Assembly (NCBI GenBank): GCA_963565915.1
Contig: OY751489.1
Span: 1,736,001 to 1,800,000, forward strand
DNA: 64,000 bases
Reading direction: 5' to 3'
Origin: Entoloma clypeatum
Taxonomy: Eukaryota; Basidiomycota; Agaricomycetes; Agaricales; Entolomataceae
In this document: in pieces, positions 1 through 64,000 of the stretch
How positions within the stretch are numbered: the stretch's first letter is position 1
Layout of the letters: each line of letters opens with the position of its first letter
Made by a program: the position numbers and the translations under genes
The notes under the pieces: generated by a model
The model's database searches: none
The model's input: only the letters and a program-made list of their open reading frames with translations
Told to the model about the DNA's origin: nothing

Positions 1-132
1 AAGCTTTCGCGTTCAAGAAGGACCTCAGACAGGTCGGATCACAGAGATCAGAGAGTTTATCGGTGTCCAGACAACCGTTATCAGAAGATTGATTAGGACG
101 CTCACATCGAGACATCCCAGAGCCACATCATC

Positions 133-1313
133 ATGTCTTACTCGAAGCAGCAGATCTACGCCCACTTCACCACCGAAGAACAACAGACCGAGTACAACCG
201 CTGGGCACGAAATGAGAGACTTGACCCCTTCTCGCGACCAACAGACGTGCAGGAACAGAGATTCCTTAGAGATTTACAGAGGAAATACTCTGAATGTTTT
301 GCCACCGATTCCGCCGACGAGTCCCCTGATGAATTTACTTTTGACTCCGCACAGTCAGATATTGAACAGACGCCTAGAACAGGGACTCATTTTCAATCCT
401 TACCTGTATCCCGAACCCCATCTTCATCCCAACAACCCGACCCCTCTTCTCCTCCGCAGACTCTAGACATGGCAGAAGCCCCAGCTGTACAAACAATGGA
501 TACATCCAAGATCATCAAGGATCCTGGGATGTTCAAGGACAGATAGCCACCAAACTACACATCAGGTTCCAAAAGAGCCTCACAGACGATCAGAAGATTC
601 TTGCGGTACTATCCCGCATGATGGAAGGGTCCGGCAGGCACTGGGCCAGTAACAAGTTAGACGCTCTTGCCGTTGACAACGAGAACATCACCTGGCTAGG
701 TTTTTCCGATGATATCGCCACACGATTCTCCATCGCCAACAAATCGGTCGCTGCCAAAGCAAGACTTGAAGTCCTGAAACAAGAGAAACGCGCCATTGAC
801 GAATTTTTGAATGAATTTGAAGAACTCTTGAAGCTGTCAAACCTTGGCGAAGAAACTGGGAAATACATCCTAGAGAAGAACGTCAACCGCAGAATCTCTG
901 AACAAGTGGCTAGTGATGGCAAGACATACACCGATTACGCAAAGAAGATCCGAAACAAGGGATGACAGATGGAAGGACACGCACTGGTCATCCGAGGAGG
1001 CGGCGACATGCACACCGGATTGGGTACCACTTATGGTGGTCAGGGCAAGGCCATGGAGATCGACAAAGCAGGAGTAGCCCATTGCTACAACTGTCAACGC
1101 TTTGGTCATCTGGCTAAAGACTGTAGCACTCCAAAGAAGAAAGATGGTTGCAAGTGTTTCAACTGTGACCAAGAAGGCCATATCATGTGCAACTGCCGCA
1201 AGCTGAAGAAGAACTCTGGAAGGGTTAGGAAGGTGTCTGAGGAAGATGCCGAGAATGATGAAACCACAATCTTAGAAGCCGACGAGAAGGATTTTCCTGA
1301 AGGGTCCAATTAA
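133..1313 (+). pseudogene. Gag of family A (copy A1), frameshifted
   Basis: Gag forms the retrotransposon particle and binds its RNA. The ATG at 133 opens a 137-codon frame that ends at 546. The protein continues in another frame from about 547, so one indel lies near 531. A TGA at 963-965 stands where copy A3 has CGA (24980-24982). Two CCHC zinc knuckles, CYNCQRFGHLAKDC and CFNCDQEGHIMCNC, lie near the C-terminus and are typical of Ty3 Gag. The final stop is TAA at 1311-1313. Pol lies in the -1 frame, and the heptamer GGATTTT at 1289-1295 is a possible shift site. Confidence 0.85.
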
Positions 1314-4300
1314 ACGACGCTAAGTCGCGACCCTTATCTATTAAACGGACTTGCTTGCCTTGTATGACTGCAGACAATAGAACCTATGTGATCCCTGCCA
1401 AGTGAGCCGCTGCGTCGACTAAGATTGTGAAAGGAGATAAACCTCTGAAAAGACGAGAGATCAGGCTGTTGGCTCAGCTCAGGACACGACGAGGGCCAAC
1501 GGTTATCCGACCTGAGGTTGACAGCGGATGTGAACGCACATGCATCCATCCCAGAATAGTACGTGAACAGAACCTCCCCACGCGAGGAATACCGCCCATA
1601 GCAATTCTAAATGTGGATGGATCACCAAATCGACAACAGAAAGCGAGCCAACTTGCCGAAGTCAAACTGGATTTGGGAGCACATCAGGAAACCATGGAAG
1701 CAATGGTACTGGACATTGGAAGAACGGACATGCTCTTGGGACATGACTGGTTGGTACACCACAACCCCACAATCAATTGGACAACCGGCACGGTAACATT
1801 TAACCGGTGCCCACCAACATGTCGAACCAAACACTCGGATTTCAGGGTTAACCTTGATGTGTTAAGAACTGATCGACAAAACATCGGAGCTACGTCGGAC
1901 GCGTCGGAAGGTCGGAGGGTCGGGGCGCGTGCAATGTAGGGGCAAGGACTTGGCTTCAACTTGTGTGTTGCACCCTTGCTAATACGTTGGTGTCCTTATT
2001 TCGGAGGATCGGAGGATCGGAGGTCGGAGGTCGGACTCAAGTTAAGAGTCGGAAAGAGGACGGGAGGTATGATGTTGAATCTAAGTTGATATTCAAACTG
2101 AAGCTAATACACGATTCTACATAAGTTTAAATACTATGTCGGAGGACATGTGGCTTCGTCGGAGTCGGATAACGAGTGGCTGTTGGAGATTCTTAACATA
2201 AGTAAAATGGTCGGATATAAGTAATGTACATAGTAACGAGATTCATAACAGTAAGTATGCATAATAAGTATTAGTCAAAATATCGGAGGTGTCGGAGGTG
2301 TCGGGATTGGTCGGAAATCGTCAGAATGGATCGGAATGTAACATGATGGTCGCAAACACCGGGTTCGCATGGTTGAGGTGCGCGACAAAGATGCACCCAA
2401 AAAGTCAGATCAGAAATGGAAGCCTGGAGACCCTATTTTGGAAGCTGTCACTCCCACACCACCTCCCACAACCAAACGACCCTCATATGTTGAACGATTT
2501 GCTCATCTCTTCGAGAAGGAGAACTTTGATAAGATCCCAAAGGAGAGGGAATGGGACCATGGTATTGAACTTACACCGGACGCACCAAAGGAACTAGGGG
2601 GAAATACATATCCTATGACACAAAAGGAACAAAAGGAATTGGACGCATTCATTGACGAAGGCCTAGCAACAGGAAAGATCTGCCCATCCAAATCCCTGTC
2701 TGCCTCCCCTTGCTTCTTCATCAACAAGAAGGATGGCTCCAAATGATTGGTACAAGATTACCGCATGGTCAATAAATTCACGGTCAAAGACAAGTTCCCA
2801 CTCCCATGAATATCTGATCTCTTGGACGTACTGAAAGATGTGGTCTACTTCAATAAAATGGACATCATGTGGGGCTATAACAACGTCCAGATTAAGGAGG
2901 GTGATGAATGGAAAGCTGCCTTCCTCACCAGTCGAGGATTGTTTGAACCATTGGTCATGTTTTTCGGTCTTTGCAACTCCCTGGGAACGTTCTCTCGAAT
3001 GATGGCTAGTCTATTCCGGGACCAGATCTGCTGACGTATCTGCGTGATCTACATGGATGACATCGTGGTTATTGGTAAAACCAAGGAAGAACTCGCGCGA
3101 AACACCAAAGAAATCCTACAGATCCTATCGGACAATGATTTGTTCCTAAAGGAGAAGAAGTGTTTATGGGAAGTAACGAAATGTCCTATATTGGGATATG
3201 TGGTTGGTGAGGGACGTGTCGAGATGGAAACTGAGAAGGTGGATACAATCCGAAACTGGCGAGCACCCACATCAAAAAAGGAAGTTCAGAAGTTCCTTGG
3301 ATTTGCCAACTTCTATCAACGTTTTATTGAAGGGTACTCAAACATTGCAAAACCTCTCACCGCGCTCACAGGCGGTACGGCATTTCTAATAAAACAAATA
3401 CTTCTACTTATTTTTTCGTTTCACTTGGGGACCAACAGAGCAGCAAGCCTTTGAAGGTCTCATACAGGCAATTACATCAGCACCAGTCTTGGCATTACCA
3501 AAATCAGAGGGACAGTTCAGGGTTGAAACTGATGCATCGGGCTATGCAATTGGAGCAGTACTCTCTCAGAAGCAAGACAACAAATGGCACCCCATCGCAT
3601 TCTTGTCATGGTCCGCGGCCGAACAGAATTATGAGATATACGACAAGGAACTCCTGGTGGTCATGGAAGCATTAAAAGATTGGAGACACTATCTGCTCGA
3701 AGCCAGGGAGTGTTTCGAAATCTTGACTGATCACAAGAACCTGGAATATTTCCGTCGTCCTCAGGACCTGAATCAACGACAGCGACACTGGAAGATGAAG
3801 TTACAAGACTATGACTTTGAATTACGGCATGTACCCAGCAAAACCAATGCGAAAGCGGACATCTTGTTGTGCTTACCCTGGTATGAAGCGGAACTCGAAC
3901 CACAGGACAGTGACCAAATGCTCAAGGAGGGACTATTCTTGAAACGGTTGGAATCAGAAGATGTGGTACAAATGGAGATGTTCACGGAGGAACAATTCTT
4001 TGAAGGGGATGAAACATCTGATTCCATCAAAATTGGAAACATCACGACCATTGAAAATCCGTGGATCACACGCATCAAGGGTTCAAACCTCATGGAGACA
4101 GAAGTAGCCCAGGGTCTAAAGAAGAATCCTCATTGGTATCAACAGGAAAACGGCATCACATATGCAGGCGAATGAGTCTATGTTCCACCAGACCCACAAC
4201 TGCGTCAGGAACTGATGTTTGAATCACACGATGCACCAGTGGCTGGACATCCAGGACAATATCGGACACATGAACTCCTCACTCGTACCTACTGGTGGCC

Positions 4301-5173
4301 TACTATCCTGTATGACATGAAGAAGTACGTAAAGGATTGTGACACCTGTCAACGCAAGAAGATCAACAGACAGAAACAACACGCTCCGCTACATCCCCAT
4401 GCAGCACCAAGTCATCCATGGGAAGACATAGGGATTGACATCGTGGGACCAATACCAGAGTCCGATGGAAAGAATGCGATTCTGGTCATCACAGATAGAC
4501 ATTTGAAGATGCTCCATCTCATTCCGACAACCGTGGAATTATCAGCTGAAGGATTAGCCAAGATCTATTGGGATCAGATATGGAAGCTTCACGGGATCCC
4601 CAAGAAGATCATCAGTGATAGGGGACCGCAGTTCGCTGTGAAGTTCATGGAGATACTCTGCCGCATGCTAGGGATCAAGGGGAATCTGTCCATCACATAC
4701 CACCCACAAACTGATGGACAGGCCGAGCGATCACATCAGGAAATGGAAGCGTTCTTACGGAACTTTGTCAACCATCTACAGGATGATTGGGCTGAGTGGA
4801 TCGCAATTGCAGAGTTCCAGTACAATGACAAAGAACATCAGGCCACAAAGCACACCCCATTCTACCTCAACTACGGTTTACATCCTTGGAAGGGAGAACT
4901 CATGTTAGAAGATACCAACCTGGCTGCCAACGACTTCTTGAAAAAACTCAAACAGGCATGAGAAGAAGCCAATGCAGCATTGAAACAAGCACAGGATCAG
5001 ATGAAGAAGACAGTTGATACACGGCGAAGTCCGTCTCAGAACTACCGCATCGGGGACAAGGTGTGGCTGGAAGGGACTAACATCAGGACCGATCGCCCCT
5101 CAAAGAAACTTGATGCACTCCGACATGGACCATTCAAAGTCCTAGAGAAGAAAGGAGCTAGCGCGTACCTTCT
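1314..5173 (+). pseudogene. Pol of family A (copy A1): protease, RT, RNase H, integrase
   Basis: Pol cleaves, copies and integrates the element. Protease shows VDSGCERTC (about 1527). After the inserted LTR, the RT region has the QDYR block near 2755, the YMDD catalytic box near 3050 and the [10 protein letters not shown] thumb motif near 3300. RNase H shows ETDASGYAIGAVLSQ (about 3525) and TDHKNLEYF. Integrase has GHPGQYRT, a CDTCQRKK finger, VITDRH, ISDRGPQF and DGQAERSHQEME, so the H/C finger and DDE residues are readable. Stops are mostly TGA (1403, 2743, 2808, 4173, 4959). Those at 1403 and 4959 face CGA in A3. The frame also shifts in a T-run near 3410, and A3 shares that shift. The reading ends where A' and A3 continue into the chromodomain. 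Confidence 0.88.
1860..2343 (-). repeat. Solo LTR of family D inside A1
   Basis: This 484-bp LTR matches the 5' LTR of element D (50104-50587) in reverse complement and has TGTTA/TAACA ends. The 5-bp target duplication TGATG flanks it at 1855-1859 and 2344-2348. It interrupts pol between protease and RT. The sequence is rich in TCGGA/TCCGA. An identical insertion sits at the matching site of A' (16514-16997), so the event predates the duplication of the host element. Confidence 0.95.
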
Positions 5174-5239
5174 GTTTGAGCCGGATCAAGTCTAACGAGC
5201 TCTTGATTGAATTATGTCTTCTGACTTATTCCTGGCCTT
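5174..5239. other. 66-bp unassigned junction between A1 and the A'' LTR
   Basis: Sequence leaves family A at about 5173, where A3 continues with the chromodomain, and the LTR of A'' begins at 5240. No feature is recognised in the gap. It may be the last trace of the original insertion site. Confidence 0.5.
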
Positions 5240-5610
5240 TGTTATGCTTTAACAAACCGTTCCAAGGTTTGGGCAGAGTATGCAGGAAGTGGAAAGGCGA
5301 AGAGCAATGTTATTGCTAAATCTAAGGAATCTACTACAGTACAGGAGGTTTATATAGGTACTGACTATAGGCGGTAGCGGATGAGTCAGTACTGCGGAAG
5401 GCTATGTACAGTGAGTAAGCTGACTGCGGAAAGTGAGTCAGCGCGGGAGCGAAGTATACTAAAGGGGATGACGAAGTAATGTAATGAGTCAGACTGGGAA
5501 TCGAAGGTTGCGAAAGTAGACATTAGACATAGTGAGTTCGTAAGAGGGTGCCGAGTCGGGCCGATAAGTAAAAGATATGACGTGGTCCTCATACCGTAGA
5601 GTCCGTAACA
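5240..5610 (-). repeat. 3' LTR of A'' (371 bp)
   Basis: The LTR has TGTTACGG...GCATAACA ends on the minus strand and a TATATAAA box near 5350. It is about 31 bp shorter than the 402-bp LTR at 19180-19581 because one copy of a near-repeat around 5395 is missing. It keeps the empty Tc1 target site (AAAGATATGACG, about 5571-5582), which matches the site filled in the neighbouring LTR. Confidence 0.9.
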
Positions 5611-5708
5611 TGTTCCCCTCTCCAAGCTCTGTGTCCTCACAGAGTCACTGTCCCCATCCCTCATTGTTGCCAGGATCGGACCAGTTCGGGCTCTCCTTGA
5701 GGCTCCAA

Positions 5709-6203
5709 TCATATATCAAGGTTAACCCTGAAATCTGAGTGTTTGGTTCGACATGTTGTTGGGCATCGGTTAAATGTTACCACGCCGGTTGTCCAATTGA
5801 TTGTGGGGTTGTGGTGTACCAACCAGTCATGTCCCAAGAGCATGTCCGTTCTTCCAATGTCCAGTACCATTGCTTCCATGGTTTCCTGATGTTCTCCCAA
5901 ATCCAGTTTGACTTCGGCAAGTTGGCTCGCTTTCTGTTGTCGATTTGGTGATCCATCCGCATTTAGAATTGCTATGGGCAGAATCGGTGGCAAAACGTTC
6001 AGAGTATTTCCTCTGTAAATCTCTAAGGAATCTCTGTTCCTGCATGTCTGTTGGTCAGGAGAAGGGGTCAAGTCTCTCATTTCGTGCCCAACGGTTGTAC
6101 TCGGTCTGTTGTTCTTCGGTGGTGAAGTGGGCATAGATCTGCTGCTTTGAGTAAGATGTGATGATGTGGCTCTGGGACATCTCGATGTGAGCGTCCTAAT
6201 CAA
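5709..6203 (-). pseudogene. Fused gag-protease remnant of A''
   Basis: The frame starts in the leader/gag region and runs into the protease block (ILNADGSPNRQQKASQ, LLGHDWLVHHNPTINW) through a deletion that removed the gag C-terminus, the zinc knuckles and the protease active-site start. Downstream it fuses to the tail of the third frame seen intact at 8671-9042. It cannot supply any enzyme activity. Its value is as a record of two internal deletions. Confidence 0.75.
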
Positions 6204-6614
6204 TCTTCTGATAACGGTTGGCTGGACACCGATAAACTCTCTGATCTCTGTGATCCGACCTGTCTGAGGTCTTTCTTGAACGCGAAAGCTTTCGAGTTCG
6301 TTCTATCAGGCGTTGTAACGCGCGATCTGGTGTTGCCGAGCAAGATGGATGCTCTCTGCTATCTCGCTGTGGGGGCGATGCTCGTCGTTGTCTAGTTCTT
6401 CGTCAAGCACCTGTTGTAGGATGCGACGGATCTCCGATTCGATGTACTGCTGGATAAGCATAAAATCCATACTGTCTCAAGGACTTAGCTCCTCCTGTCG
6501 GGCTTCTGGCATGCTGAATGGGTTACTGGTGAAGTCTTCAAAGAAGCGCGATGTCTTGACTCGTCTGGTAGTTGCTCTCTTTGCTCTGGGCGAACCTAAC
6601 AAGATTTAGCAACT
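6204..6614 (-). other. 5' leader of A''
   Basis: This stretch matches the leader of A' (18725-19179) between the LTR and gag. It contains the same helix-rich open frame without a clear ATG and no other feature that I recognise. Confidence 0.7.
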
Positions 6615-6983
6615 TGTTATGCTTAACAAACCGTTCCAAGGTTTGGGCAGAGTATGCAGGAAGTGGAAAGACGAAGAGCAATGTGATTGCTAAATCTAAG
6701 GAATCTAGCTATGCTACAGAGGGTTTATATAGGTACTGACTATAGGCGGTAGCGGATGAGTCAGTACTGCGGAAGGCAGTGCACATGAGTAAGGCGACTG
6801 CAGAAGGCTATGTACAGTGAGTAAGCTGACTGCGGAAAGTGAGTCAGCGCGGGAGCGAAGTATACTAAAGGGGATGACGAAGTAATGTAATGAGTCAGAC
6901 TGGGAATCAAAGGTTGCGAAAGTAGACATTAGACATAGTAAGTTCGTAAGAGGGCGCCGAGTCAGGCCGATAAGTAAAAGATA

Positions 6984-8601
6984 CAGTGCCCCACAAAACT
7001 GATTCAATGTTTGTTGCTTTTTGAATACCTTCAAGATAACTCTGCAAAGAATACCAATTGAATTAAACCTTTGGTATATAATTGAAAGCCCTACTTCAGG
7101 GCTTTCAGAATATAAAGGAATCATATGATTTAAATCAGATCCATGGAGATATGATTAAATTAAATCAGCAACTCATTGAATCAGTTTTGTGAGTACCTAT
7201 GGCAATTATCAGAATCAAATGCTTCACTGGTTGTATGGTAACCAGTTGTCATGACTTACTGATGGAACTTGAATAGAACCCTGATGGGTTGTCAAGAAAA
7301 GTTGTATAAGAAGAATCCAACCTCAACAGCCTCCATAATTAATCATGCGCCCTATCTCCTCTTCCCACAAGGAAAACATTCTTTCTCTGGCCTCCAATGG
7401 TCACTCCACTCGTCATATTGCCTCTAACCTGGGTGTCAGCCAACCAACTGTCTCCAGAGTGCTTCAGAATCTTCTTCCTCATCGCAATCTCTCTTCTGGT
7501 GGTTGTCCATCCAAGCTTTCTCCCATTAACACACGAAACATACTTTCACAAATCACCTCAGGGAGAGCCTCCAATGCTGTGCAGGCTACCAAACACATCA
7601 ACACTGTCATCTCCAATCCTGTCTCCCCAGAAAGTGTGAGAAGGGTTCTCAGAAAACATGAATTCAAGGCTGTAACAAAGAAGAAAAGACCTTTCTTAAA
7701 GGCCATACATTGGAAGAGGCTGTTGGCATTTGCTATGAAGCACAGGGAATGGACAGTGGAGGACTGGAAGAGGGTCATTTGGTCAGATGAGACCAAAATC
7801 AACAGGTTTGGGTCAGATGGCAAGGAATGGGTCTGGAAAAAGAAGGGTGAGGGGCTTATTGAAAGAGAGGTTCAGGGCACAGTCAAGTTTGGGGGAGGAA
7901 ATATTATGGTTTGGGGTTGTATGGGTTGGGAAGGTGTGGGGAGACTTGCAGAGGTTGAGGGGAGGATGGATGCTGATCAGTATGTGTCCATTTTGGAGGA
8001 CACTTTGCTGCCCAGCATAGAGGAGAGTGGAATCTCTGAAGAGGAGATCATTTTTCAGCAGGACAATGACCCCAAGCACACCTCCAAGAAGGCCAAAAAA
8101 TGGATGGACAGCAAGAATATTGCTCTGCTGGATTGGCCTGCACAGTCCCCAGACCTCAATCCTATTGAACACCTCGTGGTTCATATTAAAAGGAAGTTGA
8201 ATGAATATCCAACACCACCCAAGGGAGTCTGGGAGATTTGGGACAGAGCAGCAGAGGTGTGGAATAATATAGAGCCAGAAGTGTGTCAAAACCTGATAGA
8301 AAGTATGCCAAGAAGGGTAGAGGCAGTAATCAAAGCTAAGGGGGGTAATACCAAGTACTAAAGTATAAAATACTGTATTTATTGTACATACTCACAAAAC
8401 TGATTCAATGAGTCCCTGGAGTAATTTGATCATATATTGATCATCTTTTATGGGAATTATATAATTATTGCAGATTCTGAGAGTCCTGAAGCAGGGATTT
8501 TAACCAGGTACCAATACCTTCTTTTGATTGGCATTATTTGCAAAGTTATTTTGAAGGTATTCACAAAGTAGCAAATATTGAATCAGTTTTGTGAGGCACT
8601 G
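6984..8601 (+). mobile_element. Tc1/mariner transposon, copy 1 (1618 bp)
   Basis: The ends read CAGTGCC...GGCACTG and are flanked by TA at 6982-6983 and 8602-8603. The unoccupied site with a single TA is seen in the LTRs at 5240-5610 and 19180-19581. Imperfect terminal inverted repeats of roughly 205 bp carry an 18-bp core CACAAAACTGATTCAATG at 6992-7009, inverted at 7174-7191, direct at 8393-8410, and inverted (one mismatch) at 8576-8593. A 9-bp-stem hairpin (GAAAGCCCT/AGGGCTTTC) lies at 7084-7106. One transposase gene fills the middle. Confidence 0.97.
7345..8361 (+). CDS. Tc1/mariner DD34E transposase, copy 1
   Basis: This 338-residue transposase cuts and pastes the element at TA sites. 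Residues 1-60 form a helix-turn-helix (SNLGVSQPTVSRVL), and a second DNA-binding segment follows to about 110. Catalytic residues are D148 in WSDETKI, D240 in FQQDNDPKH and E275 in SPDLNPIEHL. There are 34 residues between the last two, the Tc1 DD34E signature. The frame is uninterrupted and of normal family length. Against copies 2 and 3 it has R54 to C, R123 to W and W279 to V (in EHLW), the first two being CpG transitions, so this copy may be impaired. Confidence 0.97.
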   Translation: MRPISSSHKENILSLASNGHSTRHIASNLGVSQPTVSRVLQNLLPHRNLSSGGCPSKLSPINTRNILSQITSGRASNAVQATKHINTVISNPVSPESVRRVLRKHEFKAVTKKKRPFLKAIHWKRLLAFAMKHREWTVEDWKRVIWSDETKINRFGSDGKEWVWKKKGEGLIEREVQGTVKFGGGNIMVWGCMGWEGVGRLAEVEGRMDADQYVSILEDTLLPSIEESGISEEEIIFQQDNDPKHTSKKAKKWMDSKNIALLDWPAQSPDLNPIEHLVVHIKRKLNEYPTPPKGVWEIWDRAAEVWNNIEPEVCQNLIESMPRRVEAVIKAKGGNTKY

Positions 8602-8670
8602 TATGACGTGGTCCTCATACCGTAGAGTCCGTAACATGTTCCCCTCTCCAAGCTCTGTGTCCTCACAGAG

Positions 8671-9042
8671 TCACTGTCCCCATCCCTTGTTGTTGCCGGG
8701 ATCGGACCAGTTCGGACTTTCCTTGAGGCTCCAATCATATATCAACTCCTCGTTGATGGCTACAGTGAGTTCGAGGCCTTTGATAGCCAGCCGAATACGT
8801 CGATTCTCAATTACGAGGGTGGTGGTGTAATTTCCGAGAATTTGTTTTTCCTCGGGACTCGGGGCGACGGGTAGGTTGGACAGTGAGTGAAGCCGGATAT
8901 GCATCTGGCGATGGAGGAGGTCGGCAAGGGAAGTTTTGAGAGCATGGATTTGGTCTCTCATGGAGAGTGCTTCGTTCATGAGGGCGGCGATGGCGGGGTT
9001 GATGTCGGTGGTGGAGGTGGAGGTAACGGTGGTGTTGGACAT
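8671..9042 (-). CDS. Small third frame of family A (123 aa), function unknown
   Basis: The frame lies 135 bp downstream of pol and ends just before the polypurine tract. It has an ATG, a Ser/Thr-rich start, then an amphipathic helical stretch (MRDQIHALKTSLADLLHRQ) that looks coiled-coil, and ends GWGQ. Copy A3 carries a homologous frame (28761-29123) with the same layout and many conservative changes, so it seems to have been kept as a protein. No known domain is recognised. It could be a late structural or accessory protein made from the same transcript or a spliced one. Confidence 0.7.
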   Translation of the reverse strand: MSNTTVTSTSTTDINPAIAALMNEALSMRDQIHALKTSLADLLHRQMHIRLHSLSNLPVAPSPEEKQILGNYTTTLVIENRRIRLAIKGLELTVAINEELIYDWSLKESPNWSDPGNNKGWGQ

Positions 9043-9176
9043 GGTGGCGAGGATGGTTGAGAGATAGAAGAAGAAGGGGGAGGCTATATTGGGCAGGGAA
9101 AAGGACTAGAGCGGGGAACTCGGTGTGTGGTTGACTGATGAGGTCGATACTTGTCATGGATTCTGAGAGCTGTCTT

Positions 9177-10122
9177 TTATCGTGGGCGAGACGGGTTCTG
9201 CCGATGGAAATCACAGATCAAATCTTGAGCGTTCTGAACATTAGCTCGAGGTTCCCATGTGTTCTCTTCTGGACCATATCCTTCCCACTGGACGAGGTAC
9301 TGGATCTTTCCGCGGAACTTTCGAGAGTCTAGGATCATAGACACATGGTACTCTTCTCGTCCTTCGTTGATGATCGGATCAGGGGCTGGTTTCTTTTTCT
9401 GGATGGCGTACTTCGGAGTTTCATATGGTGACAACAGGGTCTCGTTGAACACAGGGTGAATCATCCAAGCCTTCGGAAGATCAAGAAGGTACGCGCTAGC
9501 TCCTTTCTTCTCTAGGACTTTGAATGGTCCATGTCGGAGTGCATCAAGTTTCTTTGAGGGGCGATCGGTCCTGATGTTAGTCCCTTCCAGCCACACCTTG
9601 TCCCCGATGCGGTAGTTCTGAGACGGACTTCGCCGTGTATCAACTGTCTTCTTCATCTGATCCTGTGCTTGTTTCAGCGTAGCATTGGCTTCTTCTCATG
9701 CCTGTTTGAGTTTTTTCAAGAAGTCGTTGGCAGCCAGATTGGTATCTTCTAACATGAGTTCTCCCTTCCAAGGATGTAAACCGTAGTTGAGGTAGAATGG
9801 GGTGTGCTTTGTGGCCTGATGTTCTTTGTCATTGTACTGGAACTCTGCGATTGCGATCCATTCGGCCCAATCATCCTGTAGATGGTTGACAAAGTTTTGT
9901 AAGAACACTTCCATCTCCTGATGCGATCACTCGGCCTGTCCATCAGTCTGTGGGTGGTATGTGGTGGACAGGTTCCTCTTGATCCCTAGCATGCGGCAGA
10001 GTATCTCCATGAACTTCGCGGCGAACTGCGGTCCCCTATCGCTGATGATCTTCTTGGGGATCCCATGAAGCTTCCACATCTGATCCCGATAGATCTTGGC
10101 TAATCCTTCAGCTGATAGTTCC
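9177..10122 (-). pseudogene. Integrase C-terminal half and chromodomain of A'
   Basis: Reading begins at the border of element B (10122). It shows ISDRGPQFAAKF and DGQAE, which hold the second catalytic D and the E of integrase. The GPFKVLEKKGASAYLL region follows, and then a chromodomain near the end ([17 protein letters not shown]), which in chromoviruses steers integration to marked chromatin. Two TGA stops interrupt it, near 9697 and 9928. The chromodomain part from 9656 to 9177 is open. Confidence 0.88.
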
Positions 10123-10556
10123 TGTAAGGGCGACCTTACGATCCAAGACTCAAACTCAGATACTTGCAAGGGAGATCCGAAGTTTAGATTGAGCAGTCTA
10201 ATAAGTAATACAACACATACCTTGCAAGGGAGATCCGAAGAGAAAGTTCTAAAGATTCCCCTGCAAGCTAGCTGCGATAAATAGTAAAATGAGATATGAA
10301 ATAAGAGATAAAACGAGACGCATGAATGATGAGCAATGATCGGGAGTAGCGATGAAGGATGAATGGAAACAAGATGAATGATAGTACCTGCGATCCGACG
10401 TGCAGAGTAGCGGATGGGGGCGGAGTCGTCGGATGCGGAGAGGCAGATAAGATGTCGGAGACAGCGGATATGATCGGAGGACGTCGGAGATGGTGGAATA
10501 GAAAGGAAAGGAAGAAAGTGAAGGAAAAGTGAAAAGTGAAAGTGGTTGCCCTTACA
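10123..10556 (-). repeat. 3' LTR of element B (434 bp)
   Basis: The ends are TGTAAGGG/CCCTTACA, a perfect 8-bp inverted terminal repeat. On the minus strand it is preceded by the polypurine tract GAAGGGGAGG (10557-10575). Compared with the 5' LTR, several differences are CpG transitions, for example CCGACGTG against CCGATGTG. Confidence 0.93.
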
Positions 10557-10567
10557 TCACCTCCCCT

Positions 10568-13500
10568 TCAAGGCACGGCGTCTCGACGTGTCAGGCGAAA
10601 CGAGTCGAATATCGCGGCGGCGATCCGCCGCGGAGCTCCCAGATGACATCGGTAGAAGTCGTGGACTAGGCGTGGAGCGTGGACATTGTCTTCTGCTTCC
10701 CAGGAATTCTCTTCATAGCCATATCCCTTCCATTTGACCAAGAATTGAAGCTTGCCTCGATGCAGTCGGCTGTCCAAGAGGTTTTCAACATCATACTCTA
10801 ATTCTTCTCCGACTACCGTCGGAGGCGGAGGAGAGCGGACTTGGTGTCGGAAAGGGTCGTCGGGAACTAGTGAAAGTTTGACGACATGGAATACTGGGTG
10901 AACGCGGGACATGGAAGGGGGAAGGCGAAGTTCATAGGCATGTGTTCCGACAGGTCGGACCACTGGGAAAGGGCCTACGTATCGATGTGCAAGCTTTCTT
11001 GTGGGTCGGGTGGTTTTGAGGTCTGATGAGTCTAAAAAGACCTTGTCACCCGGGCGGAATGTCGGAGTGGTGCTCCGATGCTGGTTGTAGTATCGCGCCA
11101 TGTCATCTTTTGCCTTTGTCAGTGCTGCGCGAGCCTCCTCTAGAGCGGACTTCATCCGCTGGCTGAAATCCGCTACCGCCTCGATCTCCATCCGCTTCTC
11201 GCGAGGTTCAAATCCCATGCGCGGATGGCGGCTGGTGTCAATGTAGAATGGAGTTTGATGTGTCGATGCGTGAACATGGTTGTTGTATGCAAATTCAGCC
11301 ATCGGAAGCCATTTGTCCCAATCGTCTTGATGTTCATTGATGAATAGGCGAAGGTATTGTTCTAATCCTTGATTGACCCGCTCCGTCTGTCCGTCTGACT
11401 GCGGATGGTAGGCTGTTGAGGCAGCAACCTTAATGTTAAGCAGCCTGTATAGTTCGCGTGTGAACTTGGCGACAAACTGTGGTCCTCGGTCGGAGACAAT
11501 GGCCTCCGGTAGTCCGTGGAGTTTCCAGACATTTTGAACATAGGAGCGTGCAGTCCCGAGTGTGGAGATGTCGGAGTGCATTGGGATGAAGTGTCCCCAC
11601 TTCCCTACTGAGTCCACTACGACCATGATAGTGTCATAGCCATGGGCTTCTGGTAGTTCAGTAATGAAGTCAACACTGGTTACTTGCCATCACTCCGTGG
11701 GGACCGGTAGCGGATTGAGCTCTCCGGAGGGCGGAGTGCGTCGGACCTTGGTGCGGAGGCAAGGGTCGCATGTCTTGCAATATTGACCTATTAAACGAGA
11801 CATGTGCAGCCACCAGTAATTGCGCGACACCAGTTCCAAGGTTTTCCACCGTCCAGGATGTCCGGCCACCGGAGTGTCATGGTGTTGTGTGAGGATCCGA
11901 TGACGCAGTTGGGGATTGTTAGGAACATAGATACGATCCCTGAAGTAGAGCAAACCTTCCGCTTGCCTCCACTCCGCACTACGGACGGACCCCGCTCCGA
12001 CGGTTGGAAGGGATTTGACAACCTCCGCCACACTATCTTCCAGTAACCCCTCTCGGATTCCCTGTCGGACCTGGCGGAGGACGTCGCGTTCTTCCCCTTG
12101 AACGGTTACCCCCCGCATTGCTCGCACTGCAAACAATTCTGGTCGCAGAAGGATGATGTTTTCGTTGTCCCGCGATCCGTCTCCGTGGTCTGCTCGTCGG
12201 GACAAAGCGTCGGACTTGCCCATTGACTTGCCAGGTCGATGGTGCATTTTGAAATCGAAACGAGCGAGGTATAAGGACCATCTAGCCTGTCGTCGATTTA
12301 GTTTTTGAGCTGTCATGAAGTACTCAAGATTTTTGTGGTCCGTCCAAATCTCCACTGTCTTCTCCGCTCCTTCAAGGAAGTGCCTCCATTCCTCCAATGC
12401 GCGGACCACTGCCAACATCTCCTTGTCATAGATCTCGTAGTTGCGTTCCACCGGACTAAGGCTTTTGGAATAGAATGCAACAGGGTGCCACTTACCGTCC
12501 TCTGTTGGTTGGGACAGTACTGCTCCGGTTGCAAAGTCCGAGCTATCCGCTTCTATCCGCCACTTCTTTCCATGATCAGCTAAGACCAGGATCGGAGCGG
12601 ATGTAATCCTCCGCTTCAACTCCGCAAATGCGGACACTTCTCCCTCCCTCCAAGACCAGAGGTGCCCTTTCTTCGTGAGCTCGAAAAGAGGGCGCGCGAT
12701 GTCCGAAAACCCTTCAATAAAACGGCGATAGAAGTTAGTGAATCCCAGAAAGGACTGTACTTCTCAGACATTTGTCGGAGCAGGCCACTCCACGACCCCC
12801 GCTACCTTCACCGGATCCATCTCTACGTGTCCTTGTTCAATAATAAGGCCTAGGTATTCAATGCGTGTTTGTTCAAACTCGCATTTCTCTGGTTTTAGAT
12901 AGAGTTTGTGTTCGCGAAGTCGTTCCAGTACAATCCGTGTGACTCTTCGATGCTCCGCAAGGGTCTCCATGAAGATGAGTATGTTGTCGAGGTAAACACA
13001 GACTACACCTTCAGTGATAAGGTCCTGAAAGATCTCGTTCATCATAGTCTGGAATGTGGATGGACTATTAGTGAGGCCGAAGAACATCACCAATGGTTCA
13101 TAGAGTCCGTGATTGGTCCGAAAAGTGGCCTTCCACTCATCTCCGGGTTTTATCCGCACATTGTTGTAGCCCCAGCGGATGTCGAGCTTGGTGAAGTATT
13201 GAGCGCGTTGAAGTTTATTGATCAGTTCAGATATGAGCGGAAGCGGATACTTGTTTTTGATAGTTTTGGAATTGAGTGACCGGTAGTCTTGGACAAGACG
13301 AAGCGAGCCATCCTTCTTCTTGATGTAGAATACCAGAGATGCCATTGGAGACTTGGAAGGGCGGATCCGACCAGTTGCAAGGTTTTCCTCCAAAAACGCG
13401 TTGAGTTCCTTCTGTTCGTTCGGAGCAAGCGGATATACCTTACACCCCACCAGAGAGGCGTCCGGAACAAGTTCAATGGCGTGGTCCCAAGTCCGCTCTT

Positions 13501-14635
13501 CCGGTAAGGTGTCAAAAGAGGTCTTTGAGAATACGTCTTCGAAGTCAAACAAGTGGTCTGGTACAGAGTTGCGGAAAGATTTAGGTTTTTGGTTACTGAG
13601 GAAGGCCTCCGATAGACGTTGCGAGATATTGGATGAAGCACGGATGAACTCCGCCTCTGCGGGTACTGTTCCGACAAAAAGGCGGTCTCCCTCCTCAAAC
13701 TCATCCTCTTCCTCATCGTTATCCGCTAACTCCTCCGCTTCCTCTCCTTCTGTGACATCCTCCACCCATGGGCCATGTGGAGCCTCCTCCTCTAGACCGG
13801 ACGTCGGAGTGGAACCCATCCAACAGGCTCGGATGCGGACTTGTTCAAACTTCCGCTCCTTCCGCTCTTGGGCTGCCTCCTGGTGGCATGTCCGACATCG
13901 TGCAGGACACCGGCTCATCTTCACTTCCCCTGATGTCCAATCTACCTCGGGGTTGTGTTCCTTGAGCCAAGTGAAGCCTAACACGATTTCTTGTTTTCCC
14001 AAACTTGTGACTGCAAGCTGGGTCCGTTCCGAGTGATCCCGGTAGCGGAGCACTACATCCAACACCTCCGTTATTGCTCTGGCCTCGTTTGGAGTTCCGT
14101 CAATGTTGTATACCAGAATTGCGCGTTGTAGTTTTCGAGTAGAGAGTTGATGTTTCTCGACCAGAGTGCGTTCAATAAACGACCCTGTTGCCCCGCTGTC
14201 GAGTAAGGCCTTTTGTGATAGTGTGTCTTTGGTGTCGGTAATTTCAAGAACTATGTCTAGTTCAATAGAATTGTCGGAGTGAGCAGAGGCGAGGACATAT
14301 TGTTTTGGAAGCCGACGCTCACATTTAGAGAGGCGAAGGCGGATGGGATTTGCGGAGTTGGGTGCGACTATGGGATCATTTGCAGGCTTAGAGATGGAGG
14401 GTATAGGATCATATTGTTCTATAAATAAGGCAGCATAACGATTTTTAGCAGACAACGAGGGCGCACTGTTCACTCGCTGTGGGGAGGAAAATCCTCCTGT
14501 CCTCCCTCCGACTCCACAGACTCTGTGGGCGGAACGGAGTTGCCTTCCGCTGCGTCCTTGACCACGAGTTGTTCCATAACAAACTCGTCCTGCTCCTCCG
14601 TTGTCATGAAGCGAACATCGAAGCGAAGGGGGCAT
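10568..14635 (-). pseudogene. Pol of element B: protease to chromodomain, with two TGA stops
   Basis: The frame is open to at least 14635 and overlaps gag in the -1 register. Protease has LLDSGATGSF (about 14200). RT shows VQDYRSLN, RWGYNNVRI and the active box YLDN at 12994-12983, where Ty3 enzymes have YLDD. The change is GAC to AAC in a CpG context and should abolish catalysis. RNase H has IEADSSDFATGAVLS and TDHKNLEYF. Integrase has HHDTPVAGHPG, CKTCDPC, VVVDSVGKWGHF, VSDRGPQF and DGQTERVNQ. A chromodomain (LQFLVKWKGYGYEENSWE) ends the protein. The stops at 12764 and 11690 are TGA where the family motif expects Arg. Confidence 0.9.
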
Positions 14636-15633
14636 TCACGACTAAAGTGACCCGTTTTGTTACATCTGAAGCATGCATTGGCATTCTTGCCTTTGACGCG
14701 TGAAGTATCAATGTCCATTGCATTGGGGTCCCTTGTCAGCGGAGTGGATGCGGATGCGAGCGGAGCTGTGCGCAGAGTGAATGGAATGTGCGGAGTGAAT
14801 GGAATGTAGGGGCGAGGGAATACTGAGGTGCCAGGTACTCTTGGTCCGACAACATTGCGGAAGGCGGAGGTACGGGTCGGAGCAGTGGCTTTGAAGGCTT
14901 TGTTGGCAATCCTATTGTCGTCATTGACTCGTGCTGCAGAGTACCACTCATCGGGGTTGTCATCCGCAGGTCGTCCATGGGTCAGGGTGGCAATCTCGTT
15001 CTGAATGTCGGAACGGAGACCATGGCGGAATTTGAGTATGATGTTGGTATCCTCCTGATAGCCCACTTTGTCAATGTAGTCTTTGAACTCATCAATATAG
15101 GTCTCGACATCCCGTTGACCTTGATAATAGGATTCTCCTTCGAGGATCAGTCTCGCGTCCTGTTCCTCATTCTTCGGGTTGAACTCCGCTGTAAAGACTG
15201 CACGGAAGTCCACCCAAGTCCGATAAGGCGGAGCACCGGTCCTCCGCTCCTGTCGGATAATGCGATCCGCAAAGCGTGCTGCACGTCCACTCTTCATGAA
15301 AGATAAAGCCCAATAAATTTTAGCATGGTCGTCTGCAAACTGTTCCGGAGCCAGCCCCATAAACAATTCACAGGAATTTAGAAAGGTCCAGCCATTTGCG
15401 CGCAATCCATTGAAGTCCGACGGATTGGCAGGTTTTGCTCAACGCACGCCCGGATTGGCCGGAGCGAGCGGAGCGGGTATAATAGCAGGTGCGGGGATAG
15501 GTGGCGGAGCTGGGGCAGGAATTGCGTTGAAGGCGAGGAGGAATTGGTCAAGTTGAGTCGAGATATCAGCGAGAGTTTGACGTTGTTCCTGGAACTCGTG
15601 CTCGAGCTGTTCAAGGCGATTGGGGTCGTCCAT
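14470..15633 (-). pseudogene. Gag of element B, one TGA stop
   Basis: The ATG at 15633 gives about 388 codons with a single TGA at 15439-15441. The N-terminus is followed by a Pro/Ala-rich linker (about residues 42-64). A typical Ty3 gag core comes next (FMGLAPEQFADDHAKIYWAL, FNPKNEEQDARLIL), then one CCHC knuckle, CFRCNKTGHFSREC. The frame overlaps pol and ends at TGA 14470. The stop codon reads naturally as Arg CGA before deamination. Confidence 0.88.
14488..14494 (-). promoter_or_regulatory. Candidate -1 frameshift heptamer of element B
   Basis: Gag reads G GAT TTT here, 16 nt before its stop. Slipping back one base gives GGA TTT TCC in the open pol frame. The pattern resembles the G GAU UUA site known from the MMTV pro-pol junction. 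No downstream pseudoknot was worked out. Confidence 0.5.
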
Positions 15634-15794
15634 TACTATGCGCGGAGCAGAATCACCAGTTACGGAGAGGTAGTTAGAAGAACTGGAAGGGGTGTGAGAT
15701 GTATCGGAGTCGGACGCGGACGAAGCTGCTCCGAAGTGCGGAATTGTGACAATGATGCAATCGGACCCGGTCCAATTAGAAGAGAACTTTCTAC

Positions 15795-16142
15795 TGTAAG
15801 GGCGACCTTACGATCCAAGACTCAAACTCAGATACTTGCAAGGGAGATCCGAAGTTTAGATTGAGCAGTCTAATAAGTAATACAACACATACCTTGCAAG
15901 GGAGATCCGAAGAGAAAGTTCTAAAGATTCCCCTGCAAGCTAGCTGCGATAAATAGTAAAATGAGATATGAAATAAGAGATAAAACGAGACGCATGAATG
16001 ATGAGCAATGATCGGGAGTAGCGATGAAGGATGAATGGAAACAAGATGAATGATAGTATCTGCGATCCGATGTGCGGAGTAGCGGATGGGGGCGGAGTCG
16101 TCGGATGTGGAGAGGCGGATAAGATGTCGGAGACAGCGGATA
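15795..16142 (-). repeat. Truncated 5' LTR of element B
   Basis: It matches 10123-10470 of the 3' LTR and breaks off where A' sequence resumes. The lost part is the outer start of U3. Confidence 0.9.
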
Positions 16143-17543
16143 AGCAAGGGGAGGCAGACAGGGATTTGGATGGGCAGATCTTTCCTGTTGCTAGGCCTTC
16201 GTCAATGAATGCGTCCAATTCCTTTTGTTCCTTTTGTGTCATAGGATATGTATTTCCCCCTAGTTCCTTTGGTGCGTCCGGTGTAAGTTCAATACCATGG
16301 TCCCATTCCCTCTCCTTTGGGATCTTATCAAAGTTCTCCTTCTCGAAGAGATGAGCAAATCGTTCAACATATGAGGGTCGTTTGGTTGTGGGAGGTGGTG
16401 TGGGAGTGACAGCTTCCAAAATAGGGTCTCCAGGCTTCCATTTCTGATCTGACTTTTTGGGTGCATCTTTGTCGCGCACCTCAACCATGCGAACCCGGTG
16501 TTTGCGACCATCATGTTACATTCCGATCCATTCTGACGATTTCCGACCAATCCCGACACCTCCGACACCTCCGATATTTTGACTAATACTTATTATGCAT
16601 ACTTACTGTTATGAATCTCGTTACTATGTACATTACTTATATCCGACCATTTTACTTATGTTAAGAATCTCCAACAGCCACTCGTTATCCGACTCCGACG
16701 AAGCCACATGTCCTCCGACATAGTATTTAAACTTATGTAGAATCGTGTATTAGCTTCAGTTTGAATATCAACTTAGATTCAACATCATACCTCCCGTCCT
16801 CTTTCCGACTCTTAACTTGAGTCCGACCTCCGACCTCCGATCCTCCGATCCTCCGAAATAAGGACACCAACGTATTAGCAAGGGTGCAACACACAAGTTG
16901 AAGCCAAGTCCTTGCCCCTACATTGCACGCGCCCCGACCCTCCGACCTTCCGACGCGTCCGACGTAGCTCCGATGTTTTGTCGATCAGTTCTTAACACAT
17001 CAAGGTTAACCCTGAAATCCGAGTGTTTGGTTCGACATGTTGGTGGGCACCGGTTAAATGTTACCGTGCCGGTTGTCCAATTGATTGTGGGGTTGTGGTG
17101 TACCAACCAGTCATGTCCCAAGAGCATGTCCGTTCTTCCAATGTCCAGTACCATTGCTTCCATGGTTTCCTGATGTGCTCCCAAATCCAGTTTGACTTCG
17201 GCAAGTTGGCTCGCTTTCTGTTGTCGATTTGGTGATCCATCCACATTTAGAATTGCTATGGGCGGTATTCCTCGCGTGGGGAGGTTCTGTTCACGTACTA
17301 TTCTGGGATGGATGCATGTGCGTTCACATCCGCTGTCAACCTCAGGTCGGATAACCGTTGGCCCTCGTCGTGTCCTGAGCTGAGCCAACAGCCTGATCTC
17401 TCGTCTTTTCAGAGGTTTATCTCCTTTCACAATCTTAGTCGACGCAGCGGCTCACTTGGCAGGGATCACATAGGTTCTATTGTCTGCAGTCATACAAGGC
17501 AAGCAAGTCCGTTTAATAGATAAGGGTCGCGACTTAGCGTCGT
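16143..17543 (-). pseudogene. Protease and start of RT, copy A'
   Basis: The protease segment (VDSGCERTC near 17330) and the region leading to RT are the reverse-complement twin of 1314-2715. The deduced proteins are identical in every frame I compared. The family D solo LTR at 16514-16997 splits it. It stops where B's truncated LTR begins, before the RT catalytic core. Confidence 0.88.
16514..16997 (+). repeat. Solo LTR of family D inside A'
   Basis: This is a 484-bp twin of 1860-2343, with the 5-bp duplication CATCA at 16509-16513 and 16998-17002. The position and duplication mirror those in A1 exactly. Confidence 0.95.
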
Positions 17544-18724
17544 TTAATTGGACCCTTCAGGAAAATCCTTCTCGTCGGCTTCTAAGATTGTGGTTTCATC
17601 ATTCTCGGCATCTTCCTCAGACACCTTCCTAACCCTTCCAGAGTTCTTCTTCAGCTTGCGGCAGTTGCACATGATATGGCCTTCTTGGTCACAGTTGAAA
17701 CACTTGCAACCATCTTTCTTCTTTGGAGTGCTACAGTCTTTAGCCAGATGACCAAAGCGTTGACAGTTGTAGCAATGGGCTACTCCTGCTTTGTCGATCT
17801 CCATGGCCTTGCCCTGACCACCATAAGTGGTACCCAATCCGGTGTGCATGTCGCCGCCTCCTCGGATGACCAGTGCGTGTCCTTCCATCTGTCATCCCTT
17901 GTTTCGGATCTTCTTTGCGTAATCGGTGTATGTCTTGCCATCACTAGCCACTTGTTCAGAGATTCTGCGGTTGACGTTCTTCTCTAGGATGTATTTCCCA
18001 GTTTCTTCGCCAAGGTTTGACAGCTTCAAGAGTTCTTCAAATTCATTCAAAAATTCGTCAATGGCGCGTTTCTCTTGTTTCAGGACTTCAAGTCTTGCTT
18101 TGGCAGCGACCGATTTGTTGGCGATGGAGAATCGTGTGGCGATATCATCGGAAAAACCTAGCCAGGTGATGTTCTCGTTGTCAACGGCAAGAGCGTCTAA
18201 CTTGTTACTGGCCCAGTGCCTGCCGGACCCTTCCATCATGCGGGATAGTACCGCAAGAATCTTCTGATCGTCTGTGAGGCTCTTTTGGAACCTGATGTGT
18301 AGTTTGGTGGCTATCTGTCCTTGAACATCCCAGGATCCTTGATGATCTTGGATGTATCCATTGTTTGTACAGCTGGGGCTTCTGCCATGTCTAGAGTCTG
18401 CGGAGGAGAAGAGGGGTCGGGTTGTTGGGATGAAGATGGGGTTCGGGATACAGGTAAGGATTGAAAATGAGTCCCTGTTCTAGGCGTCTGTTCAATATCT
18501 GACTGTGCGGAGTCAAAAGTAAATTCATCAGGGGACTCGTCGGCGGAATCGGTGGCAAAACATTCAGAGTATTTCCTCTGTAAATCTCTAAGGAATCTCT
18601 GTTCCTGCACGTCTGTTGGTCGCGAGAAGGGGTCAAGTCTCTCATTTCGTGCCCAGCGGTTGTACTCGGTCTGTTGTTCTTCGGTGGTGAAGTGGGCGTA
18701 GATCTGCTGCTTCGAGTAAGACAT
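17544..18724 (-). pseudogene. Gag of family A (copy A'), frameshifted
   Basis: This is a twin of the A1 gag, with the same indel that ends the first frame at 18311, the same TGA at 17892, and two CCHC knuckles near 17700-17790. Sharing identical lesions shows that A1 and A' descend from one already broken sequence. Confidence 0.85.
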
Positions 18725-19179
18725 GATGATGTGGCTCTGGGACGTCTCGATGTGAGCGTCCTAATCAATCTTCTGATAATGGTTGTCTGGACACCGATAA
18801 ACTCTCTGATCTCTGTGATCCGACCTGTCTGAGGTCCTTCTTGAACACGAAAGCTTTCGAGTTCATTCTGTCGGGCGTTGTAACGCGCGATCTGGTGTTG
18901 CCAAGCAAGATGGATGCTCTCTGCTATCTCGCCGTGGGGGCGATGCTCGTCGTTGTCTAGTTCTTCGTCAAGCACCTGCTGTAGGATGCGACGGATCTCC
19001 GATTCGATGTACTGCTGGATGAGTGTAAAATTGATACTGTCTCGAGGACTTAGCTCCTCCTGTCGGGCTTCTGGCGTGCTGAATGGGTTACTGGTGAAGT
19101 CTTCAAAGAAGCGCGATGTCTTGACTTGTCTGGTAGTTGCTCTCTTCGCTCTGGGCGAACCTAACGAGATTTAGCAACT
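18725..19179 (-). CDS. Leader open frame of family A, function unknown
   Basis: From the LTR border the minus strand stays open for about 140 codons in the -1 frame relative to gag. It encodes a charged, helix-prone sequence (INFTLIQQYIESEIRRI, LDEELDNDEHRPHGEIAESI). I found no ATG near its start. It may be the true N-terminal part of Gag, with an old frameshift before the ATG at 18724, or a leader protein. The same sequence is present in A'' and, in part, A1. Confidence 0.4.
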
Positions 19180-19581
19180 TGTTATGCTTAACAAACCGTT
19201 CCAAGGTTCGGGCAGAATATGCAGGAAAGTGGAAAGGTGAAGAGCAAAGTGATTGCTAAATCTAAGGAATCTACTATAGTACAAGAGGTTTATATAGGTA
19301 CTGACTATAGGCGGTAGCGGATGAGTCAGTACTGCGGAAGGCAGTGCGCATGAGTAAGGCGACTGTGGAAGGCTATGTACAGTGAGTAAGCTGACTGCGG
19401 AAAGCGAGTCAGCGCGGGAGCGAAGTATACTAAAGGGGATGACAAAGTAATGTAATGAGTCAGACTGGGAATCGAAGGTTGCGAAAGTAGACATTAGACA
19501 TAGTAAGTTCGTAAGAGGGCGCCGAGTCGGGCCGATAAGTAAAAGATATGACGTGGTCCTCATACCGTAGAGTCCGTAACA
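19180..19581 (-). repeat. 5' LTR of A' (402 bp)
   Basis: The ends are TGTTACGG...GCATAACA, with a TATATAAA box near 19288 on the minus strand. It has the empty TA site for Tc1 copy 1. It directly abuts element C at 19582. Confidence 0.93.
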
Positions 19582-20823
19582 TGAACCAACTGCCAATAAT
19601 GGTGGGCGAAGGGTTCAACAGGAGCGAGAGCATGTCGCTCATGTAAAGGCACTATGGGATGCACCAATACCCAAGCATCGGTATGAGTGGGTCCATGACC
19701 CACGGATGCCACAAGAATGGAATGAAATGGTGGCAACCATGTGTGCGAATGAGGGGCAAAAGGAACCCTCAATGCACTATCACATGGCAATGGAATCAGA
19801 GGAGACCATGCCTGAGGCGTTTGTACACCTGTACAAACCGGATCGCCCTGGGATGGAGCGATTAAACCGACTGGAATTGGAGAGATCTCAACTAGGAGTG
19901 GATGATACAAACGCCTGCTTGAAAAAGCTGATAGACAGGTTCCAGAAGCCTGTCACGAAGAAGTCGGATGTAGCGAAGGCGAAGCAACGCCTCTTGCATC
20001 ACGATTATCCCAGATTGTGCAAGCAATGGTGCGACAAGTTCCAGGACATAGTAAATGGGACTTGGGGTGAATTACCACCCTGGCATGAGATGAATCATGA
20101 GATACACCTCTATGATGACCACAAGCGGTATACATATCATACACCGCAATGTCCTCACTCACTTAGAGAGGAATTGTATGAGAAAATCAACCGGTATGTT
20201 GATGCCGGTTGGTGAGAGCCTAAGTCGGTGACACAAGCAGCCCCACTTTTATGCCTATCCAAGCGGGATGACAGGTTAGGACGGCGGCAGATGTCCGTCA
20301 AAGAAATGACAATACGATCAAGGACATAACGCCTCTGCCAGAACAAGACATTATTCGGGAGGATGTTGCTTGAGCACAGATTAGGTCAAAAATTGACCTA
20401 ACAGACGCGTTCAAACAAGTACGTGTTCGAATTGAGGACGTTGCAAAGAATGCTTTTGCAACAATAATGGGAACATATATGAGCCACATAATATGGATAG
20501 GGGACTGTAATGCCCCCGCAACGTTCCAACGGCTGATGACGTGTATATTCAGAGATGCCATAGGGTGTTTCATGCACATATATTTAGACAACATATTCGT
20601 CTACTCCGACAGTATAGAGGAGCATGAGGAGCACCAGATCATGTTTGAACGACTGAGGGATGAAAAGTTGTACCTCAAATGGAAGAAATGTGATTTGTAT
20701 GCAGAGCGCATGGATTGTCTCGGTCATATAATTGACCGAGAAGGAATACATGTAGATGCTGATAAACTAGCTCGCATTAGGGATTGGAGAGTCCCTAGAA
20801 ACTATAACAACATTCAAAGACTT
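19582..20823 (+). pseudogene. RT segment of element C
   Basis: The upstream part (19706-20215) is a pol N-terminal region, with RPGMERLNRL and a PHSLREELYEKINRYVDAGW stretch that leads into RT. The RT core reads RSKIDLTDAFKQVRV, APATFQRLM and IYLDNIFVYSDS. The active box is YLDN (20581-20592) instead of YLDD, again a CpG-context GAC to AAC change. In-frame TGA stops lie at 20213 and near 20371. Typical Ty3 order and the LGH(I)I thumb block near 20718 support the call. Confidence 0.85.
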
Positions 20824-21495
20824 TGTTAAGTAGGTGAAACGTCGGAGTTCGTCGGAGGTCGGACGTAGGACTGAGACCGGAGCGGAACTCCGGAAATGCA
20901 GAGGAACGACGAAGGGGAGGGACGTGGCTTCAACATATGTGTTGCGCCGCTGTTTGTTGGATAAGGTGTCCCAATTTCAGGAGGTCGGAGGAGAGGTCGG
21001 AGGTGCGGAGGTTCTCGGAAAGATCTCGGTGAGAGATACGTTGACGTGGAATAATGGTCGGACAACGTCGGAGTTGTGACTCGGACACAGTACTGAGCTC
21101 GTCGAAGGGTAACGATGGAGGAAAGCAGTAGATGAGGATGTCGTCAGCGTATTGTACCACAGCGAGGATCTCTGGCATGAACGGGGAGTAGAGGAGTGAA
21201 CTTTGTTGATATTCGAACTGAGGAACTACAGGTATGGTATGAGCTTAAATACCTAAATGAGATTACTTTACGGAGATGGTCGGAGTAGGTCCGGAGTTGT
21301 GGCGTAAGTTGCCAGCGACTGTAACGAACATTGGAGATGTCGGTCAATGGACCATGCGGAAAAGGCGATGCATAAGTAAACGGGAATATGAATATGAAAT
21401 GCACGATGGCAACATGCGGAGATGCGGAGGTAATGGATGTCCAGAATGTCGGAGGAATATCGGAGTGGATCGGAGAATTGGAGACGGATATAACA
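20824..21495 (-). repeat. Solo LTR of family K inside element C
   Basis: This 672-bp insert has TGTTA...TAACA ends, and GACTT is duplicated at 20819-20823 and 21496-21500. It is rich in TCGGA/CGGAG like the D LTR but is a different family. Orientation is inferred from similarity to reversed D LTRs. Removing it joins the RT and RNase H parts of C. Confidence 0.9.
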
Positions 21496-22003
21496 GACTT
21501 GTCAGATTAATTAATTACATTGGTGCATATCTGCCCAATATAACAGCTTATACGGGACCGTTATTAGCGATGACACAAAATGGCGCCCCATTTATGTGGC
21601 GCCCTATCCACCAGCGGTGTTTCGACATGATAAAATGTATCTGTCTCACCACCCCAGTAATAAAACCGATTAATCCAAAATCGGATGAGCCAATTTGGCT
21701 CATATGTGATGCCTCAAAGTCAGGTGTTGGGGCCATGTATGGACAAGGCCCAATGTGGAAGACATGTTGCCCAGTGGGGTTTATGTCTAAAAAGTTCACG
21801 AATGCCCAGCGAAACTATGCTGTGCATGAACTTGAGATGCTAGCCATTCTTGAGGCCCACCAGAAGTGGGAGGACAAGTTGATTGGCTACAAGGTCCATG
21901 TCATCATGGACCATAAAGCTCTTGAGTTCTTTAAGACTCAAAATCGGTTGACAAACTGACAGCGCAGGTGGATGGACTACCTGTTGCGATTTAATTTAAT
22001 TTA
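21496..22003 (+). pseudogene. RNase H segment of element C
   Basis: The reading shows the RT-RNase H linker (TAYTGPLLAMTQ), the first catalytic D in ICDASKSGVGAMYGQ, the E/D region with YAVHELEMLAILEA, and MDHKALEFFKTQ. A TGA at about 21957 stands in NRLTN(R)QRRWMDYL. Coding continues until the LINE tail at 22004. At least five perfect hairpins lie in this 500-bp block. Confidence 0.85.
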
Positions 22004-22322
22004 ATTTTTTTTTTGAATCAAGTTTATTGTGCTGAAGAAACTGAGTTCCTATGCTACACATTACATGCAGACAGGTAGGTAAGTGGGTGAGCAAGGCTTG
22101 GGCGGCGTGTTAAGTTGATGCTCTGATCAACCCTGCATGATTCGTGTGATAGAACTACAAGAGCCGTGAAATGCCGTGTCCCCCCACTGACTGAGAAAAA
22201 TGTGATGATACATATGTGTGAGGTGGCTTGTGGGGTGTGCTACAGGTCCGCTGAGCGGAGGGGGTATGGGCGACCACGTCGGGTGCCTACCGGTTGGGGG
22301 GGAGAAGGATTAGTGAGGGGTA

Positions 22323-23940
22323 CAGTGCCTCACAAAACTGATTCAATGTTTGCTACTTTGTGAATACCTTCAAAATAACTTTGCAAATAATGCCAATCAA
22401 AAGAAGGTATTGGTACCTGGTTAAAAGCCCTGCTTCAGGACTCTCAGAATCTGCAATAATTATGTAATTCCCATAAAAGATGATCAATATATGATCAAAT
22501 TACTCCAGGGACTCATTGAATCAGTTTTGTGAGTATGTACAATAAATACAGTATTTTATACTTTAGTACTTGGTATTACCCCCCTTAGCTTTGATTATTG
22601 CCTCTACCCTTCTTGGCATACTTTCTATCAGGTTTTGACACACTTCTGGCTTTATATTATTCCACACCTCTGCTGCTCTGTCCCAAATCTCCCAGACTCC
22701 CTTGGGTGGTGTTGGATATTCATTCAACTTCCTTTTAATATGAACCCAGAGGTGTTCAATAGGATTGAGGTCTGGGGACTGTGCAGGCCAATCCAGCAGA
22801 GCAATATTCTTGCTGTCCATCCATTTTTTGGCCTTCTTGGAGGTGTGCTTGGGGTCATTGTCCTGCTGAAAAATGATCTCCTCTTCAGAGATTCCACTCT
22901 CCTCTATGCTGGGCAGCAAAGTGTCCTCCAAAATGGACACATACTGATCAGCATCCATCCCCCCCTCAACCTCTGCAAGTCTCCCCACACCTTCCCAACC
23001 CATACAACCCCAAACCATAATATTTCCTCCCCCAAACTTGACTGTGCCCTGAACCTCTCTTTCAATAAGCCCCTCACCCTTCTTTTTCCAGATCCATTCC
23101 TTGCCATCTGACCCAAACCTGTTGATTTTGGTCTCATCTGACCAAATGACCCTCTTCCAGTCCTCCACTGTCCATTCCCTGTGCTTCATAGCAAATGCCA
23201 AACGCCTCTTCCGATGTATGGCCTTTAAGAAAGGTCTTTTCTTCTTTGTTACATTCTTGAATTCATGTTTTCTGAGAACCCTTCTCACAGTTTCTGGGGA
23301 GACAGAATTGGAGATGACAGTGTTGATGTGTTTGGTAGCCTGCACAGCATTGGAGGCTCTCCCTGAGGTGATTTGTGAAAGTATGTTTCGTGTGTTGGTG
23401 GGAGAAAGCTTGGATGGACGACCACCAGAAGAGAGATTGCGATGAGGAAGAAGATTCTGAAGCACTCTGGAGACAGTTGGTTGGCTGACACCCAGGTTAG
23501 CGGCAATATGACAAGTGGAGTGACCATTGGAGGCCAGAGAAAGAATGTTTTCCTTGTGGGAAGAGGAGATAGGGCGCATGATTAATTATGGAGGCTGTTG
23601 AGGTTGGATTCTTCTTATACAACTTTTCTTGACAACCCATCAGGGTTCTATTCAAGTTCCATCAGTAAGTCATGACAACTGGTTACCATACAACCAGTGA
23701 AGCATTTGATTCTGATAATTGCCATAGGTACTCACAAAACTGATTCAATGAGTTGCTGATTTAATTTAATCATATCTCCATGGATCTGATTTAAATCATA
23801 TGATTCCTTTATATTCTGAAAGCCCTGAAGTAGGGCTTTCAATTATATACCAAAGGTTTAATTCAATTGGTATTCTTTGCAGAGTTATCTTGAAGGTATT
23901 CAAAAAGCAACAAACATTGAATCAGTTTTGTGAGGCACTG
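22323..23940 (-). mobile_element. Tc1/mariner transposon, copy 2 (1618 bp)
   Basis: It has the same length and ends as copy 1, with TA at 22321-22322 and 23941-23942. It sits in the 3' UTR of the LINE. All four 18-bp core sites are present. Confidence 0.97.
22563..23579 (-). CDS. Tc1/mariner DD34E transposase, copy 2
   Basis: The 338-codon frame is uninterrupted, with the WSDETKI, FQQDNDPKH and SPDLNPIEHLW catalytic motifs complete. It keeps Arg at residue 54, Arg at 123 and Trp at 279, which copy 1 has lost. Private differences from copies 1 and 3 are few (for example FKNVTKK and WIWKKK). It is a strong candidate for a functional source copy. Confidence 0.97.
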   Translation of the reverse strand: MRPISSSHKENILSLASNGHSTCHIAANLGVSQPTVSRVLQNLLPHRNLSSGGRPSKLSPTNTRNILSQITSGRASNAVQATKHINTVISNSVSPETVRRVLRKHEFKNVTKKKRPFLKAIHRKRRLAFAMKHREWTVEDWKRVIWSDETKINRFGSDGKEWIWKKKGEGLIEREVQGTVKFGGGNIMVWGCMGWEGVGRLAEVEGGMDADQYVSILEDTLLPSIEESGISEEEIIFQQDNDPKHTSKKAKKWMDSKNIALLDWPAQSPDLNPIEHLWVHIKRKLNEYPTPPKGVWEIWDRAAEVWNNIKPEVCQNLIESMPRRVEAIIKAKGGNTKY

Positions 23941-23993
23941 TATAAGTCAGTAGGGGGGGGTCGGGGGGCGGGATGAGGGGGGGGTGTTGGGTG

Positions 23994-24884
23994 TTAGCGG
24001 GCTGTTTGGAGAGCTTGGGTGGTAGGGGAAGCGAAACATTTTGAGGACTGGATGTAGTCGAGGAGGGGCTTGAGAGCAGAAGGATCTGATAGGAGGAAGG
24101 AGGTGGACTCAGCTTTGTGTAACAGTTTGCATCTCAGTATGTGTCTCTCGCGTTGGTAGCGTGGACAGGCTATGAGGAAGTGGTGGACCATCTCGGGGAC
24201 CAGTCCGCGGCAGTGGGGGCAGGAAGGGGTTTCTGATCGGCGAATGCGGAAGAGGTGTTGGTTGAGTGGGGAGTGGCCTGTCGGAGCTGGGTGAGGATCG
24301 CTGACTGCCAGCAATCAAGGTTGGTGATGAGTTTCAGGTATTTCCCCGATGGGAGCGACTTGTCTATGGCGTTCGTGGAGGGGAAGATCTCCAGCGGCGG
24401 GTCCATTGGGACTTGAGAGTGGCAAGGTGGGTTTGGCGAAGGGCGGTCAGGCTGTTGGGGAGGGGTTTTCTTCTGAGGAAGGATGGGAGGAGGGAGGGCG
24501 CGCTTGAGGTTCCCTGGGCAGCTTGATTGGCTAGCTCGTCTGCCCAATCATTTGGCGTGAATCTGATGTGTCCAGGTGTCCAGTGTATTTGGAGGTCAAC
24601 CGCATCTTTTGCGGGGCGCTTACCTTTGCTTGTGGTTTGGATAGGGTTTCAGTTACCTTTCCATCTGTATTGGGCAGTGTGGAGCCTTTCTGCAGCGTCG
24701 TGGACGTGGTCTAAGAGGTGGTGGGCTGGGTGGGGTCGTTGGTTGTTGAGGGCGCGTATGGCTGCTTGGCTGTCCATGCCTATGGCAATGTAGGTGTGAA
24801 GGGGGGTCTGGAGGGTGGTCAGCATGTGGAGAGCGAGCATGAGGCCTACGATTTCGGCTTCATGAACCATGTGAAGTGAGGCCA
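23994..24884 (-). pseudogene. LINE RNase H domain and C-terminal zinc finger
   Basis: RNase H removes RNA from the cDNA hybrid. Readable catalytic blocks are HEAEIVGLML (E), GMDSQAAIRAL (D) and HWTPGHIRFTPNDWADELA (H and D). After frameshifts, the frame at 24314-23994 gives a finger, CPHCRGLVPEMVHHFLIAC, of the kind found at the C-terminus of fungal Tad1 LINE ORF2 proteins. A TGA lies near 24650. The RT and endonuclease parts are absent through 5' truncation. Confidence 0.82.
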
Positions 24885-25330
24885 TCCTAGAGAAAAACGT
24901 CAACCGCAGAATCTCTGAACAAGTGGCTAGCGATGGCAAGACGTACACCGATTACGCAAAGGAGATCCGAAACAAGGGACGACAGATGGAAGGACACGCA
25001 CTGGTCATCCGAGGTGGCGGCGACATGCGCACCGGATTGGGTACCACTTATGGTGGTCAGGGCAAGGCCATGGAGATCGACAAAGCAGGAGTAGCCCATT
25101 GCTACAACTGTCAACGCTTTGGTCATCTGGCTAAAGACTGTAGCACTCCAAAGAAGAAAGATGGTTGCAAGTGTTTCAACTGTGACCAAGAAGGCCATAT
25201 CATGTGCAACTGCCGCAAGCCGAAGAAGAACTCTGGAAGGGTTAGGAAGGTGTCTGAGGAAGATGCCGAGAATGATGAAACCACAATCTTAGAAGCCGAC
25301 GAGAAGGATTTTCCTGAAGGGTCCAATTAA
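24885..25330 (+). pseudogene. Gag C-terminal part, copy A3
   Basis: This is open from the LINE junction to TAA at 25328, with both CCHC knuckles (about 25100 and 25170). It has CGA at 24980 where A1 has a TGA stop. The heptamer GGATTTT at 25306-25312 is in the same phase as in element B. However, TGA at 25315 follows in the pol frame, so a shift there would now terminate. Confidence 0.85.
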
Positions 25331-28300
25331 ACGACGCTAAGTCGCGACCCTTATCTATTAAACGGACTTGCTTGCCTTGTATGACTGCAGACAATAGAAC
25401 CTATGTCATCCCTGCCAAGCGAGCCGCTGCGTTGACTAAGATTGTGAAGGGAGATAAACCTCCGAAAAGACGAGAAATCAGGCTGTTAGCGCAGCTCAAA
25501 ACACGACGAGGACCAAAGGTTATCCGACCTGAGGTTGACAGCAGATGTGAACGCACATGCATTCATCCCAGAATAGTACGTGAACAGAACCTCCCCACGC
25601 GAGGAATACCACCCATAGCAATTCTAAATGCGGATGGATCACCAAATCGACAACAGAAAGCGAGCCAACTTGCCGAAGTCAAACTGGATTTGGGAGCACA
25701 TCAGGAAACCATGGAAGCAATGGTACTGGACATTGGGAGGACGGACATGCTCTTGGGACATGACTGGTTGGTACACCACAACCCCACAATCAATTGGACA
25801 ACCAGCGTGGTAACATTTAACCGATGCCCAACAACATGTCGAACCAAACACTCAGACATGGTTGAGGTGCGCGACAAAGATGCACCCAAAAAGTCAGATC
25901 AGAAATGGAAGCCTGGAGACCCTATTTTGGAAGCTGTCACTCCCACACCACCTACCACAACCAAACGACCCTCATATGTTGAACGATTTGCTCATCTTTT
26001 CGAGAAAGAGAACTTTGACAAAATCCCAAAGGAGAGGGAATGGGACCATGGTATCGAACTTACACCGGACGCACCAAAGGAACTAGGGGGAAATACCTAT
26101 CTATGATGCAAAAGGAACAAGAAGAATTGGACGCATTCATTGACGAGGGTCTAGCAACGGGAAAGATCCGCCCGTCCAAATCCCCTTATGCCTCCCCTTG
26201 CTTCTTCATCAACAAAAAGGATGGCTCCAAATGATTGGTACAAGATTACCGCATGGTCAATAAATTCACGGTCAAAGACAAGTTCCCACTCCCATGAATA
26301 TCCGATCTCTTGGACGTACTGAAAGATGCGGTCTACTTCAATAAAATGGACATCATGTGGGGCTATAACAACGTCCACATTAAGGAGGGTGATGAATGGA
26401 AAGCTGCCTTCCAGCGAGCACCCACATCAAAAAAGGAAGTTCAGAAGTTCCTTGGATTTGCCAACTTCTATCAACGTTTTATTGAAGGGTACTCAAACAT
26501 TGCAAAACCTCTCACCGCGCTCACAGGCGGTACGGCATTTCTAATAAAACAAATACTTCTACTTATTTTTTCGTTTCACTTGGGGACCAACAGAGCAGCA
26601 AGCCTTTGAAGGTCTCATACAGGCAATTACATCAGCACCAGTCTTGGCATTACCAAAATCAGAGGGACAGTTCAGGGTTGAAACTGATGCATCGGGCTAT
26701 GCAATTGGAGCAGTACTCTCTCAGAAGCAAGACAACAAATGGCACCCCATCGCATTCTTGTCATGGTCCGCGGCCGAACAGAATTATGAGATATACGACA
26801 AGGAACTCCTGGTGGTCATGGAAGCATTAAAAGATTGGAGACACTATCTGCTCGAAGCCAGGGAGTGTTTCGAAATCTTGACTGATCACAAGAACCTGGA
26901 ATATTTCCGTCGTCCTCAGGACCTGAATCAACGACAGCGACACTGGAAGATGAAGTTACAAGACTATGACTTTGAATTACGGCATGTACCCAGCAAAACC
27001 AATGCGAAAGCGGACATCCTGTCATGCTTACCCTGGTATGAAGCGGAACTCGAACCACAAGACAGTGACCAAATGCTCAAGGAGGGACTATTCTTGAAAC
27101 GATTGGAATCAGAAGATGTGGTACAAATGGAGATGTTCACGGAGGAACAATTCTTTGAAGGGGGTGAAACATCTGATTCCATCAAAATTGGAAACGTCAC
27201 GACCATCGAAAATCCGTGGATTGCACGCATCAAGGGTTCAAACCGCATGGAGACAGAAGTAGCCCAGGGTCTAAAGAAGAATCCTCATTGGTATCAACAG
27301 GAAAACGGCATCACATATGCAGGCGAACAAGTCTATGTTCCGCCAGATCCACAATTGCGACAAGAATTGATGTTTGAATCACACGATGCACCAGTGGCTG
27401 GACATCCAGGACAGTACCGGACACATGAACTCCTCACTCGCACCTACTGGTGGCCTACCATACTGCATGATGTGAAGAAGTACGTGAAGGGTTGCGACAC
27501 TTGTCAACGCAACAAGATTAACTGACAAAAGCGACATGCTCCGCTACATCCCCATGCAGCACCAAGTCACCCATGGGAAGACATAGGAATCGACGTCGTG
27601 GGACCAATACCAGGATCTGATGGAAAAAACGCAATTCTGGTCATCACGGATAGACATTCAAAGATGCTTCACCTCATTCCGACAACCATGGAACTATCAG
27701 CTGAAGGATTAGCCAAGATCTATCGGGATCAGATATGGAAGCTTCATGGGATCCCCAAGAGGATCATCAGCGATAGGGGACCACAATTCGCTGCGAAGTT
27801 CATGGAGATACTCTGCCGCATGTTAGGGATCAAGAGGAACCTGTCCACCGCATACCACCCACAGACTGATGGACAGGCCGAGCGATCGCATCAGGAAACA
27901 GAAGCATTCTTACAAAACTTTGTCAACCATCTACAGGATGATTGGGCAGAATGGATCGCAATCGCAGAGTTCCAGTACAATGACAAAGAACACCAGGCAA
28001 CGAAGCACACCCCATTCTACCTCAACTACGGTTTACATCCGTGGAAGGGAGAACTCGTGTTAGAAGATACCAATCCGGCTGCCAACGACTTCTTGAAAAA
28101 ACTCAAACAGGCACGAGAAGAAGCCAATGCTGCGCTGAAACAAGCACAGGATCAGATGAAGAAGACAGTTGACACACGGCGAAGTCCGTCTCGGGACTAC
28201 CACATCGGAGACAAGGTGTGGCTGGAAGGGACTAACATCAGGACTGATCGACCCTCAAAGAAACTTGATGCACTCCGACATGGACCATTCAAAGTCCTAG

Positions 28301-28638
28301 AGAAGAAAGGAGCTAGCGCGTACCTTCTTGATCTTCCGAAGACTTGGAAGATGATTCACCCTGTGTTCAACGAGACCCTGTTGTCACCATATGAAACTCC
28401 GAAGTACGCCATCCAGAAAAAGAAACCAGCCCCTGATCCGATCATCGTCGAAGGATGAGAAGAGTACCATGTGTCTACAATCCTGGACTCTCGAAAGTCC
28501 CGCGGAAAGATCCAGTACCTCGTCCAGTGGGAAGGATATGGCCCAGAAGAGAACACATGGGAACCGCGAGCTAATGTTCAGACCGCTCAAGATTTGATCC
28601 GTGATTTCCATTGGCAGAACCCGTCACGTCCACGATAA
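25331..28638 (+). pseudogene. Pol of copy A3, RT core deleted
   Basis: The protease frame from 25372 is open (VDSRCERTC, where Gly of the DSG triad is now Arg, so protease is dead). The RT reads to about 26413 and jumps to the thumb block ([17 protein letters not shown]). RNase H, integrase (GHPGQYRT, ISDRGPQFAAKF, DGQAERSHQ) and chromodomain ([16 protein letters not shown]) follow. TGA stops lie at 26232, 26295, 27523 and 28456. The last faces CGA at 9359-9357 in A'. It shares with A1 a frame change at the T-run near 26565. Confidence 0.88.
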
Positions 28639-28760
28639 AAGACACCCGTTGAAATCAGCAACAGCATCGACCTCATCAGTCAAAAACCCACCGAGTTCTC
28701 CGCTCCGTCTTCAATATAGCTACTCCATTCTTCCTCTATCTCTCCAACATCCTCCGCACC

Positions 28761-29123
28761 ATGTCCACCGCCACCACCACATCCACTGAAACCAACCCCG
28801 CCATCACTGCCCTCATGGGTGAAGCCCTCTCCATGAGAGACCAGATCCACGCGCTAGAAGCCTCGCTCGCCGACATCCTGCATCGACAGATGCACATCCG
28901 CCTCCATTCTTTATCTGACCTCCCCGTCGCACCAACCCCCGAAGAAAAACAAATCCTCGGGAACTACACCCGTACGCTGGTCATTGAAAACCGGCGCATC
29001 TGAATAGCCGTCCGGAGTCTCGAGCTCGCCGTTGCCATCAACGAAGAGTTAATAGACGATTGGAGCCTCAAGGAAAATGGCTCCTGGACAAACAACGACA
29101 ATGCCGGAGGATGGGGACAATGA
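28761..29123 (+). pseudogene. Third frame of family A, copy A3, one TGA
   Basis: This is a homologue of 8671-9042 with ATG at 28761, the same helical core (MRDQIHALEASLADILHRQ), and GWGQ before the stop. A TGA near 29001 replaces an Arg codon of A'. Amino acid differences from A' are mostly conservative. Confidence 0.7.
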
Positions 29124-29157
29124 CTCTGTGAGGACACAGAGCTTGAGGAGGGGAACA

Positions 29158-29525
29158 TGTTACGGACTTACCGGTTTGTATGTTACGCACTTTTCCCTTG
29201 CATTGTACCTTCGTTATTTCTTTGACTCATCGGACCGCTTATTCATTTACCTTTACTCTATCATTCTCCTTTAGTATACTTCGCTCCCGCGCTGACTCGC
29301 TCTCCGCAGTCGTCTGACTCACTTCGCACTGCCTTTCCGCAGTTACTGACTCATCCGCACTGCCCTCCGCAGCTACTGACTCACTCGCTACCGCTCGTAG
29401 CCAGTACTATATAAACCCCATGTACCATAGCTACATTCCTTAGATTTAGCAATCACTTTGCTCTTCGCCTTTCCACTTTCCTGCATACTCTGCCCGAACC
29501 TTGGAACGGTTTGTTAAGCATAACA
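29158..29525 (+). repeat. 3' LTR of A3 (368 bp)
   Basis: It is preceded by the purine tract GAGGAGGGGAACA, has TGTTACGG...GCATAACA ends, and a TATATAAA box at 29408-29415. The middle differs from the A' LTR, so A3 represents a distinct subfamily. Element C resumes at 29526. Confidence 0.92.
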
Positions 29526-30723
29526 ACCAGGATGTTCTGCAGGACTTGTGAGTCCTGCCAGCAAGCAAAGGGGTCAAACCGACCCCCTATGGGAAAAATC
29601 CACCCCCTCCCCATCCCGACGAAGCCTTGGGACTCCATAGGGATGGACTTTGTGGGCCCATTCCCAGAATCCAAGGGGTATAACTACCTATGGGTGGTTA
29701 TCTGCCGAATGATGAGCATGGTGCATCTCATTCCAGTATACACCAATATGAAAGCATCGGAGCTTTCGTGGGTGTATCATAGGGAGATTGTGCGCCTGCA
29801 CGGACTCCCAAGCTTGATCATGAGTGATCGAGATTCGAAATTCACGTCAAAATGGTGGCGTGAGTTACACAGGATGTTGAGAGCCAAGCTCCTAATGTCG
29901 ACATTCTTTCACCCACAAACCGACGGACAGACGGAACAGGCCAACAGAAGTGTTGGCCAGATTTTCCATATGGTTGTCCATCATGACCAGAAGACTGGTT
30001 GGACAGGGTGGACGTCACGGAGTTCGCAATAAATGTGAGCATATCAGGGACGACGGGGTATGCCCCGTTTGAGTTAAATGGAGGACATATGCCCTCTATG
30101 TTAAAAGAGTTACAGTCAGATGAGGCTATCCTGAAGGGTATCAGGGACTTTGCACTCCAGGCTCTGCAGAACCTGGCAGACGCGCACGATACGATTATAG
30201 AATCATGAGCTTTTCAGGTGAAATATGCAAATGAGAGGCATACGGCAGAGCCAGAACTACAAGTAGGTGACCTCGTCTACTTATCAACAAAAAATTTGAA
30301 TGTTCCAAAAGGTAGGGCAAGAAAACTTTGCCCTAAGTATGTAGGTCCCTATAAGATACTGAGATCAAGGCCAGAGACCTCGACGTACATGTTGGAGCTC
30401 CCTGTTGCGCTCCAGGAACATCGGATACATCCAACATTTCATGTGTCTCTCTTGTGACTGTATGAGGCATCAAATGATGCCTTATTCCCTAACAGGGTTC
30501 ATCCAGAGCCCTATGACTTTGGTGCGCCTGACAACACTGAGTGGTTCGTGGAGGAACTGTTGGGCCATTGGTGGAATGGCAGGAACCTTGAGTTTGAGGT
30601 TTGATGGAGTCTAGGTGACACAACATGGGAGCCGCAGTCGTCATGCAAGGACTTGGCAGCCCTTGACCAATATCTGGAACTGCAGGGCGTCCACCGCCCT
30701 GCTCAACTGTCCAAGCAACAGTG
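29526..30723 (+). pseudogene. Integrase and chromodomain-like end of element C pol
   Basis: Integrase begins at its zinc finger (CRTCESCQQAKGS). The core shows MDFVGPFPES, MSDRDSKFTS and HPQTDGQTEQANRSVGQIF, so D, D and E are present. The C-terminal part reads VGDLVYLSTKNLNVPKGRAR, KYVGPYKI and HPTFHVSLL, then a chromodomain-like tail (WFVEELLGHWWNGRNLEFEV). A frame change lies near 30000, and TGA stops occur at 30206, 30456 and 30602. Several very regular hairpins overlap conserved codons, for example 29539-29558 over CRTCES. Confidence 0.83.
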
Positions 30724-30847
30724 AAGAGGATGATTGGCATCCTCTAGTGATAATCGTCGGACCGTGGGAGTGTTGAAGGGGTCATGTGTGTTGCAGCGAC
30801 CTTGGGAAATTTTTCCTTCTTACTTCCGCAATTCACACTGCTTCGAC

Positions 30848-33776
30848 ATGCTGCACAGCAACGACGAAGCCACAGGTAGCGGTGCCCAGGGGCGCCGCTC
30901 AAACCGTCTGCAGGGTTCTCAGAACTGCAGGGGCAGTTCTGGAAGGGGGGGAAGAGGCGCACAGAGAGTGCCTCATAACCCCTCCTGGATATCGCAACCA
31001 ACAATGGGGCAGCTGCTGCCCCAGACACAGTATGCGCAGTTCGCGCAATACCCTAGGGGACATGTAGAGTATCCCCAGAATGTGCAGGCCTGTCAGGGGC
31101 CGACAACATATCAGGGTGGATTTCAAAATCCACCCATGCAGTCATGGGCCCTGCCAGTGCCCTCTCCTCTGCGAGTGGGAGGGTCCTGGGCGGATCAGAT
31201 GGAACTGGACTATGAAGGTCCAGCACCACGATGTGATGCGAGCACGTCGGACCACAGGGAGGACAATGTGTCCTCCAGAAGCAAGGGGAAACAGAAGGCG
31301 ACTGCGGTGGAGCTTTCTCAGAGCAAGCTCAAGGAAGGTGGAGAGTTCCAGTGGAAGCTCTTAGGCCTCTTAGATCGTGAAGGCTAGAAGTGGCCCGAGA
31401 CGCGATCTCGAATGAGTCGGCGGTCCTGACAATCCGCCAACTCACAACAATGATTGAAGACCTCTGCCGAGAGGTTGGACAGGCAAACAATGCCCGTCAA
31501 CAAGCAGAAAATGATTTTGTTATGGCAAGACGGAAGCGACCCACTTCTCCTCAGTCCCCTCCACAAGATGAGGACATGTGCTGTTCCCGGAAGGTGTGGA
31601 GTCAGGGAGGGTTCTCTACAGAACCCTCGTCATCTCGCACTAGGGAACAAGAGGGTCCATTAGCAGGACCCTCGGCCTCAGTCTCATCCTTGGGACCGGC
31701 TTCAGCTCACCCTTCTAGGGATTCCTCAGAATCTCGACCGGCAAAACCGTTACCGGTCAGAGAGCAAGGGATACCCCGGGGAGGTGAAGAGAGGTCTGGG
31801 GATCATCACAGACCCCCACAAGCCAAAAGGGTCATTCAAGGATCCAAGGGTGCCAGAAGGCACAAGCACCCCAGAGGTGACACGGTGGAACATATCGTTC
31901 CACCCCCACATGTCCACTTCTGTCGGGAGTGGATATGAAGTGGCCGAAGGTGGACAATGCAGTCCACCCATTGATGTTGGATGACCGTCCACAAGCCCCA
32001 GCCTCTGACTTGTCAGACGACTATGAGGATGAGGAGCCGTCCCTTACTGATGACCTGGAGGACATGGAGGAGGACGAGACAACCGGGGCGCAAGAAGTGT
32101 GCCTCCTCAAGAATCAAGAGGTTCGGTCTCGCATGGCCGAACAGGATGAAAAGGCGGCTAAGGAAGCCACCAAGCGGGAACATCGCAGGCCTGGATGTAT
32201 GTATTCCTGACCTGTTGGGTGTTGTCATTGTTGGCGGCAGCAATCATAAGGAATGTGACAACGCGTTCCGGGGAATGGTCTCAAACCGATACTTCGTGTT
32301 GAGGCGCACAAATATTGTGTTTGGAGGGCAGCATGCGATGGCTGCCTGTCAGCTCAAACGTAACACTTCTCAGTGTTATTATCTTCCGATCAAGTGGAAG
32401 ATGCAGAAGAAGGTTCCGCGGGGGTTCCCTATGAACCCCCAAGAAGTCGACGATCTCATTGGGGTCGTCAACAATAGGTATGTAGGAACAGAGGAACATG
32501 TCCTAGCGTACCTTCTGGTCAACGAATTCCGTTGAGTGACATTCAACGTCGCTGAGGAACAGTGGGATTGAGCGATGTTGTACGTCGCTCGAGACAATGT
32601 ATTTGAGCGGGTACAGTTACCTGTTCCAGGGACCAATCCTCTGTGGGTTACTCAAGTAATCCCACCAATGGCTGGCGCGATGCGCTTCAGCCGTGAATGG
32701 GGAACCAAAGGCTCTGGCCTCAACATGCCTGAGGCCACAATGGACATGTCAGAAATGGCGAAGTTCCTTATTCACCATGCTCGACCTGGGGGATTGAACC
32801 CCATAGTCGGCATTATCTTCAATTACGCCTTCCAAGTAGAAGGGCGTAGCGTCTTCGGATATGCCTTGGGGAGAATCTTGTCCCCAACCACTGCTCAGGC
32901 CCGGCAAGTGTTCATGAGACACTTTGCCACGATAGTGGCCTGGCCTCGTCTGTACAACGAGGCTATTGTATGGTGGAATGAATTTCATCCCACCGAGCCC
33001 TTTGTGTCAATCACAGAAGGGTTCCTGTTTCTTGTCTGGCAGATGGATGTACACAACCGCAACAGCAGAAACATGACAGACAACAATGTCCTTGCCGTCA
33101 TGATCCTGAATGGCATTCCGCCAGAGTGGTGGGTTATTCATACCCATATGGTTGGCAGTTCTTGTGCAATCATTTTGCGGCAAGGATGATGTATTCGGAA
33201 AACCTCTGAGTAATCGATGCGGATCGTCTGCATCATATTGAGCGGGGAGGGATTCCACCAGCAATCCCTCGGTGGGGAGGTTGGCGTAGCCCAACCGTGA
33301 ACGATGTGGGTCGTGTTTGGACCCTTATTCATGAGGAGGAAAATCAAGTTCCTCCTGTCTGGAGTTTGAACAGTGATATGTGGCTGTTGTATGGGGAAGA
33401 ACCCCGATATCACTATGTCAACAGACGAAGCAAGGGATCACAGATGGTCCCTCCGCAAACCTTGGTAAATAATGTATCCGCCTCCATTGGTGCTCTGTCG
33501 CTGGCGCTGCCAGCCACCCTGGGGGAGGATTCAGAAATGAGGGACGTTGTGCAGGCCGGACCTCACAACCTGGGAACGGCCGCTGGAGGGTCTAACGACC
33601 CTCACCCTATGCAGGAGTCTAACGACTCCTCGGACCCATTGGCTGCGGATGCCATGCCGGTCGATGGAGGGTCTAACAACCCTCACCCAGCGCAGGAGTC
33701 TAACAACTCCTTGGGTATCGCGACGGGTCCTGACGACGGCGGGAGCGCTCTGGGGAACGAGATCCCTCAACCGTAG
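30848..33776 (+). pseudogene. Large unrecognised frame downstream of pol in element C
   Basis: About 970 codons follow pol and precede the LTR. The first ATG in frame is at 30848. Parts in order are a Gly/Arg/Gln-rich N-terminus (SSGRGGRGAQR), a short coiled coil (IRQLTTMIEDLCREVGQANN), a Ser/Pro-rich stretch, an acidic stretch (DEEPSLTDDLEDMEEDE), and a globular region rich in Trp and Arg (32200-33190). The C-terminus is repetitive, with two copies of GGSN(D/N)PHP(M/A)QESN. Frame changes near 31385, 31930 and 32200 and TGA stops at 32533, 32569 and 33187 mark it as decayed. I do not recognise the family. A displaced Gag or an envelope-like or accessory protein are possibilities. Confidence 0.55.
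33586..33711 (+). repeat. Four matched hairpins in a tandem duplication
   Basis: Hairpins at 33586-33603 (GAGGGT/ACCCTC), 33613-33630 (AGGAGT/ACTCCT), 33667-33684 and 33694-33711 repeat the two stems. Loops are CTAACG in the first pair and CTAACA in the second. They encode the repeated C-terminus of the frame above. Confidence 0.9.
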
Positions 33777-34083
33777 GCCTTCAGGTCTACAATTTGTTTC
33801 TTTTTATATATGCATGGACAATTGCGACACGGTGAGTAGCTTTACGCTACTTCGCCCTATCCTGCTTTCTGGTTGACACACACATGTCAACCAACTCGCT
33901 TTATTACTCGTTGCTGACAGTCATAAACTGTCGGCCAATAAAAATTGTTTTTACTTGTAAGAACATCATGGCAGTCAAATGACTGCCTTCAGGGAAACTG
34001 AAATAGCGAAAAACAGAAGAAAATATTGTACTAGATTAGAGAGGCCCTAGTTAAGATTGCAACGGCAATCTTGAAGGGGGGTA
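33777..34083 (+). other. 3' untranslated region and polypurine tract of element C
   Basis: No coding is seen. The stretch ends in the purine tract TTGAAGGGGGGTA, which primes plus-strand synthesis next to the LTR. Confidence 0.7.
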
Positions 34084-34267
34084 TGTAACGGATCTGGTGT
34101 TGTTTGGCTAGGGCTTCATGGCAAACCCTATTTAGGTAGTTGTTTACCTTACATAAACCCTAGCCCTTATCTTCACACCTGCACGAGTACCCTAGCAATC
34201 CATTCACTGGTCTAGTTTACTCCGTGCTATGTGAGATATTCGGAGCTCCCTGTAACGACACATTACA
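34084..34267 (+). repeat. 3' LTR of element C (184 bp)
   Basis: The ends are TGTAACGG and CATTACA, with a 5-bp terminal inversion (TGTAA/TTACA). It lies directly after a polypurine tract. The only copy is this one, so the right border is inferred from the terminal inversion. Confidence 0.7.
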
Positions 34268-36001
34268 GATGCGCAAGCAATGTTGCAGATTATAGTTAAG
34301 TAAATGATTTGCAATGTAGTTCTTTGTAGTTGGTAATACTTGTGTTGGTGAACAACCGATTTATGTTCAGAGGTCAATAGAGAATCTGCTCTAAGACATC
34401 AACACAGATTTACTATGTTTATTGCATGGTACAACAATAATGCGTGAGGGTGTTATTTGGTCTTGTTTGCCAAGGGAGGCAGCCAAAACAGGTGCTCTAC
34501 TCAATGCAAGAACCAGATCACTGTCACAGCCAGACAAGGCACAGATCAGATGATGGGTTGATCCAAATCTCAAGAGTGTAACAAGCACTCTGATGTGTTT
34601 CATGCAATCAATAGTAATCTTGGTATTCCAAGAACCATATAATGCAAATTAATGCATTATTAGTAAGCAATCATTTAAGATGCTTCTTCAAGTAATTTTT
34701 AGAAGATATACTTGGAAATAGAACCCAACAATAGTCTGATAAGACTAACAGATCAATTCATATCATATTCTCTTTTATCCAGAATTCATCGTTTCTGGGT
34801 GAGAAATCATAGGGGTATAAGCTGGGATAAGCTTTTTCTTCTGTTCAAGCTGACCATTGATAAGTATGCAGCTGTCACGGTGCTCCTTAAACAGTACAAC
34901 CTATAGAGTGTTGTATACAAAACAATGCATCTGATGGTGAGATCAAAAGATCAAAGATCAGTTTGATAGCAATGGTATTGCAAAGCAGATAGCACATTTA
35001 TGCTGCCATTAAAATGCTTCTCTATATTCTCCCCCTTTTCACAGTCAAGTATGGCAATCATTTCCCGTGTATCTTTTGGCTTTCAAAGGGCATATGCTGA
35101 AATAGATGCAGAACTTGGTTGGAAAACCAGAAATTCATGCAGAAAAGATGATTGCAAACTGTGGAGGAATTACTCTGCAAGATATACTGAGGTAATTAGT
35201 CTCAGGCGATTATTCCAGCAACATTTGTAAGCTGTGATACAACCTGATTTTTGACTATATCCATTTTTGCCATAGGGTGTGAACCATCACGGTCATCCCT
35301 ATCTGATTCTGTGACAAGGCCATCGCCGCTTGATTAAAGCGCAGATGCCATATAAGTCAAAATGCAATGCCAGCCTCAAAGGCGCAAGATGCATCAGAGA
35401 TCATTCCCATGCAAGAAATGGAGAGTTCAGATAAGAAGCTTTGCATAGCCTCAAATCATCACTACTTTGTGAAGAGGTGAGGAACAAGATTGGTTGGCTA
35501 GACCAATTTGAATCGATTTAGTTGAAGAATTGAAAAACTCTTCTTCTCATAATAAAGTATTATAATTTTGGCAGCCAAAATGACAATTTCAAACACTATC
35601 GCAGCCTGTCAAGGCGCAGAATAGGCAATGCAAAAGTCATAGCGCACAAATACAATATTGTGTTTATGCTTAAGAGCATGTTTATCCAATTTATCATGCA
35701 ATATTTGAGCAACGATAGAAGATGGAATATTAATTCCTGAAAAGGAAATGAAGACGCAGCAGAAAGACAAACTAATGACTCATGCAGTCTCATTTAAACC
35801 AGCTTATCAAGCTGTTTTCTTTATAGTAGGTGGCTCAAAGGCACACCCAACTATTGGAATCATTCCAGATTGGATATAAGCTATTTGAACATAAAATGCA
35901 AATGCAGTTTTAAATCTCTCTTTTTTCATTCAGAATTTGAACAGGTTGCAAATCAATGTATTGACTGCAATGAAAGAAAATACAATCATGCTACACAATG
36001 A
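34268..36001. other. AT-rich noncoding stretch with hairpins
   Basis: No convincing coding region was found. It contains perfect hairpins, including 34618-34633, 34639-34660 (8-bp stem), 34732-34747, 34779-34798 and 35565-35581 (8-bp stem). It also holds copies of a GCAGCC...GGCGC motif near 35370 and 35601. It may be the decayed 3' part of the copia element whose gag follows on the minus strand. Confidence 0.5.
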
Positions 36002-36865
36002 TTACACTGTTCTAAGATCCATGCCTGGAAACGCTACGTCATAATCTTCGACTGGTGGATCCTTGTATTTTTCTGTTATGATGGCTTCATGCATCAGACC
36101 AGCAACACAGCTAGAGTAGCGCAGAGCACCAGGGTCTGTTGGTGCAGATAAGAAAAACTTCTTTTTCCATAAGTTCCGAGATGGCTGATGGAAAACATCA
36201 CATGATGTCAGTTGAGGGTCATAGGAGATACCTATGCCGTAAAGGTAATCCTCAAGTGACAAATCAGGAACAGGATCAACACGATGATGATTATATATTT
36301 CAACAATCAATTCTCGAACCTTATCATAGGTGAGATCATCATTGTAAAGAAGGGTTTCTATGGCAAAGTCATCCCAATCAGGAGATGGGAGGGCAGATAG
36401 AAGCATTAGGGCCCGAGTCGATGGAGAAATAGAATGATGTGCACCAAGATGATCGAAGATCTTATCAAGATAATCAATCTCAGTTGCAGGTTGTTGCTTC
36501 ATAGAAAGTTTGAAGGACAATGCAGCACAGATGTCAGACAAGACTATTGTGTAAACAGCTTGTCCAAATCTATTTTTCAACTCGAACCAAGTCTCAGAAG
36601 ACATATCCCTGGTGAGTTTGATCAACAGGTCGACACAAAGTCGAATATTGGCTAAAGCCATTTGATCTCTAATGTTCCATGCTTTGACTTGAGTTGTATG
36701 GGCTTTCCTTGTAAGGTTAGCAGACATCAAAGGTCGCTTCTCAACACCATCAATGATTCACCACAAATCCTGAGATCTAAGAAACAAACACATGGTGTTT
36801 GCCCACTCAGGATAGTTTGTTCCATCAAGAATGGGAACAGCAATCAAAGAAGTGATTGAGGACAT
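36002..36865 (-). pseudogene. Ty1/copia-type Gag, element H, one TGA
   Basis: The likely ATG is at 36865. The first 35 codons (VPILDGTNYPEWANTM) are the usual copia Gag start. A TGA at 36760-36758 follows LW, probably from a Trp TGG, and the same frame then runs open for 242 codons. The body matches the UBN2-type Gag pattern: ETWFELKNRFGQA, DICAALSFKL, LDKIFDHLG, LMLLSALPSPDW. No zinc knuckle and no pol follow, so the element is truncated. Confidence 0.75.
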
Positions 36866-38128
36866 GTTTGTTTCTAAAAAGAAACAGTGGTCAGCAAATA
36901 TTCAAGACCAATTTAAACCAATAGGAGGTATTGTCTGAATCATTTGTGACACATGTCAGAGAGAGTTTATGTAATAGCCTTTTAAGGTGTGATTAAAAAT
37001 ATCACATTGCTATGGTATTTACTAAAGATGGTTGCCTAGTCCAGCGTCTCTATCTTTATAACTCCAGGTGTGACCTCAGGTGTAATACCAGGTGTGACTC
37101 TCCTTTCTTCATCGTCACTGTGATTGAAAGGGGATGGTAAGTCCCTCTTTTGGGCTCTCCGGATGTTACTTGGGCATGGTGCCCAGGGATCCTGGAGAAT
37201 CACAGTTTTAACGATTGAAGAGAAAATAGATGGGGATGCATACTGCTTTTCGTTTTCCACATTTGCGAGTGCAGACATGACATGCATGCCACCCGCATCG
37301 CAATTGTGTGACTTTCACCTTCCAGATGTGTGGTGTGACCATGCAGTTCAGAGTACAGAGGTGTTGTCTGTGGAAACCATTATCACGCTGAATTATGTGG
37401 ATGGGGTCATGTGACCAATGGTTTTCTTGAATGAAACCATAGTGGAAGCAGATGCAAGATCCTTTCATCTAAGAACAATTTTTAGTCAGCATCAAATCTG
37501 AGATTATGCAGCCAGAAAGAAGGGAAAGTCCCTGGGGCAGCCCAACGGGGCGCACACCAGGTACAGGGCGCAACGAATCAAGATTGATCGACAAAAAAGG
37601 TTCAAGGATCTTTAAAAGTTCCTGAGAGCCAAGATGCCTCATGTCAGCATATCAATGTTACTCAATTTGGTTGAAACCAAAATGCCAGACAGGACATGAC
37701 ACAGCATGAGAAACCTCAAATCTAGATCGCAGCCAAAAGAAGGCGCAGATCCAAGAAGGGGTTTTCACCAGGGTGTGGCAGCAGCCTGACAAGGCGCTCA
37801 AGCCACTGGCTTATACAAAAAATGTCCAAATATAGACATAGGCCATAAAAGGTCCTAGTCTAGATCAAGAACTAGAGGCAGCCCAAAGGGCGCTTTGCTA
37901 GTCTTGGACATCAGAGCTAGGTGCAGCCCGAAGGGCACTCACTAGTCTGGAACCTCTGAGTATCAAACCAGATAACTAACTTAGTCTAGTCTATGCTACT
38001 AACTAAAGAGGCAGTAGCAGCCCAAGGGGCGCTTTAAGACGCGTGCTCACTGGCAAGGCCAGGTTAGTATCTAACAGGCTAGACAGTTGCAGCAACTCCT
38101 TCAGAGCATGCAGACTGTACCGGGCAAT
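36866..38128. other. Leader of copia element H, with repeated small hairpins
   Basis: No coding is supported. Motif copies at 37537-37553, 37781-37797, 37878-37893, 37923-37937 and 38017-38032 share GCAGCC(C)...GGGCGC and can fold into a stem with one bulged A. A stretch near 37066-37100 repeats AGGTGTGAC three times. Confidence 0.5.
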
Positions 38129-38143
38129 CCGGGGCCCATAACC
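38129..38143 (-). promoter_or_regulatory. Primer-binding site of copia element H
   Basis: On the minus strand this reads GGTTATGGGCCCCGG. GGTTATGGGCCC is complementary to the anticodon arm of initiator Met-tRNA (GGGCCCAUAACC), the half-tRNA primer known from Drosophila copia and Ty5. The identical site is next to the LTR of element G. Confidence 0.7.
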
Positions 38144-38235
38144 TATCGAACAGCACCGGCTACTACGCAGGGGAACCTGGGTAAGATACTCACATTGGAG
38201 GCAAGAAGAACGAGAAGAGTGGAGCGATGATGAAG
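38144..38235 (-). repeat. 92-bp LTR end fragment of copia element H
   Basis: It lies next to the primer-binding site, where the 5' LTR should end. A 92-bp homologue lies at 43670-43761. Both include a GTGAGTATCTTA splice-donor-like stretch. The rest of the LTR is replaced by the pogo relic. Confidence 0.5.
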
Positions 38236-39892
38236 ATATACCGATCAACAGCGCGGTGGATGTATTTGGTGCGATAATGGGCTTTGAAACATTGTATGAT
38301 TCCTTGATCCTTCGGCTGGATGTGCACAGTAAGATTCGGTTCAAAATTCTGAAGGTCATCAGGAACAATATGGCCAGAGAAGTTGTCTTGGAAGAGGAGG
38401 ATTTTACGTTGTTTTGCTTGTAGATCCCTGTCCCATTCTCATATCCATTCCTGGTACAAAACCCCGGTCATCCATGCCTTTGCATTGTTTCGGTAATGAA
38501 AGCCAAGCTGGGCCCCCGATCTCCTCTTGAAGGCTCACGGCTTGGCTGCCTTTCCAATAATGAATGGTGGGAGCTTCTCGGAACCATTGGCATTGGATGT
38601 GAAGGCATAGGTCAGTCTAATCTTCTTGCCCTTCACACCAGAGTATTTCTTATCTGCAAGTCCTCGATCAGGTGGTAATCTGTTCCAGATGTCCAGTTAG
38701 CATCAAGTATTTGATGAAGAGGGAAACGAACATGTAGAACAAGCCTGTCTCATCCATGTTGAAGATGTCCTTCAACTTGTAAGGACTCCCTGTGATCATT
38801 TTTCAGATATGTTGCCTCTCCGTCTCCACTGTTTGTGAACTCACGGACGCAGCTTCACCATGGCGTTTTCTCCATTTCAAACCATTCCTTTCTTTGAACC
38901 GAGTTAGCCAACCATCACTGAGAGTGAGGCGCTCGTTGGTTGAAATTCCAGCTAGATCTGCAAATTTGGCCCATTTTTGTCACAAGACTTCACCTGTAAG
39001 AATCATTCTATCAGCCAATGCCTTTGTCACCCACAATGACAACATCTCATCAACTTGGGGGTGATTTGTTTGGCAAGCACATTTCACAGTGCGCATCCCA
39101 CAACAACTCTTCTCCCACTCTGCTCGCCACTTTGCCTCATCCTTCAGCCACAAAGAAACAAGGGGCTGTTTAATCCTGAGGTTTGGGTAGATGGGATCGA
39201 AGTGCTTTGTAGTCTTGCTCTGATTTTGACTGTTTGCATGATGCCAGTTGAGAATCTCAATGCGCTGTTCAAGTGTGGCATTTTCCTTCTTCACGAAGAC
39301 AGGGTGTGGTTTCTTCTTTGGTCCAGGTTCTTTGTCGCCTGTCTTCTTTTTGGAACCTGTTTCATTACTCAGTAAACATCGGGGGGAAAAAATGACGTGT
39401 CATACACTTGCGTTTCTGGCTTGTAACTCCCTTAGCACCACCCCCCCAAATTTGCAGCCTTTGTACAATGTCTTCATCCTTTGCATCCAATCCATCCAAT
39501 CCCTTTTTATAGTCTGCAGCCTGTTTGAGCTTCTGCACCACATGCTCCTCGTCAACGAGATTGCCTGCTCCATCTAACCACTTCTCATCACTTTCTGTGA
39601 GCCTTCAGGTCTGACTCGAGCCTTGATTTCTGCTCTAAGACCTGGTTTTGCAAGATCTGCAAACCCTTCTTTAAAGAACCAAGAGGATTTGTTATGAAAG
39701 AACATTGTTGATGATCTCATCCAGCAGTTCACATAGAAAATTATTATTATATAAGCTGATTCCCACCCACATATGTATGGGTTTTGGCCCCAAAAAGGTA
39801 TGGCTTATGGGGTATGAGGGAGTTATGGGTTTTGGGTCCGATTTTCCTGTGAACTGGGTTACTGGAGCGATGGGTTAGGAGGGAGTTGACTG
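38236..39892 (-). pseudogene. pogo/Tc5-type DDE transposase relic
   Basis: From right to left, a terminal repeat starts CAGTCAACTCCC next to TA (39893-39894). A CENP-B-like helix-turn-helix region follows (TLEQRIEILNWHHANSQNQS, 39294-38980), then a Tc5-type DNA-binding domain (KWAKFADLAGIS, LTRFKERNGLKWR). The catalytic blocks are DIFNMDETGLFYM (near 38760) and LLFQDNFSGHIV with IQPKDQGIIQCFK (near 38330). TGA stops near 38979 and 38810 sit where Arg codons are likely, and other frame changes occur. The left terminal repeat is missing. Confidence 0.8.
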
Positions 39893-41045
39893 TATATTGA
39901 ACGCAGCCCCTCTACCCAATGATATGTCTGAAACACAGTCTCATCAGCTTAATTGTCTTATTGGGGGCAAATCTGTCATCTTTATAGTTACCATCAAGTG
40001 TGATAATGCTGTTAGTGAGTTGAAGGAGGATATACAAAGCAAGTGGGCACTGGGTCCTTTGAAGGATGTTGATTCACATGTGCCTTACTTCACTGCCTTT
40101 TCAGCCCAAAGACAACAACCCTATTGCTGCCATGCCAGCCGACACTCTCGCTGAACGTATCAAGTCCCTGGGAGATAGTGTTTCGCAATTTGCCAACAAG
40201 CTAGAGCCCATACACAGCATCGTCAGTATCTTTCCAAAGCAACCTCCCAGTGAGCACCTACACATAATCATGAAGGTCCCGGCTACTGGTGAGTGAGAGT
40301 GAATTTCCATGGCTGAGTGTTACTGATAAGATTTCACCCTATAACCTGTCTTCTGTTTGCCGGCTCCCAAATGTGATTTACTCACTGCTCTGGACTTCTT
40401 CTGCATGTTCATTCATTAATTCAAGCGGGTCAAGGTGGGTATATCTTGCCTCTCAGTTCACTTACACTGATGCCAGGATTGTCAGGAGAGATACCTATTC
40501 ACACCAGTCAGTGGATTGAATTGAGAAGTGCATCTCATTTTATCAGCTCTGATAGCACATCCTCTCCTGTACCCAGCACTGGCTCCATTCTTCGTCTTGT
40601 CAATTCGGCAGAAATGCTGACAATGTGGGACTCTGACCCGCTGTCCTCCATTTTCATTCGAGAGTGCTACATCACATGGTGGAACACGTTCATTCTTGAT
40701 GTTGGGAAGAGTCCACGTAAGAAGTTCGCACTCTCCTCATCTCCAGGCTGTGGAAAAATGGTTGTGACCAACTTCATCTTCAAGATGGCAACCTCCCATT
40801 CCCTTTTACGTGATCGGCCCATCCTTTACCAGTTCAAGACTGATTTCTATCATATCCATTCAGATAATATATTCAAAGTCACCCGTGATGTTGCCTCCAA
40901 CATTGCTATGCGCCCCGAGACATTCTACCTCCTGGATGGCCTGAATGCTGACCCCTTGTATTCCGAATGCCTAATGCTTTTCATTGTCCCCCCACAACAA
41001 CCATTTCAAGGACTGGCACTATCACAGGACCATCACACCATTGTA

Positions 41046-42663
41046 CAGTGCCTCACAAAACTGATTCAATGTTTGTTGCTTTTTGAATACCTTCAAGATA
41101 ACTCTGCAAAGAATACCAATTGAATTAAACCTTTGGTATATAATTGAAAGCCCTACTTCAGGGCTTTCAGAATATAAAGGAATCATATGATTTAAATCAG
41201 ATCCATGGAGATATGATTAAATTAAATCAGCAACTCATTGAATCAGTTTTGTGAGTACCTATGGCAATTATCAGAATCAAATGCTTCACTGGTTGTATGG
41301 TAACCAGTTGTCATGACTTACTGATGGAACTTGAATAGAACCCTGATGGGTTGTCAAGAAAAGTTGTATAAGAAGAATCCAACCTCAACAGCCTCCATAA
41401 TTAATCATGCGCCCTATCTCCTCTTCCCACAAGGAAAACATTCTTTCTCTGGCCTCCAATGGTCACTCCACTTGTCATATTGCCGCTAACCTGGGTGTCA
41501 GCCAACCAACTGTCTCCAGAGTGCTTCAGAATCTTCTTCCTCATCGCAATCTCTCTTCTGGTGGTCGTCCATCCAAGCTTTCTCCCACCAACACACGAAA
41601 CATACTTTCACAAATCACCTCAGGGAGAGCCTCCAATGCTGTGCAGGCTACCAAACACATCAACACTGTCATCTCCAATTCTGTCTCCCCAGAAACTGTG
41701 AGAAGGGTTCTCAGAAAACATGAATTCAAGGTTGTAACAAAGAAGAAAAGACCTTTCTTAAAGGCCATACATCGGAAGAGGCAGTTGGCATTTGCTATGA
41801 AGCACAGGGAATGGACAGTGGAGGGCTGGAAGAGGGTCATTTGGTCAGATGAGACCAAAATCAACAGGTTTGGATCAGATGGCAAGGAATGGGTCTGGAA
41901 AAAGAAGGGTGAGGGGCTTATTGAAAGAGAGGTTCAGGGCACAGTCAAGTTTGGGGGAGGAAATATTATGGTTTGGGGTTGTATGGGTTGGGAAGGTGTG
42001 GGGAGACTTGCAGAGGTTGAGGGGGGGATGGATGCTGATCAGTATGTGTCCATTTTGGAGGACACTTTGCTGCCCAGCATAGAGGAGAGTGGAATCTCTG
42101 AAGAGGAGATCATTTTTCAGCAGGACAATGACCCCAAGCACACCTCCAAGAAGGCCAAAAAATGGATGGACAGCAAGAATATTGCTCTGCTGGATTGGCC
42201 TGCACAGTCCCCAGACCTCAATCCTATTGAACACCTCTGGGTTCATATTAAAAGGAAGTTGAATGAATATCCAACACCACCCAAGGGAGTCTGGGAGATT
42301 TGGGACAGAGCAGCAGAGGTGTGGAATAATATAGAGCCAGAAGTATGTCAAAACCTGATAGAAAGTATGCCAAGAAGGGTAGAGGCAGTAATCAAAGCTA
42401 AGGGGGGTAATACCAAGTACTAAAGTATAAAATACTGTATTTATTGTACATACTCACAAAACTGATTCAATGAGTCCCTGGAGTAATTTGATCATATATT
42501 GATCATCTTTTATGGGAATTACATAATTATTGCAGATTCTGAGAGTCCTGAAGCAGGGCTTTTAACCAGGTACCAATACCTTCTTTTGATTGGCATTATT
42601 TGCAAAGTTATTTTGAAGGTATTCACAAAGTAGCAAACATTGAATCAGTTTTGTGAGGCACTG
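41046..42663 (+). mobile_element. Tc1/mariner transposon, copy 3 (1618 bp)
   Basis: TA flanks it at 41044-41045 and 42664-42665. Length, ends and the four core sites match copies 1 and 2. It sits in the coding region of the Crinkler-like gene. Confidence 0.97.
41407..42423 (+). CDS. Tc1/mariner DD34E transposase, copy 3
   Basis: The 338-codon frame is uninterrupted, with WSDETKI, FQQDNDPKH and SPDLNPIEHLW complete. Private differences are minor (FKVVTKK, RQLAFAM, EGWKRV). With copy 2 it defines the family consensus at nearly all sites, so it should encode a full-length enzyme. Confidence 0.97.
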   Translation: MRPISSSHKENILSLASNGHSTCHIAANLGVSQPTVSRVLQNLLPHRNLSSGGRPSKLSPTNTRNILSQITSGRASNAVQATKHINTVISNSVSPETVRRVLRKHEFKVVTKKKRPFLKAIHRKRQLAFAMKHREWTVEGWKRVIWSDETKINRFGSDGKEWVWKKKGEGLIEREVQGTVKFGGGNIMVWGCMGWEGVGRLAEVEGGMDADQYVSILEDTLLPSIEESGISEEEIIFQQDNDPKHTSKKAKKWMDSKNIALLDWPAQSPDLNPIEHLWVHIKRKLNEYPTPPKGVWEIWDRAAEVWNNIEPEVCQNLIESMPRRVEAVIKAKGGNTKY

Positions 42664-43556
42664 TATCTTCCTGTTTGGTCCTGGGACAAACTTCAACAAT
42701 GCTGGGAATTGTGCTACCAGGCAATATCCGAGGAAACCATCAAGAGCCAGTATGAGCAATATGGTGGCATAGCTCATTTTGTTTTTTGGCAGCCTGACAA
42801 TCCACCCCCTCTCGAAGCTACTATTGCAGATAGCAATGCTTGCCAGAGCATTCGCTCTGTCGGCGAGCCATCCCAGCTCTTTCCTAGTTCACATATGCTC
42901 CTCCATATCCATGTTGATGAAGAGTTGCATTTTAAGCATGTCCTCCTTGCCTCGAGATATGTTGGCACCCTGCTTTTCTCCAAATACTTCAAGGAGACAC
43001 TCAAGAACCTAAAGTCAATGCTAGGTGGGGGGGGGGTGCTTTGGCAGGCCACCTGTTCAAGTGCTATGCACATTTTGTATTTGAACTTGGCTGCGATGAG
43101 CCATTGAATTGCTCCTCACTTGACGGTCTGCATTTCTATAATGTTTCCTTTAACCCACATCTGATCATTCTCTGCAGGTGAGGAATCTTATAAGCTGACA
43201 CTTCACCCATGCCAATGTAAAGTCTTTGATAATGTGCCGCAGAGTCTGAACCTGGAGGACTACCATGTCCCACTGCAATGAATTTTGCTGCTGCCGATGC
43301 TTTGATTAAGGAGACGGCAGTGCAATACACTGTCACCCAGATTCATAAAGTCAAGGGTGTGAACATCGCCCAACAACTTGCAACCCTTTATGGCAGTGAA
43401 CTACCCCTCCTTTTTGTGGTGCCAGAGTCAATTGCCAAAGACTTCCCCAAGCAATCAATCCTTACCACTGGTGGCAAGGCACCCACGAAGCTGCCTGTGG
43501 TTCACAAATTCGTTGCTGGCCTGCCTCTCAGCATTGTTGCACCTCGAACCACTTGA

Positions 43557-44496
43557 TATTGAACTGCTGTTTGTTGTTATAATTGTGCTCTGTTGCCATG
43601 TTCTTGTAATTTATCCGTCTTTGGGGGCATGAACTGATAGCTCAGTCCATCTGTGATGTTCATGGTGCCTATTGAATAGCACTGGCTACTATGCAGGGGA
43701 ACCTGGATAAGATACTCACATTGGAGGCAAGAAGATCGAGAAGAGTGTACCGATGATGAAGGTACTTGGTAAAAGTCCTGTTTTTGCAGATACAGATACA
43801 TTGAGTATTATACCTACAAGAATGCGCACAGACCATGTACAAACAAGTACAAACTGAGTTCTGTCGCAGAACCATAAACTCATGTATATGGTAATATGTG
43901 ACTTATAGTCACATAGTGTGACAAGCACATGATGTGACATAACATGACATATGTTATGCATTTCTGACACATATCTAATGAGTCAGAGATCTGGAGTGAG
44001 TCTAGATTGTTCTGAGTATAGAACACTTCCATATGTAACTACATATGGGAATACACATGTTTGATGACATGTGACTGACTGTCGAGACATCCATCTAGAA
44101 TGTATTCTCAACAGTGCCTGGTCCATGTCAGATATTGAAGACAGCGACGATGTTCAAAATAGTATATGGGGCTGCACCGCGACTTTCTTACACCATCGCG
44201 TTGAAACAAAGGAAGTGAGTCTGGGGATGAGTGCGAGCGATATCTCTAACACACACAAACACCAAACACAACAACAAAGACCGAACAAGTCTCGCGATGC
44301 GTACTTCTCAATCGATATAGTTCAGGGTGATGAGTGGGATCACTCAGGATACGACTCTTCCAAACAACAATTGAATAACTTGCTTAGCAATGGCTCAATA
44401 AATTTTCTCCGCAGTAGCCTCGCGAGACTTCCAATTCCCATAAAGGCTGGGGCATTCTTCCTCATTCTCCAGTTCTCACTTTTCCTCCCGTTCAAC
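43557..44496. other. Spacer with a copia H LTR fragment
   Basis: The 92-bp homologue of 38144-38235 lies at 43670-43761. The following 300 bp contains small palindromes (CATATGTAACTACATATG near 44035) and could be the rest of that LTR. The right end is unclear. No gene is seen. A TATA-like CATAAAGG lies near 44440 ahead of gene X. Confidence 0.45.
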
Positions 44497-45989
44497 ATGA
44501 CCACTTCTTCGAACGAGCTCTACACTCGTCTTTCCAAGTTCGAGGTCGAACTCAATATCCTCACCGATCTCAACCAACTCCGCAAGTCCGGAGAAGCACG
44601 GGTTCGGGAAATCTTATTCGAACTTCATGATACACTGGTAAGTCATGCTCGCGAAACCCTGTTTCCTACTAAAACATTTCTTCTTTCAGGTCACGGCTGC
44701 AGGTTGTGTGGACGACTACGCTGAGCGGCTCTTAAACACCATTGCGTACAACTTATACCGCGCTGGCTACACGATGGACCGCCGCTGGTGGAAATGGTGG
44801 CCCAACCTTCATGGGCAAACCCTCCAAGACCTCCCCGAGGTGAGTCGTTTGCTTATTTGCTTTGCTAATTCCCACATTATATTTATGCAGGATCGCCTAC
44901 TGGAAGAGGACGAGGCCATCCATCTCTAGCGGGAAACGGCCCACCAAGCTCATCGCGAAGGCCATAGGGTACATGACGGCCAGTCCAACTTCACCCCACA
45001 TCGAGGACCAGGGCAAGTCGACCTCTCGCGCTGCACGATTGAAGCCTGTGACCCGCGCTAGTGGTAAGCGTGCAGCTCCTCATTCGCCTCCCAGTCAGGG
45101 AGCTCTCAAGGTGAATCTCCTGATTATTTCTTTTACTTCTTACTAAATTTCCTTCCAGAAACATCGCTCCGATATTGGTCGTCAAGCTTTGCAAGCAGAC
45201 AGCAAGGACGACGACAACGAGGTGGTTGGCGCGCACACCCCCGCCAGACCTCAACCCGTTGCTACTAGGCCCCATGTCGTAACAGCGCCCGCGGCCACTG
45301 AAAAAGTGCCCGCAAGGCCCCCTACTCAGCCCGAACCGAAACCCGCCACGGTCGCGAAAGCACCACAGGTCGACACGAAAGAGGGTACTGCCCTCAAGGC
45401 AGATGAGTTGCAACAACTCCGTGTTGCGTTGCCCATTATGGTACATTTTCTTTCTTCCTGACTCATTCTATAGTTAACTATGCCTTTTCTTAGCCCAGCC
45501 TTCCCTGCCTCGTTTGCGCCAGTGGACCAAGTGCGGCTCGCTGCCGTTTCCAAGGTTGGGGCAAGAAGTGCTCCAACTGCCAGAGCGGCAGTCGGGTAGG
45601 GTGCTCTGACCCTTGTCGACATCCATGCCTCAACTGCTCTCCACTTCCTACCTCTCGGAAGCCTTGTCGGCCATCGCCACTCGTTGCGAACGGTCCATTA
45701 CCCTCTTCCTTCACCAGCTGGCTCAGCTGTATCGTTGCGAGGGCGACTTTCCTCAGGGCCTGGTAGCTGACGAGGTGGCTCACCAGGAGCTCTTCGAAGT
45801 CTTCGGCCTCACTCAATTCGACCCTCCCGCTGGTCAACAGTCCTCCCACTAGAATCCCGTCTTCGTCAAGAAGGTTGCGCCTGTCCAGAAATCGGACTCA
45901 GCTTCTGACGAGGACTCTCCTGTGGAGGAAGATGCCGATGAAGTCGCAAAGGATCTGTTTGTTCAGGGGTCATCTCGCAATGTCACCTA
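44497..45989 (+). pseudogene. Gene X: multi-exon, Cys-rich, unrecognised
   Basis: The ATG at 44497 starts a helix-rich first exon. Four GT-AG introns are clear: 44638-44689, 44840-44890, 45111-45158 and 45442-45493 (48-52 bp, with CTAA-type branch sites). Exons 1-2 join in phase and give a Trp-rich block (DRRWWKWWPN). Exon 3 hits TAG at 44927 unless the frame changes. Exon 4 is Pro/Ala-rich. Exon 5 has a cysteine cluster CLVCASGPSAARCRF, GKKCSNCQSG with spacing CX2CX8CX8CX2CX8C, suggesting metal binding. A further frame change near 45600 and an acidic tail (DEDSPVEEDADEV) follow. The product is unknown. It may be a retroelement Gag-like gene or a lineage-specific host gene that has decayed. 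Confidence 0.55.
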
Positions 45990-46414
45990 GGTACTGCGGG
46001 CCTTCTTTTTTGAATATATATATTTGCACATGTCATGGGCTATACACCCTTATATTTTCTCTGTATACACTCGCTGCGGGCTTACACCCAAATATATTGC
46101 TTTTCTTCGATCTTTGATTAAATTCATTAAGGGCCTCCTGCTCAGAACTAAAGTATTACTAAGTCTATCGCGAAGACGTTGGACGACGTCTCGTTTTACT
46201 TTGATCGTTATGCTGCATGGCACTCAGGGGTTTGGTATATCTATTTGACAGTGATTATGTCTTTCTGATATCTCCTTCCGAGATCCCACTCTTTCATGTT
46301 CTGTTTCATTTATGGCAATTTGAGGTTCGCAATTGTACTGGAACAGGCTCGCGACCCCCCACTCCCCCACACTAAAGAATACAACTCTCCGAGTTGGACA
46401 TCGCTCTATTCCAT
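45990..46414. other. Spacer between genes X and E
   Basis: No gene is seen. It has short AT-rich stretches (ATATATAT near 46016) and a C-rich run near 46360. Confidence 0.4.
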
Positions 46415-46839
46415 GAAGGCAAGACCAGCATCGCGAAGCTCCCCCTGTTGACTATCACAAGGGCTGACTATCCCCTCATAGAGGGAACCGCCGTGTCTAA
46501 CCACGCAATCCTGGGTGCCACTACCATCTGGTATAGCACGGCCTCCAAAAAAAACTTTCCTTACTAAGTCGCCAGGGAAGCTATAAAAGCCCGCGACCAC
46601 TTGAAGAGTAAACACCACCCTCACCCTAGCACAAATCAACCCCGCTAGACAAACTTGCCCTCAGGTCACACACCGCCTCTAAAAAAAAGATGTCTAACGA
46701 AGACAAAACCCAGGCCGTGAAAAAGGTCTTAGCCTCGCTCATTGGTTCATTCCTGGAAGATCCCCAGGCACCTGCCAAGAAGCTGCCAACATGCTCCGAG
46801 GCATACCTCATCTGTTGGTACGCATATGACGACCTCAAA
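46415..46839 (+). repeat. 425-bp inverted repeat, left arm (promoter and first exon of E)
   Basis: This matches 49679-50103 in reverse complement, at the same length and with only scattered substitutions. It includes a TATA box, an A-rich stretch and the first 50 codons of gene E. Confidence 0.92.
46582..46589 (+). promoter_or_regulatory. TATA box of gene E
   Basis: TATAAAAG stands about 100 bp before the ATG at 46690 and is kept in the second copy of the repeat. Confidence 0.6.
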
Positions 46840-47929
46840 GTACGTCGCGACAGCGCACTGAACCTGTTTGACCATTCCAACTATTTCATCAGCCTCTAAA
46901 TCTCCGTCATGCACATATTTCCAACAAGTACCTCAAGGACGCACAACTCACAGACCACATTTTCGTAGCTAGGAACAGCCTACAGGTGTTCCATGACAAG
47001 AACAAGTCTTGGAGACTCCTGTCCATGTTCTTCACCCTCAAGGACATGGTCGCGTACATATGATACCTGCATCAAGGACCTACATCCACCGAGGAGACCG
47101 CGCCTCCACCTGCAAGTGAGCCTCCGGCCAACAGTGAGAAACCCGAAGTGAGTCGACGCGAGAGCTGGAGTCCGTCCCCTGCACTAATTGAATGGCCTGA
47201 CCAGGTCAAGGTAACTGATCCTGACGCCGATCTCAACCTCGACGTCTCTAATATCCCAGATGCAAACAGCCCGTCCGCCGCCGCGGAACCCAAATTAACC
47301 CAGCCGGGGACAGCGACGACAGCGACGGAAATGCCGAGCACCCCATCGAACCTCGTAAGCAATCGCGAGATGAATGAGGTCTGTCATTATTCTTATACTA
47401 CCTTCCGACTTCCAATGGTATTGAAGCCGCTTCTCGCTACTGTGCAAGAAGATGGACGTCGACCCCGAGACCCTCCATCCCATAACTGCGGACGATGGGT
47501 CTGCCAAGAAGTCCATTACCGCTCCTTTGATGGAGAAATCATCATCCAGCATGGTACGTCAACATACTGCCCCCGACAATCTCTTCTAATTTTCCCCATA
47601 TCACAGAAAGGGTCTGGGTCGAAGGGCAAATTGGCCCCGGGTCCCAAATCCAACAAGAAACCACAGCTGGAGACCAAGGAAGCCCCGTTCAAGGACACAG
47701 TGCCGATGGGACCAGCACAAGTGGAGCAGCGAGGTAATTTTCACAAAGAAGGTACCATACTAAACGTCTCCGCCTTTCTCATCCATCGTTAATATGTCAC
47801 CCCGCAGCTGCTCACTTCGCGATGGACAATCCCCTCGCAAACAAGATCCTCTTGGAGACTGGGTCAATCCTGGAGATGCCCCTGACTCACACTGAGAAGT
47901 CCCTTCATGACACTGAGGCCCTCGTCTGA
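46690..47929 (+). pseudogene. Gene E: multi-exon, unrecognised, possibly Gag-like
   Basis: The first exon (MSNEDKTQAVKKVLASLI) is helical and ends near 46839-46899. Downstream segments read as helix-rich (RNSLQVFHDKNKSWRLL), then Pro/Glu-rich (TSTEETAPPPASEPPAN), then basic (GSKGKLAPGPKSNKKP). They are separated by GT-AG candidates near 47152 and 47350. The last exon ends at TGA 47927 (HTEKSLHDTEALV). Its second first-exon copy is fused to a Ty3 integrase at 49679, so E may be the Gag of that retroelement family. Exon limits are not certain. Confidence 0.45.
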
Positions 47930-48239
47930 TCCCAATTTCTTACTACAATTTCTTCTCTTGATTACAACTTAAAGTATGCACAATACCTTAAAGCAGCGAC
48001 ATAACCTTCTCCTTTCCAAATTGAAGGAGCAGTATGAGTAGACTGCCCTTCACCTTTCCTGCTGCAGCAAAAGCCACAGGTCCCCTTGTAGAGGTTTTTA
48101 CTGTATAGTCCGTAATACAGGTCTTCCTCTGCTGGCACATAGGTGTTTGATATGATCGCTAAGTCATTCCAACACGGCCCTAGGCCTCGCAAGATTACAC
48201 CAGTGGTGATTTCCTTCAATGTAAGTCCCGCGAGCCCGG
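47930..48239. other. Junction between gene E and the integrase relic
   Basis: No supported feature. A minus-strand frame of 93 codons here has no recognisable motif. Confidence 0.4.
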
Positions 48240-49678
48240 TCATTCCTCATCTGAGCTGGAATCCTTGTCCGAGACTGCCCCCGCGTCATCCACGGTAGCC
48301 TCGCGAGGCATATCCTCAAACCTGTCATTCTTATCTAAGTCCAGCCTCGTTCTGTCGAACCACAGGTCCTCACCGCTGTCCTTAGCAGCCCCGGTCGAAT
48401 TTTTCAATCCTTCCAATGTCGCTTTTGTAATATCGATGAAGTCTAACACCTCTTTAGGGACTGCAATGGCACATCTCGCATGGTAGGGAATGAGTCTGAA
48501 TGCTGCAACCTTCTCATGCCATACCGACCCATCCAGTTCTGCGACAATGTATGCTCCACCTTTATTCCTCGTGATGACCACCATAGGACCAAAGTACCTG
48601 GGCTTCATTTTCTTGTCGAGACTATTTTCAACCGCTGTATTGCATACTAAAACTAGATCTCTCTCTCTAAAGTCATAATCTCTGATCTTATGCCGGTGCT
48701 CTTGCTCATAACGAAGTACCGCCGTCATCTTGGCATGCGTAACCCGCTTACACATCTCATCAATGTGCACTTGGTGCTTTGCGAGCGCACGAGCCCTAAA
48801 TCCGATCAGGTCCGCCGTTGACAGTGGCCCATCTGGAAGTTTCACTAGCCATGTTGCCTCGACAATATCTAGGGGAAGGATGGGATGCGCCCCTGTACAC
48901 ACGAAATATGGCGAGCATCCCAAACCCTTCCGAATCGTGATCCTATCTGCCCACATCATATGGTGGAAGAACCAGAACCACTTGCCAATATCACCGCCTG
49001 TGGCCTTAAACCTTAAACAAAGCCTGACGAACGTCCCAATGCGGCCTCTCAATCTGTCCATTTGCTCTAGAATTATAAGCCAAGATCATAATCCCCTTAA
49101 TTCCATACTTCTGTTCTATCCAGGCCAAAGCTTTCTTGACTGTCCCCGCGTTATCGGTCACAATCATGACCATACAGCCCCACCTACATAGTATGTCTTC
49201 AAAGAGCCAATGCCCAACAGTCCTACCTGTTTCTTGCCTTAGCGGCCGCCCTTCCATCCATGTCGATAGTGCACAGCAGCCGTGAACAATGTATTTACAA
49301 CCGTTTGACGCCAGCATCATGTGTAGCGTATCGGCATGTAGGACCTGAAACAGACCCGGCATATGGGTTACCATAGGAGGAATGTGAACCAATGTCTTCT
49401 GTCTCAGCTGACATATATGACAAGTCTGGACATATAGGCAAACATCGCGTTCATATTCCAGCCACCAGAATCTTTGCGCAACAAGCTCTTTTGTTGCATA
49501 GAAGCTGCAGTGCGCAAGGCTATCATGGGACGCCCTCATCATGTACATGTGATGCCCCTTTTTGACCACTAGTTTGTGCTTTCCCTCGCTACCTCTTCTA
49601 TAGAGCCAGCCATCATCAGTGACAAAGAATTGTCTTGCCCGCTGCATGAACTGTTTATACTGTCGGTCATTCAGGCCG
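48240..49678 (-). pseudogene. Ty3/gypsy integrase (element E')
   Basis: Integrase joins element cDNA to the chromosome. The zinc-binding HHCC finger reads HDSLAH...CHIC. The catalytic core shows HADTLHM (D), VTDNAG (D) and GQIERPHWDVRQAL (E). After a frame change near 49015, the C-terminal part continues ATGGDIGKWFWFFHH and RYFGPMVVI, ending in an acidic tail. There is no RT. The N-terminal side is fused directly to the first exon of E at 49679, marking a large internal deletion. Confidence 0.87.
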
Positions 49679-50103
49679 TTTGAGGTCGTCATATGCATAC
49701 CAACAGATGAGGTATGCCTCGGAGCATGTTGGCAGCTTCTTGGCGGGTGCCTGGGGATCTTCCAGGAATGAACCGATGAGCGAGGCTAAGACCTTTTTCA
49801 CGGCCTGGGTTTCGTCTTCGTTAGACATCTTTTTTTTAGAGGCGGTGTGTGACCCGAGGGCAAGTTTGTCTAGTGGGGTTGATTTGTGCTAGGGTGAGGG
49901 TGGCGTTTACTCTTCGAGTGGTCGCGGGCTTTTATAGCTTCCCTGGCGACTTAGTAAGGAAAGTTTTTTTTGGAGGCCGTGCTATACCGGATGGTAGTGG
50001 CACCCAGGATTGCGTGGTTAGGCACAGCGGTTCCCTCTATGAGGGGATAGTCAGCCCTTGTGATAGTCGACAGGGGGAGCTTCGTGATGCTGGTCTTGCC
50101 TTC
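49679..50103 (-). repeat. 425-bp inverted repeat, right arm
   Basis: It contains the TATA box and first exon of E on the minus strand. The right end meets the LTR of element D at 50104, so D inserted at, or broke, this copy. Confidence 0.92.
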
Positions 50104-50587
50104 TGTTACATTCCGATCCATTCCGACGATTTCCGACCAATCCCGACACCTCCGACACCTCCGATATTTTGACTAATACTTATTATGCATACTTACTGTT
50201 ATGAATCTTGTTACTACGTACATTACTTACATCTGACCATTTTACTTATGTTAAGAATCTCCGACAGCCACTCGTTATCCAACTCCAACGAAGCCACACG
50301 TCCTCCAACATAGTATTTAAACTTATGTAGAATCGTGTATTAGCTTCAGTTTGAATATCAACTTAGATTCGACATCATACCTCCCGTCCTCTTTCCGACT
50401 CTTAACTTGAGTCCGACCTCCGACCTCTGATCCTCCGATCCTCCGAAATAAGGACACCAACGTATTAGCGAGGGCGCAACACACAAGTTGAAGCCAAGTC
50501 CTTGCCCCTACGTTGCACGCGCTTCGACCCTCCGACTTTCCGACGCGTCCGACGTAGCTCCGACGTTTTGTCAATCAGTTCTTAACA
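50104..50587 (+). repeat. 5' LTR of element D (484 bp)
   Basis: The ends are TGTTACATTCC and TTCTTAACA, with a TATTTAAA promoter-like box near 50313. TCCGA repeats are dense. Confidence 0.95.
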
Positions 50588-50633
50588 GTATATTCAAACT
50601 GCCACTCGCTTATCCATATTTCAAATTCCAGTT

Positions 50634-51851
50634 ATGGCAGCCCGCACCACTCAGAACTCCCTCGCAGCAGGAGCTGCAGCCGAAGCTTCAAACCTGCAGG
50701 ACACCAGGACGACATTTCTACATATGTTCCAAGATATTCCCGCAGAAGAATCTGCACCCAAACCTGACCCCATATCTCCGACACCTCGTCTCCAAACACC
50801 TCAGACACAAGGACCTCCGATTCCTGAAGAATTCCGTCCTTTTAAATCTCCGACCTCTCCTTTTGACGATAACAATCCTTTCCGTCGCGAGCAAACTCCA
50901 AACCTCGCCAAAGCAATTATGCTTATGATGCAGGAGCTCCGACATAGAGTGACTCCGAAAACTCCGAAAAAGAAGTCGAAGGAACCCGACACTTTTGACG
51001 GTTCCGACTCTCAGAAACTCACCAGTTTCCTCGCACAATGCACACTATATTTCCGAAACAACCCCGCCTTTGACGACGATGATAACAAAGTCAGTTTCAC
51101 TCTGTCGTACCTCCGAGGAACCGTGCTCGAATGGTTTGAGCCCACCCTCTTGGGAGAGTCCGACAACGACTCTGTCTGGTTGGACAACTGGTCCGCCTTT
51201 GTGCACATCCTCCGATCCGAATTCGGACCTATTGATCCGACCGGAGAAGCAGAGGATAGCCTGGATCACCTTCAGATGCGCGACAATCAGAAGATCCTAC
51301 GTTACAACTTGGACTTCAAACGTCTTTCTGCTCGCACGCAGTGGGATGATGGCGCACTCCGATATTGGTACTATACCGGTTTAGCGGAACACATCAAGGA
51401 CGTTTTGGGGACTTTTCCCAAACCAAAGACTCTTGCTGAGTTGAAAGTAATGGCCCATAACATTGATGCTCGCTACTGGGAATGTCAACGCGAGAAATCG
51501 CGCTCCTCCGACAAATCTACTCCAAAGTCCGACAAATCCGACAAATCCGACAAAAAACAGACCCCCACTTCATCATCCTCCAACAACAACTCCTCATCGT
51601 CTAAACCCAACTCGCAAAAATCGTCATCCACCTCTCCGAAATCTGCCCTCTCCGACAAACTTGGCAAAGATGGGAAATTAACTCCCCAAGAACGCCAACG
51701 ACGATTTGACAATAATTTATGCATGTTTTGCGGCAATGTTGGTCATTGGGCTTCCGACTGCTCGAAGAAATCATCTTCTAACACCAAAGCAAAGGCCCGT
51801 GCGGCCCAAGCTGAGGACAAATCAGAGAAGACAACTGAGTCAAAAAAATAG
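50634..51851 (+). CDS. Gag of element D (405 aa), intact
   Basis: The ATG at 50634 lies 46 bp after the LTR. A Pro/Thr-rich N-terminus (about 1-120) leads to the Ty3 gag core (DTFDGSDSQKLTSFLAQC, YLRGTVLEWFEP, FGPIDPTGEAEDSLDHL). A Ser/Lys repeat (KSDKSDKSDKK) precedes one CCHC knuckle, CMFCGNVGHWASDC. The frame is open to TAG at 51849. It is the only undamaged retroelement gag in the window. Confidence 0.92.
   Translation: MAARTTQNSLAAGAAAEASNLQDTRTTFLHMFQDIPAEESAPKPDPISPTPRLQTPQTQGPPIPEEFRPFKSPTSPFDDNNPFRREQTPNLAKAIMLMMQELRHRVTPKTPKKKSKEPDTFDGSDSQKLTSFLAQCTLYFRNNPAFDDDDNKVSFTLSYLRGTVLEWFEPTLLGESDNDSVWLDNWSAFVHILRSEFGPIDPTGEAEDSLDHLQMRDNQKILRYNLDFKRLSARTQWDDGALRYWYYTGLAEHIKDVLGTFPKPKTLAELKVMAHNIDARYWECQREKSRSSDKSTPKSDKSDKSDKKQTPTSSSSNNNSSSSKPNSQKSSSTSPKSALSDKLGKDGKLTPQERQRRFDNNLCMFCGNVGHWASDCSKKSSSNTKAKARAAQAEDKSEKTTESKK
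51842..51848 (+). promoter_or_regulatory. -1 frameshift heptamer of element D
   Basis: Gag reads A AAA AAA immediately before its TAG stop. A -1 slip enters a frame (ATA GTA AGC) that is open through the protease. This is the canonical X XXY YYZ slippery pattern. Confidence 0.8.
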
Positions 51852-53745
51852 TAAGCAGTCCTCAGATTCCAGCACGTACTGGGGATTGCGTTGACTCCTT
51901 TCGTGCACCTTTGGAAACCCTCCGACTCAATGTGTCCGCTCTCTCAAATCCGAACTCTCTATGTATTGATTTGATATCTCTGACCTTTTCCGATTCTCTT
52001 CCGATAAAGACTCTTATTGATTCTGGTTCTACACATTGCTTCGCAGATACCAGATTTATTTCTTCTTTAAACTTATCTCCGACTTCGATTCCTTCACCTA
52101 TGGTTTTGAAACTTTTTGACGGTTCTTCAAATACTTATATCATGCAATCTATCGATCTTCCTCTCCGATTTCCTTCCGGTGAACTTCTGACTGTCACATT
52201 TTACGTGACAACCCTCGATTCATCTTGTAATTTGGTTCTGCTACAATCCGTTGATTGACTGGGTATTGGGCAGTATCTTATTCCGTTCTATGTTACCCGA
52301 CACTCCGAGTCCGACTCTGACGTCGACTGCTGAGGCAGCTCCGCCACCTCTGCAGTGTCCGCCCTCTCCGATGGGCACCTCTGATCCGCTCACTCCGAAC
52401 ACCTCCGACCCGCCACAGATTACCATGGTCAATGCAGCCGCATATCTCCATGCTTGTAAAGCTCCTGGGGCATACGCTTTCCATGTTCACCTCTCCGACA
52501 TCTCCGCCAATTCTGCATCTGTCTCCGACAATGCTCCTGACCTCTCTGGCATACCCGAGGAATACCATGATTTTGCTGATGTATTCAGTAAGAAAAAAGC
52601 CGACACCCTTGCACCCCACCAACCGTACGACCTCAAAATCAATTTGGAGGAAGGTACTTCCCCTCCGATTGGTCCGATGTACTCACTCTCGCAATCCGAA
52701 CTTGGATCCCTCTGAGACTTCATCGACGAGCATCTCAATATCGGTTTCATCAAACCTTCTAGTTCACCTCACGGCGCTCCGATCCTCTTCGTCCAAAAGA
52801 AAGATGGATCACTCCAACTATGCGTCGACTACCGAGGCCTGAACAAAATCACGAAGAAGGACCGATACCCACTTCCGCTCATCTCTGACCTCTTAGCCAC
52901 TGCCAGAAAAGCACGCGTTTATACCACCATAGACCTCCAACACGCATACCACCTAGTCCGCATTGCTGAAGGTGACGAATGGAAAACTGCATTCCGCACT
53001 CGCTATGGATCGTTTGAATGGTTAGTCATGCCATTCGGATTGTCTAACGCACCTGCAGCCTTTCAACGCTTTATGAACGACATCTTCTCTGACCTTCTGG
53101 ACAACTGCGTTACCGTTTACCTCGACGACATCCTGATCTACTCCGACAACCCCGAGGAACACAAAAAACATGTCCGAGAAGTCCTCCGATGACTCCGACA
53201 ACATGGTCTTTACGCCCGCGCCGACAAGTGCGACTTCTCTGCCGAAACTGTAGAATATCTTGGATTTATCCTTTCTCCCGATGGACTCAAAATGTTGGAA
53301 GCGAAAGTCAAGATTATTCAGGATTGGCCTGAACCGCGCAGAGTGAAGGACATCCAGTCCTTTTTAGGTTTTGCAAACTTTTACCGACATTTCATTCCAT
53401 TCTATTCCAACATCACTATTCCACTCACTCGTTTAACCAGGAAACATGCCACTTGGCTGTTCTCTGACGATGCTTGAACCACTTTTAATGACCTGAAAAA
53501 GGCATTTACCACTGCTCCGATCCTGACACACTGGATCCCCGACTCTCCGATAATTGTCAAAACCGACGCATCCGACTATGCCCTAGCGGCTATTCTGTCG
53601 ATAGTCACCTCCGACAATGAAGTCCACCCCGTCGCATTCCATTCCCGCACCTTCACGGCTGCCGAAGTAAACTATGACACCCACAATAAGGAATTTCTTG
53701 CCATCTATGAAGCGTTTAAAATTTGGCGCCATTACCTGGAAGGCT
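51848..53745 (+). pseudogene. Pol of element D: protease, RT, start of RNase H
   Basis: Protease shows LIDSGSTHCF (about 52015). A Pro-rich linker and the FADVFSKKKADTLAPHQPYD segment follow. RT has [41 protein letters not shown] and an intact YLDD box (near 53120), then the LGFANFYRHF block. RNase H begins VKTDASDYALAAIL and runs into the LINE. Pol returns to frame after a change near 52250. Stops at 52713, 53190 and 53475 are TGA at likely Arg positions. Confidence 0.9.
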
Positions 53746-55391
53746 TTTTTTTTTTTTTTTTTTTGGTTCAACAATTTGTATAGCAGTATACTAGGGGTAC
53801 AGTCCGCTTGACATAGAGTAAACTACATCGGTCTGAGGACCTACGTACGCAAGAAAAACAAGCGGCGCAATGCTCCGTCGAGCTGTTGAGTCCTCGCGCC
53901 AGGACGGGGGAGTCTGTTATAAACAAATGCGTTAGTATGCGCACCTGAATATTCGGCCACGCGATACAAGAGCACTCCAACCTTGCGAGGTTGGCCGTAA
54001 GCGGCGCTGGGGGGTGTCTGCGCCCTACCCACCAAAGAAGCGCCTGTGCGGTTCTTATCCTTCGATCGTGTTCGCTTGCCAGAGGGGGCTGCACCCCTTT
54101 GAACCCAGCGCGCTACCACGCGGTTACCGCCAACGGTTGTGTTGGGCGTTGGACGATCCCTAAAGGCAAATGCCCCTGGGTTATCCATAATGAATTTCCC
54201 GAAGTTGTCCCAGGTGGGAGTGTTCCTCGAGAAGGTGGGCATGTCTGGGGGCCTAGTGGGATGATGCAGACATTTGTATAGTACGTGGGCGAAGTCCTCG
54301 ACGGACCCTGTCCCACAGTCGCATTGTTCGGTCTTGTCGCAATATTGAACCTATGTCTATAGTGGCCAATTGGGGCGTGACTGGTGAGGCCGCGAACCAT
54401 TTGAGCCGTGAGGGATTGGGAGTGACCCACATCCTTAAGCCATGTACCGCCCTTGAGGTGGGACGGTTTCATTCTTTTGGCCCGAGCGTGGTCTTGGCGT
54501 CTAACGCACGACCTCGGGAATTGGTAGTGACGGCCGACGTACTTGGGGGATTGGTACAGGTTGTTCCAGTCGCCTAGCATGTCGTCTGTGAATTGCTTCA
54601 TGTTGAAGTCGAGGGATCTGGAGGCTGATTCACCACACTCGATGTGAATCGAGGAGGCAAAGTCGTGCACTGCACGGTGAGGTTCGAAGCCATGGTCCGA
54701 GCAATCAGGGACATGGTGGAAGAAGACCTTGGATTTCAGTCCTGGTTCCTCAAACCAAGGAACCAGGTTACTGATGATAGCAAGTGCAGTTGCCTGCGAG
54801 GAATGGAGGTCCGGGTCTGTAGCCTGCCGAATGGCGTTAACAGAGTCGGTGAAGACGTGGATTTCTTCCAGTTGAGAGAGTCCTCCTAGCAGAGTGACCA
54901 GGTTGGAAAACCCATGTCCTATTGCTAGGGTTTCAGTGTCATCAGAGACTGCGAGGCCACCAGCCGCCCAGTCTTTATTGATGGAGTACCCCATGTGCCA
55001 GGTTTCCCAAGCTGCAACAGCTTGGTGGCCCGACACGAGGGAGGGAACAGCCGCGTCGGTGACAATGACCGCGGATTTGTTAGAGCAGATGTTGGCATCG
55101 AACACCTTGTTAAGGGTGATGAGGCGCAACCTCCTGGCTTCGGCTTGCTCCTTAGCGGTTTTGCCGCGGATAAGGGTGATATCGTGTATGATACGGTCGG
55201 GGAAGCGATCTAGGACGCGCTTCCCTGGCTCGTTGTAGTTATTGAAGGGTGATAGGGGGACAGACACATTTGCACGGTATGCCCAGATATCAACGAGGGG
55301 GGATTTGAGGTTGTACATAAATTCCGGGGAGTACCACGGTCGCTTTGAGGGGTCTTCCTCATCGCAGACCATGACAGTCATGTGTCGTGGT
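53746..55391 (-). mobile_element. 5'-truncated LINE with 16-bp target duplication
   Basis: The insert ends in poly-A on the minus strand (T-run 53745-53764). The target duplication CATTACCTGGAAGGCT is present at 53730-53745 and 55392-55407. Its first base pairs coincide with mid ORF2, so reverse transcription stopped early. Confidence 0.95.
53841..55381 (-). pseudogene. LINE ORF2 C-terminal part: RNase H and zinc finger
   Basis: The frame 55381-54113 has an RNase H-like domain (VIVTDAAVPSL, INKDWAAGGLAVSDDTET, EIHVFTDSVNAIRQA, HHVPDCSD). It then shows TSHAPIGHYRHRFNI, the usual lead-in to a terminal finger. One frameshift near 54310 moves the finger (CDCGTGSVEDFAHVLYKC) into the frame that ends at 53841. 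RT and endonuclease are missing. It differs clearly from the LINE at 22004-24884. Confidence 0.85.
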
Positions 55392-57189
55392 CATTACCTG
55401 GAAGGCTCCGGTACTCTGATTGACGTCGTTACCGACCACAAAAATCTCGAGTATTTTGCCACCACCAAAGTTCTATCACGCCGACAAGTCCGATGGTCAG
55501 AATACCTTTCTCAGTTCAACCTCGTCATCCCATTCCGCCCCAGCCGATTGGGAACTAAACCTGACTCTCTAACTAGACATTGGGATGTCTACCCTAAAGG
55601 GGGAAATAGCGACTACATCGACATCAATCCGACCAACCTCCGACCAGTCTTTTTGCAAGAACAGCTCTCCGCTTCAGTTCGCGCGACTCAACTCCTTGAG
55701 CCTGTCCTCCGTGCAACCATTATCATGGACACAGAAAAGCTTCACCATGACATACTCACAGCACTCCCTTCCGACACTCTTTACGACACTCTTCCTAAAG
55801 ATCCTAAACCCCGCTGGTCTCTTGACCCCGATGGTTTCCTCCGACATGACGATTGGATATATGTTCCCAACTCCGACGACCTCCAACTCCGAGTCCTACA
55901 GCACAAGCATGATCATATGCTTGCTGGACACCCAGGTCAGAACAAGACACTCAGTCTCATTCAGCGTGACTACACCTGGCCCAGAATATGAGATTTTGTC
56001 AAACACTATTGCAAGTCATGTACCACTTGCATGTGATTGAAGCCACAAAGACACAAGCCTTATGGCCTACTCAAACAGCTCCCGATCCCCGAACATCCTT
56101 GGAATTCTATCTCAATGGATTTCATTGAGACCCTTCCGACCTCTGACAACTTTGACTCCATCCTCGTTATCGTTGACCGATTGATGAAGCAAAGTATCTT
56201 CATTCCGACAACCATTCACTGCACCTCCGAAGACCTTGCCGTACTCTTCGTATTGCATGTCTTCTCTGAACATGGCGTCCCCAAACATGTCACCTCTGAC
56301 CGTGGCCCCGAATTCGTCTCCCAATTCTTCCGATCTCTCGGAAAGGCTCTAAACATGACCCTCCATGTCACCTCCGGTTACCACCCTGAAGGCGATGGCC
56401 AAACTGAACACACTAACCAGACCCTCAAACAGTACTTGCGGATATTCTGCAACTACCAACAGAACAACTGGTCCGCTCTCCTTCCAATTGCGGAGTTTGC
56501 ATACAACAATGCGCCTAGTGCTACCACTGGCATATCTCCCTTCTTTGCTAACAAGGGTTACCATCCAAACATTACTGTTCACCCGGAACGAGACCTCGCC
56601 TCTTCCCGAGCCCGATCCTTCGTGACCGACTTAGACAAACTTCACCAAGAACTGAAAGCCACCATCTCTGACGCTCAACGACGTTACCAGAAGTCCTCCG
56701 ACAATAATCGGATCGCACCTCCGACATTTTCTGTCGGACAACAGGTTTTCGTCAAAGCACAGTTCTTCCGCACAACACGCCCATCCAAGAAACTCTCAGA
56801 AAAGTACTTGGGACCATACGAGATCATTGCACAACCCGGCACACACTCCTTTACCCTCTGACTCCCCGACACATTCTGTGGTGTTCACCCCGTCTACCAC
56901 GTCTCCATGCTTGAGCCTGCAACTCCGAACACCATTCCGAATCGGACCCAACCTCTGCCTCCTCCGATTGACATTGACGGAGAACTTGAGTACGAGATTG
57001 CTGAAATAGTCGACTCAAAGATCGACCGACAACGTAGCTGCAAGCTACTATATTTCGTCCGTTGGTTAGGATATGAAAACACTGATGAAGAATTCTCTTG
57101 GCTACCAGCCAATGAATTGGAAAACGACCGACGCCGTACAGCCAGACAATGTCAAGATCGCAAAATTTTCGAAACACACACGCCTTTCT
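55392..57189 (+). pseudogene. Pol of element D: rest of RNase H, integrase, chromodomain
   Basis: RNase H resumes with VTDHKNLEYFATTKVLSRRQ. Integrase has HDHMLAGHPGQNKT and CKSCTTC (finger), MDFIETLPTS, TSDRGPEFVSQF and DGQTEHTNQTLKQYL, giving D, D and E. GPYEIIAQPGTHSF and HPVYHVSML follow. A chromodomain-like end reads LLYFVRWLGYENTDEEFSW. TGA stops at 55989, 56034 and 56859 replace likely Arg codons. The frame ends at TAA 57187. Confidence 0.9.
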
Positions 57190-58454
57190 AAGCGACAACA
57201 GTTCGTTTAAGGTCAGTTCTTTTTCATTCACCAGTCGGCAGTCGACTGATATCGATTACAGCTGTTGTTGGTCAGCAAGCCCTCGACGAATGGATCCCTC
57301 AAACACAGCTAGCCGATCTTGAAGATTGGGGGCACATGGGATACAAATGGTGCGTAAGTCATATGCCTTTCTCCCCAGGCAACAACTAATTGACTCTCCT
57401 GAGTCAACAGCCTTCAAAACACGGCGCATTAAGGTCAAATTCGGCACGTTCCAATTTGATAACAATTTCCCAGCTTTTAGTGCCATGATCGAAAGTGATC
57501 CCAAGGTTCAACTTGACGGTGTACCGTTCCATGAAGCCTTTTGGGGTCATTTTGACCTGGGGATTGGGGATCACACCACGTTCTGTTCAGACGTGAGGGT
57601 TACATTTTCGCGATGTGACGTGGCATTTTCATGGCGAGTAATGTTCGTCTCACTATCTGTCCATCCTGCGACCCAATGCTAATGTTTCATTTCATCCATT
57701 TGAAGCCTTTCAGGCCAATGAAGACTTCGGCACAGGCTGTCAAGCCCATCCCACACAGCTGTTTCGCATTTTCAGTCAGAGCATCCAGTAGGACATGGGG
57801 TGTTGACATTGGGCATGACCCTCATGATTGGTAAGCCGTTTGTACTCTGTTGATGTGTCTGACACTGCCGTTTCATGTTCAGGTCATTAGATCTTCGCGA
57901 TCTTCAACCATATCAGTGCCTGTCTGGTCAAAATCACGAAATTTTCATAACGCCCATGCTTTTCCAAGCGGTGGCGGTTCTTAACGAATCAATCGGCGAT
58001 GATCTCAAGCACAACCTTGGCCGTTTCACAAAGTCAGGGCTAGGTATCGGAAGGTGCATAATTCATGCTCCTCCCTCCCCAGACAAACTAATTGACTCTC
58101 CGAGTCAACCATTGATGAAGCTTGGTGTTTTAGGCTCAGGCTCGAGTCCTCGTCCATGGGCATCTCCGGCTGCAAGTCCGAGCCGTTTTGTGTGGTACTA
58201 CACTGGGAGACGACGCTTCACGGCCATTCCCAATGAGCTACATCCACTATCAATCGAGCATCATCGTTTTATGGCCATATCACGCCTTTCTACAGCTCGA
58301 GGATGCACAGTCATGTGATCCTCAGTTTCTGTCCATCCAATGGTCTCGGGCATTTTGTTTCTGTCATAATACATGGGATTTCAGGGCGAATAGGGTTCGT
58401 CTCGATTACTATCCATTCCACGGTCAATATGTTTTGGTTCCAGATCATCGGCGG
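57190..58454 (+). pseudogene. Gene Y: possible multi-exon gene, unrecognised
   Basis: Coding-like segments are joined by GT-AG introns at about 57352-57410 and 57831-57891, and others are likely near 57592-57720. Exon pieces read FGTFQFDNNFPAFSAMI, VPFHEAFWGHFDLGIGD, then GHGVLTLGMTLMIG and CLSGQNHEIFITPMLFQA. CTAATTGACTC occurs in two introns, near 57385 and 58091, at the expected branch position. No ATG is certain, and stops in the third quarter suggest decay. It does not look like a retroelement. It is cut by the copia LTR at 58455 or ends just before it. Confidence 0.4.
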
Positions 58455-58766
58455 TGTTGAAGTTCCACCTGGGCGCTAGCCACAGGCGTACTGAGCAACA
58501 CAGCTACAGTGTGGAAGTACTCTACTTAACCGTTCTAGCCACTTACATGGTTTGGGAGGGTGAGGCTGGTGAGAGCGGTTGAGGCTGATAAGCGCGATGG
58601 AGCTGGTTAAGAGTCAAGAGACAACTTTTTGATATTGACAGTTTCCTGGTCTTATATACCGTACTACTGTTTGTACCAACCAAATAAGTATGTAATCAAA
58701 GATGTGTAAATGGTCACGTGATGTAATCTAATCTAATCTAATCTATGTGATGGAAAAGTTTCAACA
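58455..58766 (-). repeat. 3' LTR of copia element G (312 bp)
   Basis: The ends are TGTTGAA...TTCAACA. A TATATAAG box lies near 58653 on the minus strand. TAATC is repeated about four times near 58723-58745. A G-rich polypurine tract (58767-58773) adjoins it. Confidence 0.94.
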
Positions 58767-58834
58767 CCCCCCCATATTTAGTACATACTTCTAAATACAT
58801 CTTACTTTTTCCCATATAGGTACTCTTTCTTCAT

Positions 58835-60436
58835 CTAGTTTTTAAGTAATCCAAAGTACGGGATAAACTTGTTGAAGAGGATTTTCCCCAGATTCTTAGT
58901 TAAAAGGTCTGCAGGGTTATTCACTCCTTCGATGAATTTGACCGTAATAATCCCTTCGGATACTTTTTCTCTGACAAAGTGGAATCGCACATCAATGTGC
59001 TTGGATCGCTTCTCAGTTACAGGATTGGATGCGATAAAGACGGAGCCATTGTTGTCTCCATAGATCGGAACTGATCCGATCTGCATTCCAAGTTCGGCAA
59101 GCATGCTTCTAAGCCATGTCACTGCGCGACTGCAATCTGATAGCGCCATGTATTCTGCTTCTGTGGAAGAGAGGGCAATGGTTTTTTGCGCCGATGAAAC
59201 CCATGTTACTGCTCCAGATGCCAGCGATATGAAGTAACCAGTGGTAAACTTTCTGGTGTTTTCGTCTGACGCCCAATTGGAGTCTGTAAATGCGTAGATT
59301 CCTTTCCCAGAATCACCATCATACATGATCACGTAATCTTTTGTTGCCTTCAAATACCTGCAAATATCCCTTGCCACTTCTAAATGGCGTTTGGTAGGAT
59401 TTGCGGAAAATTGGGACATTTTGATCACTGCGAAACAAATGTCGGGTCTTGTCCCGATCATTAAGTACAATAGTGATCCGATGACAGATTGGTACTTGGA
59501 TCTGAGTTCCGCATTGGGTTCATCTTCGGACTTCATGGGTTTGTAGCCTGTCGGGAGTGGGGTGTGGGTGGCATTGGATTCGCTCATCCCCATTCGTGCG
59601 AGAATTTTCTCAAGGTAAGGTACTTGATCAATGAAGATCTTCTTCCCATGTTGCCTTATTTGGATTGAGAGAAATTCTTTTGGTTCCCCATTAGACACTA
59701 GGTGGCCTAGGTCCCTACATTCCCATGTTGTCATGAAAGCCTTCTTCTTCTCTAGCGTGTACTCTCAGTTTGTGCCAAGAAAAGCAGAGTCATCGACATA
59801 AATGATGGCAATTGCAGTTTCCCCTTTGGTACTTGTGTGAATGAAAACTCCCGCATCGGAGTGAAGCCGGACAAAACCGAGCTTTTTCATGGAGGAATCG
59901 AGTTCCCTCCCCCAGGCTAATGCGGCCTGCTTAAGTCCGTATAGGGCTTTGTATAGTCGGTACACGAAGTGTTCTTTCCCTTTTACTATGTAGCCCTCAG
60001 GCTGTCGCATGTAAATTACCTCACGGAGTGTTCCATAGAGGAAGGCTGATGAGACGTCCAGGAATGTCATGAACCACCCTTCAAGGGCTGTCAATGCCAG
60101 AATCAACCGGACAGTCTCGTACCTCACTACTGGTGAGAAGATCTGATCGAAGTCAATCCCTTCTACCTGTGAGAAACCTTTTGCAACAAGGCGCGCTTTC
60201 AAATGCCTGTCGGTTTTTTTGTTGTAAACCCATTTGTTCCTTAGAGCTTTCCTCCCTGTAGGTAGGGGTACTAACTCCATGATCACCCCGCGGCTTTTGA
60301 GCATGTCTAGCTCTTTTCGTTCTGCCACATACCAATCTTCTTTGTTCGGAAGAGAGTATATATCTTTGTGTGACATTTCGATGATGCCCACTTGGATAGA
60401 GATTGCCTCCATTAGGAGATCGTTCATCCATGCCAT
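58835..60436 (-). pseudogene. RT and RNase H of copia element G
   Basis: RT starts with ISIQVGIIEMSHKDIYSLPN and shows ARLVAKGFSQVEGIDF, FLDVSSAFLYG, ALYGLKQAALAW and the YVDD box (near 59785). A TGA at 59765 stands where the family has Arg. RNase H has YAFTDSNWASDENTRKFTTG, SSTEAEYMALSDCSRAV and IYGDNNGSVFIA. The end motif is ADLLTKNLGKILF. The stop is at 58835. Confidence 0.92.
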
Positions 60437-61600
60437 TTGACTGCCTAATCTACGTCTTCAATCCATTTTTTCAAGATCAGAAGCAGGGCTGTCTTCCCCA
60501 TAGATGCTACCTGGCATTCTCCGAACTCGTCGTTCCCTGATTGGTTGATCTGGTACTTGTTCGGGTTCCGGAGTGGGTACTCGTGGTTCATCGTTGGGCT
60601 CGCTAGACGGCAGGTCATTGTCTGATTCAGGGTGATCCTGTCCAGTGGGAACAGGGTCGTGAGGTTTTTCGTAATGAATGTCATTGTCATCATTTCAGGG
60701 GATGAGGTCCTCAAACTCATCAGCCAGTTCTGGGTTTTCCATTTCTGGATGGTTTTCTGGCAAAGGGTCGATGTGGCATCTAGGGTACTTGCTTTCATCA
60801 AAGATAGCTTTCCCACCCATGAAAATTGTATTAGTCTCAGGATCCATGAAACGGTATCCTTTGACCCCTGGTTTTGATCCGAGATAAATCATCAATCGAG
60901 ATCTAGACTCCAGGGAATTTCTACGTTTTTCCTTTGGGATATACACATATGCCTGACATCCGAAGACTCTGATGCTTGACATATCGGGGATCTCATTGGT
61001 CACCCTGAAGTAAGGGGTATTCCATTCGAGACACTGCATGGGGGTTCTGTTGTAGAGAAACGCTGCATGTTCCAAACAGAATTCCCACCACATAGGGGGT
61101 AAGCACACGTTGAAGCGCAAGGCCTGAGATTTCTCCCACAGGGTTCGATTTATCCGTTCTGCTCTACCGTTCTGCTGGTGCTGATATGGGAGCGTGACAT
61201 CGATCAGAACTCCATGATCGGCAAGTACATCCTTGTATTCATCAAACTCTCCACCTCCATCAACTCGCCATTTTTTAGGAGTGGCAGCGAACTGATTCTG
61301 GATCATCACAAGAAATTGTCGCAGTGCCGTGATGGCATCTGACTTCTTTCTAAGCAAGACAACCCAGATGTGGGATGAAAAATCATCCAAAAATGTGAGG
61401 AAATATTTATATTTATGGTATGATGCCATGGATATCTGTTTGAGATCGGAATGGATCAGATCAAAGGTTTTGGTTGCCCTTGTCATCAAATTGGGATATG
61501 ACTAATTCGGCATTTTCCCTTTGAGGCAACCTGTGCAACTTTCCTGTGATTTCTCATGTACTAGTGTCTCAGGTACCCCTTTGGTACTGGTGGGAATCTT
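60437..61600 (-). pseudogene. Integrase of copia element G
   Basis: The finger part reads ESCTGCLKGKMPN and then TAG (near 61502). The core shows FDLIHSDLKQISM (D), WRVDGGGEFDEYKDVL (D) and QHQQNGRAERINRTLWEKSQ (E). The GKxKxxxx-type C-terminal block ends with MDPETNTIFMGGKAIFDE. TGA stops at 60695 and 60445 interrupt the acidic linker toward RT. Confidence 0.9.
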
Positions 61601-63625
61601 TCAGAGTGCTTGATCATTTGGGTGACCAAGGCGCTTGTGCCATGTTTCGACAGTGATTTCGCTTGAGATCGCATGGATCTGGTCATAGCGTATTTCAGTG
61701 TCTAACCAGTAAATGGTTTGACCAAGGATGTGGGGCGAAAACTGGATTTTGTTCAGCCCTTTGGAGATGTTGATTTCTCCACGAGTCCCGTCTACTTTGT
61801 AACCATGGTTAAGAAAGATGCCTAGGGACAATAGGCATGTGTCCATGTTGGGGATGTAGAATACCGGTCTGAGAAGATGGGTTTTAACTTCCCCATTTAG
61901 GGTGTGCCATACTGGAACGGCCCCAACTCCGAGTATTTCTAGTTTCTTTCCTTTAGCAGCAGTTTGGACAAATCGCTTGACCGTGAGAGGTCTATAGTAT
62001 GCAAAGTCTTTGAACTCATGCGTAAAGTGTAAAGAAGCACCGGAATCTAATATCCATTGTGCGCGTTCTTTTTCCTTACAATGTGTACAGGAGGCAAAAT
62101 GTTTTATATATTTTTTATGTAGATCACTGCTGAAGTGATCTACGCAAACTGTACTGGTACTGGCTAATATATTATACGTCTGTTGAGAGGTATTATTAGC
62201 ATTCCGCAATTGATATGGTTTGAGAGAAGATTTTGACGAACCATCAAGTTCAATCTCGTCCACAAACTCGTCTGGCCCCATTCGCTCTTGGTCGATGTCC
62301 ATCATCCGCAGCGATTGGTCTAACGGCGGAGTTACTCGACGCTGTTTAGTTAGCCTCTCGTCGATGTCCGGAATGATGGTGTCCAAGATACGAAGATTTG
62401 ACCCAGAGGGTCGGGCACTGATTTCTCGAGCGAGTTTTCTCACCTTCTCGTTCTTTTTCCATGCTGACAGCTTTCTGGAAGGAAGCCCAGTGTACTGAGA
62501 AGGAGGCGGGTTCATGCATTGCAGGAGTGACTGCATTCTTTCTGACTCAGGCTGCGTGGTACTCGAAGTTTTCCCGCAGCCTGTTACAGTGGTAAAGGTA
62601 GGTGCATGACGAGGAGGGAGAGGACAAGGGGCAGATCGATGAGGGAGTTGTTCGATGGCTGGTGCGATAAACTCAATCATTTCCTCGGTGTGGTCGGACT
62701 CATTGTCCGCATTGTTGGCGCACTTTTTCTGGTTGTGCCAGCGTCCCTTTCTCTTCTTCTTTTCAGAAGCGGTACTTGGGTCGGTCGAGTTAGGCTGCTC
62801 ATCAGCATTGTTCTGTGAGGTACTCGGTGCTGTCTGCTTTTCCCATTTGGGGTCTTGCCCCTTTCGCTTAGTCCCGGAGATTTTCCGGGCCTGCTCGTTG
62901 GACGCCCGAGTAGACCCTATCACATACTTGCGCCTGTACTCTGAAATGATGCTGTCGGTGACTGCCTGCCATGTGAAGTCATCAGCATCATAGACCTGAA
63001 AGAGGGCGGTGGAGAAAGACGACCAAGCGTCAGGAATGGCACTTGCCAAGATCATAGCCTGCATCAGATCAGGCACAACGAATTTTGAGTTGCTAAGGCG
63101 AGCAAAGAGTGACCCAAGGCGCTTGATTTCCGGCACAGGGTCCCGACCAGACAGTTTGAAAGAGGCTGCGGCTTTGAAATCGCCAAATATGGTGGCGGGG
63201 GAGACCTTTGAATATGCGTCCTTCAATGATGTCCAGGCGTCTTTTGAGGACTTGGCGTCCTTGATGTGCCTCCTGATTGCCTTGGAGACTTTGAGGCAGA
63301 TGGAACCCAGAGCCATGTCATCGTCCCTGATCCAGACCTTTCTTTCCTTGTGGAAGGTGGGTTGGTCGACGGTAGTGGTGACCACCGGAGGTTGAGTCGC
63401 AGACATTGAGGTGGCGGAGGCAGGGGTGGAGACCGTGACCGTAAAGTCCGTGATGTCGGGGCGCTCAATGTCGCCGGATACGATGCGCCAGACTCCTTGA
63501 TGGAGAAGGTAGGACTTCATTTTCTCGGCCCAACTCTGGTAGTCGATGCCGTTGAAGACGGTGATGGAGTCGAGGGCGGAGCGAGAGGTAGACATTTTTA
63601 ATGAGTCTAAAAGGAGTTCTCCCAA
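61601..63625 (-). pseudogene. Gag, protease and pre-integrase part of copia element G
   Basis: The ATG at 63625 opens 674 codons. The Gag start FNGIDYQSWAEKMKSYLL and the UBN2-type body (SKDAWTSLKDAYSKVS) occupy about residues 20-240. A basic linker has no clear CCHC knuckle. Protease has WILDSGASLHFTHE (about residue 530). WHKRLGHPNDQAL is the pre-integrase block. The frame ends at TGA 61601 in the middle of the polyprotein. Confidence 0.92.
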
Positions 63626-63937
63626 TCAGTGATGTTCTTGATTTTTAGAGAAAACAAATAAATGATTCCTCATAACATATTCCCTTCAGGAATAGTGTTT
63701 GTGGGAAAAACCCTTTTTGTCAGAAGTGTATGAGGTACAATCAACGTTTCCACATGATGTGTACTAAGTCAATCCCCTTAGGGACGCTTCATGACAGGTA
63801 CTTGTTGTAATGACGTTCCCAGGTTCATATGTGAAGAAGTATGACTCAGAACCTAGATCTTTCGATCGGTTCTTTGCCAACCAGGGTAGAGTGGGCAGGT
63901 ACTCGCTGTTGCCAGCGTTCCCAAGTCCCTCTGCTAT
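63626..63937 (-). other. 5' leader of copia element G
   Basis: Noncoding leader of about 312 bp between the primer-binding site and the gag ATG. No other feature is seen. Confidence 0.7.
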
Positions 63938-63952
63938 CCGGGGCCCATAACC
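63938..63952 (-). promoter_or_regulatory. Primer-binding site of copia element G
   Basis: GGTTATGGGCCCCGG directly follows the LTR end on the minus strand. It is complementary to the anticodon arm of initiator Met-tRNA, which implies priming by a half-tRNA as in Drosophila copia and Ty5. Confidence 0.8.
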
Positions 63953-64000
63953 TGTTGAAGTTCCACCTGGGTGCTAGCCACAGGCATACTGAGCAACACA
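63953..64000 (-). repeat. 5' LTR of copia element G (partial)
   Basis: The 48 bp match 58455-58502 of the 3' LTR except at two sites. The rest lies outside the window. Confidence 0.93.

Follow-up and report, generated by a model that had tools for sequence, protein, structure and literature searches.

In this study, we report that family C of Entoloma clypeatum, a Ty3-type LTR retrotransposon of roughly 9 kb, carries short perfect hairpins in excess over dinucleotide- and codon-preserving controls, that these hairpins are shared among its copies and turn over in diverged relatives, and that folding energy is also in excess. Among the sequences examined, the hairpin excess was limited to C and its relatives. 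The explanation that we favor, with moderate confidence, is that selection for dense local folding has acted over a long time on the entire transcript, in its coding and untranslated parts alike.

The window, i.e., the whole stretch of DNA analyzed, comprised 64,000 nt of assembly GCA_963565915.1 (OY751489.1, positions 1,736,001-1,800,000, forward strand), and all coordinates refer to it. An exhaustive scan of the 64 kb for stems of at least 8 bp with loops of 0-10 nt revealed 41, of which 23 were located in the C blocks (19582-20823, 21496-22003, and 29526-33776), and three in the rest of C before the 3' LTR; the other ~57.7 kb contained 15 (Table 1). A sequence-only reading had previously described C as saturated with hairpins. 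This was confirmed, and its 23 listed inverted repeats were all recovered in place. Nearly all the stem lengths that it gave were correct, except that 20719-20740 extends to 9 bp; the two repeats left without a length (19687-19703 and 29570-29586) proved to be of 7 and 6 bp. Two C-block stems of at least 8 bp were overlooked (29939-29958 and 31258-31276), and C does not end at 33776 and continues to the 3' LTR (34081-34270).

Table 1. Features of element C and its hairpins in the window.
Feature	Position	Strand	Evidence
N-terminal part and reverse transcriptase block	19582..20823	+	RVT_1 match 20467-20826
Later insertion inside C, outside hairpin pattern	20824..21495		Copy comparison
RNase H block	21496..22003	+	RT_RNaseH and RT_RNaseH_2 matches 21276-21956
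Later insertions: Tc1/mariner-type transposon (22321-23945) and family A element	22004..29525		Repeat pairs, stem counts
Integrase and C-terminal pol	29526..30725	+	rve match 29511-30029, below its cut-off
Long open region downstream of pol (3' ORF, stop-interrupted here)	30726..33776	+	Open frames
3' untranslated part with three more hairpins	33777..34080	+	Stem scan, copy mapping
3' LTR, ~190 bp	34081..34270	+	93% to 5' LTR of c2a
Hairpin 7 bp, loop 3	19687..19703		Intact in 5/5 mapped copies
Hairpin 9 bp, loop 2	19819..19838		Intact in 0/4 mapped copies; 7-8/9 pairs kept
Hairpin 9 bp, loop 3	20381..20401		Intact in 5/6 mapped copies
Hairpin 8 bp, loop 7, conserved RT motif codons	20440..20462		Scan
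Hairpin 9 bp, loop 6	20718..20741		Scan, copy mapping
Hairpin 9 bp, loop 1	21685..21703		Intact in 2/2 mapped copies
Hairpin 8 bp, loop 4	21893..21912		Intact in 0/5 mapped copies; 6-7/8 pairs kept
Hairpin 8 bp, loop 4	29539..29558		Intact in 6/6 mapped copies
Hairpin 6 bp, loop 5	29570..29586		Coordinate check
Hairpin 8 bp, loop 4	29939..29958		Newly listed; intact in 5/6 mapped copies
Hairpin 8 bp, loop 7	30313..30335		Intact in 6/6 mapped copies
Hairpin 8 bp, loop 2, whole in window copy only	30465..30482		4-6/8 pairs in 5 mapped copies
Hairpin 8 bp, loop 5	30682..30702		Scan, copy mapping
Hairpin 8 bp, loop 5, near pol/3' ORF junction	30725..30745		Intact in 5/6 mapped copies
Hairpin 9 bp, loop 4, paired changes between copies	30920..30941		Copy comparison
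Hairpin 9 bp, loop 1	31005..31023		Intact in 6/7 mapped copies
Hairpin 10 bp, loop 2	31114..31135		Intact in 6/7 mapped copies
Hairpin 8 bp, loop 3	31258..31276		Newly listed; intact in 0/7 mapped copies, 6-7/8 pairs kept
Hairpin 9 bp, loop 4	31607..31628		Scan, copy comparison
Hairpin 8 bp, loop 7	31651..31673		Scan, copy mapping
Hairpin 8 bp, loop 5	31884..31904		Scan, copy comparison
Hairpin 8 bp, loop 5	32420..32440		Scan, copy mapping
Hairpin 8 bp, loop 7	32715..32737		Intact in 6/6 mapped copies
Hairpin 8 bp, loop 8, clean paired change between copies	33247..33270		Copy comparison
Hairpin 8 bp, loop 7	33334..33356		Intact in 5/6 mapped copies
Hairpin 9 bp, loop 6, 3' untranslated	33870..33893		Scan, copy mapping
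Hairpin 8 bp, loop 2, 3' untranslated	33970..33987		Scan, copy mapping
Hairpin 8 bp, loop 4, 3' untranslated	34053..34072		Intact in 5/5 mapped copies

Between its LTRs, family C presents RVT_1 followed by RT_RNaseH and then by rve, whose match lies below its cut-off. Copy c2a has both LTRs, which are 95% identical to each other, as well as an SH3_Tf2-1 match, below its cut-off, that supports the C-terminal part of pol. Segments of the 19582..20823 block were aligned in the copies of C at about 89-96%, and the nearest named relatives of its reverse transcriptase are from Agaricomycetes. The Pfam scan of the 3' ORF gave no match, and at least four relatives of this ORF were found among the best 7,996 candidates scored. 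No Pfam match of any kind, gag and protease included, was obtained for the four c2a frames scanned (two 5' open frames and two of the 3' ORF), and no curated Rfam family matched up to E 0.1 across 19500-34300. With respect to the later insertions, five copies (c6, c2a, c2b, c5, and c2c) are continuous across the site of 20824..21495, with a 6-base overlap, and most of this segment is also found elsewhere in c2b, c5, and c14. Stem counts showed that the insertions at 22004..29525 are not hairpin-saturated; transposase domains were identified in a near-identical Tc1/mariner-type copy at 7345-8358. That the hairpins are inserted palindromic mini-elements was rejected for seven of the ten RT-RNase H stems of c2a, which had 0 or 1 gap inside when compared with 69-119 homologues; the other three, in a variable linker, had gaps in 42 of 89 alignments and could be of either kind.

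Dinucleotide shuffles gave 0.94 expected stems of at least 8 bp in the C blocks (0.13 + 0.09 + 0.72) vs. the 23 observed (four in 19582..20823 and two in 21496..22003, vs. 0.13 and 0.09), and therefore the earlier estimate of about one per 6 kb by chance was right. The C open frames of the window contained 16 stems vs. 1.45 expected (60 codon-preserving shuffles, maximum 4), and copy c2a, fuller than that of the window, had 23 vs. 1.28 in protein-preserving codon shuffles (maximum 5). When the shuffles also kept codon-junction dinucleotides, c2a had 64 stems of at least 6 bp vs. 18.5 (maximum 26 in 20 shuffles). The shuffle check suggested by the sequence-only reading placed the density of C far outside both kinds of control. 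Since these counts were never approached by codon shuffles, nor by dinucleotide shuffles, the origin of the hairpins in chance, composition or codon usage, for which no favorable evidence was found, is refuted and retains practically no probability. All seven C loci were enriched, each with 5-10 stems of 8 bp or more, and each of the 23 other Ty3 loci scanned had 0-1. Family A (1-5250) lacked the pattern, as had been claimed, with no stem of at least 8 bp and four of at least 6 bp vs. 11.9 expected.

Some non-C regions of the window showed local deviations. The region 54000-64000 was mildly enriched in stems of 8 bp or more (6 vs. 1.9), 36000-43800 had 38 stems of 6 bp or more vs. 21.8 but one of 8 bp or more vs. 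1.4, and three stems of 8 bp or more were clustered at 43895-44048.

The excess was greatest for stems of 8 bp, with a loop optimum of 4-7 nt, and loop lengths followed hairpin thermodynamics. In present C copies, stems of 7 bp or more occur once every 150-270 nt and are spread evenly along the element. The 8-bp peak was absent from c13 and L058, which are older single copies, and the c13 block 8501-9751 had no stem of 8 bp or more. No significant fall of stem length with GC was detected (p 0.18 at 7 bp or more; p 0.39 at 6 bp or more), and this, like the missing peak and the c13 block, counts against selection for folding. The even spread, the 8-bp peak and the 4-7-nt loops also agree with dispersed packaging signals, in which each hairpin would be a low-affinity site for the Gag or nucleocapsid of the element, many being needed along the genome because each binds weakly. 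In the same direction, the outermost 5' base was never C in the 8-bp stems of c2a (0/29), window C3 (0/16), and c13 (0/8). However, C occupied this position in 3/6 8-bp stems of L058 and, when every c2a stem of at least 7 bp was counted, in 6/58, and the loops had no common motif evident by eye. We consider this explanation quite improbable.

The sequence-only reading had named RT template switching and selection for a folded RNA as possible causes. The former would be a mutation pressure: the nascent strand folds back during reverse transcription, copies itself and perfects quasi-palindromes, the hairpins being scars filtered by protein function and devoid of RNA function. PMC8794818 describes such a process in DNA replication and in RNA genes, and its authors explain in this way the G-C over C-G asymmetry of stems. 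The 5' arms were G-rich (65 vs. 28 arms, p 1.6e-4), as the same source describes for RNA stems, which also speaks for selection on a folded RNA. In addition, the 51 coding hairpins of c2a were distributed by codon phase as 19/18/14, despite a synonymous potential of 659/303/66 sites. Given that hairpins are too frequent in the least-synonymous phase, synonymous choice is not the whole story. The earlier claim that it had been bent to the pattern was too narrow: at conserved columns, some outer stem codons bear residues seldom found in relatives. Such replacements also agree with template switching; stem codons were on average no less conserved than the remaining ones, which counts against selection. 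The 3' untranslated end of c2a is the densest in hairpins, and one convincing case of hairpin birth was found at c2a 11216-11231, with several adjacent bases of one arm changed, transversions included. Nevertheless, inverted-copy clusters were hardly commoner than in controls (8 of 410 ordered-pair clusters vs. 6.5 expected), and their presence at 5 of 65 cluster loci, which bears on recent and not on older switching, does not support recent events. Moreover, stems are of 8-9 bp even within the untranslated parts of c2a, the pattern is missing from other RT-copied families of the genome, and the U-A over A-U bias said to result from the process was not seen in the c2a 5' arms (A 103, T 87). 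Template switching is, in our opinion, an unlikely cause, though one to be taken seriously.

Selection for a folded RNA fitted better, and the earlier interpretation as a whole was partly supported. Most hairpins were common to the C copies. Two diverged relatives were also enriched, mostly at different positions: L058, at 50-54% aa in parts of the 3' ORF, and c13, at 57% aa in the integrase and 23-31% in the 3' ORF. Counterparts at the matching place were found in c13 for 0/9 c2a hairpins of the RNase H-integrase region and 2/11 of the 3' ORF, in L058 for 6/21, and in the closer L059 for 7/12. Therefore, density was kept and individual hairpins were not. Folded-RNA selection fits better than template switching because this density persists while positions largely turn over, because loops follow thermodynamics and stems concentrate at 8 bp, and because the folding-energy excess lies in the range of structured RNA genomes. 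The paired-change comparison between C copies, also suggested earlier, gave 18 both-changed cells vs. 11.9 ± 2.0 (maximum 17 in 300), but just 2 in 271 pairs outside CpG, which argues against selection. Third-codon divergence was 0.082 in stems vs. 0.115 in shifted stems (16/536 shifts as low). This constraint was weaker away from CpG-like sites (53/536 shifts), and loops were conserved as much as stems.

The folding-energy excess over shuffles (MFED) was 17-20% in three C copies, 20% in c13, and 13% in L058. Among control elements, it was about 0-4% in four (L034 4.3%, L043 and L047 4.0%) and 7.5% in L037, and family A was unstructured on both strands. The sense and antisense strands of c2a folded equally (difference -0.03 ± 0.41 kcal per 120-nt window) and mismatches inside C stems were GU 42 and AC 44, both results arguing against sense-RNA selection, although the one-mismatch stems of MS2 likewise gave GU 22 and AC 21. 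Equal folding, together with stems that are Watson-Crick on both strands, would suit a DNA-level cause, either selection for cruciform or single-strand cDNA hairpins or an unknown strand-symmetric process. Against this, fixed near-stem GU exceeded AC relative to slid controls (24:17 vs. 118:175, p 0.03), and a similar pattern occurs in RNA-only phages, and we regard such a cause as very improbable.

Under selection for folding, the folds would consist of short perfect stem-loops, mostly of 8 bp with 4-7-nt loops, and the target of selection would be overall pairing and not particular hairpins, so that positions would turn over and density stay. We infer that selection acts on the sense RNA, and likewise infer its benefit, which would most likely be either protection of the genomic RNA against host surveillance that depends on single strands or compaction for packaging. 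RNAi domains are present in the host (Argonaute-type, Dicer-type, and RdRP), and the stems would probably be too short to serve as Dicer substrates. A bolder proposal, which we advance only tentatively and with the balance against it, is that in one lineage of LTR retrotransposons the complete genomic RNA has become a series of short stem-loops, barely long enough for stability yet too short for Dicer, and that selection for pairing, strong enough to alter some conserved residues, hides the RNA from host RNAi. Viral GORS would then have an unusually pure retrotransposon equivalent, with perfect 8-bp hairpins whose positions turn over. The C clade beside unstructured families in one RNAi-encoding genome offers a natural comparison with the same host and replication mode, which could show whether folding protects an RNA from small-RNA silencing, and C copies of different ages allow the birth, decay and compensation of hairpins to be tracked.

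RNA viruses are known to fold their RNA on a large scale, for a purpose that is debated. No report of such hairpin saturation in a retrotransposon was found in the literature searched. C has RT, RNase H, integrase, and short LTRs in common with Agaricomycetes Ty3/gypsy elements, and differs from them in its long 3' ORF downstream of pol, without Pfam match, and, by comparison with the other Ty3 loci scanned here, in its hairpin saturation. Template-switch hairpins, according to the accessible part of PMC8794818, resemble those of C in that perfect stems would result, 4-nt loops are favored and G-C exceeds C-G, but their multi-base footprint was not enriched between C copies. The phages MS2 and Qbeta share with C an excess of local perfect hairpins and of folding energy. 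Perfect stems of 8 bp or more, observed/expected, were 7/0.43 in Qbeta, 2/0.57 in MS2, and 37/0.97 in c2a, which has 4.06 perfect hairpins per kb vs. 0.56 in MS2 and 1.68 in Qbeta. Its total folding excess (19%) is below that of the phages (30-32%), and its predicted pairs are more local (63 vs. 54%). In the accessible part of PMC7642675, folding-energy excesses of about 15% for sarbecoviruses and 7.5-10.7% for HCV are published. Unlike such structured viral genomes, C belongs to the LTR retrotransposons and passes through a DNA stage, and short perfect hairpins of 8 bp abound in it. As the same part of that source describes for coronaviruses, HCV, and pegivirus, C has a genome-long folding-energy excess and many stem-loops in coding sequence, and, as in GORS, its structure is kept while pairings shift and are poorly conserved between relatives.

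The exhaustive scan of the window, which took every perfect stem of at least 8 bp with a loop of 0–10 nt, revealed 41 such stems. All 23 perfect hairpins that the sequence-only reading had listed in element C, a Ty3-type LTR retrotransposon of about 9 kb, were present. The three C blocks (6.0 kb) contained 23 of the window's 41 stems, while three more lay in the 304 bp separating the end of C in that reading from the 3' LTR, and the remaining ~57.7 kb held 15. Dinucleotide shuffles gave expectations of only 0.13, 0.09 and 0.72 stems for the three blocks. Synonymous-codon shuffles (60 per sequence), which keep the protein and the codon counts, gave a mean of 1.45 stems (maximum 4) against the 16 observed within the window copy's open frames, and a mean of 1.28 (maximum 5) against 23 in c2a, a fuller copy elsewhere in the genome. 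Thus, the claimed saturation stands far above both kinds of control, which rule out chance, base composition and codon usage as its cause. An origin of the hairpins as insertions was ruled out for seven of ten stems in the RT-RNase H region, the other three being located in a variable linker. The search against known RNA families gave no match.

Six of the eight other blocks tested in the window had 0–1 stems of 8 bp or more (expected 0.5–1.6). The 3' flank (33777–35600) had five (0.44 expected), three of which belong to C. Family A had been described as free of this pattern, and it indeed showed fewer stems of 6 bp or more than its shuffles, with 4 vs. 11.9 in 1–5250 and 4 vs. 12.8 (dinucleotide shuffles) in 23946–29525; since these are copies of one family, they amount to about one observation. 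Family A may avoid structure. In the sequences examined, a hairpin excess common to the whole genome or to old repeats in general was unsupported: counts were near expectation in a Tc1/mariner core and at 23 further Ty3 loci. Local excesses observed in other parts of the window are included in the table.

Coordinates of features in the window and in copies of element C
Feature	Position	Observation
Long ORF downstream of pol	30726–33776	Conserved RSVFGYAL core; no Pfam match
Insertion groups in the window copy of C	20824–21495; 22004–29525	
LTRs of c2a	4403–4592 (5'); 13335–13521 (3')	95% identical
Near-tandem repeat, end of 3' ORF	33586–33710	Duplicates a hairpin pair (GAGGGTC/GACCCTC and AGGAGTC/GACTCCT types); present in the window sequence, partly in copies
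Window stretch with copia-type gag	54000–64000	Modest excess: 6 stems of 8 bp or more, 1.9 expected
Window stretch	36000–43800	Shorter stems in excess: 38 of 6 bp or more, 21.8 expected
Hairpin group outside C	43895–44073	Four stems of 7–9 bp in 180 bp
Palindromes in flanks of C copies	c6 14351–14392; c13 14586–14623; c2a 16849–16878	Stems of 14–18 bp; arms AGACCGGTC- or GGTTTAAACC-like, apparently from other repeats

The assembly holding the window consists of 60 Mb in 20 contigs, the window being in contig C8. Element C has coding sequence for Ty3-type RT, RNase H and integrase, the match of the last being below the curated cut-off. Among the best 120 of 676 matches, the nearest named RT relatives belonged to Agaricomycetes, including Leucocoprinus (L. 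birnbaumii), Lyophyllum (L. shimeji), Hypsizygus (H. marmoreus), Pleurotus and Trametes, and an RT tree of 31 sequences and about 120 residues placed C inside an Agaricomycetes group, away from the Ty3 families that abound in this genome. This affinity suggests an agaric host. The c2a copy is a whole element, with long one-frame open stretches for the 5' region, RT, RNase H, integrase and a long 3' ORF, while the window copy is interrupted by stops and two insertion groups. No alignment to C copies in the listed part of the window (19000–36000) started before 19582. With respect to the 3' ORF, a protein search in which the 7,996 best candidates were scored found four relatives, the Pfam and PDB sequence searches gave nothing usable and the AlphaFold model (pLDDT 38) was unusable; its product may be a displaced Gag or an extra protein. 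No C relatives were found among viral contigs.

The seven C copies, 85–97% identical by segment, have most hairpins in common, and seven loci around C copies contained 5–10 stems of 8 bp or more in 3.1–3.4 kb (expected 0.4–0.9). The 23 control Ty3 loci (L034–L041 and L043–L057), a set with many near-identical members, had 0 or 1 each. Two diverged relatives were also enriched: L058, sharing 50–54% of amino acids with C across parts of the 3' ORF, and c13, sharing 57% in the integrase and 23–31% in the 3' ORF. Blocks of 1.5–2 kb in L058 exhibited 2.9–4.6 times the expected stems of 6 bp or more and 8–33 times those of 8 bp or more; in c13 the blocks 7301–8500, 11604–13300 and 13300–14773 reached 3–5 and 9–27 times, respectively, and block 8501–9751 was weak (6 vs. 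2.8, and 0 vs. 0.2). At the c13 locus there was no enrichment in the Tc1/mariner core (1 vs. 2.5) or the right flank (4 vs. 4.8), and mild enrichment in the family A part (17 vs. 9.9). Counting as matched any c2a hairpin of 6 bp or more with a counterpart at most 6 nt from the matching centre, c13 retained 0 of 9 in RNase H-integrase and 2 of 11 in the 3' ORF, L058 6 of 21, and the closer relative L059 7 of 12. Hairpin density is inherited, then, with positions surviving between close copies but for the most part gone from distant ones.

The shape of the hairpins was profiled in four pooled sequences, which are not independent, two being C copies. For stems of 6 bp or more, the observed/expected ratio was 1.3 at loop length 0, 1.7 at 1 and 3.7–8.2 at 2–7 (maximum at 4), with about 1.2–1.4 for loops beyond 13 nt. 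By stem length, observed and expected numbers were 121/51.6 at 6 bp, 53/14.3 at 7 bp, 60/2.7 at 8 bp, 15/0.9 at 9 bp, 7/0.3 at 10 bp and 1/0 at 11 bp. Stems of 8 bp outnumber those of 7 bp in C (29 vs. 21 in c2a; 16 vs. 7 in the third window block), which is not the case in c13 and L058, both single, older copies. Perfect stems of 7 bp or more make up 10% of c2a. The 5' arms were G-rich in three families (c2a 36 arms vs. 16, c13 17/8, L058 12/4; pooled 65/28, sign test p 1.6e-4), which is no strand test because both strands of a perfect hairpin carry an identical 5' arm.

It had been proposed that synonymous choice was bent to the hairpins. That proposal covers only part of the pattern. The 51 coding hairpins of c2a were distributed 19/18/14 over the codon phases, while the sites where synonymous change alone could give an 8-bp stem, by an optimistic per-position count, numbered 659, 303 and 66; therefore, protein sequence must have yielded in places. 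The phase count takes 4929–13028 as a single frame, which is closed over about 380 bases ahead of 10047. Ten RT-RNase H stems were set against as many as 120 homologues. In these stems, some outer codons specify residues rare at conserved columns, such as A where most homologues have W in the VWKTAFAT motif. Overall, arm codons were conserved like others (own-residue frequency 0.61 and 0.57 vs. 0.56).

Differences between C copies were about 89% transitions. Within stems, non-pairs comprised 42 GU, 44 AC and 10 others among 1909 cells, and these mismatches are decay by transitions on both strands. The equality of GU and AC in one-mismatch stems was dropped as evidence against RNA, since the counts in MS2 are equal too. 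Near-stem non-pairs fixed in all copies were 24 GU/17 AC, against 118/175 in slid controls (p 0.03). Both members of a pair had changed in 18 cells, against 4.0 under simple re-pairing and 11.9 ± 2.0 (maximum 17 in 300) with CpG status kept; the pair tallies leave out c2b, 98.8% like c2a. Outside CpG there were only two such cells in 271 pairs. CpG sites account for most double changes in C stems, as would follow from decay of methylated cytosines in this genome. At third codon positions, divergence in the other subgroup was 0.082 in stems defined on c2a vs. 0.115 after shifting the stems, with values as low in 16 of 536 shifts; loops were as low as stems, and without CpG-like sites the signal fell to 53 of 536. 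One of the two causes suggested originally, template switching in which RT fold-back copying perfects quasi-palindromes, would leave clusters of at least three close differences matching a local inverted copy. These occurred near expectation (8 of 410 ordered-pair clusters vs. 6.5; 5 of 65 loci), and the one convincing case, c2a 11216–11231, resembles a genuine inverted-copy event. Taken together, these data favour, without being decisive, a weak constraint for pairing over continuing template switching.

In our opinion, with moderate confidence, RNA-level selection for pervasive local pairing is the most likely explanation. Host domains include Piwi, RdRP and Dicer_dimer (24, 10 and 3 exon-level matches), so the folding could possibly shield C RNA from RNAi, and stems of 8–10 bp would be too short for Dicer. 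Packaging or compaction are alternative candidate benefits. Our literature searches found no report on hairpin-saturated retrotransposons.

The folding-energy excess over shuffles (MFED), computed in 350-nt windows, was 18.7% in c2a, 19.7% in the window copy, 17.2% in the copy c14, 20.0% in c13 and 13.3% in L058. In 120-nt windows, the sense and antisense strands of c2a showed no difference in folding. Control loci showed 4.3% (L034), 4.0% (coding strand of L043 and L047) and an intermediate 7.5% (coding strand of L037). Of the Ty3 loci outside the family, this last one (G000:C10:3895061-3895390 and flanks) is the closest to C in its RT (48% identity) and has a mild excess of stems of 6 bp or more (13 vs. 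5.4–6.1) with none of 8 bp or more. Family A had 0.2% on the non-coding strand (the coding strand of 23946–29525 is the plus strand) and, in a shorter-window test of 1–5250, near-zero excess on both strands.

In published data, sarbecoviruses reach about 15% and HCV 7.5–10.7%, and their pairings also shift between relatives (PMC7642675); C resembles them in both its folding excess and its changing pairings. The G-rich 5' arms fit a preference for G-C over C-G published for RNA stems (PMC8794818), while the U-A over A-U asymmetry is absent in these hairpins. Two phages with RNA genomes served as yardsticks: MS2 gave an MFED of 30% with 2 stems of 8 bp or more (0.57 expected) and Qbeta 32% with 7 (0.43 expected), whereas the whole of c2a has 37 (0.97 expected). 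Perfect hairpins are thus denser in c2a than in either phage, with lower total folding. Local pairs accounted for 63% of those predicted in c2a, compared with 54% for the phages and 46% for a single shuffle.
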